64,000 nucleotides of DNA. It comes from a virus. Both the position numbers and the translations under genes were made by a program. The stretch covers positions 1 through 64,000 of the IMG/VR virus record IMGVR_UViG_3300012271_000928; one strand, given 5' to 3'. The notes under the pieces were generated by a model. It saw only the letters and a program-made list of their open reading frames with translations. It ran no database searches and was not told the DNA's origin. Shown piece by piece: positions 1 through 64,000 of this stretch (its first letter is position 1; each line of letters starts with the position of its first letter).

Positions 1-213
1 ATTGCTCAGCGTCTTGGAGTTGTCGAGCACGGTGAACGTGCCGTCCGAGTTCGCATCAAAGAGAATGCCGAGGTCGGTACTCGTTAGAGTGACCACGGTA
101 GTGCTGTCATCGGAAATGAAGCTCCCTGAAGCATCAAGGGCGCGCACCAGGACCTCGAAGGTGCTACCCACCTGAATGGTCGAGGGGACCAGAATCTCAA
201 AGCTGTCAATCAT
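1..213 (-). CDS. Ig-like repeat protein, tail-fibre/adhesin type (partial)
   Basis: The gene runs off the left edge; only its first 71 codons are visible. The ATG at 211-213 has GGAG about 8 bases upstream. The visible residues form one beta-rich Ig-like repeat (MIDSFEILVP, then FEVLVRALD, then DANSDGTF). The same repeat closes the 1271-residue protein encoded just upstream (TEYEITAP, FDLRVRARD, DSDGDGTF), so neighbouring genes share a module. Position at the end of a leftward run of fibre-like genes suggests a virion surface or host-contact protein. The repeat is seen directly; the role is inferred. Confidence 0.75.
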   Translation of the reverse strand, partial: MIDSFEILVPSTIQVGSTFEVLVRALDASGSFISDDSTTVVTLTSTDLGILFDANSDGTFTVLDNSKTLSN

Positions 214-231
214 GTGAGCTGCTCCTGTACA

Positions 232-1224
232 TCACGCCCCTACCGTAAGGAGGCTGCGAATCTCCGCCACGTCATCAAAGCCATACTCCGCACCCGCGTT
301 GTAGAACACCCCCTCCATCGCACCGATGTGGTAGAGGGCGCCGTTGGTCAGCTTGCCAAACTCTGCGATCTGGGCATGAACGCCTGCATCGGCTGCGATC
401 GTGCCCGTGGTGCCTACTTGCACACCGTTGAGGTACATTCGCATGTCCACACCGTCGCCAATGACGACGACATCGAGAGCGTCTCCCAGGGTGTATGAGC
501 CATTGAAGCTCACAAAGTCGCATCTGTGCGTGATCCCACCCCCCCCATTCCAGGTCACAAACGACATGCTGGAGCCACCCGCATAGATGAACAGGTTGAC
601 CCCTCGACCGCTCGATGCGCGCGTGTGGAGGATGCTCATGTCGATAGTGAAGACGGGGCTGTCGTACGCATCAATGCGCCCCCTCCAACCAAACGCGAAG
701 ATGCCTGTTTGGGTCATCGCCTGGAAGGTGCTGGTGTCTCCCCCACGGAAGAAGTTGGTTTGAGTGGCGGCGTTGTCCATCTCGACGAGGTTGGCTAGAT
801 TTTGCGGCCGGTTAGCGCCCTGAGCCGTCAGCGTAAGACCCGAAGCCGTTTGCGTATCCCAGGTGTCGACATCCGTACCGGTCCCCGTGATCCCCACGTC
901 GGAACGAACAAGCACGTCCGACGTGGGGAAGATGATGATAGGGGCATCACCGGACACCAAAACACCCTCGGAGGTAACAAAGACGACTCCCTGGCGCAGC
1001 AGCTCATCGCGCGCGAGGCCCTCGAACTTCGGATGCACTGCCAGGGTCTCCGGCGTGCTGTCCAGATAGAGGATGTCTCCGCCTGAGACGCGCTGGATCA
1101 CACGTGACTCGTTGGAGGGGACACCTCCCGGACCCTCTGCCACGAGCGTGAGGTCTCCGGAGGTCAGATCACGGACCCGAATCACGAACTGACCGCCTGT
1201 CAATGTCTTGACGTCATCTGCCAT
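232..1224 (-). CDS. LamG-like tail-fibre/adhesin protein, downstream half of a split gene
   Basis: The ATG at 1224 is chosen because GGAGAGG lies six bases upstream; an in-frame ATG at 1272 has no such site. The product is 330 residues. Residues 1-60 (ADDVKTLTGGQFVIRVRD and following) look like the last strands of the Ig-like domain whose first strands end the upstream protein. The remainder is beta-rich with a concanavalin/LamG-like appearance (DVVVIGDGVDMRMYLNG). The upstream gene stops one base before this start, so the genes are translationally coupled or joined by a +1 frameshift. A virion surface role is inferred from context; no enzyme motif is visible. Confidence 0.8.
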   Translation of the reverse strand: MADDVKTLTGGQFVIRVRDLTSGDLTLVAEGPGGVPSNESRVIQRVSGGDILYLDSTPETLAVHPKFEGLARDELLRQGVVFVTSEGVLVSGDAPIIIFPTSDVLVRSDVGITGTGTDVDTWDTQTASGLTLTAQGANRPQNLANLVEMDNAATQTNFFRGGDTSTFQAMTQTGIFAFGWRGRIDAYDSPVFTIDMSILHTRASSGRGVNLFIYAGGSSMSFVTWNGGGGITHRCDFVSFNGSYTLGDALDVVVIGDGVDMRMYLNGVQVGTTGTIAADAGVHAQIAEFGKLTNGALYHIGAMEGVFYNAGAEYGFDDVAEIRSLLTVGA

Positions 1225-1225
1225 C

Positions 1226-4200
1226 TCAAACCTCTCCGAAGGTGCCGTCGCCGTCGCTGTCGAACTCAACATCCTGATCCGACGACATCAGCACCTGCGT
1301 GGTCGAGTCCGTCGTGACCAGCTTCCCCGTCACATCGCGCGCGCGCACACGAAGGTCAAAGTCTCCGCCCGAAACGATCCCATTGGGAGCCGTGATCTCG
1401 TACTCCGTGACCGGACCCAGAGCCTCCAGGTAATGGGCGAGAACGTCCGTGACCAGGAGAGCCCGATCGTAGACTGCAAAGTCCGAGACGATGCCTTGCA
1501 TGCCCCTACCCAGATCCCACGTCGTAGGAAGCAACGCAGCTCCCCCCGAGTACGGCGTAGAAGCCTCCTGAGAGCCGTCAATGTAGATCCGCATCCAGCT
1601 ACCGTCGTAAGTCAGGACGAGGTGGTAGGGCTCGCCTACCTCCCGGCCCGAGACCTGGAGCGACTTGGTGCCCCCCGTCGTGGTCAGGGTCCACGAGTAC
1701 GTCCCATCCTCCAGGAGCTGTATCTCGTCTCCCAGAATGGCAGAAGCGCCCGGCGCTCGAACGTTGACCCACATCTCGATCGTCAGGGGGCCCGTGATGA
1801 GATTCCGGTACGCCAGCGTGGGAAGCGACACGTAACCCGAGTCCACGCGCGCAGCGTTCTCCAAATCCTTGGCGAGGTAGCCCAACGTATCCCTTGGGAC
1901 TCCGTTGATGTAGCTGCCATGTGCCTGGAGTGGTCGGACGTCGTACGCGCGCGCGCCTGAGGCCTCATTGAGGGGGTAGTAGGCCAGCGGCTCATCCCCA
2001 AACACCAACGCAGGGTAGAACTGGCCGAAGATGCTCACGCTGGCCTGAGACGTATCCCGGTTGCCGAACGTATCCTCAATGGTGAAGTCGAACGTGGCGA
2101 CTCCAAGGAACCCCGTGGCAGGTGTGAACAGGATCGTGTTGTTGATGCCGGTACCAATCAAGCTCGTGTTGCCCTCCACGCCCACGCTGTCCACGCTCAC
2201 GATCTTGAGCGGATCACCCTCAGGGTCTGAGGCCAATGCGATAGGGTTGAGGACCGCCGCCTGCTGGAAGATCACAGGCTGGAAGATCGGCAAGGCCACC
2301 GGAGCTTGGTTGGCCTCAATAGTCACCGTGATCGTCGCCGTATCCGTGAGCCCAAACTCGTCCGTGATCTCATAGTCGAACGAGTCCACGAACGGGGTCG
2401 CCAACAGGGGATGCACGTAGGAGATGAAGTCGTCGTACACACTCCCCACGTTACCGCCCACGTTGATCGACACGGTGCCGCCCTGAGCGCTTACAGGATC
2501 AGCGTTCGACACGAAGAACAGGTCGCCGTCCGGGTCGAAGTCGTTGGAGCGAGGGTCTACGTTGAGCACCTCACCCTCAGCTACCGTGACGCTCAAGTCC
2601 GAGGCCACTGGTGCTTGGTTCGCGCCAACCTGGACCGTCACCTGAGCCGACTCAATCTGTCCGTAGGAGTCACGCGTCGTACACGTCACGACATACGTAC
2701 CCACCCCAGGGAACTGGAAGCTACCGGAGCGTGCCGTAGACGTCCCCGCCCCACCGAAATCCCAGAAGTAGGTGTAGCTCTTGTCAAAGCCCGTGGCTCC
2801 CGTCACCGACGCGCTGAAGGTGATCACCTCCGTAACAGGCAAGGACAGCGGAGAGACCGAGATGTTGAGCGTGTAGCTGATCACCACCTGGACCGTACGG
2901 ACCGTCGAGTTACCGAACGTGTCCGAGATCGTATAGGTGTAGCTGTCCAGACCCACGAAGCCGGGGTTTGGAGTGTAGAGAAGGCGATCGTCGCTCAGGT
3001 CTCCAGGGGTACCCCCCTCCACGCGCGTCACCACACCCGCTGAAGGCTGCGTGAAGCCCGTCAAGGTGATCACCTCACCCTCAGGGTCCGTGGCAGTCGC
3101 CAGGGGATCTACCTCACGCGGCGTGTCCAGAGGAGCCGATACGCGGAAGTTGACCGCTGACGGCGAGAAGTTGTTGACCCTCACACTAACCGCACCCACA
3201 TCCGTGCGGGTCCCATCATCCAACGTATAGGTGAAGCTGGTCGTACCTGCGAAGCCCGCAGGAGCCGTATACGTGATCGTGTCATCCACGTTGAGCACCG
3301 CCGCGCCTTCCCCAACAGGGGGCTGCGTGATCGCGCTCACCGAGAGCGGGTCCGGGAACGGGGTCGTATCGTTCCCCAGGACGCCAAACGTCACTGAACC
3401 TTCAAATGGACACACGGCCGAGTCCGAGATCGCCTCGAACTGGATCACCTTGACCGTGATGATGATCGTCCCGTCTCCAAGCAGCCCATCCTCGTCCTGG
3501 ACTTGGTAGACAAACGTATCGGTACCCAGGAAGCCCGGAGCCGGCGTGTACTGGACTTGATTGCCTACCACGACGGCTGACCCACCTTCGGGCGTGGGCG
3601 TCTGCACATCGACCACAGTGAGCGTCTGAGAGGGCGGGTCCGGACGGTCATTGGACTGAGGGGAGAAGGTAACAGTCGTATCCGGCGAAATGGTCCTACG
3701 GTCCGTGGCAGTCTGGATTGGCTTCTTGGCCGCCACGGAGACCGTCACCACCGCTTGCGAGAGGGCGCCAGAGCCGTTGGTGATCTCGTAGGTGAACGTG
3801 TCGTCCGCGTCCTGGAAAGTGTCATCAGGCGTATAGAGGAACGATGCCGACTCTCCGCTGCCTTGAAGCGCCACGGTACCATTGGCAGGCTGCGTGAATG
3901 AGTTGATGGACCCCAGGCCACCCGGAGGAAACGAATCGTTCGACAGGACGTTCAACGTCCTCGGCTGTCTGTAACCCGTGCCGAAGAAGTCACTGAAGGC
4001 GTTGAGGTCCGGGACCGGATCGACGTTGATCGTGGGGAACGCGCGCGAGCGGTTTGCCTGTCCATCGGTGACGAAACCCACCGGCGAATACACGCCCGTC
4101 TCCAGGTACTGGACGACCGTGGTGTTGGACGCCTGAGGTCCAACAGAGGGCGTGAACCCGTCCGGACTGAACGAGTACGTCAAGGGGTCCTCGTCCGGAT

Positions 4201-5041
4201 CGGTCGCGGAGAGCACGAACGTCACCGACTCCCCCTCAAAAATGTTGACCGTCCCCGAGTTGAACCCATTCGCCGTGGAAGACGAGATCACCGGAGCGGA
4301 GTTGGCGTCGTTGTTAAAATCGGTACGCTGGCCCGCGTCGATGTCGATCCCATCTCCGTAGAGTGCGACCTCATCAATCACCCCGTCGAAGCGCTGGCCG
4401 TTGTTGTAGGCACCGATCTGGACGTTCTCCGTCCCAAGAGCCGGCGCGGGCACGTTGGCCACCAAGTCTCCGCGTACGCCGTTGAGGAACACTGCGTTGG
4501 TCGTGCCGTCCCAGTTCGCCAAGATGTAGACGAACTCACCCGGCGAGATCACCGAAGGGCTCGTCGCGATCTTGGCCGACGCAGAGTCGTTGTACCAAAA
4601 CTTGATCCGGCCGTCCGGGAGAAGAGAGAGCTGGAAATTGTTCGTGCCCACATTAGTGCCGCGAGACACGAGGACCTCCTCGGAGGCCGGCAAGGCGTCT
4701 ACCTTGATCCAGCAGTCCACCGCAAACTGCGTGAACGCTTGGTTCAACGCTGCGTTGGAGGTCACCGTGATGAAGCCATCCACCCCGTCCAGCTCGATGG
4801 CCGTATCACGCGCGTCGCGCGTCAGCGGGCTAGCCACCCCCCGAGTGATCCCGGTAGAAGTGAGCGTCCCATTGGTCCCATTGGTCGACGTATCAAACGC
4901 AGTCAGCCCTGCCGACTCCTGGAACCTCAGGTACATCAAAGGGTTCTGCCGCAACACAAACGAAGCGTAGTTGAGCCCACCCGGCACGAGCCGGTTGAAG
5001 TCAAAGATCAGGTTTGGGTTGAGGTTGTTGAAATCTGCCAT
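1226..5041 (-). CDS. Giant modular LamG/cadherin-like/PKD tail-fibre or adhesin protein
   Basis: The protein has 1271 residues built from tandem beta modules. A LamG/concanavalin domain lies at about 30-235 (ends FDGVIDEVALYGD). Several cadherin-like or VCBS-type repeats follow at about 250-730, each with a GF.GTDTF.Y-type signature. A PKD domain is at about 740-805 (YTYFWDFGG, then PGVGTYVVTCT), more cadherin-like repeats at about 810-1010, and a second LamG domain at about 1025-1195 (GIVSDFAVYDRAL). The C-terminus is the beginning of an Ig-like repeat that stops abruptly. LamG modules often bind glycans, so a host-recognition fibre is likely. There is no signal peptide, which fits a virion protein. 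Its ribosome site is weak (GCGGGT). Confidence 0.85.
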   Translation of the reverse strand: MADFNNLNPNLIFDFNRLVPGGLNYASFVLRQNPLMYLRFQESAGLTAFDTSTNGTNGTLTSTGITRGVASPLTRDARDTAIELDGVDGFITVTSNAALNQAFTQFAVDCWIKVDALPASEEVLVSRGTNVGTNNFQLSLLPDGRIKFWYNDSASAKIATSPSVISPGEFVYILANWDGTTNAVFLNGVRGDLVANVPAPALGTENVQIGAYNNGQRFDGVIDEVALYGDGIDIDAGQRTDFNNDANSAPVISSSTANGFNSGTVNIFEGESVTFVLSATDPDEDPLTYSFSPDGFTPSVGPQASNTTVVQYLETGVYSPVGFVTDGQANRSRAFPTINVDPVPDLNAFSDFFGTGYRQPRTLNVLSNDSFPPGGLGSINSFTQPANGTVALQGSGESASFLYTPDDTFQDADDTFTYEITNGSGALSQAVVTVSVAAKKPIQTATDRRTISPDTTVTFSPQSNDRPDPPSQTLTVVDVQTPTPEGGSAVVVGNQVQYTPAPGFLGTDTFVYQVQDEDGLLGDGTIIITVKVIQFEAISDSAVCPFEGSVTFGVLGNDTTPFPDPLSVSAITQPPVGEGAAVLNVDDTITYTAPAGFAGTTSFTYTLDDGTRTDVGAVSVRVNNFSPSAVNFRVSAPLDTPREVDPLATATDPEGEVITLTGFTQPSAGVVTRVEGGTPGDLSDDRLLYTPNPGFVGLDSYTYTISDTFGNSTVRTVQVVISYTLNISVSPLSLPVTEVITFSASVTGATGFDKSYTYFWDFGGAGTSTARSGSFQFPGVGTYVVTCTTRDSYGQIESAQVTVQVGANQAPVASDLSVTVAEGEVLNVDPRSNDFDPDGDLFFVSNADPVSAQGGTVSINVGGNVGSVYDDFISYVHPLLATPFVDSFDYEITDEFGLTDTATITVTIEANQAPVALPIFQPVIFQQAAVLNPIALASDPEGDPLKIVSVDSVGVEGNTSLIGTGINNTILFTPATGFLGVATFDFTIEDTFGNRDTSQASVSIFGQFYPALVFGDEPLAYYPLNEASGARAYDVRPLQAHGSYINGVPRDTLGYLAKDLENAARVDSGYVSLPTLAYRNLITGPLTIEMWVNVRAPGASAILGDEIQLLEDGTYSWTLTTTGGTKSLQVSGREVGEPYHLVLTYDGSWMRIYIDGSQEASTPYSGGAALLPTTWDLGRGMQGIVSDFAVYDRALLVTDVLAHYLEALGPVTEYEITAPNGIVSGGDFDLRVRARDVTGKLVTTDSTTQVLMSSDQDVEFDSDGDGTFGEV

Positions 5042-5085
5042 GAGACCCGCCGCGAGAGTGCTTGAACACTCCCGCTATAGACAGA

Positions 5086-5580
5086 CTACCAAAGGCCCGC
5101 GACCAGCGCACCAACAGAGGCCACCACGAAGGCCATGCCTCCGACACGGTAGATCCACGGGCTCGTCCCCGAAGCCTCCGCCGCCTTGCGCAGATCCGTC
5201 TTGGGGTGCAGGCCCAGCGAGTTGGTGAACATGTCCACGACGCCTCCCCCCCACAGCACCACCCACGCCAGAAGGACCCAGCCACCCCAACCCCACCACG
5301 CAGCCAAAGGCATCAGCGTTAGGGCTACCAAGCTCGGAAGACGTGGTGCCATCGAGATCCAGAACTCCTCTCGGGGCTCCGGAGACCTCACCATGTAGTA
5401 GGAGACGCTCGCCCAACGGATGCCTCCCTCGTAGCGGCGAGGCCATGGGTTGATCGTGTAGCGCAGAACGCCGACCAGACGGTCCGCCATCCACACGTGG
5501 GAATGCTCATGAAGCTGCACCCAGATCACATGAGTCAGAGGGATGAGGTAGAGCAGGTGCAGGTAGGTCCAGGGGGACAT
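5086..5580 (-). CDS. Membrane-embedded HExxH (M50-like) putative metalloprotease
   Basis: This 164-residue protein is hydrophobic, with about four membrane segments. An HEHSH motif (HExxH) sits in or next to a membrane helix at about residues 24-28, preceded by THVIWVQL. A later VVDMFTNSLGLHP segment could supply a further metal ligand, as in site-2 proteases of family M50. Intramembrane cleavage of a host or phage membrane protein is possible but inferred. GAGGCG lies before the ATG. The gene ends in TAG, one of few TAG stops here. A non-enzymatic membrane protein with a chance HExxH is the main alternative. Confidence 0.65.
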   Translation of the reverse strand: MSPWTYLHLLYLIPLTHVIWVQLHEHSHVWMADRLVGVLRYTINPWPRRYEGGIRWASVSYYMVRSPEPREEFWISMAPRLPSLVALTLMPLAAWWGWGGWVLLAWVVLWGGGVVDMFTNSLGLHPKTDLRKAAEASGTSPWIYRVGGMAFVVASVGALVAGLW

Positions 5581-5638
5581 GAGACGCCTCGCGTGTCAGG
5601 TAGTGTGGACCACCTGACATACAAGGACGATATCCACA

Positions 5639-6139
5639 TCAGAGACGGCAGACCTGCCACTCCCGCGAGGAGGCCTCGAAGATGTCCTGAACGAAACCGG
5701 AAGGCTTGACGCTCCAGTCAGGATCACTCTCGGACCAGCACAGGCCTCCCAGGCCACACCCCACCGGGACCGTAACGTAGTAGTCGTAAGCCACGTAACC
5801 CTCCAGCTCTCGCACCACCTTCTCCACCGCGTCGTAGTCGGCATAGGCGTGCCCTGGCATGGTCCGACGGCCGTAGTCGAGCTGCGTGATTGCGTTGACC
5901 ACCGACAGCTCGGGCGACATGTGCACGATCTGGTGTGTCCCGAGAATGAGCGGCCGGGGTACCGTAGCACAGTGCCGGAGGTACGCGTGAAACGCAGCCG
6001 GCCACCGCTGCTTAACCACGCGCGCGACGCCCGCGCCCATGACCCCCCGAGAGTTGCAGCCGTGTAGGAAGAGGACGCGCCCGTTGAGGCCTTCCAGGAA
6101 GGCGAAGGCGTCTGTCTTGTCGTGCATCGTGACGGACAT
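5639..6139 (-). CDS. Macro-domain protein (ADP-ribose binding/processing)
   Basis: The 166-residue protein is essentially one macro domain. HGCNSRGVMGAGVARVVKQ (about 27-45) matches the substrate loop of macro domains, usually written N..G.MG.G.A. The next loops are VNAITQLDYG and VPVGCGLGG, the latter like the phosphate-binding G-x-G-x-G loop. Family members bind or hydrolyse ADP-ribose derivatives such as ADP-ribose 1''-phosphate. In phages they may serve NAD or tRNA-repair chemistry or blunt ADP-ribose-based defences; that role is inference. GAGG lies about 8 bases before ATG 6139. The gene follows a short gap after the putative nuclease gene. Confidence 0.8.
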   Translation of the reverse strand: MSVTMHDKTDAFAFLEGLNGRVLFLHGCNSRGVMGAGVARVVKQRWPAAFHAYLRHCATVPRPLILGTHQIVHMSPELSVVNAITQLDYGRRTMPGHAYADYDAVEKVVRELEGYVAYDYYVTVPVGCGLGGLCWSESDPDWSVKPSGFVQDIFEASSREWQVCRL

Positions 6140-6149
6140 CAGCCGTACC

Positions 6150-6659
6150 TCACTTGAGCTGCTTGAGGCGCTTCACCAGGGACCCGTAAGACCCCCAAAG
6201 CTCCCTGGACGCGACGTAGAAATCGGTCTCGAAGCCCCGAACGTGGTCGTAGCGACGTTCCCGCTCCCACTTGGGTTGAGTGCCGGCCGGCAGCACCATC
6301 ACACTGTGGGTGACCTGACTGACGCATATCACTCCCACGGGGCGAGGCTCCTTTGCATCCCACCCGCTGACCGTATCCACGAACACGTCGTCGTAAGGGA
6401 AGTCTGCGGGAGACTTGAACTTGACACGACGAGACTTGACCTCAAAGACCAGCTCTCGTCCGGACCCCACCTCCACCACCACGTCCGAATCCTGGAGGTA
6501 CTGGTGCGCCTGAGAGACGTGATCTCGAAGAGTCTGCTTGGGGCACGAGGCCTTGAGACCGTCTCGTGTGAGCAAGCCCACCACGTAACGCTCCCACTTG
6601 TGGCCCTCAGCACACTCGCGCAAGAACAACGCGTCGTTCTGGAACCAGTCCGTGGTCAT
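6150..6659 (-). CDS. Unknown protein, possible PD-(D/E)xK nuclease fold
   Basis: The 169-residue protein contains SDVVVEVGSGRELVFEVKSRR at about residues 58-78. This resembles the D...ExK catalytic core of PD-(D/E)xK nucleases (D59, E72, K74). An N-terminal KWERYVVGLL helix precedes it, as in restriction-endonuclease-like folds. No longer signature is recognisable, so a nuclease is only a suggestion. The start has GGAGGCGTC immediately upstream and overlaps the groES stop by ATGA, so it is translated with groES. Confidence 0.6.
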   Translation of the reverse strand: MTTDWFQNDALFLRECAEGHKWERYVVGLLTRDGLKASCPKQTLRDHVSQAHQYLQDSDVVVEVGSGRELVFEVKSRRVKFKSPADFPYDDVFVDTVSGWDAKEPRPVGVICVSQVTHSVMVLPAGTQPKWERERRYDHVRGFETDFYVASRELWGSYGSLVKRLKQLK

Positions 6660-7018
6660 GACGCCTCCGAAGGCTCCTCGATACCCAGAAGTTCTCCTTC
6701 GCGAACAAGGAAGAACTCCTGACCTTCCGACTTCACCACGGTCGCGCTACGCGGACGGAAGAGGACGCGATCACCAACACGTACGCGAAGGGGGATACAC
6801 TCCATCTGACGAGGACCGCCCACCAAGTGACCGTTGTGTTCGATCGACGGACCGTCCACCGCGCGGTCGGTACGGTAGCCTTCCCCCACCGCGACCACAT
6901 TCGAGTACCGAGCCTCGTTGGGGTCGTCTGTGGTGGAAAGGACGAGCCCCGAAGCGGTCGTCTTGGGGGCCTCTTCTTTACGGAGGAGGATCAGGTCATA
7001 CAGAGGTCGAAAAGCCAT
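6656..7018 (-). CDS. groES: GroES-like co-chaperonin
   Basis: The 120-residue protein is a Cpn10. It starts FRPLYDLILLRKEEAPKT, continues GLVL, then NVVAVGEGYR, PLRVRVGDRVLF and ends with FFLVREGELLGI, all in the usual order. It is longer than the common 95-100 residues because of an insertion around the roof loop. GroES caps GroEL during protein folding. The matching GroEL gene is at 51724-53355, about 45 kb away. The start at 7018 has AAGGAT upstream; an in-frame earlier Met lacks support. A promoter-like ATTTAC...GTGTTACAAT lies just upstream at about 7030-7065. Confidence 0.92.
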   Translation of the reverse strand: MAFRPLYDLILLRKEEAPKTTASGLVLSTTDDPNEARYSNVVAVGEGYRTDRAVDGPSIEHNGHLVGGPRQMECIPLRVRVGDRVLFRPRSATVVKSEGQEFFLVREGELLGIEEPSEAS

Positions 7019-7079
7019 AGCGGTATCCTTTTGATGATTGCACCGGGATTGTAACACCAAGAAGCGCGAACAGTAAATC

Positions 7080-7328
7080 TCAATTTAGCGACGCACTCCG
7101 AAGCTCAACCTCCGAGTCGCACAGCGTCGCCGTACCGCTGTGGTCAAACCTCACCGTCGGAAAGACGGCCCCATCCGCATACCGATCAACCGACACCACC
7201 CAGCCCTCATCGCCAGCGCGACAGTGAACCCACCCAGGCTCTCCGGGAACCGCCTCCAGGAGAGACTCTCGGTCCCCCTCTACCAGGGTCTGCGTTGCCG
7301 CCACTCGCTGTCCTACTTTCCAACACAT
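7080..7328 (-). CDS. Small SH3-like hypothetical protein
   Basis: The 82-residue product begins MCWKVGQRVAATQTL and contains GDEGWVVSVDRYADG and VRFDHSGT, a beta-rich pattern like small SH3-type barrels. ATG 7328 is chosen over an upstream in-frame Met because GGAGAG precedes it. No family is recognised. It lies between groES and another small unknown gene, all on the minus strand. Confidence 0.65.
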   Translation of the reverse strand: MCWKVGQRVAATQTLVEGDRESLLEAVPGEPGWVHCRAGDEGWVVSVDRYADGAVFPTVRFDHSGTATLCDSEVELRSASLN

Positions 7329-7375
7329 ACTCTCTCCGCTATACGACCTCAACTCACGTCGAGTCCGGTTTGGTT

Positions 7376-7642
7376 TCAATTGAACTGAACGTGTAGGCCC
7401 GCACTACCCGAGACCCCATAGGCCTTGGCGAAGGGCTGCCACACCGTCTTTATCCAGGTCTCGACATTCGGGAAGTGAACCTGGGGATTGTACGGACTCA
7501 CCTTGAAGGGCTTATGACCCAGGCAGAGATAGTTAACATTCTCCCTGTCATTCTGGAGTAGGACGAGATGTATCCCCGGATGGGCCTCGGGGTCAATCTC
7601 AGCATCGCTCCACTGAAGCTCTTGCCACACCTCCAATCTCAT
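7376..7642 (-). CDS. Small hypothetical protein
   Basis: The 88-residue protein is rich in Trp, His and Pro (LEVWQELQW, PGIHLVLLQND, VNYLCLGHKPFKV) and ends in a predicted beta strand. No family is recognised. There is no clear Shine-Dalgarno sequence before ATG 7642, so the start is uncertain. The frame is open, the codon use resembles its neighbours, and it fits between adjacent minus-strand genes. Confidence 0.55.
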   Translation of the reverse strand: MRLEVWQELQWSDAEIDPEAHPGIHLVLLQNDRENVNYLCLGHKPFKVSPYNPQVHFPNVETWIKTVWQPFAKAYGVSGSAGLHVQFN

Positions 7643-7714
7643 GAGTCACTGAACGCAAGAAGCCTACCTCAATGGGGAGGCAGGCGTCAAGCGAAAGCGT
7701 GCTGAAACTGCAAG

Positions 7715-8182
7715 TCAGTCGATGTCGGCTTCTTTGAGCAAGGGGAGGAGGTCCGCGCGAAGTTCCGGCTTGGTGTACGCCAACTTCACCAGGGCGGCCC
7801 GCAGATTGCTCTCAGAGGCACGCACGAAGCGTCGGTTGAGGTCACGCATCTGCGCAATCGAGGGGTCCTTGATGTAGTAAAGCTTGCCCTTGCCGTCCCT
7901 GAAGTACAGGTTCTCTTCACCCTGCTCCTGATAGCGAAAGGGGCCACGCATACGGTCCAGCTCCGAAGGGTCCTCAATGGCCTCAGGCCGCGCGTCTCGC
8001 TCCACGAAGAGCCTTCGCAGGATGCGCATCTGAGCATCCGAAGGCTCCTTGATGAAGTAACGCTGACCGCTGCGGTCGGTGAAGTAGGTGTTCTCTTCAC
8101 CCTGACTCTCAATCCGGAAAGGCTTCCAGGACATGTCCAGCTCAGAGGGGTCTTCGATTTGGATCAGTTTGCTACGCGGCAT
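7715..8182 (-). CDS. Protein with two tandem 60-residue repeats
   Basis: The 155 residues hold two copies of a module. IEDPSELDMSWKPFR with GEENTYFTDRSGQRYFIK (about 8-68) is echoed by IEDPSELDRMRGPFR with GEENLYFRDGKGKLYYIK (about 70-125). A C-terminal helical segment follows (ALVKLAYTKPELRADLLPLL). The repeats are clear; no family is recognised. AGAGGTG precedes ATG 8182. The module may be a small beta-hairpin binding unit. Confidence 0.75.
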   Translation of the reverse strand: MPRSKLIQIEDPSELDMSWKPFRIESQGEENTYFTDRSGQRYFIKEPSDAQMRILRRLFVERDARPEAIEDPSELDRMRGPFRYQEQGEENLYFRDGKGKLYYIKDPSIAQMRDLNRRFVRASESNLRAALVKLAYTKPELRADLLPLLKEADID

Positions 8183-8257
8183 GAGAGCACCTCTATCTTG
8201 GATGTGTTGACGGGTTACATGGGGGGGCCCTATATCAACGTATTATCATCCCTCGAA

Positions 8258-8292
8258 CGAAAGACGCCTACCCCAAAGATGAGGTAGGCGTC
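8258..8292 (-). terminator. Rho-independent terminator after tRNA-His
   Basis: A perfect 10-bp stem (GACGCCTACC with GGTAGGCGTC, ten-base loop) is followed on the minus strand by TTTCGTT. It lies directly downstream of the tRNA-His 3' end. Confidence 0.75.
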
Positions 8293-8295
8293 CAG

Positions 8296-8370
8296 GGCGA
8301 CTGACGGGACTTGAACCCGCGACTTCCGGTGTCACAGACTGGCGCTCTAACCAACTGAGCTACAGCCGCC
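8296..8370 (-). tRNA. tRNA-His (anticodon GTG)
   Basis: A full cloverleaf is readable on the minus strand. The acceptor is GCGGCTG with CAGTCGC, the D arm GCTC/GAGC, the anticodon loop CTGTGAC and the T arm GCGGG-TTCAAGT-CCCGT. An unpaired G at -1 and discriminator C73 are the hallmark histidine identity elements. CCA is not encoded. The anticodon stem has one A-C mismatch. Confidence 0.92.
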
Positions 8371-8391
8371 ATGATCTCCCCCGAGGGAGAG

Positions 8392-8464
8392 AGGTAAGAG
8401 TGGGAGTCGAACCCACTGCGACTCGTGTTGCAGACGAGCGCCCCGCCACCAGGGCCTTCTTACC
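8392..8464 (-). tRNA. tRNA-Cys (anticodon GCA)
   Basis: The acceptor GGTAAGA pairs with TCTTACC, the anticodon stem CTCGT with ACGAG around loop CTGCAAC, and the T stem GTGGG with CCCAC. The discriminator is U73, as in cysteine tRNAs. It lies 21 bases from tRNA-His in the same direction. Confidence 0.9.
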
Positions 8465-8567
8465 GAACATCACCACCGGGACTCGAACTCGGATCTACAC
8501 TGGAGGACGACGGCGACATCACGAACCCCAACCGCTGCCGGTTGAGAGGCTATTCCACGTCAGGAGT

Positions 8568-8597
8568 ATTTACCCTCGTCAACCTCTGTGGTACAAA
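8568..8597 (+). promoter_or_regulatory. Phage-type promoter for the 8631 gene
   Basis: ATTTAC at 8568-8573, a spacer of exactly 14 bases, then GTGGTACAAA. This is the same layout as at least ten other promoter-like sites in the window, here on the plus strand and 34 bases before the start of a plus-strand gene. Confidence 0.65.
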
Positions 8598-8630
8598 GAA
8601 GCTTCAACCAAACTCTAAAGCAGAGCGGAC

Positions 8631-9131
8631 ATGGGCCAATATTACCGACCAGTCATCCTGAATGCTGACGATGAGGTTACCGCCTGGGTGCGGTGCTACG
8701 ACTACCAGAACGGCGCCAAGCTCATGGAGCATAGCTACCTCGGCAACAACTTCGTGATGGCCGTGGACATGCTCCTGCTAGAGAACGCTCAACGTCTCGT
8801 CTGGGCGGGCGACTACGCCGAGGAAGACTACTACCTGCGGTGCACTGAAGAGTCTAAGAAGACACCTCTCGCAGGCGCGCGGCAGCCCCCTTACGTTATC
8901 AACCAGGACAAGAAGACGTACTTCAACCGCGATGAGGTCCGAAAAGACCTGGAAGGACACGTGCTGGACCCGCTCCCCCTGCTCACTGCTCTGGGGAACG
9001 GGAGAGGGGGCAGAGACTACCGAGGCGCCGATACCGAGGACGTGGGCATCTGGGCAGGTGACCGCATTCGAGTGAGCTTCACCAAGCCCTCCGAGGAGTA
9101 CGCGCGGGATTATTTCTTCTTCGCTATGTGA
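8631..9131 (+). CDS. Hypothetical protein, MGQYY type
   Basis: The 166-residue protein starts MGQYYRPVILNADDEVTAW and continues HSYLGNNFVMAVDMLL and RLVWAGDYAEED. Proteins with this beginning are seen in phages and bacteria without known function; that is recollection, not a search. It is one of only five confident plus-strand genes and has its own promoter-like site. Its 3' end overlaps the convergent minus-strand gene by 8 bases. The ribosome site is weak. Confidence 0.75.
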   Translation: MGQYYRPVILNADDEVTAWVRCYDYQNGAKLMEHSYLGNNFVMAVDMLLLENAQRLVWAGDYAEEDYYLRCTEESKKTPLAGARQPPYVINQDKKTYFNRDEVRKDLEGHVLDPLPLLTALGNGRGGRDYRGADTEDVGIWAGDRIRVSFTKPSEEYARDYFFFAM

Positions 9132-9423
9132 GAAGCGCGCTCTTGAGCTTGAGCCGGTCCGCGTACCACAGGACACGGACGTCTCCGATCACGCTCTCCA
9201 GCCTATGAGACTTGCAGTGCTCAGGTAACCCTACCTGAGCCCGCGTGATCGAGTGACGCTCAGAGTCTGAAAGCCGATAGAGGCCTCCCGAAGTCTCACC
9301 CTGAGCTGCGAGGGCGTCCCGAACATACGAGAGCCTTGAGAGCACCAGATCCTCAAGAGAGGTAAACGCACATTCGAGCTGCGGCCCGTGCGGACCTTCC
9401 CTACGCAACACCCAGACCTTCAC
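9124..9423 (-). CDS. Hypothetical protein (GTG start)
   Basis: The 99-residue protein starts at GTG 9423 with GGAGG six bases upstream. It shows KVWVLRREGPHGPQLECAF and DVRVLWYADRLKLK, a mixed alpha/beta pattern with no recognised family. It ends in TAG and overlaps the end of the convergent plus-strand gene. Confidence 0.65.
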   Translation of the reverse strand: MKVWVLRREGPHGPQLECAFTSLEDLVLSRLSYVRDALAAQGETSGGLYRLSDSERHSITRAQVGLPEHCKSHRLESVIGDVRVLWYADRLKLKSALLT

Positions 9424-9571
9424 TCCAGACCTCCGCCCTCATGCCACCGACCACACCGCACGCATATTTGATAGTACCGTACAGGGTGACGTGAGCCCGA
9501 ACGTACAAGCGGCCTCATGCCAAAGGGCACCCACCAATGGAAGCCCAGACGACATCTCCAGGGTACCTTCG

Positions 9572-9952
9572 TCACGATGAATTTCCTCGCGCAGCCAAGT
9601 CCGCCTGCATTTGAGCGTGCTCAACGCGAACCTTCTGGACCGCTTCAGGCACATCGGTGGGGGGCACCTCACCGGGTGCATTCGGCAACAGGTACCACTG
9701 AGTGGCGTCATCCTGGGGAACCGAAGAGAACCCCCAAAACGATCCATGTCCGTCAGGCACGGCAGGGACATACCACCCCAAGCTTCCCCCTTCCTCCAGA
9801 GGAACACTCGAAGGCAAGAGATCACGCCCTACCTCATCATGCACGCACGCAACGCACCTGAGCATGTCATCTACCAAAAACACGGCGGACTTTCGGTAGA
9901 GCTTACAGTCACATGCTCCACATAGACCGCACCGATACGGGTATTCACTCAC
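9572..9952 (-). CDS. Zinc-ribbon hypothetical protein
   Basis: The 126-residue protein has an N-terminal cysteine cluster, CGLCGACDCKLYR followed by LRCVAC, at about residues 8-35. The CxxC pairs suggest a zinc ribbon. The rest is acidic and unrecognised. It starts at GTG 9952 with GGAG eight bases upstream and overlaps the stop of the preceding gene, so it is coupled to it. Confidence 0.7.
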   Translation of the reverse strand: MSEYPYRCGLCGACDCKLYRKSAVFLVDDMLRCVACVHDEVGRDLLPSSVPLEEGGSLGWYVPAVPDGHGSFWGFSSVPQDDATQWYLLPNAPGEVPPTDVPEAVQKVRVEHAQMQADLAARGNSS

Positions 9953-10172
9953 TGTCAGTCTCCTCTAGATGCTTTTGAACTTCTGCCAACGTGGACGGAG
10001 CACGGCCCGTGTCCTCCATGTTGATCTCGTCAAGAGACGTCACCGTGCTCCCCAGGAGACGAGCGATCTCTTCCCACGTCACGGTGTGACCCTCGACCAG
10101 GAGGCGCCCGGTGTCGCCATCATAGACCGCCTCCCAATCGCCACTCTCCGCACACACGCGCACGAGGTTCAT
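9945..10172 (-). CDS. Small acidic hypothetical protein
   Basis: A 75-residue protein (MNLVRVCAESGDWEAVYDGD, later TVTWEEIARLLG). The IARLLGSTVTSLDEINME stretch might be a short helix-turn-helix but is too weak to name. GAGGGGG precedes ATG 10172, which overlaps the upstream stop as ATGA. Confidence 0.65.
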   Translation of the reverse strand: MNLVRVCAESGDWEAVYDGDTGRLLVEGHTVTWEEIARLLGSTVTSLDEINMEDTGRAPSTLAEVQKHLEETDSE

Positions 10173-10375
10173 AGGACCCCCTCTTGGTTACGGGTATAGG
10201 CCCCGTGTGCGAAGTACGAGGCCACCAGCAGCACGAGGCTACAAGGAATCAGCAGAATCAAACCTGCGGTGACCTCATCAATGAAGTAGTCAAGGCGGTG
10301 AAACGTTACAGCCTTGGATACCTCACCTGCACCCGAAAAGACCTGCTGGATATAGCCCACGGCGCGAACGCACAC
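10169..10375 (-). CDS. Small single-pass membrane protein
   Basis: Up to 68 residues with one strong membrane helix near the C-terminus (AGLILLIPCSLVLLVASYFA). The reading is supported by its ATGA overlap with the next gene. The start is uncertain: the GTG at 10375 has no clear ribosome site, and the true start may lie inside. Confidence 0.45.
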   Translation of the reverse strand: MCVRAVGYIQQVFSGAGEVSKAVTFHRLDYFIDEVTAGLILLIPCSLVLLVASYFAHGAYTRNQEGVL

Positions 10376-10650
10376 AGGTTATTGAGGAAAGGTTGCCCAC
10401 GACGTGGGGGCTCAAAACCGCGAATCATACACCACCCTCGGACTGGACAGACTCCCACAGCGCCACACTTAGCACCGCAGGAGCTGCCATGCCCATGTAA
10501 CATACCATAGACATCGCACCCCCGACAAGCGAGATGCCCATGGAGACGACATCTGAATACGGCCGAGGGAGGGGGCGCGATACACGCTCCGAGATGTGAC
10601 CCGCCACCGTGCTTACGAGCTGACTCGGAAGGGGCGCCACGTGTGTCAAG
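10376..10650. other. Leader-distal flank of the CRISPR array, no confident gene
   Basis: The 275 bases between the small membrane gene and the array contain no frame with a convincing ribosome site. A short hydrophobic minus-strand frame (MGISLVGGAMSMVCYMGMA) is possible at 10425-10541, but it has no Shine-Dalgarno sequence. Confidence 0.5.
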
Positions 10651-11166
10651 GGGACATCCCCGCGTGTGCGGGGAGGGGTTGACCGAGCACTGCTTCAGGT
10701 TGTCGATGTGGGGGACATCCCCGCGTACACGGGGAGGGGAAAACTTCTCCTGGGGGGTCTCTGCGGGCGCGGGGGACATCCCCGCGTGTGCGGGGAGGGG
10801 TTCCATCACTGCGCAGGAGCCGATGGCGGCGACGGGACATCCCCGCGTGTGCGGGGAGGGGTGCGCGACACAAGTCGTACATAAGCTCATTGCGGGGACA
10901 TCCCCGCGTGTGCGGGGAGGGGTGACTCCGAGACCTCCGAGAGTGAGTCGCCGAGGGGACATCCCCGCGTGTGCGGGGAGGGGAAGCACGTCCGCGTCGG
11001 GCTGGTCAAAGCCAAGGGGACATCCCCGCGTGTGCGGGGAGGGGCCCGTCGTCTGGACCGCCGCTGACCTTATGGAGGGGACATCCCCGCGTGTGCGGGG
11101 AGGGGAACTCATGGCGAGATGGTCTCCCAGGTCATACGGGGACATCCCCGCGTGTGCGGGGAGGGG
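10651..11166 (-). CRISPR. Type I-E-like CRISPR array, 9 repeats and 8 spacers
   Basis: Nine 28-base repeats start at 10651, 10712, 10773, 10834, 10895, 10956, 11017, 11078 and 11139. The period is exactly 61, giving 33-base spacers (or 29 and 32 if a common leading G is counted). On the plus strand each repeat reads GGGACATCCCCGCG, then TGTG, then CGGGGAGGGG, with the CCCCGCG/CGGGG hairpin of type I-E repeats. The second repeat differs in its loop (GTACAC), as expected at the old, leader-distal end. The leader lies at the high-coordinate side, so transcription runs leftward. No cas gene is visible in the window. Confidence 0.97.
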
Positions 11167-11310
11167 TCTGTGCCAAGAAGTCACATGCGTTAGATCGCGT
11201 AAGTATTCGGTTTTCAAAGACTTTCAGGGTTCAGTGTCAAAGAGCGTCACTCTTGGGCGACCCTCTTGACGTCCTTACGGTAACCTTGGTGAGGGAGACA
11301 TGTCAAGCTG
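11167..11310 (-). promoter_or_regulatory. CRISPR leader (copy 1)
   Basis: About 140 bases directly beside repeat nine; a near copy lies beside the lone repeat at 15208-15345. On the minus strand TTGACA, 14 bases, then AGGTTACCG gives a promoter that would transcribe the array. The duplication supports the leader call, because only the leader and the repeat are shared between the loci. Confidence 0.8.
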
Positions 11311-11373
11311 TATTTGACACGACGGTATCCAGTACGCTATTAACAGGGCACACCGTAACCAAGAGGCACCCCT

Positions 11374-12165
11374 ATGAGCACACGTGAAGGTCTCCGAGCC
11401 AAGCTCTCCACACTCCCCCTGAAGCTCAAGCCCTACGCAGAGGTTGACCTCGAACGGGACTGCAAGCTCATGACGGGCTCCGGCTGGATGTTCGAGATGA
11501 TGTCTCGCATGGAGAACGCGATGTGGGGGAGGTGGGGCTACTGGCTCAACGCATGGGCGACCATGCAGCCTCCGACCGAGGCCATCCCTCAGATCGAATT
11601 CGAGAACGCGCCCAACCCCTTCGTGCTCAAGATGCTCGACCACACCCTTGAGTGCTGCACCCAGGGACGCATCCACCGCTACCGCGCCATGGAGTGGCTG
11701 GTGGACTGGATCAGGTGGTCACTGGGAGGGCTCAAGGACAAGCCCGAGAACCCGGTCCCGGAGATCCCGAGCGACGTGATCGCCTATCAGGTGTTCCAGC
11801 TCGACCCCATGGTCCTCTACCCCTACGACTACTTCGGGCACTGGTACGCGGAAGCCGGGCACGGGAAGAATGGAGCTGCGTTTTACCCTACCCCAATGGG
11901 CCTCACCAACCTCATGGAGCGTATCCTCTACGGAAATGACCCCCTCCCCACATCCTCCTCCGCATGTGACCCCGCCGTGGGCACAGGAAGGACCCTCCTG
12001 GCGGCCAGCAACAGCTCCTTACGCCTCTACGGTCAGGACATCGACGCGCGCGTCCTCGCCTGTCTGGAGGTCAATTTCGCGCTCTACGCCCCGTGGGGCT
12101 ATCGACCTCTGCCAGACGCCGTGTGGACCGCTCACTCCTCCTCGAAAATGACCTCCTCTCCATAG
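11374..12165 (+). CDS. DNA methyltransferase-like protein, apparently lacking the catalytic motif
   Basis: The 263 residues include FYPTPMGLTNLMERIL (about 170-185) and the S-adenosylmethionine-binding motif DPAVGTGRTLL (about 200-210), then LYGQDIDARVLACLEVNFALY. This is the order of N6-adenine methylases of the HsdM/Eco57I type. The protein then ends after about 25 residues, and no (N/D)PP(Y/F) motif IV is visible, so it may be truncated or non-catalytic. AAGAGG precedes the ATG. TTGACA with TATTAA 18 bases on, at about 11314-11343, forms a promoter. The gene ends in TAG and its 3' end overlaps the convergent gene. Confidence 0.8.
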   Translation: MSTREGLRAKLSTLPLKLKPYAEVDLERDCKLMTGSGWMFEMMSRMENAMWGRWGYWLNAWATMQPPTEAIPQIEFENAPNPFVLKMLDHTLECCTQGRIHRYRAMEWLVDWIRWSLGGLKDKPENPVPEIPSDVIAYQVFQLDPMVLYPYDYFGHWYAEAGHGKNGAAFYPTPMGLTNLMERILYGNDPLPTSSSACDPAVGTGRTLLAASNSSLRLYGQDIDARVLACLEVNFALYAPWGYRPLPDAVWTAHSSSKMTSSP

Positions 12166-12350
12166 AGCCGCACATTGGACACCGAGAGGCTCATGGAACC
12201 ACGTGAGGGGTAGAGCGTTACCGGAGGACCCTCCAACGACGCGATGAGGGGGAGGTTGTCCGGGAACGGTACCTCCGGCGTCTCCAGCACACCCACCTCA
12301 CGAGCGGCGAGCAGTCTCAAACCCTCCAACCTCTTCTGATCGTCGCTCAT
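12132..12350 (-). CDS. Small hypothetical protein
   Basis: A 72-residue acidic protein (MSDDQKRLEGLRLLAAREVG, ending YGEEVIFEEE) with no recognised family. GGAGCAGTGGT lies before ATG 12350. Its end overlaps the methyltransferase-like gene by 34 bases in convergent orientation, and its start overlaps the upstream minus-strand gene by 53 bases. Confidence 0.6.
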   Translation of the reverse strand: MSDDQKRLEGLRLLAAREVGVLETPEVPFPDNLPLIASLEGPPVTLYPSRGSMSLSVSNVRLYGEEVIFEEE

Positions 12351-12660
12351 ACCACTGCTCCAGGAAAGCGGGGACAGGCTCTTCGACCATCCCGAGTTCT
12401 ACCAAGTATAGACGCAGGGCCTCGTGGGCCTCGTGCGTCCAAGGCGTAAACAAGAGGCCCTCGCCGCCGCCCTCTACCCAAGGCATGTCTACAAACGCAT
12501 CCACACCGAACACGTCTTCAATGCGATCCAAGAGCTGGTCATCCCGGCACGTCTCGTCACCATCCCACAGCTCAGGAGCTACGAGCGTGAAGAGCGTCCC
12601 CGACGGGCGAAGCTCCAGCACCACGAATCGCCACGTTCCCGGACCGGTTTGATCACACAT
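12298..12660 (-). CDS. Hypothetical protein
   Basis: The 120-residue protein has WRFVVLELRPSGTLFTLVAPELW and EGLLFTPWTHEAHEALRLYL, an alpha/beta pattern with no recognised family. Two Met codons lie six bases apart after GGAG; the second, at 12660, has ideal spacing. The start lies directly downstream of a tRNA T-arm fragment. Confidence 0.6.
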   Translation of the reverse strand: MCDQTGPGTWRFVVLELRPSGTLFTLVAPELWDGDETCRDDQLLDRIEDVFGVDAFVDMPWVEGGGEGLLFTPWTHEAHEALRLYLVELGMVEEPVPAFLEQWYERRSEEVGGFETARRS

Positions 12661-12674
12661 ACACATCTCCAAAA

Positions 12675-12714
12675 AAGCGGAGGGGGAGTCGAACCCCCGG
12701 CGCCGCACTCCGCT
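12675..12714 (-). other. tRNA remnant: acceptor/T-arm minihelix
   Basis: On the minus strand AGCGGA, ten bases, then GGGGG-TTCGACT-CCCCC and TCCGCT-TTTTT. The T arm is perfect and the two flanking hexamers pair, but the D and anticodon arms are missing. It looks like a deletion derivative of a tRNA. With the T run it could also act as a terminator. Confidence 0.5.
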
Positions 12715-12750
12715 AAGACACTACTCAAAGAGGGATGGACGCTGCCAGGA

Positions 12751-12930
12751 TCAAGCACCTTTATGTGCGTCTCCATACACTTCCTGGTAAAGCCCCAGGA
12801 GCTGCCGCGCCCCGTGGAGGACCACCGGATAGAAGAGCACGGCGAGGCTGATCACGACACCCGCACGCATGAACTGGAAAAGCTCCACATCCCTTACGGT
12901 GCCCGCCCACGTATACAGCCCGTGTGTCAT
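12751..12930 (-). CDS. Small single-pass membrane protein
   Basis: A 59-residue frame with one membrane helix (AGVVISLAVLFYPVVLHGA, about 23-41) after a short polar N-terminus (MTHGLYTWAG). Its ATG overlaps the stop of the preceding gene as ATGA, typical of coupled genes in this region. No family is recognised. Confidence 0.6.
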   Translation of the reverse strand: MTHGLYTWAGTVRDVELFQFMRAGVVISLAVLFYPVVLHGARQLLGLYQEVYGDAHKGA

Positions 12931-13373
12931 CCAGTCGGCTCCGAGCTGTCGTGCAGGTTCTCGAAGATGAAGCCCGCCTCAAGGAAACGCGCCTTGACCT
13001 CCGACCACCCCGAGCCCGTCACCTCAAAGAGACTCTCCTGGCATTGCCCCTGGAGACCCAAACGCGCGTAACGCGCACCCAGCTCCTCTCGAATCTCCGC
13101 GTTCGTATCCCAATCAGGGTAGGGACCATCCGCACGATCTCGAAGAGCCTGTGAACAGATGTACACCAGAACCAAACCCTCCTCATCCTCATACCCGTCG
13201 TCAGAGAACGTGAAGTACCACGTCCCCTCAACAGTAGTCGGCAAGACCAGAAGGCTTTGAGCCTCTCTCAGAACCGCTTTGGCCTGCTTCAAGGTGAGTC
13301 CCGCCTTCTCCGGGTCCAGCTCGTGCGCTACGAGGAGCGTCAAGTCTCTCAGGACCTCTTCTCGCGTCTTCAT
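12927..13373 (-). CDS. Hypothetical protein
   Basis: The 148-residue protein has a helical N-terminus (KTREEVLRDLTLLVAHEL, then GLTLKQAKAVLREAQ). A beta-rich middle follows (TWYFTFSDDGYED, GLVLVYICSQAL), then a helical end. No family is recognised. Its ATG overlaps the upstream stop (TGATG) and lacks its own Shine-Dalgarno sequence, so it depends on coupling. Confidence 0.65.
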   Translation of the reverse strand: MKTREEVLRDLTLLVAHELDPEKAGLTLKQAKAVLREAQSLLVLPTTVEGTWYFTFSDDGYEDEEGLVLVYICSQALRDRADGPYPDWDTNAEIREELGARYARLGLQGQCQESLFEVTGSGWSEVKARFLEAGFIFENLHDSSEPTG

Positions 13374-13558
13374 CAGGAGGTATCTCGCTGCCGCACGTGA
13401 ATGCTACATGCCACCAAGAAGATCGTGGCGTGAATCCAGCACCTCATGTTGAAGTCTTCGAGGGACTCCGCTTCCAGAGCCGCGAGCTGTTTCGCGAAGC
13501 TCTTTGACTTGAGTAGCACTGCACGGGAGACCCGCCGCTTTCCAATCACATAACTCAT
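13373..13558 (-). CDS. Small protein with C-terminal membrane helix
   Basis: A 61-residue protein with a basic N-terminus (GKRRVSRAVLLKSKSF), a short helix, and a hydrophobic segment near the end (WIHATIFLVACSIHV). AGGGAG precedes ATG 13558. It overlaps the next gene as TGATG. Confidence 0.6.
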   Translation of the reverse strand: MSYVIGKRRVSRAVLLKSKSFAKQLAALEAESLEDFNMRCWIHATIFLVACSIHVRQRDTS

Positions 13559-13579
13559 ACTCTACTCCCTCTTCTCGGC

Positions 13580-13879
13580 TCACGAGAGCCAGTTATTAAC
13601 GTCCGCCTCGAACTCCGGGTACTCCTTGAGCACCGCGTCAAGGGTGCGACCCGTCCCGGTGACCTCCACCAGGACGTCAGCCCCATGTTCGGTGAAGAGC
13701 ACCTCCAGGATATCCCGACCCGTTGCCAGGGCGGTCTGGACAGGCTCCGCGTACACCTCGCGCATGGCTCCGAGGACCCACTCGCGGCACGAGTGTCGAA
13801 GCTCCTCTTCGCGTTCCGCACAGTCCTCAGAACTCGCGATCGCGTGGCGCTCATCGTACTCGCTGTAACCGTATCCCAT
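13580..13879 (-). CDS. Hypothetical protein, first gene of an operon
   Basis: A 99-residue acidic helical protein (MGYGYSEYDERHAIASSEDC, CREWVLGAMREVYAEPVQTAL). ATG 13879 is chosen because GGAG lies about 8 bases upstream and a phage-type promoter sits 40 bases upstream. Longer in-frame starts would overlap the promoter and tRNA. No family is recognised. Confidence 0.65.
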   Translation of the reverse strand: MGYGYSEYDERHAIASSEDCAEREEELRHSCREWVLGAMREVYAEPVQTALATGRDILEVLFTEHGADVLVEVTGTGRTLDAVLKEYPEFEADVNNWLS

Positions 13880-13918
13880 GACCAGCTCCGTGTGTGTCTG
13901 TGTTGTCTTACACACCCT

Positions 13919-13944
13919 ATATACCACAAGGGGGGGCCGTAAAA
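13919..13944 (-). promoter_or_regulatory. Phage-type promoter, shortened spacer
   Basis: On the minus strand TTTTAC, then GTGGTATATAG. The spacer is 11 bases rather than the usual 14 and includes a run of seven C, so a true spacing variant or a homopolymer error are both possible. It precedes the 13580-13879 gene. Confidence 0.6.
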
Positions 13945-13972
13945 ACTCATTCAGATTTTCGAGAGCAGTCCA

Positions 13973-14046
13973 TGCGCCGAGTGGGGCTCGAACCCACAAC
14001 ACGGGGATTTAGAATCCCCTGCTCTAACCCGTTGAGCTATCGGCGC
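13973..14046 (-). tRNA. Candidate amber-suppressor tRNA (anticodon CTA)
   Basis: A perfect cloverleaf is readable. The acceptor is GCGCCGA with TCGGCGC, the D arm GCTC/GAGC, the anticodon stem GGGGA/TCCCC and the T arm GTGGG-TTCGAGC-CCCAC. The loop is TTCTAAA, so with U33 in place the anticodon is CTA, which reads the UAG stop codon. The discriminator is A. It lies downstream of a tandem structured repeat, and the promoter at 14318 points towards both. Confidence 0.85.
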
Positions 14047-14054
14047 TAAAACCT

Positions 14055-14306
14055 CGCAGAAGACTCCGGTTGTACGGCCGGAGTCCTCCTGTAGCCCTTA
14101 TTAGGAGCGTCGTGTCAGGCAGCGGTATCACCCGCGTTCCGTCACCGAGGTGCTTGCCTTGAGTCAGTGTTTCCAGAAGCTGTGTGCTCCGCAGAACTGT
14201 CCGGTTATACGGCCGGAGTTCTTTGTAACCCTTACTAGGGGCGTCGTGCTAGACAGCGGTTTCATCCGCGTTCCGGCACCGGAGCTGCTCTGTCCTCACT
14301 GACTGA
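14055..14306 (-). repeat. Tandem ~115-base structured repeat, possible ncRNA
   Basis: Two imperfect copies (14055-14169 and 14190-14306, period 135) share blocks such as TCCGGTT.TACGGCCGGAGT, GCGTCGTG and CAGCGGT.TCA.CCGCGTTCC. Each copy can form a CCGG/CCGG hairpin and a GCGG/CCGC hairpin. No open frame uses it. A phage-type promoter lies directly upstream on the minus strand, so it is probably transcribed together with the tRNA at 13973. Confidence 0.75.
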
Positions 14307-14317
14307 AGACACCCCCT

Positions 14318-14346
14318 ATATACCACAAGAAAGAGACCCTGTAAAA
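14318..14346 (-). promoter_or_regulatory. Phage-type promoter for the tandem repeat and tRNA
   Basis: On the minus strand TTTTAC, exactly 14 bases, then GTGGTATATAG. The next features downstream are the tandem structured repeat and the CTA tRNA, not a coding gene. Confidence 0.7.
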
Positions 14347-14353
14347 CTACTTC

Positions 14354-14575
14354 TCACTCTTCTTCCGAGGAGTCGTGTTCGGGACGGGCGGCGGAAAACG
14401 CGTTCAGGAAACGCTCCCGTCGCGCCGCACCCTCGGAGGGCTTCCCGAGCTGAGCTTGGAGGTACGGGATAATAGCCGAAGAGGCGGCGGGACGGCCTGA
14501 CCCCCTTGAGAGTGCCTCCAGGATTTGATTGCTGCGCGAGGTACGCCCCACGGAGCCGTTATCTTCATTCGACAC
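14354..14575 (-). CDS. Small hypothetical protein (GTG start)
   Basis: A 73-residue polar protein (SNEDNGSVGRTSRSNQILEAL, PSEGAARRERFLNAFSAARP) with a disordered look. GTG 14575 is chosen because GGAGG lies five bases upstream; it overlaps the preceding stop. No family is recognised. Confidence 0.55.
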   Translation of the reverse strand: MSNEDNGSVGRTSRSNQILEALSRGSGRPAASSAIIPYLQAQLGKPSEGAARRERFLNAFSAARPEHDSSEEE

Positions 14576-15110
14576 GGGGACCTCCACGTTCATCCAAGGC
14601 ATCACGGCCCTTCTGAGTAAGGGTCATCGTCGGGCCGCTCAACTTCACCTGCTCCCAGGTCGCCAACTCGCCTATGGCATAGCTCAAGGGCTTGAGATCC
14701 GGGGCGGCCACGCGAGCCTGAGCCGAATCCATCACAAGCACGTGCCAACGCTCCCCCGTCTTGTCTACGAGACGACACAAGCTCTTCGCATCCAGGGCTC
14801 CGTGTATCCACAGGAGCGACAAGATCGTGAGATGCACATCTTCCAGGGGATAGGTCACCACACTCAGATCACCCTCTCCCGCAGGGTCACTTGGATCACG
14901 AGGGGGAGGCGGCTCAAACTCCGTGAGAGCGCCCTCCTGGGATGTAAGACCCCATTTACGACGCAACGACACCCGCGTGTCCCGTATCAGGCGGCCTATT
15001 CGCACCGTCTTGACGTACTTCCAGCAGGTGATGCTCCAGATGAGCACAAGCAACACGAACACGCTCACGAGAGCATACGATACCCACAGAGCGGACGATT
15101 CCCACCCCAT
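14565..15110 (-). CDS. Membrane-anchored protein with winged-helix-like C-terminus
   Basis: The 181-residue protein has one N-terminal membrane helix (LWVSYALVSVFVLLVLIWSI, about 8-27) followed by a basic stop. A Pro-rich linker (EFEPPPPRDPSDP) follows. The C-terminal part (LTILSLLWIHGALDAKSLCRLV, later LTQKGRDALDE) resembles a winged helix. GGAGG is spaced six bases from ATG 15110. Function is unknown. Confidence 0.65.
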   Translation of the reverse strand: MGWESSALWVSYALVSVFVLLVLIWSITCWKYVKTVRIGRLIRDTRVSLRRKWGLTSQEGALTEFEPPPPRDPSDPAGEGDLSVVTYPLEDVHLTILSLLWIHGALDAKSLCRLVDKTGERWHVLVMDSAQARVAAPDLKPLSYAIGELATWEQVKLSGPTMTLTQKGRDALDERGGPRVE

Positions 15111-15179
15111 CACAAACCTCCAGTCACGTCAAAGGAGCGTGCCCGTTGTACGAACTGCGCGGCATCAAAGTGCATCCAC

Positions 15180-15207
15180 GGAACATCCCCGCGTGTGCGG
15201 GGAAGGG
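15180..15207 (-). CRISPR. Lone CRISPR repeat without spacers
   Basis: One 28-base repeat matches the main-array consensus except at two positions, and keeps the CCCCGCG/CGGGG hairpin. It is followed by a second copy of the leader. No further repeat or spacer lies on the other side, so this is a repeat-plus-leader locus with zero spacers. Confidence 0.85.
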
Positions 15208-15345
15208 TCTGTGCCAAGAAGTCACATGAGCGGAATCACGTAAGTACTCAGTTTTCAAAGACTTCTCAGGTTCAGCGCCGTTCGGTGTCACCCTTGGGCG
15301 ACCCTCTTGACGTCCGTATGGTAACCCTGAGGAGGGAAACCTGTC
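15208..15345 (-). promoter_or_regulatory. CRISPR leader (copy 2)
   Basis: Nearly the same sequence as 11167-11310: TCTGTGCCAAGAAGTCACAT, later GTTTTCAAAGACTT, then TTGGGCGACCCTCTTGACGT. On the minus strand TTGACA, 14 bases, then GGGTTACCATA forms the matching promoter. Confidence 0.8.
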
Positions 15346-15462
15346 AACATGAGCAAGCTTCGCTTCCGCCAATTGCTTCAAATGCGCATCCCTCAACCCG
15401 AACCTCCTGTCACAGTGTGAGTCCGAAGAGAGAGGATACCTCGAAGTCACACACCTGTCAAG

Positions 15463-15533
15463 CTCTGGGACCGGGACTTGAACCCGGAAAGATTGGTTAA
15501 CAGCCAATTATGATACCATTTCATCATCCCAGA
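15463..15533 (-). tRNA. tRNA-Asn (anticodon GTT)
   Basis: The acceptor TCTGGGA pairs with TCCCAGA, the anticodon stem ATTGG with CCAAT around loop CTGTTAA, and the T arm is CCGGG-TTCAAGT-CCCGG. The discriminator is G. The D arm is short. Confidence 0.88.
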
Positions 15534-15560
15534 AGACGATCACGTTACCGCGACCGACAG

Positions 15561-15645
15561 GGTGTCGGGAAGGAGTCGAACCTTCATACCTCCGAAGAGG
15601 AACTGGGCCACACGGAGGCGAGCCTGCCAATGCTCAACCGGACGC
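15561..15645 (-). tRNA. tRNA-Tyr-like gene, chimeric (3' half mismatched)
   Basis: It has a type II layout with a long variable arm (CCTC-TTCG-GAGG), D arm GAGC/GCTC and T arm GAAGG-TTCGACT-CCTTC. However, its acceptor strands (GCGTCCGG and CCGACAC) and anticodon strands (CCTCC and CCAGT) do not pair with each other. They pair with the opposite strands of the neighbouring gene at 15651-15734. The loop reads GTGTGGC. It is probably non-functional as a separate gene. Confidence 0.6.
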
Positions 15646-15650
15646 CCAAA

Positions 15651-15734
15651 TGCGCCGGGTAGGAGTCGAACCTACAGGTCTCCGAAGAGAACCCTCGCTA
15701 CAACCAGCCGAGCTTACCAATGCTCAACCGACAC
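15651..15734 (-). tRNA. tRNA-Tyr-like gene, chimeric (anticodon GTA)
   Basis: The acceptor GTGTCGG pairs with CCGGCGC only with two G-U pairs, and the anticodon stem GCTGG does not pair with GAGGG. The loop TTGTAGC carries GTA. Variable arm TCTC-TTCG-GAGA and T arm GTAGG-TTCGACT-CCTAC are intact. Its 5' half pairs perfectly in the acceptor with the 3' half of the gene at 15561-15645. Confidence 0.6.
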
Positions 15735-15738
15735 GCAA

Positions 15739-15819
15739 TGCGTTGGGCAGGACTCGAACCTGCACGCCCGAAGGACCGGGGCTACAACCCGGCGAGCCAG
15801 CCAATTGCTCAACCAACGC
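15739..15819 (-). tRNA. tRNA-Tyr (anticodon GTA)
   Basis: The acceptor GCGTTGG pairs with CCAACGC, the D arm is GAGC/GCTC, the anticodon stem CCGGG/CCCGG surrounds loop TTGTAGC, and the T arm is GCAGG-TTCGAGT-CCTGC. It has a type II variable arm and discriminator A. This is the intact member of the group of three. Confidence 0.92.
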
Positions 15820-15848
15820 AGATCACGAGCCTCACACGCTCGCGACAA

Positions 15849-15899
15849 TGACCTCTCACGGAATCGAACCGTGACCCGCAGGGGGAGACACCCCCACGT
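15849..15899 (-). other. 3' half of a tRNA (anticodon arm, T arm, acceptor strand)
   Basis: T arm CACGG-TTCGATT-CCGTG is followed by acceptor strand AGAGGTC and preceded by a GGGG/CCCC hairpin with loop GTGTCTC (GTC, aspartate). No matching 5' acceptor or D arm exists upstream. Instead the sequence runs into a decayed CRISPR repeat and leader, so the 5' half was replaced. Confidence 0.55.
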
Positions 15900-15960
15900 A
15901 GGTGAGGAAAAGTCTGCGACAAGAAGTCATTGCACGTGTGTAATCGAGAGACGTAGTGCT
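15877..15960 (-). repeat. Decayed third CRISPR repeat and leader copy
   Basis: CCCCCACGTAGGTGAGGAAAAG followed by TCTGCGACAAGAAGTCATTG parallels the repeat end and leader start of the lone-repeat locus (GGGGAAGGG, then TCTGTGCCAAGAAGTCACAT). Similarity fades after about 60 bases. It overlaps the anticodon arm of the tRNA half. Confidence 0.45.
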
Positions 15961-15975
15961 CTCATTCCCAAAAGA

Positions 15976-16545
15976 TTACTCCTCTCCGTCGTCCATATAC
16001 ACATCATCAGGCCCGCGAGCATTCAACAGGAGCAACTGAGCACCCAGGACGTCCAGCGCGCCGTAGAGCGACGACGCGGCGCCGTGAGCGTCCTCCAGAC
16101 ATGCTTGGTAGCACGGCTCACCATCTCGCATCTCGACAGACAACAAAACGTCCTCTCTCGCCGTACGTAGTACCGAAGGGGGGAGCACCGTCGAGGAGGG
16201 GCCCTTGAAGCCCATGAGCAGGACCCCAGCGCTCTTTGCGTGGCGCTTGAAGCCGTTGTAGCGCTGAATCAGTTCCCGATGCGAGGATTCGCGTTCAGGG
16301 TACTCGACCGCGTGGGTACGAGTAGGGCCGACGTAGCTGAAGCGAGGGCCTTCATAGCCGTACTCCGGCTTGTCCACGTGCTCCAGGAACATCTCAACAG
16401 GACGTGCCCACAACTCCCCAGAACGATCAGGCCGATGGTACACGGCTACAGGAGAGTCGCCTTCCGAATGCCTAGCGACCCCTACCAGAAAGTAGAGGTC
16501 ACCCTTGAAGTGGCGGTAGTAACCGGGCACCGGTTCAGTAGTCAT
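15976..16545 (-). CDS. DUF1653 domain protein
   Basis: The 189-residue protein has a DUF1653 domain at about residues 7-60: GYYRHFKGDLYFLVGVARHS, then VAVYHRPDRSGELWARP and MFLEHV. This family is common in bacteria and phages and its function is unknown. A longer C-terminal part (VLLSVEMRDGEPCYQACLED) is unrecognised. Its ATG overlaps the upstream stop as ATGA. Confidence 0.82.
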   Translation of the reverse strand: MTTEPVPGYYRHFKGDLYFLVGVARHSEGDSPVAVYHRPDRSGELWARPVEMFLEHVDKPEYGYEGPRFSYVGPTRTHAVEYPERESSHRELIQRYNGFKRHAKSAGVLLMGFKGPSSTVLPPSVLRTAREDVLLSVEMRDGEPCYQACLEDAHGAASSLYGALDVLGAQLLLLNARGPDDVYMDDGEE

Positions 16546-17126
16546 CTAGATGCCTTGGTCAGGTACGCCATGATATCAGTCAGCGTGCCGAAGTTGTCCA
16601 ACGTGTCCGACTCCAGGATCTCCCCCTCTTGGGTGACCTTCATCTCCACGCACCCCCAAGGGTTCTTTGCCGTGGGTGGGTACGACCTCAACACGATGGC
16701 GAGGTTGCCCCGCACCAGAAGCTCCTCACGAGGCTTACCGGGAGCGTTAAGGTCTCGCCACATCTTCAAAGGCTCCGAGACTCCCCACTCTGCGAAGTCC
16801 ACCGACTTGGCCTTCGAGGTGACGTACCGATCACTGTCGTTCTCGTGACCCCAGGGTCCCAGATTCGGCATCGCCATGATCTGGAACATAGAAGCGAGTG
16901 CTGCCACGACCTCATCCAGGGAGACCATGAACAGGCCTTCGCTCTCCGCGTACTCAGCATCCTCGCTCAATGCGAAGACGTTGTAGTCCCCGTAAGGGAC
17001 GCAGGGTGAGACCAGAACAGGACACTCCATGTCCCGAAGGACGGCCTGAAGGTTCTCGGAGGGGATGTCCTCCGAAATGGCGACGTGGCCGAGGAGCTTC
17101 GCGTTGGGGGCCCAGTTGTTCATCAT
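16542..17126 (-). CDS. Hypothetical protein, promoter-proximal
   Basis: A 194-residue protein (MNNWAPNAKLLGHVAISEDI, CPVLVSPCVPYGDYNVFAL, CVEMKVTQEGEILESDTLD) with alternating strands and helices and no recognised family. A GGAG-type site precedes paired ATG codons at 17126/17123. A phage-type promoter lies about 50 bases upstream. It is coupled to the DUF1653 gene. Confidence 0.7.
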   Translation of the reverse strand: MMNNWAPNAKLLGHVAISEDIPSENLQAVLRDMECPVLVSPCVPYGDYNVFALSEDAEYAESEGLFMVSLDEVVAALASMFQIMAMPNLGPWGHENDSDRYVTSKAKSVDFAEWGVSEPLKMWRDLNAPGKPREELLVRGNLAIVLRSYPPTAKNPWGCVEMKVTQEGEILESDTLDNFGTLTDIMAYLTKASR

Positions 17127-17173
17127 GATCGCGCTCCGTCAGAAGGGGTGTGTCGTTTCGTCTCTCACCTCTC

Positions 17174-17202
17174 ATATACCACAACAGGTATGGGGCGTAA
17201 AA
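17174..17202 (-). promoter_or_regulatory. Phage-type promoter
   Basis: On the minus strand TTTTAC, exactly 14 bases, then GTGGTATATGA. It lies upstream of the 16542-17126 gene, in the gap after the previous gene. Confidence 0.7.
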
Positions 17203-17208
17203 AAAGAC

Positions 17209-17634
17209 TTACCAGCGCACGTCCTGGATGATGTACGTGATCCACACCTGACGCTCTCCGTTACGAGCATCAAGACCCACAACGGTATGACACCACGGGT
17301 TCTCCTTCGGATCTGCCGAGATACCCTCCCAGGTGACCACGGGGTTGGCGAAGCTGCCCCCAAACCCAGGCGCTGCTATGATTTGGTTGAGCATTGTACG
17401 GACCTCAACCGGATCGTGAGCGGCAACCACACCCTCCCACACGTCCCCAGACAACTGACACTCTGCGAATCGACGCAGGGGGTCACTGTGCGGAGTGTAC
17501 TCGGCCTCCCAAACCTCCGCCGTAATGGCCTCGAAAGCGTCATGCGAGAAGATGTAGAGGTGGAAGATCTCCACACCATCCTCATGATACAGGTACTCGA
17601 CCGGCTCAACTGAATTCGTTGGTGCAGAACTCAT
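17209..17634 (-). CDS. Hypothetical protein
   Basis: The 141-residue protein (VEYLYHEDGVEIFHLYIFSH, EVRTMLNQIIAAPGFGG, RQVWITYIIQDVRW) somewhat resembles its downstream neighbour in layout, suggesting a related pair. Start 17634 is chosen over an ATG six bases earlier because of GAGG spacing. It overlaps the upstream gene by 29 bases. Confidence 0.62.
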   Translation of the reverse strand: MSSAPTNSVEPVEYLYHEDGVEIFHLYIFSHDAFEAITAEVWEAEYTPHSDPLRRFAECQLSGDVWEGVVAAHDPVEVRTMLNQIIAAPGFGGSFANPVVTWEGISADPKENPWCHTVVGLDARNGERQVWITYIIQDVRW

Positions 17635-17914
17635 ATCCATCCTCAGTGAGGTATCCGTACGTGCGCAGAACGGCTAGGTGAGGTCGAAGCTCTTGCTTCA
17701 TCTCCACCAGGGCCCAGAAGCGTTCCAGGGACACCTCGCGTCCGTACTCGTCGACTACCCTCTCATGTCGATTGAGGAGGGCGCGAACGCTGTCCACGGT
17801 CTCAAGCCCAGTGTGGCTCCGGAACAGAAATCTCCAGCCAATCGACGACTTGCCGACGTGGAGACCCTCTTCCGGGTCCTCCGCGTCCGTGGGTAGGTAG
17901 TAATTGGTGCTCAT
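17606..17914 (-). CDS. MSTNYY-type hypothetical protein
   Basis: A 102-residue protein starting MSTNYYLPTDAEDPEEGLHV followed by GKSSIGWRFLFRSH. This start and the LH.GKSS.GW.F core recall small phage and bacterial proteins of unknown function that usually carry a zinc knuckle; here the cysteines are missing. AGAGG lies 8 bases before ATG 17914. Confidence 0.68.
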   Translation of the reverse strand: MSTNYYLPTDAEDPEEGLHVGKSSIGWRFLFRSHTGLETVDSVRALLNRHERVVDEYGREVSLERFWALVEMKQELRPHLAVLRTYGYLTEDGYEFCTNEFS

Positions 17915-17925
17915 GAGACAGCCTC

Positions 17926-18222
17926 TCAAAGGTAGAACGCGACTTGACGAAGCCCGGAGATGAGGTCCTTGAACCCCTTGAAGGTGCGAACCGGGAACTG
18001 GATCTCCGAGACGACGCGTGCCCTCTCCAGATCCTGAACCTCGAAGCTGAGGCCGTAGAGGACGTGCACGACGGTCTTCGAGCCCGACTCGAAGACGTCT
18101 TCAGGAGCCGAGAACAACCGTCCGTCCTCGCTCATGTAGTAGTCCGCCTCTCCTGCGTACGCTCCCGTGAGACCGTAAAGAGCCTCATCACTGTACCTGC
18201 TCATGTCAACCTTGGTGAACAT
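17926..18222 (-). CDS. Hypothetical protein, first gene after promoter
   Basis: A 98-residue protein (FTKVDMSRYSDEALYGLTGA, TVVHVLYGLSFEVQDLERAR) with no recognised family. GGAGAGG precedes ATG 18222 and a phage-type promoter lies just upstream, after a terminator that closes the previous unit. Confidence 0.65.
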   Translation of the reverse strand: MFTKVDMSRYSDEALYGLTGAYAGEADYYMSEDGRLFSAPEDVFESGSKTVVHVLYGLSFEVQDLERARVVSEIQFPVRTFKGFKDLISGLRQVAFYL

Positions 18223-18257
18223 CTTGTCCTCTCCTCAGTGGGTTGGTGTATGACTCG

Positions 18258-18287
18258 TTTGTACCACTGCGACACTGCTCCGTAAAA
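18258..18287 (-). promoter_or_regulatory. Phage-type promoter
   Basis: On the minus strand TTTTAC, 14 bases, then GTGGTACAAACG, about 40 bases before ATG 18222. Confidence 0.7.
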
Positions 18288-18324
18288 CAAAACCTCCCGG
18301 AACCTCAAGAAAGGTGCCGGGAGG
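18287..18324 (-). terminator. Terminator after the 18347 gene
   Basis: An interrupted stem (CCTCCCGG with CCGGGAGG, extended by CCT/AGG) is followed on the minus strand by TTTTGTTTT. It sits between the stop of the 18347 gene and the next promoter, whose -35 region it touches. Confidence 0.75.
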
Positions 18325-18346
18325 CGAGTGATCGCGAAAGCGGAGG

Positions 18347-18697
18347 TCAGTCCCCCATCAAGCTCAAGTCAAAGATCTCGTCGTCCTCCACGGGACCGAT
18401 TCGGCGCCATCCGAGACCAGGAACCGACGTCTCCGGCAAGCTGGCGTCTCCAGGCCACATGACGACGTGACGGTAGGGAGAAGCGGCGAATCCGATCTCA
18501 TCTACCTCCACGTACACACCTGGAAGCTTGGGAACCATCCCAGGCTGGAGGACGAGCCAGTGGTTCTCTTCGGTAAGGACCGACTGGTAAGAGGCGTTCC
18601 TACGGTAAGACAGCCACGCGCGGATCGCCACGGTTACCAGGAACACGCTCAGGGCAAGGATCGCGAAGAGGTGAAGGGAAGTCATGGGAGGGTTCAC
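18347..18697 (-). CDS. N-terminally anchored membrane protein
   Basis: A 116-residue protein with one membrane helix (LFAILALSVFLVTVAIRAWL, about 10-29) followed by arginines, so the C-terminal domain (WLVLQPGMVPKLPGVYVEVD) is probably cytoplasmic. GTG 18697 has GAGG seven bases upstream. Function is unknown. Confidence 0.62.
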   Translation of the reverse strand: MNPPMTSLHLFAILALSVFLVTVAIRAWLSYRRNASYQSVLTEENHWLVLQPGMVPKLPGVYVEVDEIGFAASPYRHVVMWPGDASLPETSVPGLGWRRIGPVEDDEIFDLSLMGD

Positions 18698-18764
18698 AGC
18701 AGCACCTCGGGGGTAGCAGGATCACGGACAGTCGCAAGTACCAAGCACCCCTTGAACCTCCAGA

Positions 18765-19106
18765 TCACTCCTGCTCATCCTCGGAAGCGGCCGGTTGAGG
18801 GGCCGCAGAGAGGACACAGCGAAGAACCGCCGCCCAGTCAAACGTGATCTCCAGGCCCTTATCGGTCTCCTCGGCTGCCGTCACGATCTCCGGGAAGTAG
18901 GGGACCATGCTCATGGCCATCTCCCATTGCCACGACGAGTCAGCACCTCCGCGAAACTCTCCGTCTTTGGTGAGCTGGTAGCGAGACAAGCGCGTCTGGT
19001 CAAAGCCCTCCGTGATCATGCTCAGGAGCCAGTCCGTGCCCGTTCGGCCGCCATCCTCTCGGCATAGCAGCCATCCTTGAACGTCTCTCTCCGGATCTTG
19101 CGACAT
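18765..19106 (-). CDS. Hypothetical acidic protein
   Basis: A 113-residue protein (MSQDPERDVQGWLLCREDGG, DWAAVLRCVLSAAPQPAASE) with no recognised family. GGAGG is spaced six bases from ATG 19106. The start overlaps the preceding stop, so it is coupled. Confidence 0.62.
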   Translation of the reverse strand: MSQDPERDVQGWLLCREDGGRTGTDWLLSMITEGFDQTRLSRYQLTKDGEFRGGADSSWQWEMAMSMVPYFPEIVTAAEETDKGLEITFDWAAVLRCVLSAAPQPAASEDEQE

Positions 19107-19438
19107 CACATACCTCCAGCTCGATTGAGCAGCGCTATGGCCGCAGCAGCGGCCTCTTTCCATCGGACCTTGGGGTCCTGATGAGTCGCCAGAAGCGTCT
19201 CATCCTCGTCCTCGAATCTCCAGGCCCAGACTGACAGGCCCTTGCTGCGGAGCTGGTACCCCTGATTGGACAGGAGCGTGCCCAGTTCGAGCTGCATGCG
19301 CCACACCCAGGTAGAGACCTCAGGCCACGCAAGATCCTTGACTCCAGCTCGCCACGCACGCACACCCAACCAGGAGAGCGGGCACGCGAGCACGTAATAA
19401 ACCAACCGCCACTTCCACACTGCCAGTCGGTACGCCAT
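19106..19438 (-). CDS. Hypothetical membrane-associated protein
   Basis: A 110-residue protein, Trp-rich at the N-terminus (MAYRLAVWKWRLVYYVLACP, LSWLGVRAWRAGV), which may dip into the membrane, followed by a polar helical part. GGAGG precedes ATG 19438. No family is recognised. Confidence 0.6.
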   Translation of the reverse strand: MAYRLAVWKWRLVYYVLACPLSWLGVRAWRAGVKDLAWPEVSTWVWRMQLELGTLLSNQGYQLRSKGLSVWAWRFEDEDETLLATHQDPKVRWKEAAAAAIALLNRAGGM

Positions 19439-19497
19439 GGCATCCTCCAGGGTGTGTGTAACACTTACCCCGAAGTATCGACAGAGTATTCACCCCG

Positions 19498-19695
19498 TCA
19501 GAGCCCCTTGGTGTCACCGTCTTGCGGCATCTCGGACAAGAGAAGGTACTCCTCGCCCACCCTCATCTCCTCGCCGATCTCGTAGACCTTGGCAGGCTCT
19601 CCGTCCTGCTCGACCCGTCGTGAGTGTGCTCCCAGGAGCGCCTTCGCCATCCGGATCTTGAATCGTCGCAGCGCCTGATCTTCATCGTGTGTCAT
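19498..19695 (-). CDS. Small hypothetical protein
   Basis: A 65-residue protein (MTHDEDQALRRFKIRMAKAL, then EIGEEMRVGEEYLLL). ATG 19695 is chosen because GAGG lies six bases upstream; earlier in-frame Met codons lack a site. A 7-bp inverted repeat (ATCGTAG, two bases, CTACGAT) at 19721-19736 lies between it and the upstream gene and may be an operator or weak terminator. Confidence 0.55.
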   Translation of the reverse strand: MTHDEDQALRRFKIRMAKALLGAHSRRVEQDGEPAKVYEIGEEMRVGEEYLLLSEMPQDGDTKGL

Positions 19696-19757
19696 CGTAT
19701 GCCTCATGGTGTTCGTAGGAATCGTAGACCTACGATAGCCGGGCACACGAAAGAGCG

Positions 19758-20330
19758 TCAAGGGTCGGTGATGTGGCTTTCGCGGTAAAAGGCCAACTCA
19801 TTGATCGTACTACGAAGGTCTCCCAAAACCCTGTGATCTGCGGAGACCTCGCGGGGCAGCATCTCGTGGCCCCAGACCTCGAATGCGCCGCGAAAGCTGG
19901 ACACGTCAATGTTCCGGTAGTGGAACAGGGCGTTGAAGTCGGGCATCTGCGTCTGGACGAACTCACGGTCGAAGTGCACGGAGGACCCGCACATGGGCAA
20001 GGTGCCGTAGCGACCGTTCTTGCCCTCGCGCGTGATCTCTTCCGGGAGCATGATCGGGCGGTAGTAGGCGAGCATCTCCTGCTCCACCTCCGCGAGCGTC
20101 TTGGTAGCCTCCAGGGACTCCTGAGTCAGACCGCTCTCGCCGTGTACGCGTACGCACCACGGATCCATCGCATCCAGAACCTCTTGCGAGTGGTGGACCA
20201 CCCAGGCGTGGGCATCCAGCTCGACGAGGTTCGCATCGGTGATGATCACGCCCACCTCCAGGATGGGGATCTCGGCGCATGGGCGGTTCGTGGGAAGGTC
20301 TCCCGTCTCCAGGTCAAGAAAAACAAACAT
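19758..20330 (-). CDS. orn: Oligoribonuclease-like DEDDh exonuclease
   Basis: The 190-residue protein matches Orn across its length, close to the family size of about 180. FVFLDLETGDL carries the DxE pair; LPMCGSSVHFDREFV and MPDFNALFHYRNIDVSSFR are the classic central block; HRVLGDLRSTINELAFYR carries the final H and D. Orn removes 2- to 5-mer RNAs, including pGpG. GGAGGAGGA precedes ATG 20330, which overlaps the guanylate kinase stop, so the two enzymes are made together. Confidence 0.9.
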   Translation of the reverse strand: MFVFLDLETGDLPTNRPCAEIPILEVGVIITDANLVELDAHAWVVHHSQEVLDAMDPWCVRVHGESGLTQESLEATKTLAEVEQEMLAYYRPIMLPEEITREGKNGRYGTLPMCGSSVHFDREFVQTQMPDFNALFHYRNIDVSSFRGAFEVWGHEMLPREVSADHRVLGDLRSTINELAFYRESHITDP

Positions 20331-20962
20331 CACTCCTCCTCCATAAGCTGTGAAAACTCCGCCAAAGACTTGAGCGCCTCCCAACGCTTCCGCTCTCGCA
20401 GGGACCCGTAAAGGCCCTGGAGCTGCATGAAGGTCGGAGTGAGCTGGTCGTTCACCAGGACGGTCTCAAAGTCGCCCCAGTCCTCGTACATCTCTCCAAC
20501 AGCAGACCCAAGCCTCTTTCGGGCATCGGCTTCTCCGCGTCCATCCGACTTCAACCGGTGCACCAGAGCGTCCACTGACGGTGGGAGAAGAAGCACTGCG
20601 AAGATCTCGACCTCATCGTCCTCCGCGAAGTGCTCCCGGAGCTGCTCCAGGCCATGCCTCTCGATCACGACGAGGACGTTCTTGCCGCGCCCAAAGGGAT
20701 CTCGAAACGCATCCTCACGGTAACCGTAGTAGTGATCATGGTACTTGACGTGCTCGATGTACTCCCCCCGCTCGATCTCCTCCAGAACCTGCTCCCGGCC
20801 CCTGAAGTCGTAGTCGACCCCCTGCACCTCTACAGGACGTGGAGGCCGTGTGGTGACCGATACGGCGACCTGAGCCGTATCCTCGCACGAGGCCGCCAAC
20901 AGCCGGCATAGGGTGGTCTTTCCGACCCCTGAGGGGCCTACCAGAGCTAAGATGGTATTCAT
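20330..20962 (-). CDS. gmk: Guanylate kinase
   Basis: The 210-residue protein has the P-loop GPSGVGKTTL (about 9-18), then SVTTRPPRPVEVQGVDYDF, the GMP-binding signature, and later EYIEHVKYHDHYYGY and VVIERHGLEQL. It phosphorylates GMP or dGMP, supporting dGTP supply for phage replication. Length matches cellular enzymes. The ribosome site before ATG 20962 is weak. It leads a two-gene unit with the Orn-type nuclease and lies downstream of two tRNAs. Confidence 0.92.
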   Translation of the reverse strand: MNTILALVGPSGVGKTTLCRLLAASCEDTAQVAVSVTTRPPRPVEVQGVDYDFRGREQVLEEIERGEYIEHVKYHDHYYGYREDAFRDPFGRGKNVLVVIERHGLEQLREHFAEDDEVEIFAVLLLPPSVDALVHRLKSDGRGEADARKRLGSAVGEMYEDWGDFETVLVNDQLTPTFMQLQGLYGSLRERKRWEALKSLAEFSQLMEEE

Positions 20963-21045
20963 TTGCGTTCTCACAGGGGGTAATCAAGTGCTCGTAGCCC
21001 AAAGTAAGAGAGGACGTCTGATCTGTCAAGTCAGACGCCCTCAGA

Positions 21046-21127
21046 TGCGCGAGGAGGGGATCGAACCCTCACGGCCATTGCCACCGAATTCTTAGCCCGG
21101 CCTGTCTACCAGTTCCAGCACCCGCGC
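21046..21127 (-). tRNA. tRNA-Leu (anticodon AAG)
   Basis: Type II tRNA: acceptor GCGCGGG with CTCGCGC, D loop with GGTAGAC, anticodon stem CCGGG/TTCGG around loop CTAAGAA, T arm GAGGG-TTCGATC-CCCTC, discriminator A. An A34 in a bacterial leucine tRNA is unusual. An inverted repeat at about 21006-21040 may be its terminator. Confidence 0.85.
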
Positions 21128-21187
21128 TCACGAAAGGTACTACCCTGAGAGACCACTCAACATTCCGAGAGGCCCCACTCGCGATCA

Positions 21188-21275
21188 CGGAGGGTAGGGG
21201 GCTCGAACCCCTGTACCGGAAGACCCGATGTCTCAGATTAGCAATCTGGCCGCTTACCAACTCGCGCAACCCTCC
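21188..21275 (-). tRNA. tRNA-Ser (anticodon GCT)
   Basis: Acceptor GGAGGGT with ACCCTCC, loop TTGCTAA, long variable arm (ATCGGGTCTTCCGGT), T arm AGGGG-TTCGAGC-CCCCT, discriminator G as in serine tRNAs. Confidence 0.9.
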
Positions 21276-21315
21276 AGCTCTCCGAACCTCAAACCCAGGC
21301 CCTCGTATTTCAAGC

Positions 21316-21675
21316 TCAGAGCACCAGACGGTGCAGGAGGTCATTGAGCACCGTGCTGAAGGCTTGCGAGTTCATGGGGACGTAGAGAGGCTCCGTACAA
21401 CGCAGCAGACCTTTGGGCTTGAGGCAGAAGTCCGTCAGATCGTCCAGGCAGTCGAACTGCTCGGCCATCACCCTGTTGTAGAACCGCACGTGCGCCGGCA
21501 CGATGTCCACAACGCTCATCTGTCTGAACAGGCATTGAATGCGGCGGATGGGCCGAGTCAAGATGAAGTTGAACTGACGCGTGGAGGGCTCCAGCAGCAT
21601 GACTCCCACGTTCACGCCCTCCTGCCGGTCAGGGTCAGGCACGAACTGGATAATCGAATAGAAGGCGCTGCTCAT
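21316..21675 (-). CDS. DUF3037-like protein
   Basis: The 119-residue protein begins MSSAFYSIIQFVPDPDRQEG and continues VNVGVMLLEPSTRQFNF. This is the DUF3037 start (Y.I.Q..PDP.R.E.VNVGV). Function is unknown; members often lie near HipA-like kinase genes, but none is seen here. GAGAGG precedes ATG 21675. Confidence 0.8.
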   Translation of the reverse strand: MSSAFYSIIQFVPDPDRQEGVNVGVMLLEPSTRQFNFILTRPIRRIQCLFRQMSVVDIVPAHVRFYNRVMAEQFDCLDDLTDFCLKPKGLLRCTEPLYVPMNSQAFSTVLNDLLHRLVL

Positions 21676-21687
21676 CCTAGCCTCTCG

Positions 21688-21969
21688 TTAGTGAGGGCTC
21701 CAGGAAGCCTCCCCGGAGTCCTTGTCCTGTGACCTCAACCTCCACGCCAGACAAATCATGACCACGACCGCTACCGCGCCGTACACCCAGGAGAACTCCA
21801 GGATCTGATCCAGGAACGAAACGTCCGGATCAATCGAACCCCACATCACCGCCAGGGTTACTACGAACAGGAGCCCAAACGCATCCTTGAACGTCGCCAT
21901 CACTGCATGCCACATCTCTCCAACCTCTTGCTTCATACCCTGGAACGCAAAAAAACGCCACCCCGACAT
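21688..21969 (-). CDS. Two-helix membrane protein
   Basis: A 93-residue protein with two hydrophobic segments (FGLLFVVTLAVMWGSI and YGAVAVVVMICLAWRL) separated by a short acidic loop, and a polar tail. GGGGGT precedes ATG 21969; an inner Met at residue 12 is an alternative start. A T7 run near the start might allow slippage. It could be an inner-membrane exclusion or holin-like protein, but no evidence separates these. Confidence 0.6.
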   Translation of the reverse strand: MSGWRFFAFQGMKQEVGEMWHAVMATFKDAFGLLFVVTLAVMWGSIDPDVSFLDQILEFSWVYGAVAVVVMICLAWRLRSQDKDSGEASWSPH

Positions 21970-22026
21970 GACCCCCTGGAGGGCGCAAGCCGCTGACGTT
22001 ACAGGACATAGACGGATTACAGAGAA

Positions 22027-22068
22027 ACCCCCGAGACTGACTCGTGATCACGAGCCCGCCTCGGGGGT
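22027..22068 (-). terminator. Terminator after tRNA-Ser(TGA)
   Basis: ACCCCCGAG pairs with CTCGGGGGT and encloses a perfect 14-base palindrome (CTCGTGATCACGAG at 22041-22054). TTTCTCT follows on the minus strand. Confidence 0.65.
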
Positions 22069-22074
22069 CAAGAG

Positions 22075-22158
22075 AAGAGCGGGGGAGAGTCGAACTCCCA
22101 GGCCCCGAAGGACTACACCGGGTTCAAACCGGGCTGGCGTGCCCATGCCTACCACTCC
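22075..22158 (-). tRNA. tRNA-Ser (anticodon TGA)
   Basis: Type II: acceptor GGAGTGG with CCGCTCT (two G-U pairs), D arm GGC/GCC, loop TTTGAAC, variable arm with TTCG loop, T arm GGGAG-TTCGACT-CTCCC. The discriminator reads U, unusual for serine. One base pair of the anticodon stem is mismatched. Confidence 0.82.
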
Positions 22159-22203
22159 ATAGCACTTGAAGTACCAACCCTGAGTGGTCAAACATTCCCG
22201 CGC

Positions 22204-22761
22204 TCAGTAGTAACCGCGACGCTGCAACCTATAACGCAGCGCCAACGCGAGCGCATCCGGGCTTGCGTTCATATCAAGGCACCACACAGACTCCGCCCAC
22301 TCCTCGAAACCTGCTCCATCTCCCGGCGCCTCATCAGGGATCAGGTCGGTGACGTCCACCGCGAAGAGATGCGTGCGGCTCTCCAGCACCTTGGAAAGAT
22401 GCACAGTACCCAAGGACAGCATATCATCGGAGGTCACGCGATAGCCGGACTCCTCGTACACCTCGCGAACAGCGGTATCAACCGGGTTCTCACCCTCGTG
22501 ATCCATCATGCCCGTCAACGACGACAAGATACGCTCCTCCGGGTCTCCCGAGTCGACGAGCCACGGCGGGACAATCTCCCGACGCAAGAGCACCTCGATC
22601 ACAGGATCACGCAGGCTACGCTTCACGTAGCGAAAGGGCATCACGGCGACAGACGCGCCCGTCCCGTCCTTGACCGACGTGTACGGGTTGACCGAACCAT
22701 CAGGCATCACATGCGACAGCTCATGCACCTCAACCCACCGGTTCTTGTACAGCACCTTCAT
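22204..22761 (-). CDS. Nudix hydrolase
   Basis: The 185-residue protein has a Nudix box at about residues 84-107, ending NPVDTAVREVYEESGY. The REVYEESG core is intact; the spacing from the first Gly to the first Glu is one longer than consensus. Upstream strands (GASVAVMPFRYV) fit the fold. Nudix enzymes cleave nucleoside diphosphates linked to other groups, such as oxidised dNTPs, ADP-ribose or NADH; the substrate cannot be told here. GGAGG precedes ATG 22761. Confidence 0.88.
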   Translation of the reverse strand: MKVLYKNRWVEVHELSHVMPDGSVNPYTSVKDGTGASVAVMPFRYVKRSLRDPVIEVLLRREIVPPWLVDSGDPEERILSSLTGMMDHEGENPVDTAVREVYEESGYRVTSDDMLSLGTVHLSKVLESRTHLFAVDVTDLIPDEAPGDGAGFEEWAESVWCLDMNASPDALALALRYRLQRRGYY

Positions 22762-22762
22762 C

Positions 22763-22996
22763 TCAAACCTCCGTTCTCATCCAAGCAAAAGGAACATGCA
22801 ACACATAGCGATCACAGTAGACTCGATGCAAGCGACGGTCAAGGAGGCCACAGCGACGCCTTCGACGCTCCACAAACAAAAACCCCGGCTGATTGAGCCG
22901 GGGGGCGTGGTGCGTAATGTGCCACAGGTGCCAAGCTCCCCACAGGAAGATCACGGAGCACAGGAACGCGAGCAGGCCGTGCAGGAAACGGGTCAT
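22763..22996 (-). CDS. Possible small membrane protein, uncertain
   Basis: A 77-residue frame with an N-terminal membrane helix (FLHGLLAFLCSVIFLWGAWH) then a very basic stretch (VERRRRR). There is no ribosome site, and a strong terminator hairpin lies inside the second half. Either only the first part is coding in another form or the frame is chance. Confidence 0.3.
   Translation of the reverse strand: MTRFLHGLLAFLCSVIFLWGAWHLWHITHHAPRLNQPGFLFVERRRRRCGLLDRRLHRVYCDRYVLHVPFAWMRTEV
22876..22903 (-). terminator. Strong rho-independent terminator
   Basis: CCCCGGCT, five-base loop, AGCCGGGG, then TTTTTGTTTG on the minus strand. It separates the 23053 gene from the Nudix gene, and argues against the 77-residue frame through it. 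Confidence 0.85.
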
Positions 22997-23052
22997 GTGT
23001 CGAGGGGGGCAAGGGGGTTAGCCGACGCCCACCTCCTCCATAAGCGAATCAC

Positions 23053-24243
23053 TCAAAAGAGCAGGGACTCGCCCTTGGAGCCGGTGAGACGGAGGGTGTA
23101 CCACGTGTAGCCCTCGAACGACTCTTGCGCCTCCCACAGCTCGCGGATCTTGGGCCTGAGATAAGGCACACTCGATTGGTAGCCACTATAGTAACTGTGG
23201 TAGTGGGACCTCGGACGTGGATTGGCGACATGCTTGAAGGGCAGCTCACTGTAGGTGGCTTCAGGGTCTATGGTCATGTCCAGTGTGTAGAGTTCCGGAT
23301 CGTGCCCGTGGTACGAAACCAGAAGCCACTCTCCCTTGGGAGTCTTGACCACAAAAAAACGACCCCCCTCCATCCACCCACGCCACCGGCCATACGACTC
23401 AACGTCTTCCGGGAACGGCACCGTGGTTGGCTCCAGCGTGAGCTGGGCATCTTCCGGCGCCATCTTGGCCTTCAAGAACATGTTCGGCTTGTAGTACAAC
23501 CTCAGCCCCCCGTCGTCGTCGATCAACGTACGAACGTCCTCCCACGTCAAGGCTTCATCCGACTCCTCGATAAGGCTGCTCACCTTCAAGGACGCGCGCG
23601 AGTCCAGATCAAAGCTCGTGTTATCCGACTTCTTGGGGTCCGAGAGGACCTGCACGTAATGGCGACGCTTGAGCGCAGACAGGATCAGGGAGTGCCTCGC
23701 CTCCAGCTCCAACTCGTAATGCCCCCCCAGGTAGATCACCTCACGGTTGTCCTTGAGACGCACCCGGTCTCCCGGTTTGATGTCGCGCAGGCTCACCTTG
23801 GAGAGACGGGTCTGCGTGTACAGCTCCGCCGCCGCATAGGCCTCAGTACCCTCAACCAGGAGCCAGTTCTGACCGTCCGAACCTCGCGCCCACCGACACG
23901 CAGCTTGTATGACGCCACAGTCAATGAGGCTGTGGCGTAGGATAAGCTCCAGGTTGGCGCTGGGGACTTCGAGATCGAACCCTCTTGGGTCGGAGATTCG
24001 CCACACCTTGTTCGACGTGCGATAGCGCGAAATCACGTCCCCGATCTCAAAGCCCGTCACCCCCGTGTTCTCAAGGACGAACCCGGTTCCCGACCCCCAG
24101 GACTCCACAGACGCCTGCGACTGCGCGAAGGACGTAGCCTCCTTGTGCTCGCTCTCCTGGTAGGGAGTCGCGTACCCAAGAAGCGTATCTCCACGCTCCT
24201 GGAACTGGAGGTAGTAGGAGAGCGGGAAGTAGTGCTGTGTCAT
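23053..24243 (-). CDS. Large hypothetical protein
   Basis: A 396-residue mostly beta protein (MTQHYFPLSYYLQFQERGDT, SLRDIKPGDRVRLKDNREV, RFFVVKTPKGEWLLVSYHGH). A KPGDRVRL segment at about residue 155 looks like a small SH3-type turn. No family is recognised. AAGGGT precedes ATG 24243. It ends an operon that starts at the 25463 promoter. Confidence 0.7.
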   Translation of the reverse strand: MTQHYFPLSYYLQFQERGDTLLGYATPYQESEHKEATSFAQSQASVESWGSGTGFVLENTGVTGFEIGDVISRYRTSNKVWRISDPRGFDLEVPSANLELILRHSLIDCGVIQAACRWARGSDGQNWLLVEGTEAYAAAELYTQTRLSKVSLRDIKPGDRVRLKDNREVIYLGGHYELELEARHSLILSALKRRHYVQVLSDPKKSDNTSFDLDSRASLKVSSLIEESDEALTWEDVRTLIDDDGGLRLYYKPNMFLKAKMAPEDAQLTLEPTTVPFPEDVESYGRWRGWMEGGRFFVVKTPKGEWLLVSYHGHDPELYTLDMTIDPEATYSELPFKHVANPRPRSHYHSYYSGYQSSVPYLRPKIRELWEAQESFEGYTWYTLRLTGSKGESLLF

Positions 24244-24252
24244 GACGAACCC

Positions 24253-24474
24253 TTAGAGGTAACGAAGGCCTTGCCACTGCCGTGACGCATCCTTTTCGAC
24301 GTAGAGAATCAAGGCGTTTAGAGACGACCCATGAACCTTTTCATAGGCCCTCAAGCTCGGATACACCTCGGCCAACTGGAGCCCGGCTGTCCAGCCAGAA
24401 CCATCCCAGTACCGAGGACCCTCCGCGCCTTGAGACACCCGCACGAAGCCGTGGTCAAGCATCGAATCGCTCAT
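24253..24474 (-). CDS. Small hypothetical protein
   Basis: A 73-residue protein (MSDSMLDHGFVRVSQGAEGP, YWDGSGWTAGLQLAEVYPSL) with no recognised family. Its ATG overlaps the stop of the HEFVH gene (ATGA). Confidence 0.62.
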   Translation of the reverse strand: MSDSMLDHGFVRVSQGAEGPRYWDGSGWTAGLQLAEVYPSLRAYEKVHGSSLNALILYVEKDASRQWQGLRYL

Positions 24475-25430
24475 GACGTGAAGAGCTGGTTGCCCTGGCG
24501 TACCTTGTTCGCTTCCACAATCGTAGCGAAGGCCTCCGCCTCTTCCTCGTAGGGAATGAACGCCTCATGCCGACGAGTCGGTCGAGATTGCGTCGAGAGC
24601 AGGAACGACAGCTTTGCATCCTCGAACTTCTTCCGGTCGTAGCTCCGGTTAGTCGCCAGAAGGTCCATCTCCTCCATATGCTTCTCGACCTCACGCCAGC
24701 GCCTGGACCACACGTTCGCCCACTGAACGTTCTGCTGGGCGTAGTAGTGGATCTGGAGCGCGCAGAGGTCGAAGGGAGACGGGTTACGCATCGTCTGCAC
24801 ACGCTCGTGCATGAGACGATGCAGGAGGTTACTAAGATCCGTCTCAACCGCGAACGTTCCAAGCGCCTCGGGACACATGGGAGGCTGATTGTCGTCGTAC
24901 AACCCCGAAGCGCGAGCCGTCACCGTCGCCTCCGTGACCGAATCCATCATTTCCAGGGTGGGCATGTATTTGAACTCGCGCTGCTTCTCCTGGAAACGAT
25001 CCACCCACAGCTCGAACTCAAACGACTGCTCTCGCAAGCCGTCAAGCATGAAGTACACGAACGCTTCCGAGTGAAGGCTCGCATACATCTCGTTCTCGGT
25101 CATCTTGCGAAACCACTTCGCGAAGCTCAAGGTCGAGTCGTACGTCATGGTCCCCATGTGTACGAACTCGTGGAGGTAGTAGAGGTCGTGGACCACATCC
25201 GACTCGTACTCACGAAGCGCGATGCACCCCATCCAGGTCGTGAAGTGGGACCACTCCAGCTTCGAGTCCGTCATCTCAAACGCCACCAGGGGCTTCTTGG
25301 CGGGCGCATCCACCACCCCCGCGATGTAGCCGCCCTCTTGCTCATGCGAGGCTTTGAACAGCTCGAAGCGCCACAGGCTCCCCACCCACTCTCGAACATC
25401 TTCCGAATGTACAAACTTCAACTTCTTCAT
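24471..25430 (-). CDS. Putative HExxH metallopeptidase-like protein
   Basis: The 319-residue protein has YYLHEFVHMGTMTYD (HExxH at about residues 88-92) and, about 25 residues later, ENEMYASLHSEAFVYF, where a Glu could be the third zinc ligand as in gluzincins. The rest is helical. Family and substrate are unknown; a soluble protease is inferred. AGAGGTAG precedes ATG 25430, and a phage-type promoter lies just upstream, so this leads the operon. Confidence 0.65.
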   Translation of the reverse strand: MKKLKFVHSEDVREWVGSLWRFELFKASHEQEGGYIAGVVDAPAKKPLVAFEMTDSKLEWSHFTTWMGCIALREYESDVVHDLYYLHEFVHMGTMTYDSTLSFAKWFRKMTENEMYASLHSEAFVYFMLDGLREQSFEFELWVDRFQEKQREFKYMPTLEMMDSVTEATVTARASGLYDDNQPPMCPEALGTFAVETDLSNLLHRLMHERVQTMRNPSPFDLCALQIHYYAQQNVQWANVWSRRWREVEKHMEEMDLLATNRSYDRKKFEDAKLSFLLSTQSRPTRRHEAFIPYEEEAEAFATIVEANKVRQGNQLFTS

Positions 25431-25462
25431 GCACTACCTCTCTGTGTCGATGTACGGACCGT

Positions 25463-25491
25463 GTATACCACACAGAATCGTAAGCGTAAAG
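25463..25491 (-). promoter_or_regulatory. Phage-type promoter
   Basis: On the minus strand CTTTAC, exactly 14 bases, then GTGGTATACACG, about 35 bases before ATG 25430. Confidence 0.7.
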
Positions 25492-25492
25492 C

Positions 25493-25723
25493 TCAATCAG
25501 CACCGAACGGCCAAGGGGGCCACGACGAGTTTACCCAGGAGTCGTAGTCGCTGGCCACATCATCGCAAGCCTGCTGCTGGGCCTGGACGCACTTGGCCTC
25601 CAGGTCCACCTCGGAATCCGACACGTCGGGAACCTCTCCAGACCCTCCACAGGTACAGCAAGGGTCCTCGTAGCTCACGAAGAGGGGGATACGTCCTTTG
25701 CCTTTGCAGTCAGGGCACCTCAT
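25493..25723 (-). CDS. Small DnaJ-type zinc-finger protein
   Basis: A 76-residue protein with two CxxCxGxG motifs, CPDCKGKG and CTCGGSG, as in the DnaJ central zinc domain, but no J domain. An acidic helical tail follows. Such proteins may act as chaperone adaptors or disulfide helpers. It overlaps the end of the preceding gene; the start is uncertain between 25723 and 25732. Confidence 0.68.
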   Translation of the reverse strand: MRCPDCKGKGRIPLFVSYEDPCCTCGGSGEVPDVSDSEVDLEAKCVQAQQQACDDVASDYDSWVNSSWPPWPFGAD

Positions 25724-26021
25724 AGAGCCCACGCGCCTGAGCCTCTTCGTAGAGAAGCTGAGTCAGGCAGTAGCGGTAACGACCCGCACGATTGTAGGCA
25801 GGGAGGCCCCCTAGTGACGACGTTGCCAGAAGTGTCACATGCGACGTTTGACATGCCACATACGAGTCAGAGAGATCCAGTGATAAGGCCTTCACCACAT
25901 CGCGCTGAAGCTCCCGGTAACGCAACGGCAGCTCGGCCATCTCCGCCAGCATGGCCTCCGTCTCAGGCATCACCCACGAGTAGACGGTCGTGCTCAGTTT
26001 GGTATCCAACGTATCCTCCAT
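25710..26021 (-). CDS. Hypothetical helical protein
   Basis: A 103-residue protein (MEDTLDTKLSTTVYSWVMPE, LPLRYRELQRDVVKALSLDL) with no recognised family. ATG 26021 is preferred because GAGG lies six bases upstream; a TTG at 26087 is the alternative. A TTGAC/GTCAA inverted repeat near 26068-26089 lies between this gene and the divergent PAP2 gene and could be a shared control site. Confidence 0.58.
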   Translation of the reverse strand: MEDTLDTKLSTTVYSWVMPETEAMLAEMAELPLRYRELQRDVVKALSLDLSDSYVACQTSHVTLLATSSLGGLPAYNRAGRYRYCLTQLLYEEAQARGLYEVP

Positions 26022-26152
26022 ACAAGCCTCACCGAGAGGCGGGGTCTTTTCCCCGAGAAGGTACCTTGACATACCATGAATCGTCAACCCCCAAGGTCAA
26101 TACTTCTTTTGTGCTCCGAGTAGTCGTATGCTTTCGCCCCCTCGGAGACTCG

Positions 26153-26767
26153 ATGAACCTGGACAGCTTGAAATACGGCGCGTTGAACCGTCAACAGGTC
26201 CTCTCCCTGTCCAGGCCGACCCCATTCTTCGCGTGCGACGTCGGTGATCTGCCTCTGGTCGCCCCCATGAAGAACAGCGACCCTCGCGTACGGCGAGAGA
26301 TCGAGTTCGTGAACCACGTCATGAAGCGTAAGCCCCTCCCAGACGACTTCATGAAGCTGTGTGATCGGGACCTCCTCGCACCCTTCCACATGAGGCTTGC
26401 CAAGATCGGCGCGCCTCCGCCCCTCTGGTTGGAGCCTCTTGCCGGCCAAGTCGAGAGCTTCGTCGTCTACCTCAAGGAGCACTACCAACGGGCCCGACCC
26501 TCACAGCTTGCCCCCTACATTGAGATGAACTTCATGCCTGAGGCGACCCTGAGCGGACACTCGCCAGCCTACCCCTCCGGCCACTCCGCGCAAGCCATCG
26601 TGGTCGCGCTCGCGCTGCAAAAGGCCTACGGCAAGCACGGCTTCCTGGAGCTGGCCAAGGCGATCTCGCTTTCCCGGCTCCAGCTAGGCGTACACTACCC
26701 ATCCGACAAGAAGTACGGGGAGTACCTCGGGTACTGGCTCTTCAAGCGCTGCACCTTTCGGCTCTAA
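26153..26767 (+). CDS. PAP2-superfamily phosphatase
   Basis: The 204-residue protein carries all three motifs: KEHYQRARP (K-x6-RP), PSGH (in SPAYPSGHSAQA) and SRLQLGVHYPSD (SR-x5-H-x3-D). Members are vanadate-sensitive acid phosphatases acting on lipid phosphates, nucleotides or diphosphates. No membrane helices or signal peptide are seen, so a soluble cytoplasmic enzyme is likely. GGAG lies before ATG 26153. It is one of the few plus-strand genes and overlaps a convergent gene by four bases. Confidence 0.9.
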   Translation: MNLDSLKYGALNRQQVLSLSRPTPFFACDVGDLPLVAPMKNSDPRVRREIEFVNHVMKRKPLPDDFMKLCDRDLLAPFHMRLAKIGAPPPLWLEPLAGQVESFVVYLKEHYQRARPSQLAPYIEMNFMPEATLSGHSPAYPSGHSAQAIVVALALQKAYGKHGFLELAKAISLSRLQLGVHYPSDKKYGEYLGYWLFKRCTFRL

Positions 26768-26970
26768 GGCCGACAGCCTCCCACCTCGGATACCGAACCA
26801 TCACAGCCTGAAACAAGACGACCCCGGCGAGGAGGAAGCGGCGCGTTCATCGCGCGCTGCAACCGACCCATGCCGGGGCGTCCGTGTACCCAGGACCATC
26901 CCACTGCCGCAAGGCTGAGGCCTCCGTAGAAACAGGCGCTCATCCAAATCAGGGCAACCAGGGCAGTCAT
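26764..26970 (-). CDS. Small N-terminal membrane protein
   Basis: A 68-residue protein with one membrane helix (LVALIWMSACFYGGLSLAAV, about 4-23) and an Arg/Pro-rich tail. GAGAGC precedes ATG 26970. It ends in TAG and converges on the PAP2 gene with a four-base overlap. Confidence 0.55.
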   Translation of the reverse strand: MTALVALIWMSACFYGGLSLAAVGWSWVHGRPGMGRLQRAMNAPLPPRRGRLVSGCDGSVSEVGGCRP

Positions 26971-26990
26971 GGGAAGCTCTCAGGTGCGGT

Positions 26991-28586
26991 TCAGCTCACC
27001 TCATCGGGGCTGAACGTGTAGGTAACCGTGCGGGTGCCGTCAGCGCTCACCTGCATGGAGATGAGGCCCTCCTGCGTCGTCTGCTGAATCAGCGCGGCGA
27101 GCGCGGGGTCCACCTCGCGGGAGACCTGGAGGTTGTGTGCCGTTGTACCCTCACTGGCAGTCGTTGACAAGGACTTATTGAACTCCGACGGCTTCCTGCG
27201 GCGCATCGCCTTGGGACCCGAAACGCCCATGGCAACCTCCGCCCACTTCGCGCTGGTGTCGTCCAACGGGAGGCTGTTGGGAGTGTTGGATACGTTCGGA
27301 GCAGCGGACGAGGCGCGCTTCGTAGTCACGACCTCCTCCGTATCCAAGATCGAAGCCTGCTCCAGAAGCCAGGACGGCTCAGGCATCGAGCAGCTCCCCT
27401 CGCGGGTGAGCACCTGACGCAGCAAAGGCCTCGCATCCTCGGAGACATCCTCGAACAGCGCCGTCAGGTCCGGGGCTCCCAGGATCTGGTACTGATAGGG
27501 ACGGACATCGCGAGCCACCGTCACGAGGCCCTCCTTCTCCAGACGGCGAAGGGGGAGATCCACGAGCGCACCCGACGTATCGCTGTAGATACCGCGAAAG
27601 GCCGACACCACGAACTCAGACTGACGCACCGGGACCGCAGCCTCAGACGCTCCGAGATCGTTCAGGACCGCCAGAATCAACCTGGACTGGGCCTCGACCT
27701 CACCTCCATCTGATTCTCCCGAGAGGTTCGCCTGGACGTACGCCTTGGCCATCGCCGGAGTCACATGCTCGAAGGCCGGAGTCACCGAAGAGTAGCTGGT
27801 GTTCTGACGGCTCAGGAACCCCAGGTTCACCAGATCCTGAACGCGGCGGCTGATCTGAGCGAAGGGCTGACCCGTGAGCTGGTGGATAAGACGTGAAGAC
27901 ACGTCACCACCGATCGCCACGTAGTGCGTGAAGAGGTTCACGAGGTCCTTGCTCGGGGTCGGGAGGTCCTCGTAGAACTGAGCCTCCTTGAGCGCCTTGA
28001 CCTTCTTGTACGTACGGTAGGACTTCCAGTCCTGTTGCAAGCGCTCCTGCAACAGGGAGTTGAAGGCAAAACGGAAGGTCTCCACGTCGAAGCGGTCCGA
28101 CACGTGGCGAGTGCCGAAGCTCGACAGGATGTCCGTCAAGCGAAGGAAGGTCTCCTGCATGGCCGCCAGCTCATCGCTGCGAACGGTCTGCCTGCGAATC
28201 TTGAGCGTCTCATCCTGGAGAATCCCATACAGGTCGCTCATCTGGAAGACGCCCGGTGCAACCTCCAGGGGGATCACGTACTGAAGGTCCGCCTCCGACG
28301 ACTGGTTGCGGTCGTGGTCCCACCCAAAGATGCGGGCTCCCAGGACCGGAACCTTGGTCCGAGAGAAATACATCATCTCGAAGTGGTGCAGGAGCAGCGC
28401 GGCGTAACCGATCAGGGACGATACATTGCCGATGTAAATCGACTCGTCGAGAAGGTCCAGAGCGGCCTTGCCATAGCGCGCCTCAAACGCGCTCTGGTTC
28501 GTGTGTGGGGTGACCTTGAACATCTGGCTCAGGTCGTGGGTCGGGACGTATCCCTCTTCGGGAGAGGGGGTCGTTTGCGTGTCCAT
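26991..28586 (-). CDS. Large hypothetical protein with winged-helix-like segments
   Basis: The 531-residue protein starts at ATG 28586 with GGAGGATAGA upstream. Segments such as SRRVQDLVNLGFLSRQNTSY (about 255-275) and LPLRRLEKEGLVTVARDV look like winged-helix or replication-initiator-type DNA-binding helices. The first third (FEMMYFSRTKVPVLGARIFG) is unrecognised and the last 120 residues are low in structure. A role in DNA binding or transcription is a guess. A terminator lies upstream. Confidence 0.7.
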   Translation of the reverse strand: MDTQTTPSPEEGYVPTHDLSQMFKVTPHTNQSAFEARYGKAALDLLDESIYIGNVSSLIGYAALLLHHFEMMYFSRTKVPVLGARIFGWDHDRNQSSEADLQYVIPLEVAPGVFQMSDLYGILQDETLKIRRQTVRSDELAAMQETFLRLTDILSSFGTRHVSDRFDVETFRFAFNSLLQERLQQDWKSYRTYKKVKALKEAQFYEDLPTPSKDLVNLFTHYVAIGGDVSSRLIHQLTGQPFAQISRRVQDLVNLGFLSRQNTSYSSVTPAFEHVTPAMAKAYVQANLSGESDGGEVEAQSRLILAVLNDLGASEAAVPVRQSEFVVSAFRGIYSDTSGALVDLPLRRLEKEGLVTVARDVRPYQYQILGAPDLTALFEDVSEDARPLLRQVLTREGSCSMPEPSWLLEQASILDTEEVVTTKRASSAAPNVSNTPNSLPLDDTSAKWAEVAMGVSGPKAMRRRKPSEFNKSLSTTASEGTTAHNLQVSREVDPALAALIQQTTQEGLISMQVSADGTRTVTYTFSPDEVS

Positions 28587-28632
28587 TCTATCCTCCAATG
28601 GTTGAAGCAATCATCACCAGGAGAATGACACA

Positions 28633-28667
28633 AGAAACCCGCTCTCGTCAAATGAAAGCGGGTTTCT
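28633..28667 (-). terminator. Terminator after tRNA-Leu(CAA)
   Basis: AGAAACCCGCT pairs with AGCGGGTTTCT across a 13-base loop; TTGTG follows on the minus strand. The T run is weak. Confidence 0.65.
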
Positions 28668-28692
28668 GAGTGGTCGTATGACGAGCGTTAAG

Positions 28693-28774
28693 TACGGGGG
28701 GAGGGGATCGAACCCTCACGGCCGAAGCCACAGAATTTTGAATCCTGCGTGTCTACCAGTTCCACCACACCCGC
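28693..28774 (-). tRNA. tRNA-Leu (anticodon CAA)
   Basis: Type II: D loop GGTAGAC, anticodon stem CAGGA/TTCTG around TTCAAAA, variable arm TGGC-TTC-GGCC, T arm GAGGG-TTCGATC-CCCTC, discriminator A. The acceptor GCGGGTG/CCCCCGT has one mismatch. Confidence 0.85.
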
Positions 28775-28777
28775 ATA

Positions 28778-28850
28778 TGCCGCTGAGAGGACTCGAACCC
28801 CTTTCTCCTCCATACCACAGAGGTATCCTAGCCGGTTGGACTACAGCGGC
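28778..28850 (-). tRNA. tRNA-Thr (anticodon GGT)
   Basis: Acceptor GCCGCTG with CAGCGGC, anticodon stem CCTCT/GGAGG around GTGGTAT, T arm AGGGG-TTCGAGT-CCTCT, discriminator A. It is three bases from its neighbours on each side. Confidence 0.86.
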
Positions 28851-28853
28851 GAG

Positions 28854-28925
28854 AGCCTCACGAGGGACTTGAACCCTCCTCTCGGCATTACAAAAGCCGC
28901 GCGGCGCCGTCTCCGCTTGGGTGGC
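28854..28925 (-). tRNA. tRNA-Thr (anticodon TGT), acceptor partly mismatched
   Basis: D arm GCGG/CCGC, loop TTTGTAA, T arm GAGGG-TTCAAGT-CCCTC. The acceptor GCCACCC pairs with GTGAGGC at only five of seven positions. Its 5' strand is also the 3' arm of a perfect 13-bp inverted repeat (28914-28949), so the 5' end may have been rebuilt by that element. Confidence 0.68.
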
Positions 28926-28949
28926 ATGGTGATAAGTGCCACCCAAGCG
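28914..28949 (-). terminator. 13-bp inverted repeat overlapping a tRNA 5' end
   Basis: CGCTTGGGTGGCA, ten-base loop, TGCCACCCAAGCG, perfect. It follows the stop of the 28963 gene and could be its terminator, but no T run follows, and one arm forms the tRNA-Thr acceptor. It may instead guide processing. Confidence 0.55.
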
Positions 28950-28962
28950 AAGGCTATTCCAC

Positions 28963-29505
28963 TCACAGGTGCCTCAACCGCGCGGTAAAGACCAGGACCC
29001 GCTCGGCCCCCACGCGAGTGAGTCGGATCAGATCACGGTGCCCCATACGAGACAGGCACGCCGAGAACGCAGACGTGTTCACACCCTCCAACTGATCGCT
29101 CAGAGCTGTCAGGAGGTCGGAGTTGGAGCCCTGAAGAGTCAAAACTCGGCACGTGCGCGGCTTGGAAGTCCCCGACTCTCGCAGACGCCTCTCCGCCTCT
29201 CCTTGAAGCGCACGCAGGAGCAAAAGCTCTCGGGCGGGGAGACTACTCGGGTCGACCCAGGAGATGCCTCCTGACTCCTCGACGTCTGGCATGGTGTACC
29301 GGGTAGACGTGTCAGCTCGCAGCATGTCAGCCTTGAGCAAACGAAGCTCGGAGAAGAACGCTTGGGCCTCCTTCTCACGTTGTGTGACCCGAGCTTCCCG
29401 GACATCCAACTCGTGGGCGCGCTCGCGTAGGAGCGTGATCAGGGGCGCGAGCGCGCCCGCGAGGACAGAACGGGCCAGATCATCAAAGGTATCAGACGTC
29501 TTCAT
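28963..29505 (-). CDS. Coiled-coil hypothetical protein
   Basis: A 180-residue protein with a long helical region (ITLLRERAHELDVREARVTQ, EKEAQAFFSELRLLKADML; about 25-65) likely to be a coiled coil. The C-terminal part (DLLTALSDQLEGVNTSAFSA, RMGHRDLIRLTRVGAERVLV) resembles a winged helix. ATG 29505 overlaps the preceding stop as ATGA. Function is unknown. Confidence 0.66.
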   Translation of the reverse strand: MKTSDTFDDLARSVLAGALAPLITLLRERAHELDVREARVTQREKEAQAFFSELRLLKADMLRADTSTRYTMPDVEESGGISWVDPSSLPARELLLLRALQGEAERRLRESGTSKPRTCRVLTLQGSNSDLLTALSDQLEGVNTSAFSACLSRMGHRDLIRLTRVGAERVLVFTARLRHL

Positions 29506-29816
29506 TGCGCAAACCATGGGTGTGCCGTGACTCCCCGACCGCCGCAGTCGTCACATGGAGGATGAGAATAGAGAACCCCCTCGCCGCCACACGCGCCACA
29601 CTCAAGGTCGTAGAGGACCCCTTGGTAGTCACACCTCGCGCAGCCGTCCGGATCTTCCCCGTCTCCTTCCCCTCCGCAGGCCGGACACGGAATCTCTTCC
29701 AGGAAGCCATCCCCCCGACAGACCTCGCACTCGGTCTCCAGGAGGAGATCCTTTCGGACCCCCTCCATCATACAGACCTCGCACTCGACGAGCATTGTGG
29801 GAGGCATGGGACTCAT
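29502..29816 (-). CDS. DnaJ-type zinc-finger protein
   Basis: A 104-residue protein made of cysteine motifs: CEVCMMEG, CEVCRGDG, CPACGGEG, CARCDYQG, CGACGGEG and CDDCGGRG. This is the DnaJ central zinc domain, even slightly longer than its usual four repeats, with no J domain. It overlaps the lon stop (ATGAG), so it is made with Lon and may help deliver unfolded proteins; that role is inferred. Confidence 0.8.
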   Translation of the reverse strand: MSPMPPTMLVECEVCMMEGVRKDLLLETECEVCRGDGFLEEIPCPACGGEGDGEDPDGCARCDYQGVLYDLECGACGGEGVLYSHPPCDDCGGRGVTAHPWFAQ

Positions 29817-32800
29817 ACAGACGGCTCCTGGACGAAGGGCTCGGTCACCGGGAGAGCCTTGGTCCAGTCACGAAGAACGTCTCGGAACACCAGCGGCGGA
29901 ATCTGCTCCACGCGGTCCACCGGGTAGAACGTCATTTCGCTGAGCACCAGGGCGTCCACGTCACGCAGGTCCTTGGTACACTGCGAGGGCATGATGACCT
30001 CACGGATGCCCGCGCGATGCGCGGCGATGACCTTCTCCTTGATGCCGCCGACCGGGAGCACCTGACCCGTGAGCGTAATCTCACCGGTCATGGCCACCTC
30101 TCGGCGCAGCTTGAGCCCCGCGAAGCGAGAGAGCAAGGCGCTGAACATCGTGATGCCTGCGGAGGGACCATCCTTGGGGATGGCGCCAGCCGGCACGTGG
30201 ATGTGAAGGTCGTGCGACTTGATCATGTTGGTGTCTACTCCATACAGATCGCCATGCGCACGCAGGTAGCTCAGGGCAGCCCGGACAGACTCCTTCATGA
30301 CGTCTCCGAGCTGGCCCGTCAGCGTCACCTCACCCTTACCCCCTTTCATCGCCTGCACCTCAATGAAGAGGATGTCTCCACCTACCGCCGTCCAGGCCAA
30401 GCCCGTTGCCACGCCCTCCTGATCCTCACGCTGCGACACCTCCGAGATGTACCGAACGGGACCCAGCGCCTTCTCGACCCGCCCCATGTCCAGGGGGAAC
30501 ACCGCACCGAGACGCTCAGCCTCCGGAAGCTTGACGACATCCACAGCGATAGAGCGGCACAGGTCTCCCAGCCTACGGTTCAGGCTACGGACGCCCGCCT
30601 CACGGGTGTACTTGTCCACCACGTGGTGGACCACCCCATCCGCGACCTCGATCTGGTCGGGCCCCAGACCGTGGGCGGCTACCTGCTTGGGGAAGAGATA
30701 GCGAGTCGCGATCTCATTCTTCTCGAACATCGTGTAGCTGGGGACCTCCAGGATCTCCATACGGTCACGCAGCGGAGCCGAGATCGTATCCAACCGGTTG
30801 GCCGTGGCGATGAAGAGGACCTTGGACAGGTCAAGGTCTATCTCCAGGTAGTGGTCGTTGAACGTCGAGTTCTGAGCCGGATCAAGAACCTCCAGGAACG
30901 CGGCGGCGGGGTCGCCTCGGAAGTCCGAGCCCACCTTGTCGATCTCGTCCAGGAGGATGACCGGGTTCATCGTGCCGGCCTTCTGAAGCGCTCGAACGAT
31001 GCGGCCCGGCATGGCGCCCACATAGGTACGACGGTGACCACGGATCTCGGACTCGTCGTGCATACCTCCAAGGGAGATGCGCGCGAACTTGCGGCCCATC
31101 GTCCGGGCAATGGACTTGGCGATGGACGTGTTATGCGTCACAATCACGTCATCAGTGATGTAAAGAGAATCAGGAGCAGAGACCTTGATGCACTGAGTCT
31201 CCTTGACACCTACCGCTACGATATCAGAGATGAACCTCTTGGGAGCGTACTTACTCTTGGAGACCCACCGCTGAGCTTTGGCGTCACACCAGAAGGGACA
31301 CTGACCCGCCGACATTGAGACCGTCACGTTGTACGCCAGACGACCCGAACGCCTCTCCCCATCAACCGTATATGACGGCTTTTTCATCGTCACCCGTGTC
31401 ACCCCCCCAAGCGACCGGACCAACCACTGCACGTCATCACACAATCGCGTCGACGTCGTACAAAAAGAAACCCTACAACCCGTCGCGTCTACAGTACCGC
31501 CAGTGTCCATCAAGCCCTGCAAAAGAGCGAGCCTCTGCTCTACCGAGCCGTAAAGGTACACATAAGGTACATGCTTTTCGTACGAGTAGAGCCCCGTAAG
31601 TTCCAGAGCATCCAGCTCCACCTGCAACGCGTCCCGTACAGACCCCTTTCGCCCTGCGGTCAAACGATAGTCACAGGTCTCCGACGCTTGCTTGCGCATC
31701 CGAACCTCCCCCGGCAAGGCGGCAGCTACGCGTGCGCAAATATCACCCTCTGGGTTTGAAAAACCAACGGAAGCTCCCGTAAGGCCTCCATCTCCCAAGA
31801 GCGCCCCCAAGAGGTACGGGTCAAGGGGTACGGACTTTTCCGCAAACTCCAAGGGCTGGGTCAGAGGGATAGAATGGTTGCGGCGAGCGTCCGAGCCGTA
31901 CCGAAGCGTCTCTCGGATTTGCTCCAGAGACTTCACCGACCCCTCACGGGAAGCCTTCCGATCGAGGTCGGTATGCGTGTACCACAAGTGCTCGTCGCAA
32001 CACTCTGTTGATGAGCCGTCTTGAAACTCCACACGATACACCGGCCGCGTGCCTTGAGGGAACGCGCCCTCCACGTGATGAACGCCCCCGTCCGCACCCA
32101 TGACCGCATCACCTACCGCAAGCGTACCCATCGCAACCCAACCCTTCGGGGTCAACACCCGCGCATCCAAAGGCTGCGCCTTGCCCACACCGGGAGGGCC
32201 CACGAAGCACAGGATCGGGCCGTTCATGTCCTGCTTGAGCGCCTGAACAGCCAGATGCTCGACCACCCTTCGCTTCACCTTCTCCAGGCCGTAGTGGTCC
32301 GCGTCGAGCACATCCTCCGCGCGGACGACATCCAGGTTGTCCTCGCTCTCGACGCCCCACGGCACATCGAGCATCTGCTGGATGTAGTTGAGCGTCACCG
32401 AATACTCGGAGCTGGCCGGCTGCATCGCGTCGAGTCGACGATGCTGCTTCAGGACCGCAGCCTCCACCTCCTCAGGCATGTCTGCCTCCTGAATACGCTC
32501 AAGCAGCTCCTCCGTCTCGGAGATGTCCTCACCGAGCTGGTCCTTGATGACCTTGAGCTGCTGGCGAAGGATGTACTCACGCTGAATAGACTTGCTGCGC
32601 TCCTGGAGCGACTGGTTGATCTCACCCGCCAGCTCCTGGCGCGCGATACGCTCCCCCAGGATGCGCAGACACCGAGACGCGCGCTCCGTGATGTTCGGCT
32701 CCAGGTAGAGAGCCAACAGGTCCTCATCCTCGAAGCGGGGCGCGAGCATGTCTGTAAGGTCTGAGAGGGAGCCCACAGCACGCACGCGCTCGAACTCCTG

Positions 32801-33262
32801 CTCGGGAGCGTCCGGATCGTCTCCCAGGACCTGAAGCGTCTTCTCCTGAAGCGCCTCGAACAGCGCTTCATTGTACTCCGCCTCCTTGTCGAACTCCGGT
32901 CCAATGACCTCGAAGTGACCCATCAACGGCGCGGAGGCATCCTCCGGAATCTCAAGATCCAGGAGCCTCAGCCTCACCTCCCCGGAAGAAATGACCGTAT
33001 AGTCGTTCGCGTTCGGGTTCGGGATGATCTTGATGCAGGACACCAGGGTCGCGATCTCGTGGACCTCATCCATCGAGGACAGCGTGAGCACGTCCGGAGA
33101 CTTCTGAAGCACGACCGCGATCTTGAAAGGCGCCGGCGAGTCTGCACCCTCAATGACCGCCAGGGAGCGTGCTCGACCGACCCGAACAGGGATCATCTGT
33201 AGCGGGAAAAGAGGGTTCTCGCGCATGGCGATCACGGGAAGGTACAGGGTGTCAGCGCTCAT
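29813..33262 (-). CDS. lon: ATP-dependent protease Lon, interrupted by an intein
   Basis: 1149 residues: 799 of Lon extein plus a 350-residue intein. The N-terminal substrate domain begins [21 protein letters not shown] helical region runs about 190-300. Walker A GPPGVGK ends at residue 361 and its T resumes at 712. Then come Walker B (VILLDEID), sensor (ATANRLD) and the proteolytic domain with the Ser-Lys dyad ([10 protein letters not shown] and [14 protein letters not shown]). Lon degrades misfolded and regulatory proteins. In phages it could remake the host proteome or process phage proteins. Activity needs the intein to splice. Start GTG/ATG at 33262. Confidence 0.96.
31130..32179 (-). 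mobile_element. Class 3 intein with LAGLIDADG endonuclease in Lon P-loop
   Basis: Intein residues 1-350 (Lon 362-711). It starts with Ala, not Cys or Ser. Block B has CCDEHLW (Trp66), block F has TQCIKV (Cys330), and it ends VTHN (Thr348, His349, Asn350) followed by Thr. Trp-Cys-Thr with a non-nucleophilic first residue defines class 3 inteins. [11 protein letters not shown] (about 123-133) and [13 protein letters not shown] (219-231) are the two LAGLIDADG endonuclease motifs, so it may still be mobile. Confidence 0.93.
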
Positions 33263-33323
33263 CGTGGTCCTCGGTAGTGCATTTGTGTAGTATCATGTTG
33301 TCCCCCACCGTGTGAGGTGCCTC

Positions 33324-33857
33324 GTGGCTTTGATCGTTCTCGACCTTGAGTACAACCAACCCTCACGACGTATCATCCAGATTGGGGCAGTCGAAGTGCG
33401 AGCCCATGAGGGTGAGATTGAACCAGTTTTCTGTGAGCACGTCAACCCCGGAGAGCCGCTTGACGCCTACATCCAGAAGCTGACGGGGATCACTCAAGAG
33501 CAGGCTTCGCGCGCGCAAACCCTGGATCACGTCGCCGCTCGCTTCTGGCGTACCATCGGCCACCACGAGCACATAGTCCTCGGAGGTTGGGGCGACGACG
33601 CGAGAAAGCTCGTGCGAGACTCCCACCGCGCGAAGGTACTCACACCTGAAGCACACGCGCTCGACCTGACGACGCTGTGGAAGCTCTTGCAGACGCTTGG
33701 AGAAGCTCCCACGCCCAAGAATCACGGCCTCAAGAGGCTCATGCGCTACTACGGCGTCCGCTTCGAGGGTCAACAGCACGACGCCCTCACGGACGCGCGC
33801 GCTACGGGTGAGGTCCTCATGAAGATGGCTCAAGCGGCTCGGGATATTCTTGGCTGA
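33324..33857 (+). CDS. DEDDh 3'-5' exonuclease (DnaQ-like)
   Basis: The 177-residue protein starts at GTG 33324 with GAGG six bases upstream. IVLDLEYNQ carries the DxE pair near the N-terminus, LTGITQEQ follows, and HDALTDARATGEV holds the last H and D. This matches the exonuclease RNase T/DNA polymerase III epsilon family. It may proofread, trim RNA or degrade DNA; context does not decide. It is divergent from lon and its 3' end overlaps the CYTH gene by 41 bases. Confidence 0.85.
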   Translation: MALIVLDLEYNQPSRRIIQIGAVEVRAHEGEIEPVFCEHVNPGEPLDAYIQKLTGITQEQASRAQTLDHVAARFWRTIGHHEHIVLGGWGDDARKLVRDSHRAKVLTPEAHALDLTTLWKLLQTLGEAPTPKNHGLKRLMRYYGVRFEGQQHDALTDARATGEVLMKMAQAARDILG

Positions 33858-34329
33858 CCGCGAGCTGCGAGTTGAAGTAGCGAGTATCGTCCGAGACCTC
33901 CACACCAACCCAGTCCGGCAAGACCAACTCCTGAGCCTCACTCTCCAGCTCGACCTCGGCCACGACCAACGGGCTAAACGGCTCCTCGAACGTGTCGATC
34001 TCCCAAAGCACACCTGAGTGGTCCACGGTATGCCTCGTCTTACAAACGAGGTTCCCACAGTCCTTCAACAGACGCGTGGCCTCAGGGTACTTGATGCCCA
34101 CCTCATGCTCCACCCTCGTGATACCCGTCGTGGGCCCCTTGATGGTCAGAAAGGCAAGGGGCCGCGACATCGGACGCCGACATACACGCACCCGAACCGT
34201 GGTCTCCGGGCCGATGCCCCGCAAGTAACCCTGTTCGATCTCCACCACGTCCTTGAGAATACCAGAAGCGACGGCCGCAGCCCTTCGTCCCGGAAGCACC
34301 AGGAACTTTCGCTCGATCTCAACACCCAC
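33817..34329 (-). CDS. CYTH-domain triphosphatase-like protein
   Basis: The 170-residue protein starts with EIERKFLV, the CYTH hallmark. Charged strands of a triphosphate tunnel follow: TVRVRV, LTIKG, RVEHEV, LWEIDTFE, VVAEVELESE and DTRYFNSQLA. Members cleave inorganic triphosphate or thiamine triphosphate, or make cAMP (class IV cyclases). Length fits short bacterial CYTH phosphatases. It starts at GTG 34329 directly after the topoisomerase stop, with that gene's GGAGAGGAG as ribosome site. Confidence 0.9.
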   Translation of the reverse strand: MGVEIERKFLVLPGRRAAAVASGILKDVVEIEQGYLRGIGPETTVRVRVCRRPMSRPLAFLTIKGPTTGITRVEHEVGIKYPEATRLLKDCGNLVCKTRHTVDHSGVLWEIDTFEEPFSPLVVAEVELESEAQELVLPDWVGVEVSDDTRYFNSQLAVSQEYPEPLEPSS

Positions 34330-36246
34330 TCACTCCTCTCCTGCCCTCATGAGGGCCATGTAGTTCACGATCATCTCCTTGCGCACCTCGGCAGACTTGC
34401 CCATCACGTCCGAGAGCACCGTATCCAGCTCACCCTCATCTGGCACGGTCACCGGGAGAAGCGTTCGGGAAGAGGGCGACAGCGCCGTGTAGCGCAGCTC
34501 CTCCTTCATCATCTCACCCAACCCCTTGAAGCGGGCGATCTCGGGAGGACGACTCAAGGTCTTGAGGTACACCGCCAGGGCCCGGTCGTCTTCGATCCAC
34601 CGAGACGTTGAACCCACGGTGACCTTGTAGAGAGGAGGCTTGGCCAAGTAAACGTGGCCTCCCCTCACCAAGTCAGGCATGTACCGCCACAGGAAGGTCA
34701 GCAACAGCGTCGCGATGTGCGAACCGTCCGAATCCGCATCCATGAGCAGGATGACCTTATGGTAGCGCAAGGAGTCCGCATCGTAAAGCTCCTTTACGCC
34801 ACAGCCCAACGCCTCTACCAAGTCTCCCAGCTCTCGGTTCTTGAGCACCTGAGAGGTGGTAGCGGATTCCGCGTTGAGGACCTTCCCCCTCAAAGGGAGG
34901 ATCGCCTGTGTGCGACGCTCGCGAGCCTGCTTGGCGTTGCCACCAGCGGAGTCTCCCTCCACCACGAACAGCTCACACTCCGACGGGTTCTTGGAGGTAC
35001 AGTCTGCCAGCTTGCCCGGAAGAGCGAGGGCCCGGTTGGCGGGCTTCTTTCGCTTGACCAGCTTCGTAGCGGATCGCGAGGCCTTGCGTGCTCGCGCTGC
35101 CTGTATGATGCGCTGGGAGATGTCGGAGGCGGTCTCGGGGTTTCCCAGCAGGAAGCTCTCCAGCTCCGTACGCACGAGCTGCGCGACCGGGCCCGCGACC
35201 TTGGACGTGAGCTTGTCCTTGGTCTGACTCTGGAAGCTAAGATCACCCGACCAGAAGACGCTCACAATGACCTTGCTACCCTCCTGAATGTCCTCGGCGG
35301 TGATGTCCAGACTCTTGGGCACGTCCCCGGAAGCGTCCAGATACGCCCGTATTGCCGATCTGACGCCTCTGCGCATCCCGGTGGCATGCTCACCCCCAAA
35401 CGCGTTGGGGATCGTGTTAGCGAACGCATACAGCTCTTCGTTGGTATCCTCGGTCCACTTGAGCGCCCAGTCGACGCGTAGACCCGGCGAGGTCCCAGAA
35501 CCGAGGATGGTCTGAGTATGCACAGGAACAGACTTGGCGCGACGCTCAACGGCATCCATATACTCCGCCAAACCTTCCCGGTGTTCAAAGACCTCCTCCT
35601 CATGACCCTCAGCGCGCAGAACGATCCTCAGGCCTGGGTTCAGGTACGTCTTGATTTCGAGACGCTCCCGCAGCAGGTCCAGGTCGTAGCTCTGGTCTCC
35701 GAAGATCTCCGAGTCCGGCGTGAACGCGATGCGCGTCCCCGTACGGCTCTTGGGCACCTTGGCCCCTTCGAGCACTGGAGCCTCCGGGCGACCCTGAATG
35801 TAGCTCTGAGTGTAGGTCTTGCCCCCTCTCCAAACAGTCGCCTCCAGCCGCTGACTCAGGAAGTTGGCCACCGAAGCTCCAACACCGTGTAGTCCTCCCG
35901 AGGTCGAATACGAGCCCCCCTCCTCGAACTTGGCCCCTGCGTGCAAGACCGTGAGGACCACCTCAAGCGAGCTGACGCCGCGTTGGGGGTGTATCGCAAC
36001 CGGGATGCCTCGGCCATCGTCCTGAACGCTAATGCTCTTGAGGTCTGCCGAAAGCTCCACCTCGATGACCGAAGCGTGACCGTTCATCGCCTCGTCGACG
36101 CTGTTGTCTACGATCTCCCAGACGATGTGGTGGAACCCACCCTTACCCGTATCTCCGATATACATGCCTGGACGCTTACGCACCGCATCCCGCCCCTCCA
36201 GCACCTCGATGTTGGATGCGTCGTACTCATAGGTCTTATCGGCCAT
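34330..36246 (-). CDS. gyrB: Type IIA topoisomerase subunit B (GyrB/ParE)
   Basis: The 638-residue protein shows the GHKL ATPase (EIVDNSVDEAMNG, QDDGRGIPV, SGGLHGVGASVVN-like loop), the transducer, and TOPRIM with LFVVEGDSAGG and MDADSDGSH, then RFKGLGEM. The size without the extra GyrB insert matches ParE or short GyrB. It would pair with a GyrA/ParC subunit encoded outside the window to manage supercoils or decatenation of the large genome. AGGATAG precedes ATG 36246. The exact gyrB/parE class is not resolved. Confidence 0.95.
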   Translation of the reverse strand: MADKTYEYDASNIEVLEGRDAVRKRPGMYIGDTGKGGFHHIVWEIVDNSVDEAMNGHASVIEVELSADLKSISVQDDGRGIPVAIHPQRGVSSLEVVLTVLHAGAKFEEGGSYSTSGGLHGVGASVANFLSQRLEATVWRGGKTYTQSYIQGRPEAPVLEGAKVPKSRTGTRIAFTPDSEIFGDQSYDLDLLRERLEIKTYLNPGLRIVLRAEGHEEEVFEHREGLAEYMDAVERRAKSVPVHTQTILGSGTSPGLRVDWALKWTEDTNEELYAFANTIPNAFGGEHATGMRRGVRSAIRAYLDASGDVPKSLDITAEDIQEGSKVIVSVFWSGDLSFQSQTKDKLTSKVAGPVAQLVRTELESFLLGNPETASDISQRIIQAARARKASRSATKLVKRKKPANRALALPGKLADCTSKNPSECELFVVEGDSAGGNAKQARERRTQAILPLRGKVLNAESATTSQVLKNRELGDLVEALGCGVKELYDADSLRYHKVILLMDADSDGSHIATLLLTFLWRYMPDLVRGGHVYLAKPPLYKVTVGSTSRWIEDDRALAVYLKTLSRPPEIARFKGLGEMMKEELRYTALSPSSRTLLPVTVPDEGELDTVLSDVMGKSAEVRKEMIVNYMALMRAGEE

Positions 36247-36302
36247 GTTCGTCTATCCTGTTGGTGGTGTGCGGCGACTGTACCCGCATGCGAATTCGAT
36301 GA

Positions 36303-36644
36303 CTAGTGCTCGCCATGCCAAAGCATACACTGACCACCCTCAAGCGGCTTGAAGCCGAGGCTCCCGTAGAACTTTTGAAGGCTCTGGGGGTCCGAACCAT
36401 AACCACCGGGAGCGACGAGCATACAGGGACGGCCCATCTTGGTGGCCTCCTCCTGGAGCGCCTCGACGAGCCGACGGCCTACGCCCTTGCCCCGTTGAGA
36501 CTCGGGCTTGACGCTGACTCGGCTGACCCACCACCGCCCCTCCCACGAATGCCAGTCCACACTCGCAACGCTCAGGTGGCGACCCGTCTCATCCAGCATC
36601 GAGGCCGACATGTGCTCCGGCGTCACGACCATTTTGATTTCCAT
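36303..36644 (-). CDS. GNAT-family N-acetyltransferase
   Basis: A 113-residue protein with the GNAT core: WWVSRVSVKPESQRGKGVGR (the R/QxxGxG/A acetyl-CoA loop), RLVEALQEEATKMG, then LQKFYGSLGFKPL. The substrate is unknown; phage GNATs may modify host proteins or small molecules. ATG 36644 has AAGGAG upstream. It ends in TAG. A phage-type promoter lies 30 bases upstream. Confidence 0.85.
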   Translation of the reverse strand: MEIKMVVTPEHMSASMLDETGRHLSVASVDWHSWEGRWWVSRVSVKPESQRGKGVGRRLVEALQEEATKMGRPCMLVAPGGYGSDPQSLQKFYGSLGFKPLEGGQCMLWHGEH

Positions 36645-36673
36645 ACCACACTCCTTAAGGGTTGACACGTCGT

Positions 36674-36702
36674 CTATACCACGCCACACTCTTTTACGTC
36701 AA
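36674..36702 (-). promoter_or_regulatory. Phage-type promoter for the GNAT gene
   Basis: On the minus strand TTGACG, exactly 14 bases, then GTGGTATAGAC. Confidence 0.7.
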
Positions 36703-36990
36703 GCACACGCTAATGCTTTTATATCGAGCCCGGATAGACCTGCGTGTAATCGAGGCTACGGATTTCCATGTCAATGTTGAACACAATCAAGCATCAGTTG
36801 ATCTCGCGCTCTGCGCAGGGTTGGCAGTGCTACGTCGTGTTTGCTCTGACGCTGCCCTCCAACCCGGCCATCGTGTCGGGCCTTACCGGCAGCGCCCCCG
36901 GACCCCCATAGCTCTCGACGTCAATCACGTACCCCACCACGGGAAGAGAGCTTGAAAAAGCCTTCTTCCCTTTTTTTATGCCAGGACCTC
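36703..36990. other. Divergent intergenic region without a recognisable gene
   Basis: About 290 bases between the promoters of the GNAT gene (leftward) and the sigma gene (rightward). No frame has a ribosome site. A TTTATATCGAG segment and a T7 run near 36970-36977 are the only notable marks. Confidence 0.5.
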
Positions 36991-37020
36991 TTGACGAATT
37001 GTGAACCCTTGTGGCACAAG
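36991..37020 (+). promoter_or_regulatory. Phage-type promoter for the sigma factor gene
   Basis: TTGACG, exactly 14 bases, then GTGGCACAAG, on the plus strand, 30 bases before the sigma start. The site has the same layout as the other phage-type promoters, which raises autoregulation as an option. Confidence 0.6.
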
Positions 37021-37049
37021 AGAGTCCTGACATACGAGGAGGAGCGACC

Positions 37050-37595
37050 ATGTACGATTTCAACGCAGAGCTGTGTGAGCTGATCCCAATGCTCACGCCC
37101 CACGCGCGCCGATACTGCAAGTCTCAGGCGGACGCTGAGGACCTCGTACAGCAGACGGTCGAGCGAGCCCTGGTGTACTCCCACAGCTACAAGCCTGGGA
37201 CGAACATGAAGGCCTGGGTCACCTTCATCATGCGCAACCTGTACATCAACTCCTGGAACAAGCACGTGCGAACCCTCAAGATGCACGAGCGGCTTGAAGG
37301 AGAGCCCCGGAAGAAGGCTGAGAAGCCCGACGCCGGAGACAATGAGCGCGACGCTCAGAAGCTCCTGGACACGCTGGAGGCTTCACTCACTCCGGTGTAC
37401 TTCGCCACGCTCAAGCTGTGCGCCTACGAGGGGAAGAGCTACCTCGAAATTGCGGACATCCTGGACATCCCGATCGGCACGGTGATGAGCCGGCTGCACC
37501 GCGCACGCAAGAAGGCCCGCGAAACTCTCCTGGAGTTCTACGGGCCCGAGATGCTCAATGAGTTCGCCGCCGATGTGGTAGCTACGGCGAAGTAG
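37050..37595 (+). CDS. ECF-like RNA polymerase sigma factor
   Basis: The 181-residue protein has sigma region 2 (ADAEDLVQQTVERALVYSHS, MKAWVTFIMRNLYINSW; about 25-75) and region 4 (YEGKSYLEIADILDIPIGTV, MSRLHRARKKARETL; about 125-165), with no region 1 or 3, as in ECF sigma factors. It would redirect host RNA polymerase to chosen promoters. GGAGGAG precedes ATG 37050. It ends in TAG one base before the convergent dUTPase stop. No anti-sigma gene is seen beside it. Confidence 0.9.
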   Translation: MYDFNAELCELIPMLTPHARRYCKSQADAEDLVQQTVERALVYSHSYKPGTNMKAWVTFIMRNLYINSWNKHVRTLKMHERLEGEPRKKAEKPDAGDNERDAQKLLDTLEASLTPVYFATLKLCAYEGKSYLEIADILDIPIGTVMSRLHRARKKARETLLEFYGPEMLNEFAADVVATAK

Positions 37596-37596
37596 C

Positions 37597-38292
37597 TCAG
37601 TCGGTCGTGCCGAAGCCGCCCCGTGACTTCGCGTCGATCTCCTTGAGGAGACGAGGGATCAGCTCGGGGCGGCTTGCCGGTACGAAGACCGCCTGCACCA
37701 TCCCCACGTCCTTCTTGAAGATCAGGTCAGGCTCCTCCACCTCCGTAAAGACGTCATAGGCCCCGTAACCATCATCGGAGACCTTGACGTACTTGGAGGT
37801 TGCATCCATCGCAGCACCAAACGCGTCAAAAGCCTGCGCCGTGAGAGGCTTGTTCTTCAGGGGACGATCGAGCACGAGGTTTCCCACGAACTTGAGCTTG
37901 GGCTGATCACGCTCAAGGTGAAGCTTGATCGTGTCCGTCTGCCCCCGGAAGCTGGGGTCGATGACGCCCAGCGTGTTGCAGATGCGCACGCTGTGTGCCC
38001 TCTTGGTGCCCATGCTCGAACGGGGAACCATGAGCATAAACAGAGGCACAGGCGTCTGAAGGATCACGCCCGTGTCGATCTCACGTCGGCAACCATGCGG
38101 CAAGTAAATGTCTTTCGGAGCGTGGAGGTCGTAACCCACGTTGCCCGGCAGGGGAGGCTCGGGCGCCTTGACCCCCTTGGCCACGTGCATCGAAACCCCA
38201 AAGCCCGTGAGGAGAGACTCAAGCCCCTCCAAACCCACAAGAGATGTGATCGGGTCCTGCTGGCCTTCGTCGCTCGTCTGATCGTCACTCAT
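37597..38292 (-). CDS. dut: dUTPase (dUTP diphosphatase)
   Basis: The 231-residue protein holds the five trimeric dUTPase motifs: GYDLHAP, PRSSMGTK, GVIDPSFRG, GMVQAVFV and the C-terminal SRGGFGTTD. It turns dUTP to dUMP, keeping uracil out of DNA and feeding dTMP synthesis. It is longer than the usual 150 residues, through an acidic N-terminal extension (about 40) and an insert of roughly 50 residues between motifs 3 and 4 (about 140-190). GGAGAG precedes ATG 38292. Confidence 0.93.
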   Translation of the reverse strand: MSDDQTSDEGQQDPITSLVGLEGLESLLTGFGVSMHVAKGVKAPEPPLPGNVGYDLHAPKDIYLPHGCRREIDTGVILQTPVPLFMLMVPRSSMGTKRAHSVRICNTLGVIDPSFRGQTDTIKLHLERDQPKLKFVGNLVLDRPLKNKPLTAQAFDAFGAAMDATSKYVKVSDDGYGAYDVFTEVEEPDLIFKKDVGMVQAVFVPASRPELIPRLLKEIDAKSRGGFGTTD

Positions 38293-38738
38293 AGTCTCTC
38301 CAGTACCTTCTTGGTGATGCGTTGGGCTTCTTGCCGGTGGTACGCATCAGCGTCTAAACTCTTGTCCGTGTCCGAGTAGGGGACATACGGGTAATGCTGA
38401 ACATAGTCCAACTTCGCGGCAGGCTCAACCCCGATGTAGACCACAGCGCGATACATCTCCGGACAGTGGCCGTTGCTCTCGTGACGATACAGGGTGGCAT
38501 GCCCCGCGTCCCCCACATACGCTGCGACCTTGCGCGTCACCTGATCTGAGCGACCTCCAGCCACGAAGAGCACCGTTGAAGGGAACATCGCCCCACGGCG
38601 AACCTTGGACGCTGCCTTCAGGGACTTCAACTTAGACTTGCCTTTGCGAAGCTTCGCCCCACGGCCTATGCCATTCGGCGGTCCCAGCTTCGTCGCAGGA
38701 AGCGCCCTCTTGGGCGGACCGACGTTGTACTTCGACAT
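38289..38738 (-). CDS. Basic hypothetical protein
   Basis: A 149-residue protein with a very basic N-terminus (GAKLRKGKSKLKSLKAASKV), possibly nucleic-acid binding, and an alpha/beta C-terminal part (YRAVVYIGVEPAAKLDYVQH). No family is recognised. AAGGAGG precedes ATG 38738; it overlaps the dUTPase start. Confidence 0.66.
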   Translation of the reverse strand: MSKYNVGPPKRALPATKLGPPNGIGRGAKLRKGKSKLKSLKAASKVRRGAMFPSTVLFVAGGRSDQVTRKVAAYVGDAGHATLYRHESNGHCPEMYRAVVYIGVEPAAKLDYVQHYPYVPYSDTDKSLDADAYHRQEAQRITKKVLERL

Positions 38739-38792
38739 GATAGACCTCCTTGGACAGCTATCTCGGCACCGTACCTCAAGACCTGGGGTGGG

Positions 38793-39128
38793 TCAAAGGA
38801 GATCATCGCGCTCGAAAGGATTTCGTAGGCGAACGGGCTCATGAAGGTTCTCCCCCTCATGACCATGAGGGACCAGGATGCGATCCACCACCGCTTGGGT
38901 CGTGTAGGAGGTGAGCGTTGACCGATTCTTGTCCGTCAAGAAGCCACTCGCTGTCCACTGCTCGACCAGGAAGTAGTCGCACGAGTACGGCGAAACCCCC
39001 GACTCTCGGAGTGAGGACAGGAGCGTAGAGGTCACGCAGTGCTCCGCTGCGGCGCGCGTCGTATGAAGCGCCACCGCCGTCCGATGCCCTCCCACAGATA
39101 CCACAACTACATAGACAAACTCGGTCAC
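38793..39128 (-). CDS. Hypothetical protein (GTG start)
   Basis: A 111-residue protein (VTEFVYVVVVSVGGHRTAVA, CDYFLVEQWTASGFLTD) with strand-helix pattern, no recognised family. GTG 39128 has AGGAGG seven bases upstream, inside the end of the preceding gene. Confidence 0.62.
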   Translation of the reverse strand: MTEFVYVVVVSVGGHRTAVALHTTRAAAEHCVTSTLLSSLRESGVSPYSCDYFLVEQWTASGFLTDKNRSTLTSYTTQAVVDRILVPHGHEGENLHEPVRLRNPFERDDLL

Positions 39129-39376
39129 AACAAGCCCTCCTGAGCGCGCAAGAGCATCCGCTCCATCCGACGACCCGCCCAGTGGTACATGATGCTCAAG
39201 ATGTAAGACAGCGCCGGGTAGAGAGTATCCACCAGACGCGACAGAGCCACCTCGCAAAGATCACCCTGGGGGGTCGCGTGAATCTCCACGACGACCTCCC
39301 CGTCCTGGGACATGTGGCAGGAGACCTCCCAAACCGAAGGGAAAGCCCTCTTGATAGTCTGGGTCGGGTCGATCAC
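39125..39376 (-). CDS. Hypothetical protein (GTG start)
   Basis: An 83-residue protein (VWEVSCHMSQDGEVVVEIHA, YPALSYILSIMYHWAGRRM) with no recognised family. It starts at GTG 39376, overlapping the preceding stop (GTGA). Confidence 0.6.
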   Translation of the reverse strand: MIDPTQTIKRAFPSVWEVSCHMSQDGEVVVEIHATPQGDLCEVALSRLVDTLYPALSYILSIMYHWAGRRMERMLLRAQEGLL

Positions 39377-39588
39377 GGGGTCTCCCCCGGAAACTCGCGG
39401 TCGAGATCAACCTGAGACAGGATAGACAGGCGCCTACATGCCTCCTCCGGATTACTCGCGAAGTGACGGAGCGTCTTCTCTCGCGGGTCCTGAGACGCCA
39501 CAGCACGTCTCAAGGCCTCGTCGTACAGACGGGCCCATCCACGCGTCTCGGCACGGTCCTTACGGCGCATGTGGCCCTTGAGAGACAT
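39373..39588 (-). CDS. Small basic helical protein
   Basis: A 71-residue protein (MSLKGHMRRKDRAETRGWAR, REKTLRHFASNPEEACRRL), charged and helical, no recognised family. It overlaps the preceding stop as TGATG and the next start as GTGA, so three small genes are coupled. Confidence 0.6.
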   Translation of the reverse strand: MSLKGHMRRKDRAETRGWARLYDEALRRAVASQDPREKTLRHFASNPEEACRRLSILSQVDLDREFPGETP

Positions 39589-40031
39589 CAGCGACCACCC
39601 TTCGCCTTGATCAGCTCTCCGCCCGAGATGCGCATGGCCTCCGTACCTCGGATACCGGGCATCATCAGATCCTGGAAGGCCGGGTCAATCGACGCGAGCG
39701 CGATGTCCCAGATCAGGTCGATCACGGTCCCGGCAGTCACGTATAGAGGTTGGAAGTTGTGCATCGTCGACTTGATGTCCCGGAAGATCTCGCGACCGCC
39801 ACGGGTCTTGAGAATGAGCACGAACTGACGCACAGGGACCGTGATCTTCTCCGGCTTACTGAACTCCATCGGGAAGCGGATCTGAACCCTCTTGTCCCCC
39901 GCCGTGATCTTGGGACTCGGGTGGAAGCCCCAACCCTCGATCTCAACGTAGACGTCTTGCCCCTCAATCATACGCTGCAAGACCTCTTGCTCGTTGTCAT
40001 TGAGGGGGATGTATCTGATATCAGCTCTCAT
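39588..40031 (-). CDS. Hypothetical beta-rich protein
   Basis: A 147-residue protein (DVYVEIEGWGFHPSPKITAG, VQIRFPMEFSKPEKITVPVR, QFVLILKTRGGREIFRD) that looks like a beta barrel of PilZ-like or similar size. The family is not certain. GAGGTAG precedes ATG 40031; it leads a coupled set of four small genes. Confidence 0.64.
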   Translation of the reverse strand: MRADIRYIPLNDNEQEVLQRMIEGQDVYVEIEGWGFHPSPKITAGDKRVQIRFPMEFSKPEKITVPVRQFVLILKTRGGREIFRDIKSTMHNFQPLYVTAGTVIDLIWDIALASIDPAFQDLMMPGIRGTEAMRISGGELIKAKGGR

Positions 40032-40064
40032 TGTACTACCTCGCTTGCTGCTGCTGCACAGGGC

Positions 40065-40490
40065 TCAATCTTCGAGCACTGTGATCTTGTAGGCGCGCGC
40101 GCGGCCATCACGGCCCGAGCGCACGTGGAAGGAGACCCTCATGCCCTTGGTGAGCATGACGTGATCCGAGCCCGACACATCCGTGAAGTGAGCGAACGCG
40201 TCCGCCTTACCCTCACGCTGAATGAAGCCGTACCCCTTCTCATCATTGAAAAACTTGACCTCGCCTACCTCCTCCTCCAATCCGGGAGGATTCACGCGCG
40301 AGACCTCGATGGCTTGCCAACCCTTACGGCCTTCCACGCCCTTGAAGAGAACGTCTTCACCCTCGATGAGGATGTCTTGGCCTTCGGGAAGGTCCGTGAC
40401 GTGGACGAAGTAGTCCGTGCCGTCCTTCTCGATGAAGCCAAAGCCCTTGGTATAGTTGAAGAATTTGACTCGACCTTGCATCTCACTCAC
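40065..40490 (-). CDS. Double cold-shock-domain protein
   Basis: A 141-residue protein of two tandem cold-shock domains: GRVKFFNYTKGFGFIEKDGT with DYFVHVTDL (about 5-70), then GEVKFFNDEKGYGFIQREGK with DAFAHFTDV (about 75-140). Both keep RNP1- and RNP2-like aromatic residues. CSD proteins bind single-stranded RNA and DNA and melt RNA structure. Tandem bacterial CSDs are uncommon. Start GTG 40490 has GAGG eight bases upstream; ATG 40481 is an alternative. Confidence 0.87.
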   Translation of the reverse strand: MSEMQGRVKFFNYTKGFGFIEKDGTDYFVHVTDLPEGQDILIEGEDVLFKGVEGRKGWQAIEVSRVNPPGLEEEVGEVKFFNDEKGYGFIQREGKADAFAHFTDVSGSDHVMLTKGMRVSFHVRSGRDGRARAYKITVLED

Positions 40491-40587
40491 GATATTCACC
40501 TCGGTCCACGACTGGGAGTCTTGTGCGGGTTGGTCCGTGATCACCAGATATAAGCGAATCATCAGGGGCCCCCGTAACCAGACCGCA

Positions 40588-40935
40588 TCAGGAGGACTCT
40601 TCCCCCTGGTCGCCCGTATCGGGCCGGAGAGCGAAGAGAAAGTCTGCCACGGCTACAGACGCGAGGAACTGTGATCGAAGCCAGGAGAGGCGCGCTGAGA
40701 AGGCCTCACCATCCAAAGCATCCAGCTCGCCAGTGCGACGAAGACGCAAGCCCAGCCAGAAGTTCATTTCGATGGCCATGTGCAGGGTCTCAACCCGGTT
40801 GAGCATCAGGGACGAGGCCTCTCCCACCTCCTCCGCCATCCTGGAGAGTGACGCGAGAGCCTGAAGCCCTTGACCAACCTCCTCGGAGGTTTGATCTCTC
40901 GAACGGGTGCGGCGGTAGGGACGTCTACGAGACAT
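40588..40935 (-). CDS. Hypothetical helical protein
   Basis: A 115-residue protein with an Arg-rich start (MSRRRPYRRTRSRDQTSEEV) and helices (ALASLSRMAEEVGEASSLML, ARLSWLRSQFLASVAVADFL). No family is recognised. GGAGG is spaced seven bases from ATG 40935. Confidence 0.62.
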   Translation of the reverse strand: MSRRRPYRRTRSRDQTSEEVGQGLQALASLSRMAEEVGEASSLMLNRVETLHMAIEMNFWLGLRLRRTGELDALDGEAFSARLSWLRSQFLASVAVADFLFALRPDTGDQGEESS

Positions 40936-41249
40936 CAATCATCCTCCGAAGGCTTCAGAACTGGGGTCTGGGGTTGCTGCCCGTTGGCTTCCCGGTGACG
41001 ATCGTTGTACTGCTGAACGTGCGCCAGGAACTCGGCGTTCTCCTCGATGAGGTCCTTGACCAGCGTGTCGTCTCGCATCGCGAAAGCGATGTAGTTCTCT
41101 TCGATGTTCATGCACCCCGAGCTGAGGTCCGAGCCACACTTCAAAAGCGCCGCACGTGAGACCGGATTACGAGCCATGATGCTGTACACCAGCGACTCCT
41201 CCATATACTCCAGGCCACAGCGACCCTGCACAAACCAAAAACACGCCAT
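40935..41249 (-). CDS. Hypothetical protein
   Basis: A 104-residue protein (MACFWFVQGRCGLEYMEESL, CMNIEENYIAFAMRDDTLVK) with no recognised family. Two adjacent ATG codons follow GAGG; the second, 41249, has better spacing. It overlaps the next gene. Confidence 0.6.
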   Translation of the reverse strand: MACFWFVQGRCGLEYMEESLVYSIMARNPVSRAALLKCGSDLSSGCMNIEENYIAFAMRDDTLVKDLIEENAEFLAHVQQYNDRHREANGQQPQTPVLKPSEDD

Positions 41250-41282
41250 CATCCACCTCGCTCAACTTGATTCGGTCTTGGG

Positions 41283-42803
41283 TCAGTCGTCATCATCGTC
41301 ATCGTCCTCGTCCTCGTCGTACTCATCGTACTTACTGTACTTATTCCTCGGACCATCGTACGCGTCGTACGCGTCGTACTCATCTCCATCCACGAGGGCG
41401 ACACCCTCAGGACGGTAATCCGAAGGGCGCCACGAGTCTCCGAACGTGATGTCACGCTCGTTGAAGACGATATCCCCGGCCTTCCAATCAACCGGGAGTT
41501 CGTCCAGCTTGACGCGGCGCAAGACCTCTCGAACATGAGCACCAGAGAGCTTCAAGTTGAGCGCCATCTGAACGATGATTTGAGTCTGGTCCGTGCTCAG
41601 GGTGACCCCTTCCAGGGTCCCCAGATACTGGATCACACGACCCATGACGTGAGGGGGAGGCGGCTTGATGTGCCAGATCTCGTCGAACCGGCCGGGCCTC
41701 TTGAGGGCATCCGGGAGACGATTCAGATCGTTGGTCGTCGCGAGCAGGAGAGGCACCGTCGTGGACGTCTCCTCGAAGAGGTCGAGCAGCTCCTCCAACT
41801 TGCGTCCCATCCGGTCGATGTCGTCGATGAGCACGACGTCGGGAGCGATCAGCACAAGCGCGTCCATGAAGTAGCTGATACTGTTAGCCTTCAAGATCGC
41901 GTTCGTTGGCACGTAGAGAACACGACGATCCGTAACCTCCATGCCCAGATGGCGCGCCAGGGTCGACTTGCCCATGCCCGGATCACCGTGGAGGATCACG
42001 AAGCGACGCATCCCAATCGACAGGGCACGCTTCCAACGCTCCACCAGCTTGAGCCCGAAATCGCCTTCGTACTTCCACAGGGGCCGATCCGCCTCGCGGA
42101 ACGCGAACTCACGCTGCTCCGACCACTGCATGACGATCTCGCGACCCTTGCTGTCCCACAGGAGCGCGGAGAGGGCCCGACGAACATGAGCGATGTCGTG
42201 ATCCTGGGAACACACCAGCTCCGAGTAGTCGAACGACTCACGAAACCAATAGACGTCTACCACCGCGTTGGGGACCGGCTCGCCAGCCTCATTCGTGAGA
42301 GGCTCCTCTCCCGGCAAGGGCTTCAGCTCCAACGGGTACGAATACAGCGTGGGCCCCTTGCGCTTCTGGTCCGAGGAGGGAGAAGACTCGACCTCCACGA
42401 TGTGGTCAGCGTCCAGGAGGTTCACGAACAGGTGCGTCACCGAATCCTGAGTCAACAGGTGCGACGTCTCCTTGATCTCCTTGAACATGCGGAGAGCAGG
42501 AGCCACCGTAATGCGGTCGAAATCGTAGAGCGTTTCCGCAACCTTGAAGCCCGCATGGAGCCACGTCAACGGGTTCTCTTTCTTGAGGCCCGCGCCGATC
42601 TTGAACAGACGCTCGCCCTTGCGAACCGCCTCCTTCACGTCCCGACGGTTGTAGAATTCGCGCGCCCTCTTCGCCCCATTCTTGACACTCTCGCGCACCT
42701 CAGCCACCACAGAGGTGCTCTCCCCGCCCTCGGGGTCCGGGACATAAGAGGAACCCCCCGGTGAGGACTTGGGCCCGATCTTCTCGAAGTCATTTTCACT
42801 CAT
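41283..42803 (-). CDS. AAA+ ATPase with acidic C-terminal tail
   Basis: The 506-residue protein has a central AAA+ module (about 265-430): Walker A HGDPGMGKSTLA, Walker B VVLIDDIDRMG, sensor 1 LLATTNDLNRLP and arginine-finger region RPGRFDEIW, most like BCS1/FtsH-type AAA. The N-terminal 250 residues (RAREFYNRRDVKEAVRKGE, TWLHAGFKVAETL) are unknown. The tail (about 470-506) is almost all Asp, Glu and Tyr (DEYDAYDAYDG and similar). Its partner may be the acid/basic-tailed protein two genes upstream. ATG 42803 overlaps the DUF1848 stop. Confidence 0.88.
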   Translation of the reverse strand: MSENDFEKIGPKSSPGGSSYVPDPEGGESTSVVAEVRESVKNGAKRAREFYNRRDVKEAVRKGERLFKIGAGLKKENPLTWLHAGFKVAETLYDFDRITVAPALRMFKEIKETSHLLTQDSVTHLFVNLLDADHIVEVESSPSSDQKRKGPTLYSYPLELKPLPGEEPLTNEAGEPVPNAVVDVYWFRESFDYSELVCSQDHDIAHVRRALSALLWDSKGREIVMQWSEQREFAFREADRPLWKYEGDFGLKLVERWKRALSIGMRRFVILHGDPGMGKSTLARHLGMEVTDRRVLYVPTNAILKANSISYFMDALVLIAPDVVLIDDIDRMGRKLEELLDLFEETSTTVPLLLATTNDLNRLPDALKRPGRFDEIWHIKPPPPHVMGRVIQYLGTLEGVTLSTDQTQIIVQMALNLKLSGAHVREVLRRVKLDELPVDWKAGDIVFNERDITFGDSWRPSDYRPEGVALVDGDEYDAYDAYDGPRNKYSKYDEYDEDEDDDDDDD

Positions 42804-43672
42804 GTACTCTTGACCTTGGTAAAGGGGACGTAGCAGTAGCGGCAACTGGACGGGCACCCGAACTGGGGACCGTTGCAGGGGTCAATCGACAACTGACACG
42901 TGCATCCATTCTCAGGGATGAGCGTCGTATCCAGGCCGAACACGCGGTCGAGCCTAACACGGTCAATACAGCTAGTCGAGAAGCAATGCGCCTCATCATA
43001 CCCCAAAGCCTGGAGCAACGCCAAGTCATCCGCGCAAACGCCTACGCGAATACCCTCCACAGAAGCCAGCTCCACCAGCAGTTTCAAGACCGCCTGCCGG
43101 GCCAAGGCCTCCTCGACCGGGGTTCCGGTCTCATTCTCGAAGGCATAGCCCTTGTCCCAGTGCGGAGACGGCTGCAAAAGGCTCACATCCACCTCGGTAT
43201 GCCCCAAGGCCGTCATCTCACGACACAGCTCCGAGAAACGGCCCTGACGGCCCGCGTTGAAGAGGAAGTCGTTGGGCACCGGACTGTAGCGCCACCGGGT
43301 CTTCTCGGTTCCCAAGACATCCACGAGAGCCTTGATGGCGTCGAGCTGCTCGACGTAGGGAGGAACTCTCGTCTCAACCTCCTCCCAGCCCGTGATGGTG
43401 AGCGCAGCAAAGACCCTGTAGTCCTTGAGCCAGGACGACAGGGCCTCGGTGAGCTTGGGGGGATACTTGGTCCAGAAGTAGAGCGAGTGGACCTGCTCCG
43501 GCGACGAATCCCACATGCCCAGCGTCAGACGGTCGGGGTCCGTCGCGAAGAACGGCTTGCCCGTCGTGATGATGTCCTTGAGCCACGGCATGTACCAGTG
43601 CGCCGTGTCGGTCCAACGGGACAAGGAAATAGGAAGGCCGCGCTCCAGGGTGCTCTTGAGCTGAAAAGACAT
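42800..43672 (-). CDS. DUF1848 family protein
   Basis: The 290-residue protein begins with short strands (GLPISLSRWTDTAHWYMPWL) and ends in a cysteine cluster: CTCQLSIDPCNG, then CPSSCRYCYVP, the DUF1848 ending. Such proteins resemble radical-SAM enzymes but with the Cys cluster at the C-terminus; the reaction is unknown. GAGGCGG precedes ATG 43672, and a phage-type promoter (43711) lies upstream. Confidence 0.85.
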   Translation of the reverse strand: MSFQLKSTLERGLPISLSRWTDTAHWYMPWLKDIITTGKPFFATDPDRLTLGMWDSSPEQVHSLYFWTKYPPKLTEALSSWLKDYRVFAALTITGWEEVETRVPPYVEQLDAIKALVDVLGTEKTRWRYSPVPNDFLFNAGRQGRFSELCREMTALGHTEVDVSLLQPSPHWDKGYAFENETGTPVEEALARQAVLKLLVELASVEGIRVGVCADDLALLQALGYDEAHCFSTSCIDRVRLDRVFGLDTTLIPENGCTCQLSIDPCNGPQFGCPSSCRYCYVPFTKVKST

Positions 43673-43710
43673 CGTACCGCCTCACTGATGGGTATTGACT
43701 ACACCGGCAA

Positions 43711-43740
43711 GTGGTACCACAACAGATAAGAGGCTGTCAA
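43711..43740 (-). promoter_or_regulatory. Phage-type promoter for the DUF1848-AAA unit
   Basis: On the minus strand TTGACA, exactly 14 bases, then GTGGTACCAC. It overlaps the last codons of the upstream gene. Confidence 0.7.
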
Positions 43741-45374
43741 CCTCTACCACGCTGTTTGCGACGGCGGCGCTGGAGCTTTCGCTTTCGCTTGGTGCCGGGG
43801 AGGCGGCGGTAGCGACGGTCCTTACGCTTCTTGTCCCGACGCTTACCGGGACTACGCGAGTAGTCCCTGCGACGTGATCGGTTCTTCTGCCGGTTGCGAG
43901 GGTTGACGGGACGTGGCCCGTAATACTTGTTCCCCGAACCTATAGCGTCGACCTCCGAGTCCTCGTCTTCACCTTCGTCGTCATACCACTCGTCGTCCAG
44001 GTCATCGTCCTCGTACTCATCGTCCCCGTACTCATCGTCGAAGTCGTCCTCGTCCTCGTACTCGTACTCGTACTCGTACTCCTCATCGTCCTCATCCCAA
44101 TCCGAACCTTCGCTCCACTCCTCCCAATCCGCCGTACGATCACGGTCCCCCACAGACACGTCAGTGCCGGACGGAGACAGGTTGAAGCTGAACCCCTCAT
44201 CCTTGACGTGATCCGGGTGTGTTCGTACCGGGTCATAGGGGATATCTTCAAAGAGGTCCGTCTCGTAGAAGGAAGCCGGATCACTCAGAGCAGCCGCGTC
44301 CACGAAGTCATCCTCATGCTCGTGATCGTCGGGGATGAGGTACATCTCGTCCTGAGGCATGTATCCATCGTCTGCATCCTTCCACCACGGCGCGCTGCCG
44401 AGGATAGCCGGCCGGCCCCTCTCCTCGCGATCCTTATCCAGGTAGGGGATGAAATCACACTGACCCGGCGTCGGCCGAGGAGGGTTCTCCTGTCCCGTCC
44501 ACCAACAGGAGACCAGACGCGCCTCCTTGCGGCGAGAATCCACGGCGAACACGACCGTGAGTCCGATACGATTTGCCTCGAAGCGGACCGCCTCTCCGTA
44601 CGCCAGATCAGACATGAGGCGCTGGTCTTTGGGCTTGATCTTGTCCGACTGCTTACGCGCAGCGAACCATCGTCCAAACTCGTTGAACGCTCCCTGTAGC
44701 TCCATCTCGGTCACGCCTCGCAGGTTCATCCTGTACTGCGCGTGGCTGGTGAGGAAGATCGAACGGAAGAGGTGAATCTTCTTGGCCGGGACCCTCTTGG
44801 GCTTGTAGATCTTGTCCGCGTCCGAGTTCGACAGGCTCTTGCCCTTCTCAATGTCCTCGACCAACTCCTGCTTGAGCTTGTCCGGGAGACGCTCTTGCTC
44901 AATGTCGCGGATGATGTGGCACGGTCCGCCTGGAAGGCCCAGAGGACCGGCTGCGTTGACCGCGCGCTCTACCGGAGACGTGTTCGAGTACGCCCACGCT
45001 CCAACCTCATCACGTCCCAGCGTATCAAAGCCTACCAGATGGGCATCCGTGTGCGACGGAAGCTCCACGTAATCCGTCACCAACGCCCGGCCCTGACGAC
45101 CTCGAAGGTCCTGACGAATGAGGCTGTAGACCTTCATCTTGGCAGCATACAGGGGCTCTACGGGGAGGTACACCGTCGCATTGGCGCGGTCCATTCGATC
45201 TACGACAGAGGCACGTACACCTACCGCCTCCCAGTTGGGTGCCGTCGCATGCCTGTCCGACAAGAGAGGAAGCACCACATCGCCTGGATCACGAGAATCA
45301 CGCGACGTCGCGACCAAGGAGGCCTCCCCGTCCATGAGCAGAAAGTAGTAGTACGTCTTTTCACCGAATCGCAT
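43737..45374 (-). CDS. Acidic-then-basic tailed protein with DUF4258-like segment
   Basis: The 545-residue protein starts at ATG 45374 (GGAG eight bases upstream; upstream frame is open but unsupported). Around residues 205-235 LTSHAQYRMNLRGVTEMELQ resembles the HA..RM..RG...E.E pattern of DUF4258/RelE-like folds, continued by VVFAVDSRRKEARLVSCWW. Residues about 410-485 are an extreme Asp/Glu/Tyr tract, and the last 60 are an extreme Arg/Lys tract (RRDYSRSPGKRRDKKRKDRR). The paired charges suggest self-association, or DNA, RNA or scaffold binding. Function is unknown. Confidence 0.78.
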   Translation of the reverse strand: MRFGEKTYYYFLLMDGEASLVATSRDSRDPGDVVLPLLSDRHATAPNWEAVGVRASVVDRMDRANATVYLPVEPLYAAKMKVYSLIRQDLRGRQGRALVTDYVELPSHTDAHLVGFDTLGRDEVGAWAYSNTSPVERAVNAAGPLGLPGGPCHIIRDIEQERLPDKLKQELVEDIEKGKSLSNSDADKIYKPKRVPAKKIHLFRSIFLTSHAQYRMNLRGVTEMELQGAFNEFGRWFAARKQSDKIKPKDQRLMSDLAYGEAVRFEANRIGLTVVFAVDSRRKEARLVSCWWTGQENPPRPTPGQCDFIPYLDKDREERGRPAILGSAPWWKDADDGYMPQDEMYLIPDDHEHEDDFVDAAALSDPASFYETDLFEDIPYDPVRTHPDHVKDEGFSFNLSPSGTDVSVGDRDRTADWEEWSEGSDWDEDDEEYEYEYEYEDEDDFDDEYGDDEYEDDDLDDEWYDDEGEDEDSEVDAIGSGNKYYGPRPVNPRNRQKNRSRRRDYSRSPGKRRDKKRKDRRYRRLPGTKRKRKLQRRRRKQRGRG

Positions 45375-45427
45375 GTGCAGAACTCCAACGGGAGGAAGCG
45401 TGAACACCTCCGCACAACACAAAAAGA

Positions 45428-45955
45428 TTAAGCAACGTGCGGCTCGACGTAGGGCCTCCACGGCTCCGGGTAGCTCCGACCGGTCAGGTAGAGAGCGATG
45501 GGGTTCCCATGACGCGGACGTGTAGGCGTGCTCCGAAGCACCATACCCGCCTCCGAAGGCAAGCGGTTCCCCTTCGAGCGGTTGCAAGGCCCACACGAGG
45601 TCACGATGTTCGTCCAGCTCATCTTGCCGCCCCGACTGCGAGGCAAGACGTGATCGAACGTCAGATCACGCAGGCTCACCTCTCCGCGACGCATAGAAGC
45701 ACCGCAATACTGACACTCGTAGTCATCCCGAGAGTAGATATTGGGACGCGAGAACCGAACCCCAGGCAAGTGGCGACGAAACCGCTTGAGGACCATTACC
45801 GCAGGTACGCGTACCGTAAGGGACGGCGAACGAACCAAACGGTCCTCATACTCGACCAGGACGTAAGCGTTCTGACGAAACATGAGAGACAGCGCGTCCT
45901 TCCACGTCAGGAGGTCCAGGGGGCGGTAATCAGCGTTGAGAAGCAGGGTATCCAT
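45428..45955 (-). CDS. HNH endonuclease
   Basis: The 175-residue protein has an N-terminal RPLDLLTWKDALSLMFRQ domain and an HNH zinc nuclease: CQYCG, DLTFDHVLPRSRGGKMSW, then NIVTSCGPCNRSKGNR. The DH...N...N pattern and four Cys are complete. This McrA/HNH type occurs in phages and bacteria; it may be a homing-type or packaging nuclease. GGAG precedes ATG 45955. Confidence 0.9.
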   Translation of the reverse strand: MDTLLLNADYRPLDLLTWKDALSLMFRQNAYVLVEYEDRLVRSPSLTVRVPAVMVLKRFRRHLPGVRFSRPNIYSRDDYECQYCGASMRRGEVSLRDLTFDHVLPRSRGGKMSWTNIVTSCGPCNRSKGNRLPSEAGMVLRSTPTRPRHGNPIALYLTGRSYPEPWRPYVEPHVA

Positions 45956-46025
45956 GCGAGTCTCCGAGCCCAGACAATAGCCCCCACACAGGAGACAACC
46001 ACATTATGCGAACCGACTCGGGGCC

Positions 46026-46505
46026 TTACGGTGTTCCAGATGCTCTCGGAAACAGGAAGCTCTCCAAGGCGGTGCCAAACGACTTGGCCATCCCAGGCTC
46101 CGAATCACTCACGTACCCCACGACGCCCAGACTTAGGGGGCATAATGAGCCTCGGTAGAACACACGTGTAGGACGGGAGGGGTCAGGCTGAACGGTACGA
46201 CCTCCAAGTTGAAGGCTCCAGCCCGTGCGAGGGTATATCTGTGAATTCGACCACGCCAAGTTTCGACCTGCAAACTGGCCCGGACTCGTCACGTGCAGGA
46301 GACCAACCCCCATCCTGGACCTCAATCGGGAGACGAAGAAGGGAGCAACGTCCCCCTTGTAGGTCTCCCCTCGGATCAGATCCTCCAGAGCTTCTTCCCG
46401 TGCGCGGTCGAGCGCGAAGCTGGACTCTTTGAAGACGACCTGAACCAAACGTCGCTCGGAATGCAGCAGGTGAGACTTCCACCCCGTCCAACGGAGATGC
46501 TCCAT
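46026..46505 (-). CDS. Hypothetical protein
   Basis: A 159-residue protein (MEHLRWTGWKSHLLHSERRL, FFVSRLRSRMGVGLLHVTSP, LCPLSLGVVGYVSDSEPGMA) with no recognised family. No Shine-Dalgarno sequence lies directly before ATG 46505, but four GAGG-containing 11-base repeats lie 28-71 bases upstream. Confidence 0.55.
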   Translation of the reverse strand: MEHLRWTGWKSHLLHSERRLVQVVFKESSFALDRAREEALEDLIRGETYKGDVAPFFVSRLRSRMGVGLLHVTSPGQFAGRNLAWSNSQIYPRTGWSLQLGGRTVQPDPSRPTRVFYRGSLCPLSLGVVGYVSDSEPGMAKSFGTALESFLFPRASGTP

Positions 46506-46532
46506 GGGAATCGGAGCAACACCGTGTGCCCG

Positions 46533-46576
46533 GAAGACCTCACGAAGACCTCACGAAGACCTCCCAAAGACCTCCC
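46533..46576 (-). repeat. Four tandem 11-base repeats
   Basis: On the minus strand GGGAGGTCTTT, GGGAGGTCTTC, GTGAGGTCTTC, GTGAGGTCTTC in succession. Each copy contains a GAGG or GGAGG. They precede the 46505 start. Confidence 0.85.
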
Positions 46577-46849
46577 AACATCAAGGGCTTGAACAGGTAC
46601 ATCAAGCCTCCCCCAGAACGGACAGTTGACCCGTCACAGCTTCAGTAAGAGACCCTTCAAGCTCCGGCTCGCATAGAGTCAAGGAGCCGGACGGGATCGC
46701 CGCATGAGCCTGAAGGCGCTCTCGTGCCCCTGGATCACATACACAGCAAAACCAGCCTCCCCCTCCTACGCAACCTGGGTAACTGTTATACATATGAGGT
46801 GTGTGTGTGTGCGACAGCGCAACCAACACCTGCGTCGCTCCAACAGCAT
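46577..46849. other. Intergenic region without a confident gene
   Basis: About 270 bases between the 11-base repeats and the end of the DHH gene. A 75-residue minus-strand frame exists (MYNSYPGCVGGGGWFCCVC) but has no ribosome site. A TG-rich run (GTGTGTGTGTG) lies near 46800. Confidence 0.45.
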
Positions 46850-47926
46850 TCAGGCCCCCGACAGGTATCGCACGATTCGCATGGTCAACAGCTCACGAGC
46901 AAACTTACTCAGCTCCTGTCTGTGCTCCTCGGAGTCCTCAGACGAGTGCAGGAACCCGATCGGAACTCGCGCGCCTCCTGAGCCCTGTTTGCCCCCAGCA
47001 TGACGCTCTCCGAAGACCTTCTGGCAGAACGTGTGGACGTTGACCGACGAGTTGGAGCTTCTGACCGAGGCCTGGATGTCCGGGCCGATCATGGCAAAGA
47101 CCACCACGGTCTCGACGCCCTCCATACGCAGGAACTCATCCGCCATCATGGGGAGGGCATCACGCCTCTTCTCGGTCAGGCGTCCCAGGTAGGAGATCAG
47201 AGCCGAGGCCTCGACGACCATGTTCTCGGCGGCACGGCTACGCAACTCAAAGAGGTACGGCGGCAGGGGGTAGAGGACGATCTCCTGGTAACGCTTCTTG
47301 TCAATGTACGGGATGAGCGCGGCGTGCGCGGCGAGGTCCAGCTTGCAGGTGTTGTCCGAGAGCAGGCCATGCGTGTCATTGACGATGCCGAAGAACAACG
47401 CCGTGGCCACGACCTGCGCACGCTCACTGTCAAAACCAATGTCACATGCTCGCAGGTAGTCCCAGACAATTGAAGAACAGGCTCCCACGGATCGAATATC
47501 GGTGTGAGGTAGGTCCAGATCGAACTGGTGGTGGTCGATCACAGCGTCCCACTTCTCCACCAGCTTCTCGAACTCCCCGGTGTTCTGAGGCGTAGCATCC
47601 ACCACGAGGTGGTAGGAGTACAGCTCCGGAGCGTACGCGGTGACGTGTGAGAGCCTCATGTCGAGGACGTTGACTTCAGTGCGGTTCTGAGGGTGGCTCA
47701 CCTCGCCCGCGTAACACAGGTCACTGGGGACGCCGCACATGCGCTCCAACAGGAACTGAATTCCCAGGGCACACCCCAGCGCATCTGGATCAGGCGTGTG
47801 TTGCATAACGATACACACCCGTGGAGTCTCCACCCCCTCCACCGCCTCGCGCACGCGCGCCAGGAACTGGAAGACGGAGTGCTCCGACGTCTCGTCTTCA
47901 ACGGGAGTTACAGGCTCGCTCTTCAT
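46850..47926 (-). CDS. NrnA-like DHH phosphoesterase
   Basis: The 358-residue protein has DHH-family motifs in order: QHTPDPDALGCALG (motif I), VVDATPQN (II), DHHQFD (III), IVNDTHGLLSDNT (IV), and a DHHA1-type C-terminal half ending FGERHAGGKQGSGGARVPIG. This is the layout of NrnA nanoRNase/pAp phosphatase. It would clear short RNA oligos, as does the Orn-type enzyme at 19758; two such enzymes in one window is unusual. The start is ATG 47926. Confidence 0.87.
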   Translation of the reverse strand: MKSEPVTPVEDETSEHSVFQFLARVREAVEGVETPRVCIVMQHTPDPDALGCALGIQFLLERMCGVPSDLCYAGEVSHPQNRTEVNVLDMRLSHVTAYAPELYSYHLVVDATPQNTGEFEKLVEKWDAVIDHHQFDLDLPHTDIRSVGACSSIVWDYLRACDIGFDSERAQVVATALFFGIVNDTHGLLSDNTCKLDLAAHAALIPYIDKKRYQEIVLYPLPPYLFELRSRAAENMVVEASALISYLGRLTEKRRDALPMMADEFLRMEGVETVVVFAMIGPDIQASVRSSNSSVNVHTFCQKVFGERHAGGKQGSGGARVPIGFLHSSEDSEEHRQELSKFARELLTMRIVRYLSGA

Positions 47927-47936
47927 GGGTCCCCCT

Positions 47937-48224
47937 TCAAGACCGGTCGCGTCCGAGTCCTCGAAAGGCTCCCAGACTGCTGATCGTCTTACGCTTCGGA
48001 CGGTTGGGTGCCGGAGTCTTCACGTCGGGAGACGACAGAGAGACGCCAAACTGGTCAAGATACTCCACGACCAGATTCCGCTTCAAGCGGTGACGCATGG
48101 CCTTCTTTAGAGAAAGCTGACTCTCATCCAGAAGGCGCAACGTCAACAGCTCATCAACCAGACCTCCCAGTCCCATGCCTGAGAGCCGGGTCTCGTACTC
48201 CTCTTGCGTCTCGTCATCCGTCAT
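47937..48224 (-). CDS. Hypothetical helical protein
   Basis: A 95-residue protein (GLGGLVDELLTLRLLDESQL, SLKKAMRHRLKRNLVVEYLD) with a basic tail. No family is recognised. GGAG precedes ATG 48224, which overlaps the preceding stop. Confidence 0.62.
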   Translation of the reverse strand: MTDDETQEEYETRLSGMGLGGLVDELLTLRLLDESQLSLKKAMRHRLKRNLVVEYLDQFGVSLSSPDVKTPAPNRPKRKTISSLGAFRGLGRDRS

Positions 48225-48571
48225 TCGTCATCTCCGTCCAAGTCCTCGTCATAGGACGCCACGTCTCCCTCAACCTCTCCCTGCCCACGAACCGGGAGAG
48301 CCTCGATGTACGCACCCAGGCGGCCAAACAGATGGCCCGCTTCAAAGAGGTACTCGAAATAGGTCTCCGAGGCGGCCTCCTCGGCCTTGTGGACGTAGAT
48401 GAGCACCTCCTCGGAGCCGACCCCCACCTTAATCTCGCGTAGAGAGACCAGAGCCTTGACGAAGCGGTGAGGGTTATCCGGAATCACCTCAAAGCCAAGC
48501 TCCTCGATGAGTCCTTTGATAGCCAAGACGTCCGCCTTGTGCGTCAGTCGCCACTTGAAAATTGCAGCCAT
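48221..48571 (-). CDS. Hypothetical protein
   Basis: A 116-residue protein (MAAIFKWRLTHKADVLAIKG, REIKVGVGSEEVLIYVHKAE) with an acidic tail (DEDLDGDDE). No family is recognised. GGAGGAGTCC precedes ATG 48571. Confidence 0.64.
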   Translation of the reverse strand: MAAIFKWRLTHKADVLAIKGLIEELGFEVIPDNPHRFVKALVSLREIKVGVGSEEVLIYVHKAEEAASETYFEYLFEAGHLFGRLGAYIEALPVRGQGEVEGDVASYDEDLDGDDE

Positions 48572-48572
48572 T

Positions 48573-48866
48573 CTAGGACTCCTCCATATGAGTCAGCAAA
48601 TCAGAGGGGGCGACGTAACGTCCCCCAAACGGAGCTTCTCCGTCGTACTGGTATACCGTACAACCGGTCACCTTGCGACTGTACTGAAGGCGAAGCGCCT
48701 CGGCCTCAAGGTCGAGCCACCAAAAAGACCCGTCTGGATTTGAGAGCGTGCTCGACAGGTGACGCAGAGCTTCTACCCCGCTCTCCGAGCTGTCTGAGCC
48801 GGGAGGCGGAGTGTAGAGCAGGTTCAAAGGATCGCCGGAATCACGTATCAATCGGATGTATAGCAT
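48573..48866 (-). CDS. Hypothetical protein
   Basis: A 97-residue protein (MLYIRLIRDSGDPLNLLYTP, VTGCTVYQYDGEAPFGGRYV). ATG 48866 is chosen because GGAGG lies five bases upstream. It ends in TAG just before the next gene. No family is recognised. Confidence 0.62.
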   Translation of the reverse strand: MLYIRLIRDSGDPLNLLYTPPPGSDSSESGVEALRHLSSTLSNPDGSFWWLDLEAEALRLQYSRKVTGCTVYQYDGEAPFGGRYVAPSDLLTHMEES

Positions 48867-48927
48867 AAGTACCTCCATGCCCAACGCCCCCACAAGAGGA
48901 ACACCGAGCATGAAGGTACTGCATCGC

Positions 48928-49275
48928 TTACGTCTCGTCCGTGGTCTCCGAGCGCTCCCGGATCTTCGAGCGATCCCTCAGGTGCTCCAGGGACTCCTTG
49001 AGCATTTCGTCTTCCTCCCTCCTACGCCACAGGGCCTCCACGAGCGCCTCGTCATCCGACCTCACGTACTTCAGAAGCTCCATGAGTACCGCGTCACCCT
49101 CTCTCAGATGCCCCAGAGCCGCCCCAATCGCGACATCGCGCGCCACCATGTCCTCCAAGGCCGCCACAATCACCGCGTTGCGATCCTCGTAGTCCTCGGA
49201 GGCGACCCTCTCATCCATCCTCTCCAAGGACCTCTGGTCCATCTCCACTTCAATCTCCACCATCTCTTCGCTCAT
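48928..49275 (-). CDS. Acidic coiled-coil protein
   Basis: A 115-residue, almost wholly helical protein rich in Glu and Arg (MSEEMVEIEVEMDQRSLERM, ALGHLREGDAVLMELLKYV). Heptad-like spacing suggests a coiled coil. ATG 49275 has GGAGG upstream. Function is unknown. Confidence 0.66.
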   Translation of the reverse strand: MSEEMVEIEVEMDQRSLERMDERVASEDYEDRNAVIVAALEDMVARDVAIGAALGHLREGDAVLMELLKYVRSDDEALVEALWRRREEDEMLKESLEHLRDRSKIRERSETTDET

Positions 49276-49337
49276 CTCGAACCTCCAATGTGTAAGGACG
49301 ATCGAACGTACCTCAAGAGGGTGTTGGCCGTCAAGGG

Positions 49338-51488
49338 TTAATAGAGACAGGCGGCGGAGGGGTCCCGGCTGCACAGGTCCAGCACGGTGGACACGGGCAT
49401 GTAGACGTTGTTGAAGAAACGGAAGCCCGCGCCTACTTGAGACAGCGCTCCCAGACCCGTGACTACGGTGAAGCCCGTCTGCTCGACGAAGACCTCTCCG
49501 CTGACGCTGGTAAGAGAGTCGAAGCCTCCAAGCTCTCCCCGGATGCCGTAGCCTCCCACGATCCTTTGCAGGCGGAGGTGGAGTGAGCCGGTGATGGTCG
49601 TGAGGTTGTTCAGGCTGCTAAAGTCGTCCGTACCCATCCTGGACGCCAGGACCGCAGACCCGTTGATGCGCTCAAGGGCGTCGAAAGCGCATGTGCCGTT
49701 GTTGCACCACGTGAAGTCTGCAAGACCCAGCACCAAGCCGCCTACTACACGCACGCTCGACAGGGCGCTTGCGTCCGGAACGTTGGGCGGGAGGACCGTA
49801 GTGTTGAGAGAAGGGAAGAAGACCCCACCCTCCACGCGCTCCAGGTTCTCAAAGCCAGTCAGGGCTCGGATCGTCGTCTGAGCGTTCCGACCCGAGCCCC
49901 GGAAGTGTAGCGACCCGCCAATGTGCGTGAGGGGTAGCGCTGTGGGGTGGATGTAGTCCAAATCGAAGCGGGTCTGCTCGCACGTTACCGGGTAGCCCTG
50001 GTAGTCGATGAACGTCTCCGTGAACGAGTTGCCCGTGCGAATATGGACGTCTCCGGAGACCGAGCAGTAGCTGGTAATGTCCACCAGCGGAGCAAAGGAA
50101 GAGTGGCACGTGAAGTCCCCCTCTACCCAGACCGCCTCACCCGTTGGCGAAGACCAATCCGAGGAGTCCCTCACCGTGAGGAGGGTCACATCTCCCACGA
50201 ACTGCTCACACAGGCGGGGTCGAGCGGCTACCTGCTGACACTGCGTCAAGCACACTGCCGGGCAGTCTTCCCAGTCCTCACACTGAGGAGCGCTGGCGAC
50301 GTTCGCTGCTCCTTCATCACACTGCTCCGAACCCTGTACGATTCCATCACCACAGGTCCCTCCTTGCTCGGACACGAAGCCCGAGCAGTCCTGCGCACAC
50401 ACCGTGCAGCTCCCGTTGTACGGAGCCGCACATCCCGAAGCATTCGCAACCCCGTTATCACACTGCTCCGAGCCCTCCAGGATGCCATCTCCACACACTC
50501 CAAAGGGTCGACACGTCTGTCCATCTCCCACATACCCGCCATCGCAGGTGCAGGTGAAGCTGCCAAAGCTGTTCAGACACGTAGCGTTTGCCCCGCAAGG
50601 GTCGTTCAAGCACTCGTCCACGTCCAGGCAAACGTATCGCCCTTGCGCCTGAGTCGCGTCTCGGTTCTCACACACCGTACCCGACTGGCAGGTATCCTCT
50701 CCAAAGACACACTCATCGCGATCGTAGCACACGAAGCGTACACCAAGAGGGCCCGTCGCGTCCTTGTTGGCACACAGCGCGCCCTCGACGCAGGCTCCCG
50801 GCTGGAGGCACTCATTCACGTCATCGCACGCGTACCCTCCATTCTCCTCCCGGCACGACTGACCAGGGCCGCATGGGTTACCCGAACACTCCGGCACGTC
50901 ACGACACGTCTGACCGTCTCCCGTATATCCAGGGTCACACGCACACTCGAAGCTGCCCACCGTGTTGGTACACGTCGCGTTCGCCCCACAAGGATCGTCC
51001 ACACACTCATCCGCGTCCACACAGCCGCCCCCCAGCTCCAGGTAGCCATCATCACACGTACACTGAGTACAACCGGGCCCCGCCTCACACTGCTCGGGAC
51101 CGCCGAGGACACCATCGCCACACACGTTCCCCCGCACGGTCTCAAGCTGGCACGAGAGGCCGCAAAACTCACAGCTTGCGCCGTACGCCGGATCACACAG
51201 CTCCCCAACCCTCATGTCACACTCTTCACCCGCTTCCAGGACTCCATTGCCGCATACCGGATCAGACTCCACGTCGGGCTCCACGTCGGGCTCTACATCC
51301 AACTCCGCGTCGGGGTCCTCCCCCAGGTCAGGCTCGTCTGCATCAGGCTCGTCTCCCAGATCAGGGCCTGCGTCCGCAGAAACCTCCGAACCGTCGCGAA
51401 GATCCGGAGGGGTGTCCGAACGGATACAACCCGTGAAGGTCATGAAAGCCACGAGGAGCGCGGCGAGGTGAATTCCGAAGCGGTACAT
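49338..51488 (-). CDS. EGF-domain lipoprotein with myxococcal-type cysteine repeats
   Basis: The 716-residue protein has a lipoprotein signal (hydrophobic core then TFTGC, Cys21). An acidic spacer follows (PDLGDEPDADEPDLGEDPDA). DUF4215-type repeats come next (CGNGVLEAGEECD, CGDGVLGGPEQC), then three or four EGF-like domains of the calcium-binding kind (DADECVDDPCGANATC, DVDECLNDPCGANATC), and more DUF4215 repeats. The last 300 residues are receptor-L-like beta repeats (GGSLHFRGSG, LTGFENLERVEGG, LTSVSGEVFVEQ). It would sit on the outside of a membrane. Such a gene is typical of predatory deltaproteobacterial-lineage bacteria, not phages. ATG 51488 has GGAGAG upstream. Confidence 0.9.
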   Translation of the reverse strand: MYRFGIHLAALLVAFMTFTGCIRSDTPPDLRDGSEVSADAGPDLGDEPDADEPDLGEDPDAELDVEPDVEPDVESDPVCGNGVLEAGEECDMRVGELCDPAYGASCEFCGLSCQLETVRGNVCGDGVLGGPEQCEAGPGCTQCTCDDGYLELGGGCVDADECVDDPCGANATCTNTVGSFECACDPGYTGDGQTCRDVPECSGNPCGPGQSCREENGGYACDDVNECLQPGACVEGALCANKDATGPLGVRFVCYDRDECVFGEDTCQSGTVCENRDATQAQGRYVCLDVDECLNDPCGANATCLNSFGSFTCTCDGGYVGDGQTCRPFGVCGDGILEGSEQCDNGVANASGCAAPYNGSCTVCAQDCSGFVSEQGGTCGDGIVQGSEQCDEGAANVASAPQCEDWEDCPAVCLTQCQQVAARPRLCEQFVGDVTLLTVRDSSDWSSPTGEAVWVEGDFTCHSSFAPLVDITSYCSVSGDVHIRTGNSFTETFIDYQGYPVTCEQTRFDLDYIHPTALPLTHIGGSLHFRGSGRNAQTTIRALTGFENLERVEGGVFFPSLNTTVLPPNVPDASALSSVRVVGGLVLGLADFTWCNNGTCAFDALERINGSAVLASRMGTDDFSSLNNLTTITGSLHLRLQRIVGGYGIRGELGGFDSLTSVSGEVFVEQTGFTVVTGLGALSQVGAGFRFFNNVYMPVSTVLDLCSRDPSAACLY

Positions 51489-51547
51489 ATGCTCTCCGTG
51501 GGGTTCAGGGTCCTTGACAAGAGAGGGCTCGCGCCTTCTCTCACCTC

Positions 51548-51578
51548 CCGTGTACCACAAGGAGAACACTCCGTAGAA
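51548..51578 (-). promoter_or_regulatory. Phage-type promoter for the lipoprotein gene
   Basis: On the minus strand TTCTAC, exactly 14 bases, then GTGGTACACG. Confidence 0.68.
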
Positions 51579-51671
51579 AAAATCCCCCATTTTACGACCC
51601 CACAACCGCCAATGCAAGATCTTGAGCGCGCGTATGACGACCAATAAGACCTCTTGACAGGTAGACACAAC

Positions 51672-51705
51672 AAGGCCCCTCACCACGAATGCGATGAGAG
51701 GCCTT
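51672..51705 (-). terminator. Terminator after groEL
   Basis: AAGGCCCCTCA pairs with TGAGAGGCCTT (one mismatch), then TTGTTGTG on the minus strand. It lies directly after the groEL stop. Confidence 0.6.
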
Positions 51706-51723
51706 GAAGGAAGAAAACCGTGC

Positions 51724-53358
<1,635 letters not shown>

Positions 53359-53453
53359 CTACCTCTACTTCTCGTTAGATCACCCTCGCAATGCGAGGGG
53401 CTGGACGGGGCCCGTACAGACCCCATGAAATCTAAGTCACTGCGACCCGAACG

Positions 53454-53723
53454 TCAACGATCAGGAGCCAATCGACAACACACCGAGTGTTCACGCAGCA
53501 CATACTCTCGCTCGTCTTTCAGCGTCGTCACGAGGTACTCGACCCGGTAACCATCAGTTACCCTGCGGCGTACACGCGTCTCCACGTGATCCTCCTCGCC
53601 TTCCGGCAAGAACTGGAGGAGGTCCCCCTCCTGGAGGAGGTCAGAATGAAGCATGAGGTGTGTGCTCTTTCCCCGGAGCACCCAGATGAGTCTACCCCAG
53701 CCGTCGGAGGTTGCCGTGGTCAT
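53454..53723 (-). CDS. Hypothetical protein
   Basis: An 89-residue beta-rich protein (GRLIWVLRGKSTHLMLHSDL, VRRRVTDGYRVEYLVTTLKD) with no recognised family. AAGGCACG precedes ATG 53723. Confidence 0.58.
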   Translation of the reverse strand: MTTATSDGWGRLIWVLRGKSTHLMLHSDLLQEGDLLQFLPEGEEDHVETRVRRRVTDGYRVEYLVTTLKDEREYVLREHSVCCRLAPDR

Positions 53724-53825
53724 GTCGTGCCTTTCAGAACAGATAGAAGGGGCGTTCCCCTTGTGGGGGAGGGCGAAGATCGCAGGTCAAACACAGTAAT
53801 GAATAAGCGAAACCTTGACACAGCC

Positions 53826-54212
53826 TCAAGCCTCCGTCAAGCCCTGAACAAAGACCCACGGCCTCCCGTAGCTCTCCCGCTCATACCAGCCCGGCACGAA
53901 CGAGGTCGTATTGAAGATGATCTGCACCACGTGCTCCAGGTCTCGATGCGTCTTCTCAATGTGTGCACGGACCTCCATCGTCTCGAAGCCGCACAGGCTG
54001 TCATCCCAGTCGTCGCCATCTACCGCATCCCAGCCAAGGTGCGGCACCCCCAACGTGTCTGCAATCTCCCACAGGATGTCCAGATGACCCGAGTTGCCGT
54101 AAGGCCTCTTGGGGTCGATTCCCGGAGCACCGTACTCCACGTTAACCCAATCCACGTAGCAGATCTTGAGGAGCTTGAAATGATCTTCTCGAACTTCAAA
54201 CCTTGTAACCAT
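53826..54212 (-). CDS. Hypothetical protein
   Basis: A 128-residue protein (MVTRFEVREDHFKLLKICYV, GHLDILWEIADTLGVPHLGW). ATG 54212 has GGAGG upstream and a phage-type promoter lies 34 bases before it. No family is recognised. Confidence 0.64.
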   Translation of the reverse strand: MVTRFEVREDHFKLLKICYVDWVNVEYGAPGIDPKRPYGNSGHLDILWEIADTLGVPHLGWDAVDGDDWDDSLCGFETMEVRAHIEKTHRDLEHVVQIIFNTTSFVPGWYERESYGRPWVFVQGLTEA

Positions 54213-54245
54213 GAGAGCCTCCAAAGGGTATTCGTTGCCGCCTAC

Positions 54246-54275
54246 GTCATAGCACACTTGACAGCTTCGCGTCAA
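54246..54275 (-). promoter_or_regulatory. Phage-type promoter (one mismatch)
   Basis: On the minus strand TTGACG, exactly 14 bases, then GTGCTATGACG. It is immediately downstream of the sheath terminator. Confidence 0.58.
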
Positions 54276-54276
54276 C

Positions 54277-54314
54277 AAAAAAGCCCCCTACCTGCCGTTA
54301 GGAGGTAGGGGGCT
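54277..54314 (-). terminator. Strong terminator after the tail sheath gene
   Basis: A perfect 12-bp stem (AGCCCCCTACCT with AGGTAGGGGGCT) is followed by TTTTTTG on the minus strand, 25 bases after the sheath stop. Confidence 0.92.
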
Positions 54315-54338
54315 TGAGATCAGACCTTTGGGAGCCGA

Positions 54339-57300
54339 TCAGATGAGGCCCTGAGCCGTGATCGTGAAGGAGACCTGGATGTACTTGAGCGGGAAGACCG
54401 GCGAGTAGAACGCCACCACGCGCAACGACGTGGGGTCGTCAGCGTCGGGGATGGCCGACACGCCCGTGAAGGCCACGATGATGTTCTGGTCCACGAGAGC
54501 GTTCAAGAGGCCCGAGAGGGCTGCCTCGACGTCCTGGGGACGCTGAATGAGGAACTTCGTGCCGATGAACCGGTCCAGGGTCGCACGCGTCTGCTGCTGT
54601 ACGAAGTCCTGAATTGCCACGATGGACGGGATACGCGTGAACACGCTCGCCGGGTTGGTCGTGAAGCCGTCACGAACCTGGAGGCTGGTGCCAGCGTCTT
54701 CGAGAACCGTCACACCATCCACCGCGAGGGCGTCCTTGGCGATCGGGTCCAGCGAACGGTTGAGGCGGGTGAACCCGACGATCGTACGGCGCGTGAGAGG
54801 CTGTGCAACGTCGAACTGGGGGTTGACGAGGACACCCGCAAGCGCGGCCGCCAGATACGTACCGTCCACGATCGTCTGGTTGGTACCACCCTCCCTGTCC
54901 GGCAAGCCCACGATGGCGCTGTCCGGGTAGAGAAGAATCGCACGTGCCGAGTTGAGCCCACGCGCGATGGCGCGAGCGTCCTCGGGACGCGTACCAGAAG
55001 CCACACCAAACACGCAGCGACGCTCCTGCTTGAAGCGAATGCCCGACTGGACCTCCGCATCCTCCGTGTACGCTCCCATCACCGTCGGATCGGTCGTGAG
55101 AGGTACCAGGATGTCCGGAGTCGCGCCGCCTGCGAGAGGCTGACGCAGCTCCAGGAGAGCGTCAAGGTAAGACGACGAAGACGCCTGACCCAGACCCGGA
55201 GCCCTCAGAACCTGCTTCGTACCCACGAGGACGGCCCCGTTGAGGATGGCGAAGTATGCCGCGAGGGTGAGGGGGTTCTCCGAAGAGAGGTCCCCGTACT
55301 CGGCCTGAATTTCCGCGAACGACGAGAACAGCTTGGTGCTGTAGTCCGTCTTACCGTAGGTGTAGGTGATGTAGTAGTAATCACCGTTACCGGGCTCGCG
55401 GCCCGCCGAGTTGAAGGTCGTGACCGTGGCCGTGTCTCCCACGCCCACGTCCTGAGTCGAGGTTACGACAAGCTCAATGCCTCCCGCCGCCTTGACCACG
55501 CGAGATGCCGACGTCTCGAAGACCTCCGACACCACCAGGGTGAAGCTCTCGCCCACGGGGTAATCCCCTGCGAGGTCGGAGAGCAGCGTGAAGGTGAGAC
55601 CCGTACGTGCATCCACGTAGGTCTGTCCCGCACGGCCTTCGCCAGCCGACCCAGTTGCGGAGTTGGACGACACGGTGAACGTATCACCCGAAGCCACACC
55701 CGAAGCCGAATCGCCAGACACCCAGCCGATGCCCGTGTCGTTGAGAACGCTCGTCGCCCCGTCTCCGATCGTGATCGAAGTCGTGGCTCCCGTGGAGAAG
55801 GTCTCCAGACGGATGTACGAGCCCTCGCCCTGGATGTCCAGGACGCGCGCGAACGCCGTACCGATGAACTCCGTGCCCACAGCCGGGACGTACCAATCAG
55901 CCGCCGTAGCGTTGAGTACCGCGACGATATCACCCGCCGAGACACGACGCTGCGCCGCTGCGTCACCTACCGAGAGGCCCACGAACTGGTTCGCGGTACC
56001 CGCTCCCACCAGAATCGACGAGTTGTTGTCCTCAGAAGCGGACGTCAGGCGAAGCGCGCCGCCCTCATCCACGACAGTACCCGCCGCGCCGATCTCAGTG
56101 TCGATGATCGTGGCAATGTCCGCCACCGAAGCGACGCCACCAAAGCCAGTTGCCGTGTACTCCACCCCGTCCACCGAGACGATGAACGTCGCGCCTGCCG
56201 TGGCCGCGAGCTGGATGATATCGTTCCCTGCGATCGACGATCCCAGGAGGGTTGCGCTCTTGTTGACCGCCCCCTCCGTGCCGTTGACCACCGAGAAGTC
56301 CGAGAAGCCCAGCGTCGCGTTGGCGTTGCCGTCCAGGATACGAACCCTGGACACGTCACCGGGACCTGCCGGGGTCGTACGCGAGCGGAGAAGGATTCGA
56401 TCCGAATCCACACCACCATCACGACCCAGCGCCACGAACACGTTATCCGCAGACGACGCGTCAACGAAGCCCAAGGTCGCGTTGGCGTCCCCAGCTCCGA
56501 TCACGAGCGTCCCGGAAGCCTCAAGCACGACAGCTCCGCCCACGTCCGAAACGTTGACGTCGTTTCCTACCGTAGCGACGTCACCTACGGTGAGACCTGC
56601 CAGACCGAGCGCCGTACCAATGTCTGATACGACATCGGCTGCGGTCTGTGCCGCGCCCGCCGTAAGCGTCACGCTAACGACCGTTCCGTTGACCGTGAGG
56701 TCGAAGGTGTCGTTGGTCGCCAGGACGATGTTGTAAGGCTCTGCGACCGAACCCGTAAACGTGGCCGTCGTCGGAGCTGCCCGAACGATGGCGTCCACCA
56801 CCTCAGCGAGAGTCACCGCAGCGCCCAAGGGGAGCGTCGCCGTGTAGGCTACGCCGTCCAGCTCGTACTCGAAGACATCGTTGGTCGCTGCCACGATCTC
56901 AAAGGTCGCTGCGTCTCCGAGCGCCTCCGACACCATGACCGCGAATGCGGGTGCGTTGAGGCCCACGACGAGATCGTCGCCGCTGACGTTGACGTACAGC
57001 GTATCAGACTGAGCCGCGTAGATGTCGTACAGCTCGGGCGAGCTGTTCGTGAGAACCGCCGACTCCGCCGCCGAATCCGTGAACAGAACCGTCACAGTCT
57101 CGTTGACACCGCTGGTCCCCGAGAGGAACGCATCCGGGTTGGTCTCGGAGCCCGACGGGAAGTTGGCCGTGAAGGCCGCCGAGGACTTCGTACCGAACTC
57201 GACACCGCGAAGGATCGAACCAAGGCTGGAGCTACGCACGGTGTACTGACCCGCCGTCGAAGGAGTCGACTGCGTGTTGACCTGGAGGGTCACCGTGTCG

Positions 57301-58901
57301 TCCTGGAGACGCGAGTAGTAATAGGTGGCCCAGACGCTGTGGTTGGGAGGGATAGGATCTGCCACCGTGACACGACGCGTGGTCGGGTCAACGTTGACGA
57401 CCGTGCGCTCGCCTTCCGCGATCGCCTCCGCGAGGGTCACGCCGTGGTACACCTGCACGAGGTCCGCGCGAGACGTCGGCTGACCCGTACGGCCATTGGA
57501 CGTCTGCGAGAACAGAGACACGCTCAAGGGAGTGCTGCGGCCGTTGCCCGTGGTAGGAACGCGGTCCAGGACCACGATCTTGTCCGACTGACGAGCCGGC
57601 GTTACGGCACGGTCCACGAAGCGGGTCGCCCCCTCCAGGTACACGCGGCTGTCTACCAGCGTCGCCGTGATCTGAGTGTCGTCGAAGGCCTCGGTACCCG
57701 TGGTGCGGACACCCGAGGTGACCGTCACAGCCGATCCCCAGAGGATACGGCCCGAGGTGTCGAGTACGTAGTCCACGCCCTGCACGAAGTCACGGCGGCC
57801 GGGGCTGATGCCCACGCGCACGACGTTACGAACGTCCGTGTCGGGGAGGTAGTCGAACGTGTCCTGGAAGTTGTTGAAGAAGTACGTCACGACGACTTCC
57901 GAGCCTACCGGAGGAGCCTCGGAGAGCGTCACCGCACCGTTGGCACCGTCGACAGACTGAACCGTCACCGCCACGTCATCCACGGTCACCGTAACGTCCG
58001 TGGGGTTCGTCGAGGTGATCCCGCCATTGTCACCGGTGACGATCGGCGCCTGATACGTGAAGAACGTACGGTTGCGCGATGTGGACTGACCCGAGACAAA
58101 GCCCAGCGTCGAGTTGACCGTGCCCGCCCCGAGCACGAGCGACCCGTCCGCCGAGAGCTGAACACGAGCGTTGCCCTGGTTGTCGGAATCCACCGAGGCC
58201 GTGAGGCCTGTGATCAGCGCCGCGCTAATGTCGAGGACGATCTGAGCTGCCGTGCGAGCGAGCCCCGCAGTCAGCGTCACCGTCTGGGGGCCCGCACCGT
58301 CCACCGAAACGATGAACGTATCGTTGACGCCCGAGGAGATGTCGTAGGTCTGAGCCTGCGCGCCGAGGAGGACACCCGCGTCCGAAGACACCTGAGTGCT
58401 CAAGTCGTCCGAGGTCTGCGTGTCCGTACGGTTGAAGAAGTACGTCACGCGGACGTCTGCATCACTGGCCGGAGGAAGCTGAAGCGTCACGATGCCTCGC
58501 GCGCCGTCAACCGCCGCTGGGCTGACCAGCTCACCGTTGACCGTGACCGAGAGGTCCTGAGGATCGGAGGTGGTCTCACCACGTCCCGAACCCGTGACGA
58601 TCGGGAAGTTCCTCACACGGATCAACGCCTCCACACCGGTCGAGTCTCCCAAAAGAGGCGCGTCCGGGTTGGAGTTGTCAACCACGAAGCGGCCCGTTGC
58701 CGTCTCGTTGGTGATACGCTGGTCGGCGGCCGCCGAGGACCCTCGAATCAGCTCAAAGTCAGAGCGACTGAGCGTCTCCGCCCCCACACCAACCAGCAAA
58801 GGAATTCGGACGCCCACTGGGGGTCCCGAGGCATCCTGCTGGACCTGTGTGCTCGTGAATACGCCGGGTGGGGCATAGCTGTCAAATGGTCCACTGGCCA
58901 C
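54339..58901 (-). CDS. Contractile tail sheath protein with very large insertion
   Basis: The 1520-residue protein has a sheath N-terminus (MASGPFDSYAPPGVFTSTQV; PG..F.... motif; VGVRIPLLVGVG). The sheath C-terminal fold covers about 1180-1520 (FKQERRCVFGVASGTRP, SAIVGLPDREGG, PQFDVAQPLTRRTIVGFTRL, IQVSFTITAQGLI). Usual sheaths have 400-700 residues. Here about 850 extra residues carry repeated beta modules of the form YDI..G.NDTF.VSVDG...VTLTAG at about 190, 640-720 and 880. GTG 58901 has GAGAGGACG upstream. Such decoration is probably on the outside of the tail. Confidence 0.92.
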   Translation of the reverse strand: MASGPFDSYAPPGVFTSTQVQQDASGPPVGVRIPLLVGVGAETLSRSDFELIRGSSAAADQRITNETATGRFVVDNSNPDAPLLGDSTGVEALIRVRNFPIVTGSGRGETTSDPQDLSVTVNGELVSPAAVDGARGIVTLQLPPASDADVRVTYFFNRTDTQTSDDLSTQVSSDAGVLLGAQAQTYDISSGVNDTFIVSVDGAGPQTVTLTAGLARTAAQIVLDISAALITGLTASVDSDNQGNARVQLSADGSLVLGAGTVNSTLGFVSGQSTSRNRTFFTYQAPIVTGDNGGITSTNPTDVTVTVDDVAVTVQSVDGANGAVTLSEAPPVGSEVVVTYFFNNFQDTFDYLPDTDVRNVVRVGISPGRRDFVQGVDYVLDTSGRILWGSAVTVTSGVRTTGTEAFDDTQITATLVDSRVYLEGATRFVDRAVTPARQSDKIVVLDRVPTTGNGRSTPLSVSLFSQTSNGRTGQPTSRADLVQVYHGVTLAEAIAEGERTVVNVDPTTRRVTVADPIPPNHSVWATYYYSRLQDDTVTLQVNTQSTPSTAGQYTVRSSSLGSILRGVEFGTKSSAAFTANFPSGSETNPDAFLSGTSGVNETVTVLFTDSAAESAVLTNSSPELYDIYAAQSDTLYVNVSGDDLVVGLNAPAFAVMVSEALGDAATFEIVAATNDVFEYELDGVAYTATLPLGAAVTLAEVVDAIVRAAPTTATFTGSVAEPYNIVLATNDTFDLTVNGTVVSVTLTAGAAQTAADVVSDIGTALGLAGLTVGDVATVGNDVNVSDVGGAVVLEASGTLVIGAGDANATLGFVDASSADNVFVALGRDGGVDSDRILLRSRTTPAGPGDVSRVRILDGNANATLGFSDFSVVNGTEGAVNKSATLLGSSIAGNDIIQLAATAGATFIVSVDGVEYTATGFGGVASVADIATIIDTEIGAAGTVVDEGGALRLTSASEDNNSSILVGAGTANQFVGLSVGDAAAQRRVSAGDIVAVLNATAADWYVPAVGTEFIGTAFARVLDIQGEGSYIRLETFSTGATTSITIGDGATSVLNDTGIGWVSGDSASGVASGDTFTVSSNSATGSAGEGRAGQTYVDARTGLTFTLLSDLAGDYPVGESFTLVVSEVFETSASRVVKAAGGIELVVTSTQDVGVGDTATVTTFNSAGREPGNGDYYYITYTYGKTDYSTKLFSSFAEIQAEYGDLSSENPLTLAAYFAILNGAVLVGTKQVLRAPGLGQASSSSYLDALLELRQPLAGGATPDILVPLTTDPTVMGAYTEDAEVQSGIRFKQERRCVFGVASGTRPEDARAIARGLNSARAILLYPDSAIVGLPDREGGTNQTIVDGTYLAAALAGVLVNPQFDVAQPLTRRTIVGFTRLNRSLDPIAKDALAVDGVTVLEDAGTSLQVRDGFTTNPASVFTRIPSIVAIQDFVQQQTRATLDRFIGTKFLIQRPQDVEAALSGLLNALVDQNIIVAFTGVSAIPDADDPTSLRVVAFYSPVFPLKYIQVSFTITAQGLI

Positions 58902-58966
58902 GACGTCCTCTCATGATTGGGGGCGGTGTGTGAGATGTACTGTCACCGCAGTTAGATATTGATAGA

Positions 58967-59428
58967 TTATGATGGCTTGATGGGCTCCACTTGCGGGATA
59001 CCCTTCGCCTCACGGTCCTGGCGATGCTCCGAGAGCACCTTACTGTAGGTTCGATGATACCGCTGGAATCTAGTGACTTCATCGGGCTTCATGGGGACGT
59101 AATCCCCGCCCTCTACCTTGAGAGGAACCTGTCCCTCTCCTCCCGCGTCTCGCTGGACTTGACGCTTGCGCGAGAACCTATCTTTGTAGGTCTCCCACGC
59201 ATCCTTGGAGTCTCGACCTACCCTGAGGTCAATGTCCGTGTCCAGGCTATGAACTCCCGTGTTACCATGCACTTTGCCGTCGCCAAACGAGAACCCAAAG
59301 CCCGTGATCTTGCGAGTTGCCCCCTCCCCGCAAGCAGGACAGGGGTGAGACGCGGGCGCGCCCTCCACACCTCGAATGAGCTTCTCGAAGAGCGTTCCAC
59401 AGGTACACTGGAATTCGTACATCGGCAT
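58967..59428 (-). CDS. FmdB-type zinc-ribbon protein
   Basis: A 153-residue protein starting MPMYEFQCTCGTLFEKLI and then HPCPACGEGATRKITGF: the CxC...CxxC zinc ribbon of FmdB-type putative regulators, with a longer charged tail (SRKRQVQRDAGGEGQVPLKV). AGAGG precedes ATG 59428. Its place between sheath and virion genes suggests a virion or assembly role, unproven. Confidence 0.78.
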   Translation of the reverse strand: MPMYEFQCTCGTLFEKLIRGVEGAPASHPCPACGEGATRKITGFGFSFGDGKVHGNTGVHSLDTDIDLRVGRDSKDAWETYKDRFSRKRQVQRDAGGEGQVPLKVEGGDYVPMKPDEVTRFQRYHRTYSKVLSEHRQDREAKGIPQVEPIKPS

Positions 59429-59503
59429 CGGATAGACCTCTAAACGCGGGGAACGCAGGCGTGAATTACTCACGCCCCTACTAGAGTACGAGACACAAAC
59501 GAA

Positions 59504-61285
59504 TCACCGGACGCGTTCGATGTCTCCACCCGCGATAAGGACCGCACCTTGCAGATCCTCCAGGGTCACCACGTTGAAGCCGTCTGGGCGTCCCGAGAGC
59601 TGACCCGACGCCACCTGAGCATCCTGCTCAAAGGTGAACGGCGTCACGCGACGCAGGATCAGAGGACGCTCAATGTGAATCTCCCAGTCCGCCTTGAGCT
59701 GGATGGAGATGTTGGCCAGATAGTAATAATCGTCTCCGACCTCATCGTAGGGCTCCTCAGACTCACCACCCATGCTGACCGACTCAAGAGCCATGCCCTC
59801 CTCCGCCAGACGCTCACGACGACGCTGGAAGAGGTACAGGACCACGAGGTCCGCCACCTCACTACGAGACATGGCATCACGAGCGATGATGTCGAAGTCG
59901 AGTGACACGTCTGCCTTGCCTCCGTAGACGTCTGCCACGTCCTCTCGCGTTGCCGTAACCACGACCGCGCCCACGTCCCCATCCTTGAGAGACGACCCGA
60001 ACGCCAGGACCGCTCCTGGAATGGCGTCCACGTTGGAGAAGTCCCCATCACCAATGAAGAAGGGGCCCCGAGTCGCCTCCGGGTACAGGTAGTCCGCCGA
60101 GATGCGCACGCCCTGATCAAAAGGATGTAGGAACGTCACCTCACCCGTAGCCGCATCCAACGAGTAGTCGCCCGCGTCCTCGGTCCCAACCACCAAGCTC
60201 GTAGCAGATACCCCCAGGTTCAACTCCGCGACGATATCCGCGACCGGACGTTGAGGTGCTGCCGTCAAGGAGACCTCAACCTCCACGCCATCTACCACAA
60301 CACGAAAGGTCGAGCCGGCTCTTACGGTAGGCTGTGCCAGGAGCCCCGTGACGCTGACGGGAACGAACCCCTGCGCGAAACCAAACACGGCGTTGGCCGG
60401 GCTCACGAGATCCGACACGAACTCTACCGAGGTCGCACCTGTGATCTGCAAGGCTCCGCCCACATCCTCCAAAGGCGCCTCCGTGCGTCCGATGCCTGCC
60501 ACATCGAAGGCGGTCCTCAGCTCCGCGATCACCTGAGCCACCGTGAGCGTGCCCGCGCTGAATACCAGGGACGCAGACTTGCCATTGACCTCCAGGGAGA
60601 ACGAATCGTCCACGCCGGAGGTGAACGTGTAGTCTCCCGTGAGGGGGGCAGGAGCCACCGCAGGTACGTAACCCAGGGGAACTCCAAGCCTGAGATGAGA
60701 AGACGAGCCCCCCACGAACAGGGACTGATCCGCCGAGAGCGTGAGGGCAGACCCCGAGAGGAGGCCATGGCCTGACTGCATATAGAGACGCAGGGAGCCT
60801 CCAAGCAGCGGCGTCGTCAGGAGGAGCGCCGACGTCTCCAGACCCGTCACAAACTCAATGAGAGGCTCAGCCGTGACCCTCAAGAGGGGGTCCACGTAGA
60901 ACTGGAACTCCTCACAGCTATTCGCTGGGTTGACCCCCAGGGATTCGAGCTGGAGGTAGTAGACCCCTGGAGAGGTTGGGAACCCCTGCACCGTCTCAAG
61001 GAGCCGGTCGTTCTCTCGAATCCACTCGATGAAGCTGCCTTCGTGATCGTCCACGTGCGCATACATGATGTGCGAATTGAGGGTCCCCAGAAAGTTATCC
61101 GCGCTCAAGGACAGAGGCGTCAAGGAGGCGCCCTGGATCACGATGCCCTGCTGAGGCCGCTCCTTGAAGTCGTACTTGTCACGGATGAAGTCCGCGATGT
61201 GCTCGTACTGCGCGTTGCTTTGAAAGCAGTATTGCAGCGCAGTCTTGATCCGCTTCTTGACCACTCGCGTGAACTGGTGGAACAT
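59504..61285 (-). CDS. Virion-associated structural protein (tail region)
   Basis: A 593-residue protein beside the sheath gene. The first 60 residues are helical (VVKKRIKTALQYCFQSNAQY). Then beta modules include TFTSGVDDSFSLEVNGKSAS with VAQVIAELRTAF, the same kind inserted in the sheath. The C-terminal part is ISADYLYPEATRG and ISIQLKADWEIHIERPLILR. A tail or baseplate component is likely from context and shared modules. The ribosome site is weak; the gene follows its neighbour after three bases. Confidence 0.78.
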   Translation of the reverse strand: MFHQFTRVVKKRIKTALQYCFQSNAQYEHIADFIRDKYDFKERPQQGIVIQGASLTPLSLSADNFLGTLNSHIMYAHVDDHEGSFIEWIRENDRLLETVQGFPTSPGVYYLQLESLGVNPANSCEEFQFYVDPLLRVTAEPLIEFVTGLETSALLLTTPLLGGSLRLYMQSGHGLLSGSALTLSADQSLFVGGSSSHLRLGVPLGYVPAVAPAPLTGDYTFTSGVDDSFSLEVNGKSASLVFSAGTLTVAQVIAELRTAFDVAGIGRTEAPLEDVGGALQITGATSVEFVSDLVSPANAVFGFAQGFVPVSVTGLLAQPTVRAGSTFRVVVDGVEVEVSLTAAPQRPVADIVAELNLGVSATSLVVGTEDAGDYSLDAATGEVTFLHPFDQGVRISADYLYPEATRGPFFIGDGDFSNVDAIPGAVLAFGSSLKDGDVGAVVVTATREDVADVYGGKADVSLDFDIIARDAMSRSEVADLVVLYLFQRRRERLAEEGMALESVSMGGESEEPYDEVGDDYYYLANISIQLKADWEIHIERPLILRRVTPFTFEQDAQVASGQLSGRPDGFNVVTLEDLQGAVLIAGGDIERVR

Positions 61286-61288
61286 GGA

Positions 61289-62767
61289 TCACCCGAAGGT
61301 AGTGAAGTTGAAGACGCGCGAGGTATCCTCGTCGTCGTAGCGAACCGTGAGCGTGTACGAGGGATACTCGTTGATGCCCATACGCATGGTGTGCTCCCGA
61401 CCCTTACGATCATCGAACGTAAAGCTCCGGCGAGAGCCTCGATCATAGAAGCTGCGGAAGTTGAGCACGCGGTCCACGTCCTTCTTGTAGAAGACACCTT
61501 CGCCGTAGGCCTCGTTGACCCAGTTGTAGAGGGCCTCGTCGGTCATATCTCCCGAGAGCAGCTTGGTATAGGCGTCGGGCGTCTTCTGGGCCCACACGAC
61601 ATCCAGCTCGCCAGGGTTGCGCTGAATCTCAACCTCACCGTCCTCAAAAGACGTAACCATGTAGTCCTTCATCGGATCGTTGAGCACAAGCTCCAAGACC
61701 GCCTCGGTGATGTCGGACGTAATCACATCACGGTTCGTGCTTACGACATGCTGAAGAGAGTCCAGCTCCACGCTCTTGGGACGGCTGAACCAGCCGAAAG
61801 AGGGATCACGACGACTCGGGCGGAAGGTCGCCCCGAAGCTGATACGCTGTCCCACGAGGTCCTGTCCGTAGCCGTCGCCTCGACGTAGAATCTTGGCAGG
61901 CGCCGTACCCTCCACCTCAAAGGGGTTCCCCTCCAGGTCGCGGGCGCGCACGCGCATCTTGGTAGATGGACCATAATCGCCGCCGTAGTCCTCTCGCACC
62001 GACAGGATCTCTCCGCCCTTGATCACACCAGCTCCGTCCGGGACGAACCCCTTGGCATTGGTGGCCCCCTCGACCTCGAAGAAGCCGAACTCCGCATCAC
62101 GCTTGCTGCGGATCACCTTCCCCTTGAACTTGACCTTGGTACCCCTGGCGGGGTCGTTGGTGTAGAGGTCCGCGAGGCTTGCGTCGATGTTGCCAAAGAG
62201 CTTGAACATCTGACCCTCCTTAACCACGCTCAAGAGCATGGCGGGGCCCTTCTGGTTGGTCTTGGTCGAAATGACCGTACCCACCACCTCGTACACCCCC
62301 TCAACCACCTCACCCATTACGGGCGCGTCATCCGAAGCGATGTCAGGTGCGTTGAGGTCGGTCCGCTCGAACTTGAGCTTCCGAGGATTGGGGAGCTGGC
62401 CATCCGTGCGAAGCTTCGAGCTGGTCCAAGCCACCACGCCGGCCCGGTCGAGCAAGAAGTAGTAAACCTTCCCGTAGCGCTGCTGGACGATGGCGATGGC
62501 GCGCATGGACTTGCGGTTGTACCCCTTGATCTTGCGGGCCCAGTTCTCGGACTCCGTGGGGTACTGATTCTCCTTGAGCGCATAATCCAACGCGGTCCGA
62601 CCCTGAGCCGGGGAGTCGTAGAGACCCTCCCGATACTTGGCCGCCGTGAACATGGCCCGCATGAAATCAAACGCGATCTTGCTACGCGTCGCCTGGACCG
62701 CCTTCAAGGTTGAGGAGAAGGCCGGGACGGCAGCGAGTCGGGTCAGAAGCATAGACAGAGAATTCAT
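61289..62767 (-). CDS. Putative structural protein of unknown type
   Basis: A 492-residue protein with a helical start (LLTRLAAVPAFSSTLKAVQA) and a TALDYALKENQYPTESENWA segment. A beta-rich middle follows with SH3/OB-like strands (GTKVKFKGKVIRSKRDAEFG, VRARDLEGNPFEVEGTAPAK), and the end is YTLTVRYDDEDTSRVFNFTT. No family is recognised. Its place among virion genes suggests a structural role. Confidence 0.72.
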   Translation of the reverse strand: MNSLSMLLTRLAAVPAFSSTLKAVQATRSKIAFDFMRAMFTAAKYREGLYDSPAQGRTALDYALKENQYPTESENWARKIKGYNRKSMRAIAIVQQRYGKVYYFLLDRAGVVAWTSSKLRTDGQLPNPRKLKFERTDLNAPDIASDDAPVMGEVVEGVYEVVGTVISTKTNQKGPAMLLSVVKEGQMFKLFGNIDASLADLYTNDPARGTKVKFKGKVIRSKRDAEFGFFEVEGATNAKGFVPDGAGVIKGGEILSVREDYGGDYGPSTKMRVRARDLEGNPFEVEGTAPAKILRRGDGYGQDLVGQRISFGATFRPSRRDPSFGWFSRPKSVELDSLQHVVSTNRDVITSDITEAVLELVLNDPMKDYMVTSFEDGEVEIQRNPGELDVVWAQKTPDAYTKLLSGDMTDEALYNWVNEAYGEGVFYKKDVDRVLNFRSFYDRGSRRSFTFDDRKGREHTMRMGINEYPSYTLTVRYDDEDTSRVFNFTTFG

Positions 62768-62788
62768 GGGGCAGCTCGTGTGTGGGTG

Positions 62789-63997
62789 TTAGGAATCTTG
62801 CCTCGCCTGCACGAGCAGTCCCTCGGCCACAGCCGTCATGGGGTTGCTCGCGCGACGAACCTCGCTGATCTCCAGCGGGAAACGCTTGCGGTGCTTCTTG
62901 TCAAAGACAGACTCGAAGACCTCGATGAAGCCGTCGGGGAGGCTCGTACCTCCAGAGACGACGATCGGGATGGCCGTCAGCTCCGTGTCGGACTGCTCGG
63001 CCTTGAACTGCTTGGCGATGTGCTTGAGCGCGTAGTTAATCAGGGACTTGTAGTACACGACCAAAGCCTCCTGCTCGCGGCCCACAGGGGCAGCCAAGTT
63101 GATGCCCTTCTCCTTGATCGTACACATGCGCGAGGCCGTCGTGCCGAGAGCCTGCGCCGACTGTGCGTCAATCCAGTCGCCGCCGCGCGCGAGCGAGAAC
63201 TCCATGATCGGAAGGGTCTGGTAGGACAGGGCGATGTTGACCATGCCCGAGCCGAAGCTGATGCCGATACCCGAGAAGGTCTCCTTGGCACACTCAGCGT
63301 AGATGATGGCCATCGCCTCGTTGCCCGAGATCGCCGTGTACCCCAGCTCCTCCAGGATGCGCTCGAAAGCCGCCTCGTGGTAAACCACGTCCCTCTCCGG
63401 AGCATCCACCGGGGACGCCGGGATCGAGTAGTAGCACACCTCGTCCTCGACCTGCGGCTTGCCCAGTACGCCCTCGATCATGATGGAGAGCACCTCCAAC
63501 GCATCATGCTCCGACGCCGAGATGAGGCCTTGCGCCAGCGGACGGCGCGCCTCACGCTTGAAGAGGTTGGCGAGCTGAAGCGCGTCATCACCCAGGATCA
63601 GGATGTGGTCCTCGTACTCCACGAAGGTCGTGCCTCCGAGCTGGAGCTTGGCCTTGGCGTCCAGGTCCAGGTCCAGGAACGCATCGCGCGTTCGGCTGGT
63701 GACCACGCCCTCTTCGGACTGCACCGCGCTCACGATGTTCATGGTCCCGATGTCCAGACCCTTGCCAAAGAAGATCTTGGCAGAGGTGGGCGCAGAGGTG
63801 GGCGGGATGAGCGTGGTCTTTCTGTCTTCGGTCATGTCTGTACTCCCAAGTTTCTCGGGGGCCGGAGTGTCATCACCCGGCTCCGCTGTATGGTAGACCT
63901 GAGGCTCGGTCAAAAGCTCAAGGTCCCACTCACCCATGCGACGTCGCACAGTTGAGGAGCTGCACCCTAGCACAGCTTGGATCTCTCGTACAGTCAT
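62789..63997 (-). CDS. Actin-like ATPase (ParM/MreB type) with N-terminal HTH
   Basis: The 402-residue frame has actin-fold motifs: phosphate 1 GLDIGTMNIVSAV (about 79-91), SGNEAMAIIYAEC, phosphate 2 GIGISFGSGMVNIALSYQ, and the adenosine motif IVVSGGTSLPDGF (about 346-358). Residues 1-30 (VREIQAVLGCSSSTVRRRM) are a helix-turn-helix joined by a Pro/Asp-rich linker. A second possible start, ATG 63835 with GGGAG seven bases upstream, would give the actin part alone. The frame may extend past the window edge. Phage actin homologues position or segregate DNA. Confidence 0.85.
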   Translation of the reverse strand: MTVREIQAVLGCSSSTVRRRMGEWDLELLTEPQVYHTAEPGDDTPAPEKLGSTDMTEDRKTTLIPPTSAPTSAKIFFGKGLDIGTMNIVSAVQSEEGVVTSRTRDAFLDLDLDAKAKLQLGGTTFVEYEDHILILGDDALQLANLFKREARRPLAQGLISASEHDALEVLSIMIEGVLGKPQVEDEVCYYSIPASPVDAPERDVVYHEAAFERILEELGYTAISGNEAMAIIYAECAKETFSGIGISFGSGMVNIALSYQTLPIMEFSLARGGDWIDAQSAQALGTTASRMCTIKEKGINLAAPVGREQEALVVYYKSLINYALKHIAKQFKAEQSDTELTAIPIVVSGGTSLPDGFIEVFESVFDKKHRKRFPLEISEVRRASNPMTAVAEGLLVQARQDS

Positions 63998-64000
63998 TCC

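What the first reader, a model, noticed from the sequence alone, without database searches (positions are those of the whole stretch)
10651..11310. Phage-borne type I-E-like CRISPR array without cas genes in view
Nine uniform repeats with exact 61-base period, a degenerate leader-distal repeat and a leader with promoter show a living array. There is no cas gene in 64 kb, so it would have to borrow host Cas proteins, perhaps aimed at competing phages or at host defence plasmids. Mini-arrays in large phages are known, but a type I-E-like one with its leader is worth tracing.
Basis: partly seen in the sequence, partly recalled or inferred. Interest (0 to 1): 0.75.

Follow-up and report, generated by a model that had tools for sequence, protein, structure and literature searches.

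The report
Jumbo phage's scattered type I-E CRISPR arrays
The repeats are a genuine CRISPR array, one of many scattered through a giant (about 440 kb) phage lineage that carries its own type I-E CRISPR cutting machinery but no detectable gene for acquiring new spacers, so the phage is probably armed rather than borrowing its whole weapon from its host.

Summary
The array is real: window 10650-11166, nine 29-nt repeats, eight 32-nt spacers, period exactly 61. It reads on the minus strand; its leader lies to the right (11167 to about 11306). A second copy of promoter, leader and one repeat, with no spacer, sits at 15179-15347. The record (127.7 kb) also holds a two-repeat array with a different leader class at 71.7 kb. 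No cas gene lies in the record, but the record is only a fragment. It maps colinearly onto 132-277 kb of a 437-kb jumbo phage (G002). Another IMG/VR contig (G001) has the same leaders and the same tetranucleotide signature and maps onto the complementary part. Both G001 and G002 encode syntenic type I-E interference operons: cas3, cas7e, cas6e, cas5e and a cas8e-cas11e fusion. No Cas1 was found. G001 adds five arrays; G002 has at least ten plus solitary repeats. The hairpins covary across the phages. Spacer targets, host and source of spacer acquisition remain unknown. "Must borrow host Cas" is not supported for interference, but is still possible for acquisition. I rate it a new variant of phage-borne CRISPR-Cas.

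The parts
10650..11166 (-). CRISPR array: nine 29-nt repeats, eight 32-nt spacers (start-to-start 61); transcribed right to left
11138..11166 (-). leader-proximal repeat, CCCCTCCCCGCACACGCGGGGATGTCCCC, hairpin of 7 bp with 4-nt loop
   Evidence: pairing and covariation across related repeats
10711..10739 (-). variant repeat (CCCCTCCCCGTGTACGCGGGGATGTCCCC), hairpin kept; same sequence as repeats of G001 arrays
10650..10678 (-). leader-distal terminal repeat, canonical sequence
11167..11306 (-). leader class 1, ending ...AAGTCTTTGAAAACCGAATACTTACGCGATCTAACGCATGTGACTTCTTGGCACAGA next to the first repeat
   Evidence: conserved in four leaders of G001 and in the solitary unit of this window
11277..11306 (-). 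promoter-like element of the leader: TTGACA (11306-11301), 18 nt, TACCGT (11282-11277)
   Evidence: sequence and conservation in other class-1 leaders; not called by the generic scan
15179..15207 (-). solitary repeat CCCTTCCCCGCACACGCGGGGATGTTCCG, no spacer
15208..15347 (-). second copy of the class-1 leader with TTGACA-18-TACCAT, in front of the solitary repeat
11374..12165 (+). neighbour gene diverging from the leader; weak match to N6 DNA methylase (E 0.0012, below Pfam cut-off)

Best explanation
The window is part of a roughly 437-kb jumbo myophage lineage that carries its own type I-E CRISPR interference system with many dispersed arrays. Inferred mechanism: each array is transcribed from its leader promoter; the phage's Cas6e cuts each repeat hairpin; crRNAs load onto a phage Cascade (Cas7e, Cas5e, Cas6e and a Cas8e-Cas11e fusion); phage Cas3 degrades matched DNA. 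The likely enemies are rival mobile elements or host defence loci met during infection. The phage lacks a detectable Cas1, so new spacers probably enter at the leader end through host Cas1-Cas2 in trans. Leader-repeat units without spacers, such as 15179-15347, are best read as empty or re-seeded landing sites copied around the genome. Shown: array, leaders, cas operon in the sister contig and in the relative, intact Cas3 motifs, hairpin covariation, no detectable Cas1. Inferred: that the window's own genome carries the cas operon, crRNA function, targets, trans-acquisition, role of solitary units.
For: Array and leader. The window's record maps colinearly to 132.4-277.3 kb of the 437-kb phage G002 (104 of 136 ORF queries) and contig G001 maps to 403.2 kb-end plus 0-94.3 kb (72 of 127), without overlap. 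Tetranucleotide correlation of the window's record with G001 is 0.93, equal to the correlation within each (0.92-0.93), against 0.82 with G002. G001 and G002 operons: Cas3e, Cas7e, Cas6e, Cas5e, and Cas8e plus Cas11e in one frame, syntenic. G001 Cas3 aligns to solved Cas3 structures (4q2c, 4qqw) with HD, Walker A, DEVH and QR.GR motifs intact. Both leader classes of this record recur in G001; the class-2 core ACATTTGAAGA|GTGTTCCCC recurs five times in G002. Repeat hairpin: 98 repeats found without an inner-pairing requirement all keep the inner stem pair (82 G-C, 16 A-T; 0 of 2000 shuffles reach this). Leader-end growth: G001 array A carries one repeat variant in its leader-proximal repeats and another distally. 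No Cas1 in 13 records, with positive controls.
Against: The window's own contig holds no cas gene, and G001 is linked to it only by synteny to a third genome, composition and shared leaders; the joining DNA was not seen. No spacer has a significant target, so interference is not demonstrated. Cas2 was not searched for with its own model. Al-Shayeb et al. (PMC7162821) report that some phages without interference genes have host-like repeats and may use host Cas proteins.
Confidence: 0.74

Rival explanations
1. Cas-less phage array: the phage of this window lost or never had cas genes and supplies crRNAs to a host type I-E system, as in archaeal virus mini-arrays.
For: No cas gene in 127.7 kb. 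An isolated phage, Saccharomonospora phage PIS 136, carries two unannotated I-E-type arrays with a shared leader and no Cas1 or Cas7e hit. Precedent PMC6858448.
Against: The record is a fragment; the two genomes that match its backbone or its leaders have syntenic cas operons. It holds a class-2 leader array like the one beside the cas operon. No cellular genome carries the exact repeat or leader core.
Confidence: 0.15
2. The solitary leader-repeat unit (15179-15347), and perhaps the short arrays, act as RNA anti-CRISPRs (Racrs) that jam a host type I-E Cascade.
For: Racrs are solitary repeats behind a promoter (PMC10651486); the unit has promoter, leader and an intact hairpin.
Against: Nine repeats with distinct spacers are not a decoy. 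A decoy matching the phage's own repeats would also titrate its own Cascade. The full leader is kept at the solitary unit, as expected of an acquisition site.
Confidence: 0.12
3. Assembly chimera: a host CRISPR array was joined to a phage contig.
For: Arrays are repetitive and could mis-join contigs.
Against: Three separate CRISPR loci lie in the record; related leaders lie in two other phage contigs beside phage genes; the leader core matches no cellular genome.
Confidence: 0.02
4. The phage encodes an unrecognised, non-Cas1 integrase, or grows arrays by recombination alone.
For: No Cas1 by model, yet arrays differ in spacers at conserved sites and leaders are strongly conserved in the lineage; two G002 arrays share a diverged spacer (28 of 32), a sign of array duplication.
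Against: Leader-end repeat homogeneity is what host Cas1-Cas2 in trans would give; no candidate enzyme was found.
Confidence: 0.08

Closest known systems
Phage-encoded CRISPR-Cas of huge phages (Al-Shayeb et al. 2020, PMC7162821)
   Same: Jumbo phage, interference genes without Cas1/Cas2/Cas4, compact arrays (published median six repeats).
   Different: Here subtype I-E with a Cas8e-Cas11e fusion, at least ten dispersed arrays in one genome (G002), two conserved leader classes and solitary leader-repeat units. That paper's described type I example is a I-C variant.
Landfill jumbo phages with multiple arrays (PMC12607003)
   Same: Several arrays in one 421-kb phage genome (at most six in that study), some away from any cas gene.
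   Different: That phage carries predicted class 2 or TnpB-like effectors; here one class 1 I-E operon appears to serve arrays that share leaders.
Virus-borne mini-CRISPR arrays of Sulfolobales viruses SPV1/SPV2 (PMC6858448)
   Same: Arrays with leaders on a virus; acquisition probably by host adaptation proteins.
   Different: Those are cas-less, have 1-2 spacers and host-like repeats; their stand-alone repeats lack leaders, whereas the solitary repeat here has one.
ICP1 type I-F system (PMC6452262)
   Same: Lytic phage with its own class 1 CRISPR-Cas.
   Different: Subtype I-F; spacer acquisition and the target (PLE) are known there.
Racr solitary repeat units (PMC10651486)
   Same: Promoter followed by a single repeat in a phage.
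   Different: Here the unit keeps the full leader of real arrays and occurs in a phage lineage with its own Cascade.

Membership tests
CRISPR array | near-identical repeats at constant spacing with unique spacers | tested here: met
CRISPR array | leader with promoter next to one end | tested here: met
   leader conserved in several copies, TTGACA-18-TACCGT; transcription itself not tested
Type I-E CRISPR-Cas | Cas8e (Cse1), Cas11e (Cse2), Cas7e, Cas5e, Cas6e | tested here: met
   in sister contig G001 and relative G002; not within the window's own record
Type I-E CRISPR-Cas | Cas3 with HD nuclease and helicase | tested here: met
   PF18019 and helicase domains in G001, in G002; motif residues intact in G001
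Type I-E CRISPR-Cas | cas genes in the same genome as this array | tested here: inconclusive
   absent from the 127.7-kb fragment; present in the complementary contig
Type I-E CRISPR-Cas | Cas1-Cas2 adaptation module | tested here: not met
   no PF01867 match in 13 phage records, controls positive; Cas2 not searched with its own model. Many phage-borne systems lack it, so this does not exclude a I-E effector
Type I-E CRISPR-Cas | 28-29-nt repeat with stable hairpin, 32-nt spacers | tested here: met
Virus-borne mini-array that uses host Cas | repeat identical to the host's CRISPR repeat | tested here: inconclusive
   no exact match in 84,980 genomes; host unknown, so its repeat could not be compared
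Virus-borne mini-array that uses host Cas | spacers against related viruses | tested here: inconclusive
   no significant match
Racr (RNA anti-CRISPR) | solitary repeat behind a promoter | tested here: met
   15179-15347
Racr (RNA anti-CRISPR) | inhibits a host Cascade | not testable with these tools
   needs an interference assay

The most novel reading that the evidence does not exclude
A jumbo-phage lineage runs a distributed adaptive immune system: one phage-encoded I-E effector serves ten or more arrays fed through two conserved leader classes. Mobile promoter-leader-repeat cassettes act as empty landing pads from which new arrays start, filled by host (or unknown) integrases in trans.
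Probability: 0.35. Interest if true: 0.85.

Novelty: new variant of a known kind. Interest (0 to 1): 0.62.

Why it matters
Phage-encoded CRISPR-Cas systems usually lack adaptation genes, and how their arrays gain spacers is open. Here dispersed arrays, two conserved leader classes, spacer-free leader-repeat units and leader-end repeat switching occur in one lineage, with effector genes identified. That makes trans-acquisition directly testable. A type I-E effector with Cas8e fused to Cas11e and more arrays than the six reported for one virus in the landfill survey (PMC12607003) extend the known range of viral CRISPR.

Tried and rejected
Generic sigma-70 promoter scan: nothing called. Exact repeat and class-2 leader core in 84,980 genomes: none. 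Leader patterns in IMG/VR: only G001, and the class-2 core only G001 and G002. Two spacers of this array as exact 28-mers in IMG/VR: none. Spacers against phage and plasmid records: only a 24-nt chance-level hit in Rhodococcus opacus plasmids (E 0.3). Spacers against phage relatives: G0_8 (the leader-distal spacer) matches a G002 SbcD/gp47-like gene at 24 of 32 bases, not significant over 112 spacers. Translated spacers against 435,000 residues of related phages: no clear excess over shuffled spacers (P 0.07; one search was spoiled by self-matches). My first array pattern had the wrong loop length and found nothing, corrected. I first took the window's contig and G001 for unrelated phages because they share no proteins; mapping both to G002 showed they cover complementary parts.

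Full report
Observation. The window holds nine repeats of 29 nt and eight spacers of 32 nt at 10650-11166, period exactly 61. Seven of nine repeats are identical; one differs in its last base and one (10711) at three inner bases, the hairpin being kept. The conserved flank is on the right, so the array is transcribed on the minus strand.

A second unit. Searching the record with the array found an 83% identical copy of leader plus one repeat at 15179-15347, with no further repeat. A generic repeat scan of the rest of the record found a two-repeat array at 71709-71798 with another repeat (GTGTTCCCCGCGCGAGCGGGGATGTCCC) and another leader.

The window is a piece of a jumbo phage. The record is a 127,707-base linear virus record with terminase, portal and tail sheath. 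Its terminase led to 40 IMG/VR contigs, several of 370-470 kb; the closest, G002, is 437,490 bases, 67% identical. 104 of 136 ORF queries of the record map in order to G002 132.4-277.3 kb. A second contig, G001 (IMGVR_UViG_3300012271_000005, 125,429 bases), found through the exact repeat, shares essentially no protein with the window's record but maps in order to G002 403.2 kb-end and 0-94.3 kb. The window's record and G001 are indistinguishable by tetranucleotide profile (0.93, against 0.82 to G002). I infer two fragments of one genome or of sister genomes; the join itself was not seen.

Cas genes. G001 encodes on one strand cas3, cas7e, cas6e, cas5e and one frame holding Cas8e (residues 4-488) and Cas11e (580-729), followed by an array. 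G002 has the orthologous operon in the same place, again with the fusion; arrays also sit between its cas genes. Cas3 identity between the two is 49%, Cas8e-11e 27%. G001 Cas3 keeps its HD and helicase motifs against solved Cas3 structures. The more distant jumbo phage G027 has Cas8e, Cas7e, Cas5e, Cas6e and arrays; no Cas3 HD domain was found in it, and a 743-aa ORF matches the Cas3 helicase model only weakly. No Cas1 was found in 13 records, with controls positive.

Many arrays, two leaders. By my count the window's record has two arrays and one solitary leader-repeat unit; G001 has five arrays, one solitary unit with a class-2 leader (27.75 kb) and a partial one; G002 has at least ten arrays with two or more repeats plus isolated repeats. 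Two leader classes recur. Class 1 ends CATGTGACTTCTTGGCACAGA (similar G002 form: TGTGACAAGATGTCTCAGA). Class 2 ends ACATTTGAAGA directly before GTGTTCCCC and is shared by this record, G001 and G002. Array sites beside the cas operon are shared by G001 and G002; remote sites mostly are not, so units move or turn over.

Selection on the RNA. Among 98 repeats found without requiring inner pairing, the inner stem pair is always kept, 82 as G-C and 16 as A-T, against 85% pairing in shuffles of the distinct repeats (0 of 2000). One search gives the same picture on 50 distinct repeats, with the caveat that most of those were picked by a hairpin filter. This fits Cas6e recognition.

Growth. In G001 array A the leader-proximal repeats carry one variant and the distal ones another, as expected if the first repeat is copied at each acquisition. 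Apart from one diverged pair in G002, spacers differ throughout. With no Cas1 in the phages, host Cas1-Cas2 in trans is the simplest source; this is inference.

Targets and host. No significant protospacer was found, and no cellular genome holds the repeat or leader core exactly. Purpose (rival phages, plasmids, host defence) and host therefore remain open.

Comparison. Phage CRISPR-Cas without Cas1/Cas2 is known (PMC7162821), several arrays per phage are known up to six in one survey (PMC12607003), and leader-bearing cas-less viral arrays are known in archaea (PMC6858448). I found no open-access report of a jumbo-phage type I-E system with a Cas8e-Cas11e fusion and ten or more dispersed arrays, but subscription papers, including a 2022 survey of virus-encoded CRISPR-Cas, could not be read. 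Hence 'new variant of a known kind'.

Noticed in passing
window 13889-13952 and 17146-17210: About 60-bp promoter-like element (GTGTGT..CTTACACACYCTATATACCACAAGGGG..GTAAAAA, or its complement) present at least twice in this record and about seven times in G001; probably a lineage-specific regulatory motif.
   Followed up: partly
window 13973-14046: tRNA with CTA anticodon (called tRNA-Pyl), a possible amber suppressor; TAG still ends 6 of 57 long ORFs of the record, so no wholesale recoding is evident.
   Followed up: partly
window 15561-15820: Three tandem tRNA-like units of about 90 bp; only the last is called (tRNA-Tyr), the other two score weakly as tRNA-Sec and may be decayed or unusual tRNAs.
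   Followed up: no
window 29813-33262: 1149-aa protein, Lon-protease-like at both ends (phage relatives annotated lon) with a central stretch (about 350-720) that matches terminase and helicase families, probably an intein.
   Followed up: no
window's record (127.7 kb), ORF not located: A strong match to the actin-like family Volactin (PF25216, E 3.9e-78) among the phage's proteins.
   Followed up: no
L008 (Saccharomonospora phage PIS 136, JX006077) about 2047-2252 and 4882-5092: Two unannotated I-E-type CRISPR arrays with closely similar leaders in an isolated phage; no Cas1 or Cas7e found in it.
   Followed up: partly
L103 (G027) 9128-15989: Type I-E operon variant in a 470-kb phage: Cas8e, Cas7e, Cas5e, Cas6e and a 743-aa ORF with only a weak Cas3-helicase match in place of an HD-containing Cas3.
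   Followed up: partly
G002 25.9 kb and 28.7 kb arrays (L070, L071): Two arrays share a spacer that has diverged at 4 of 32 bases, all transitions; a sign of array duplication.
   Followed up: no
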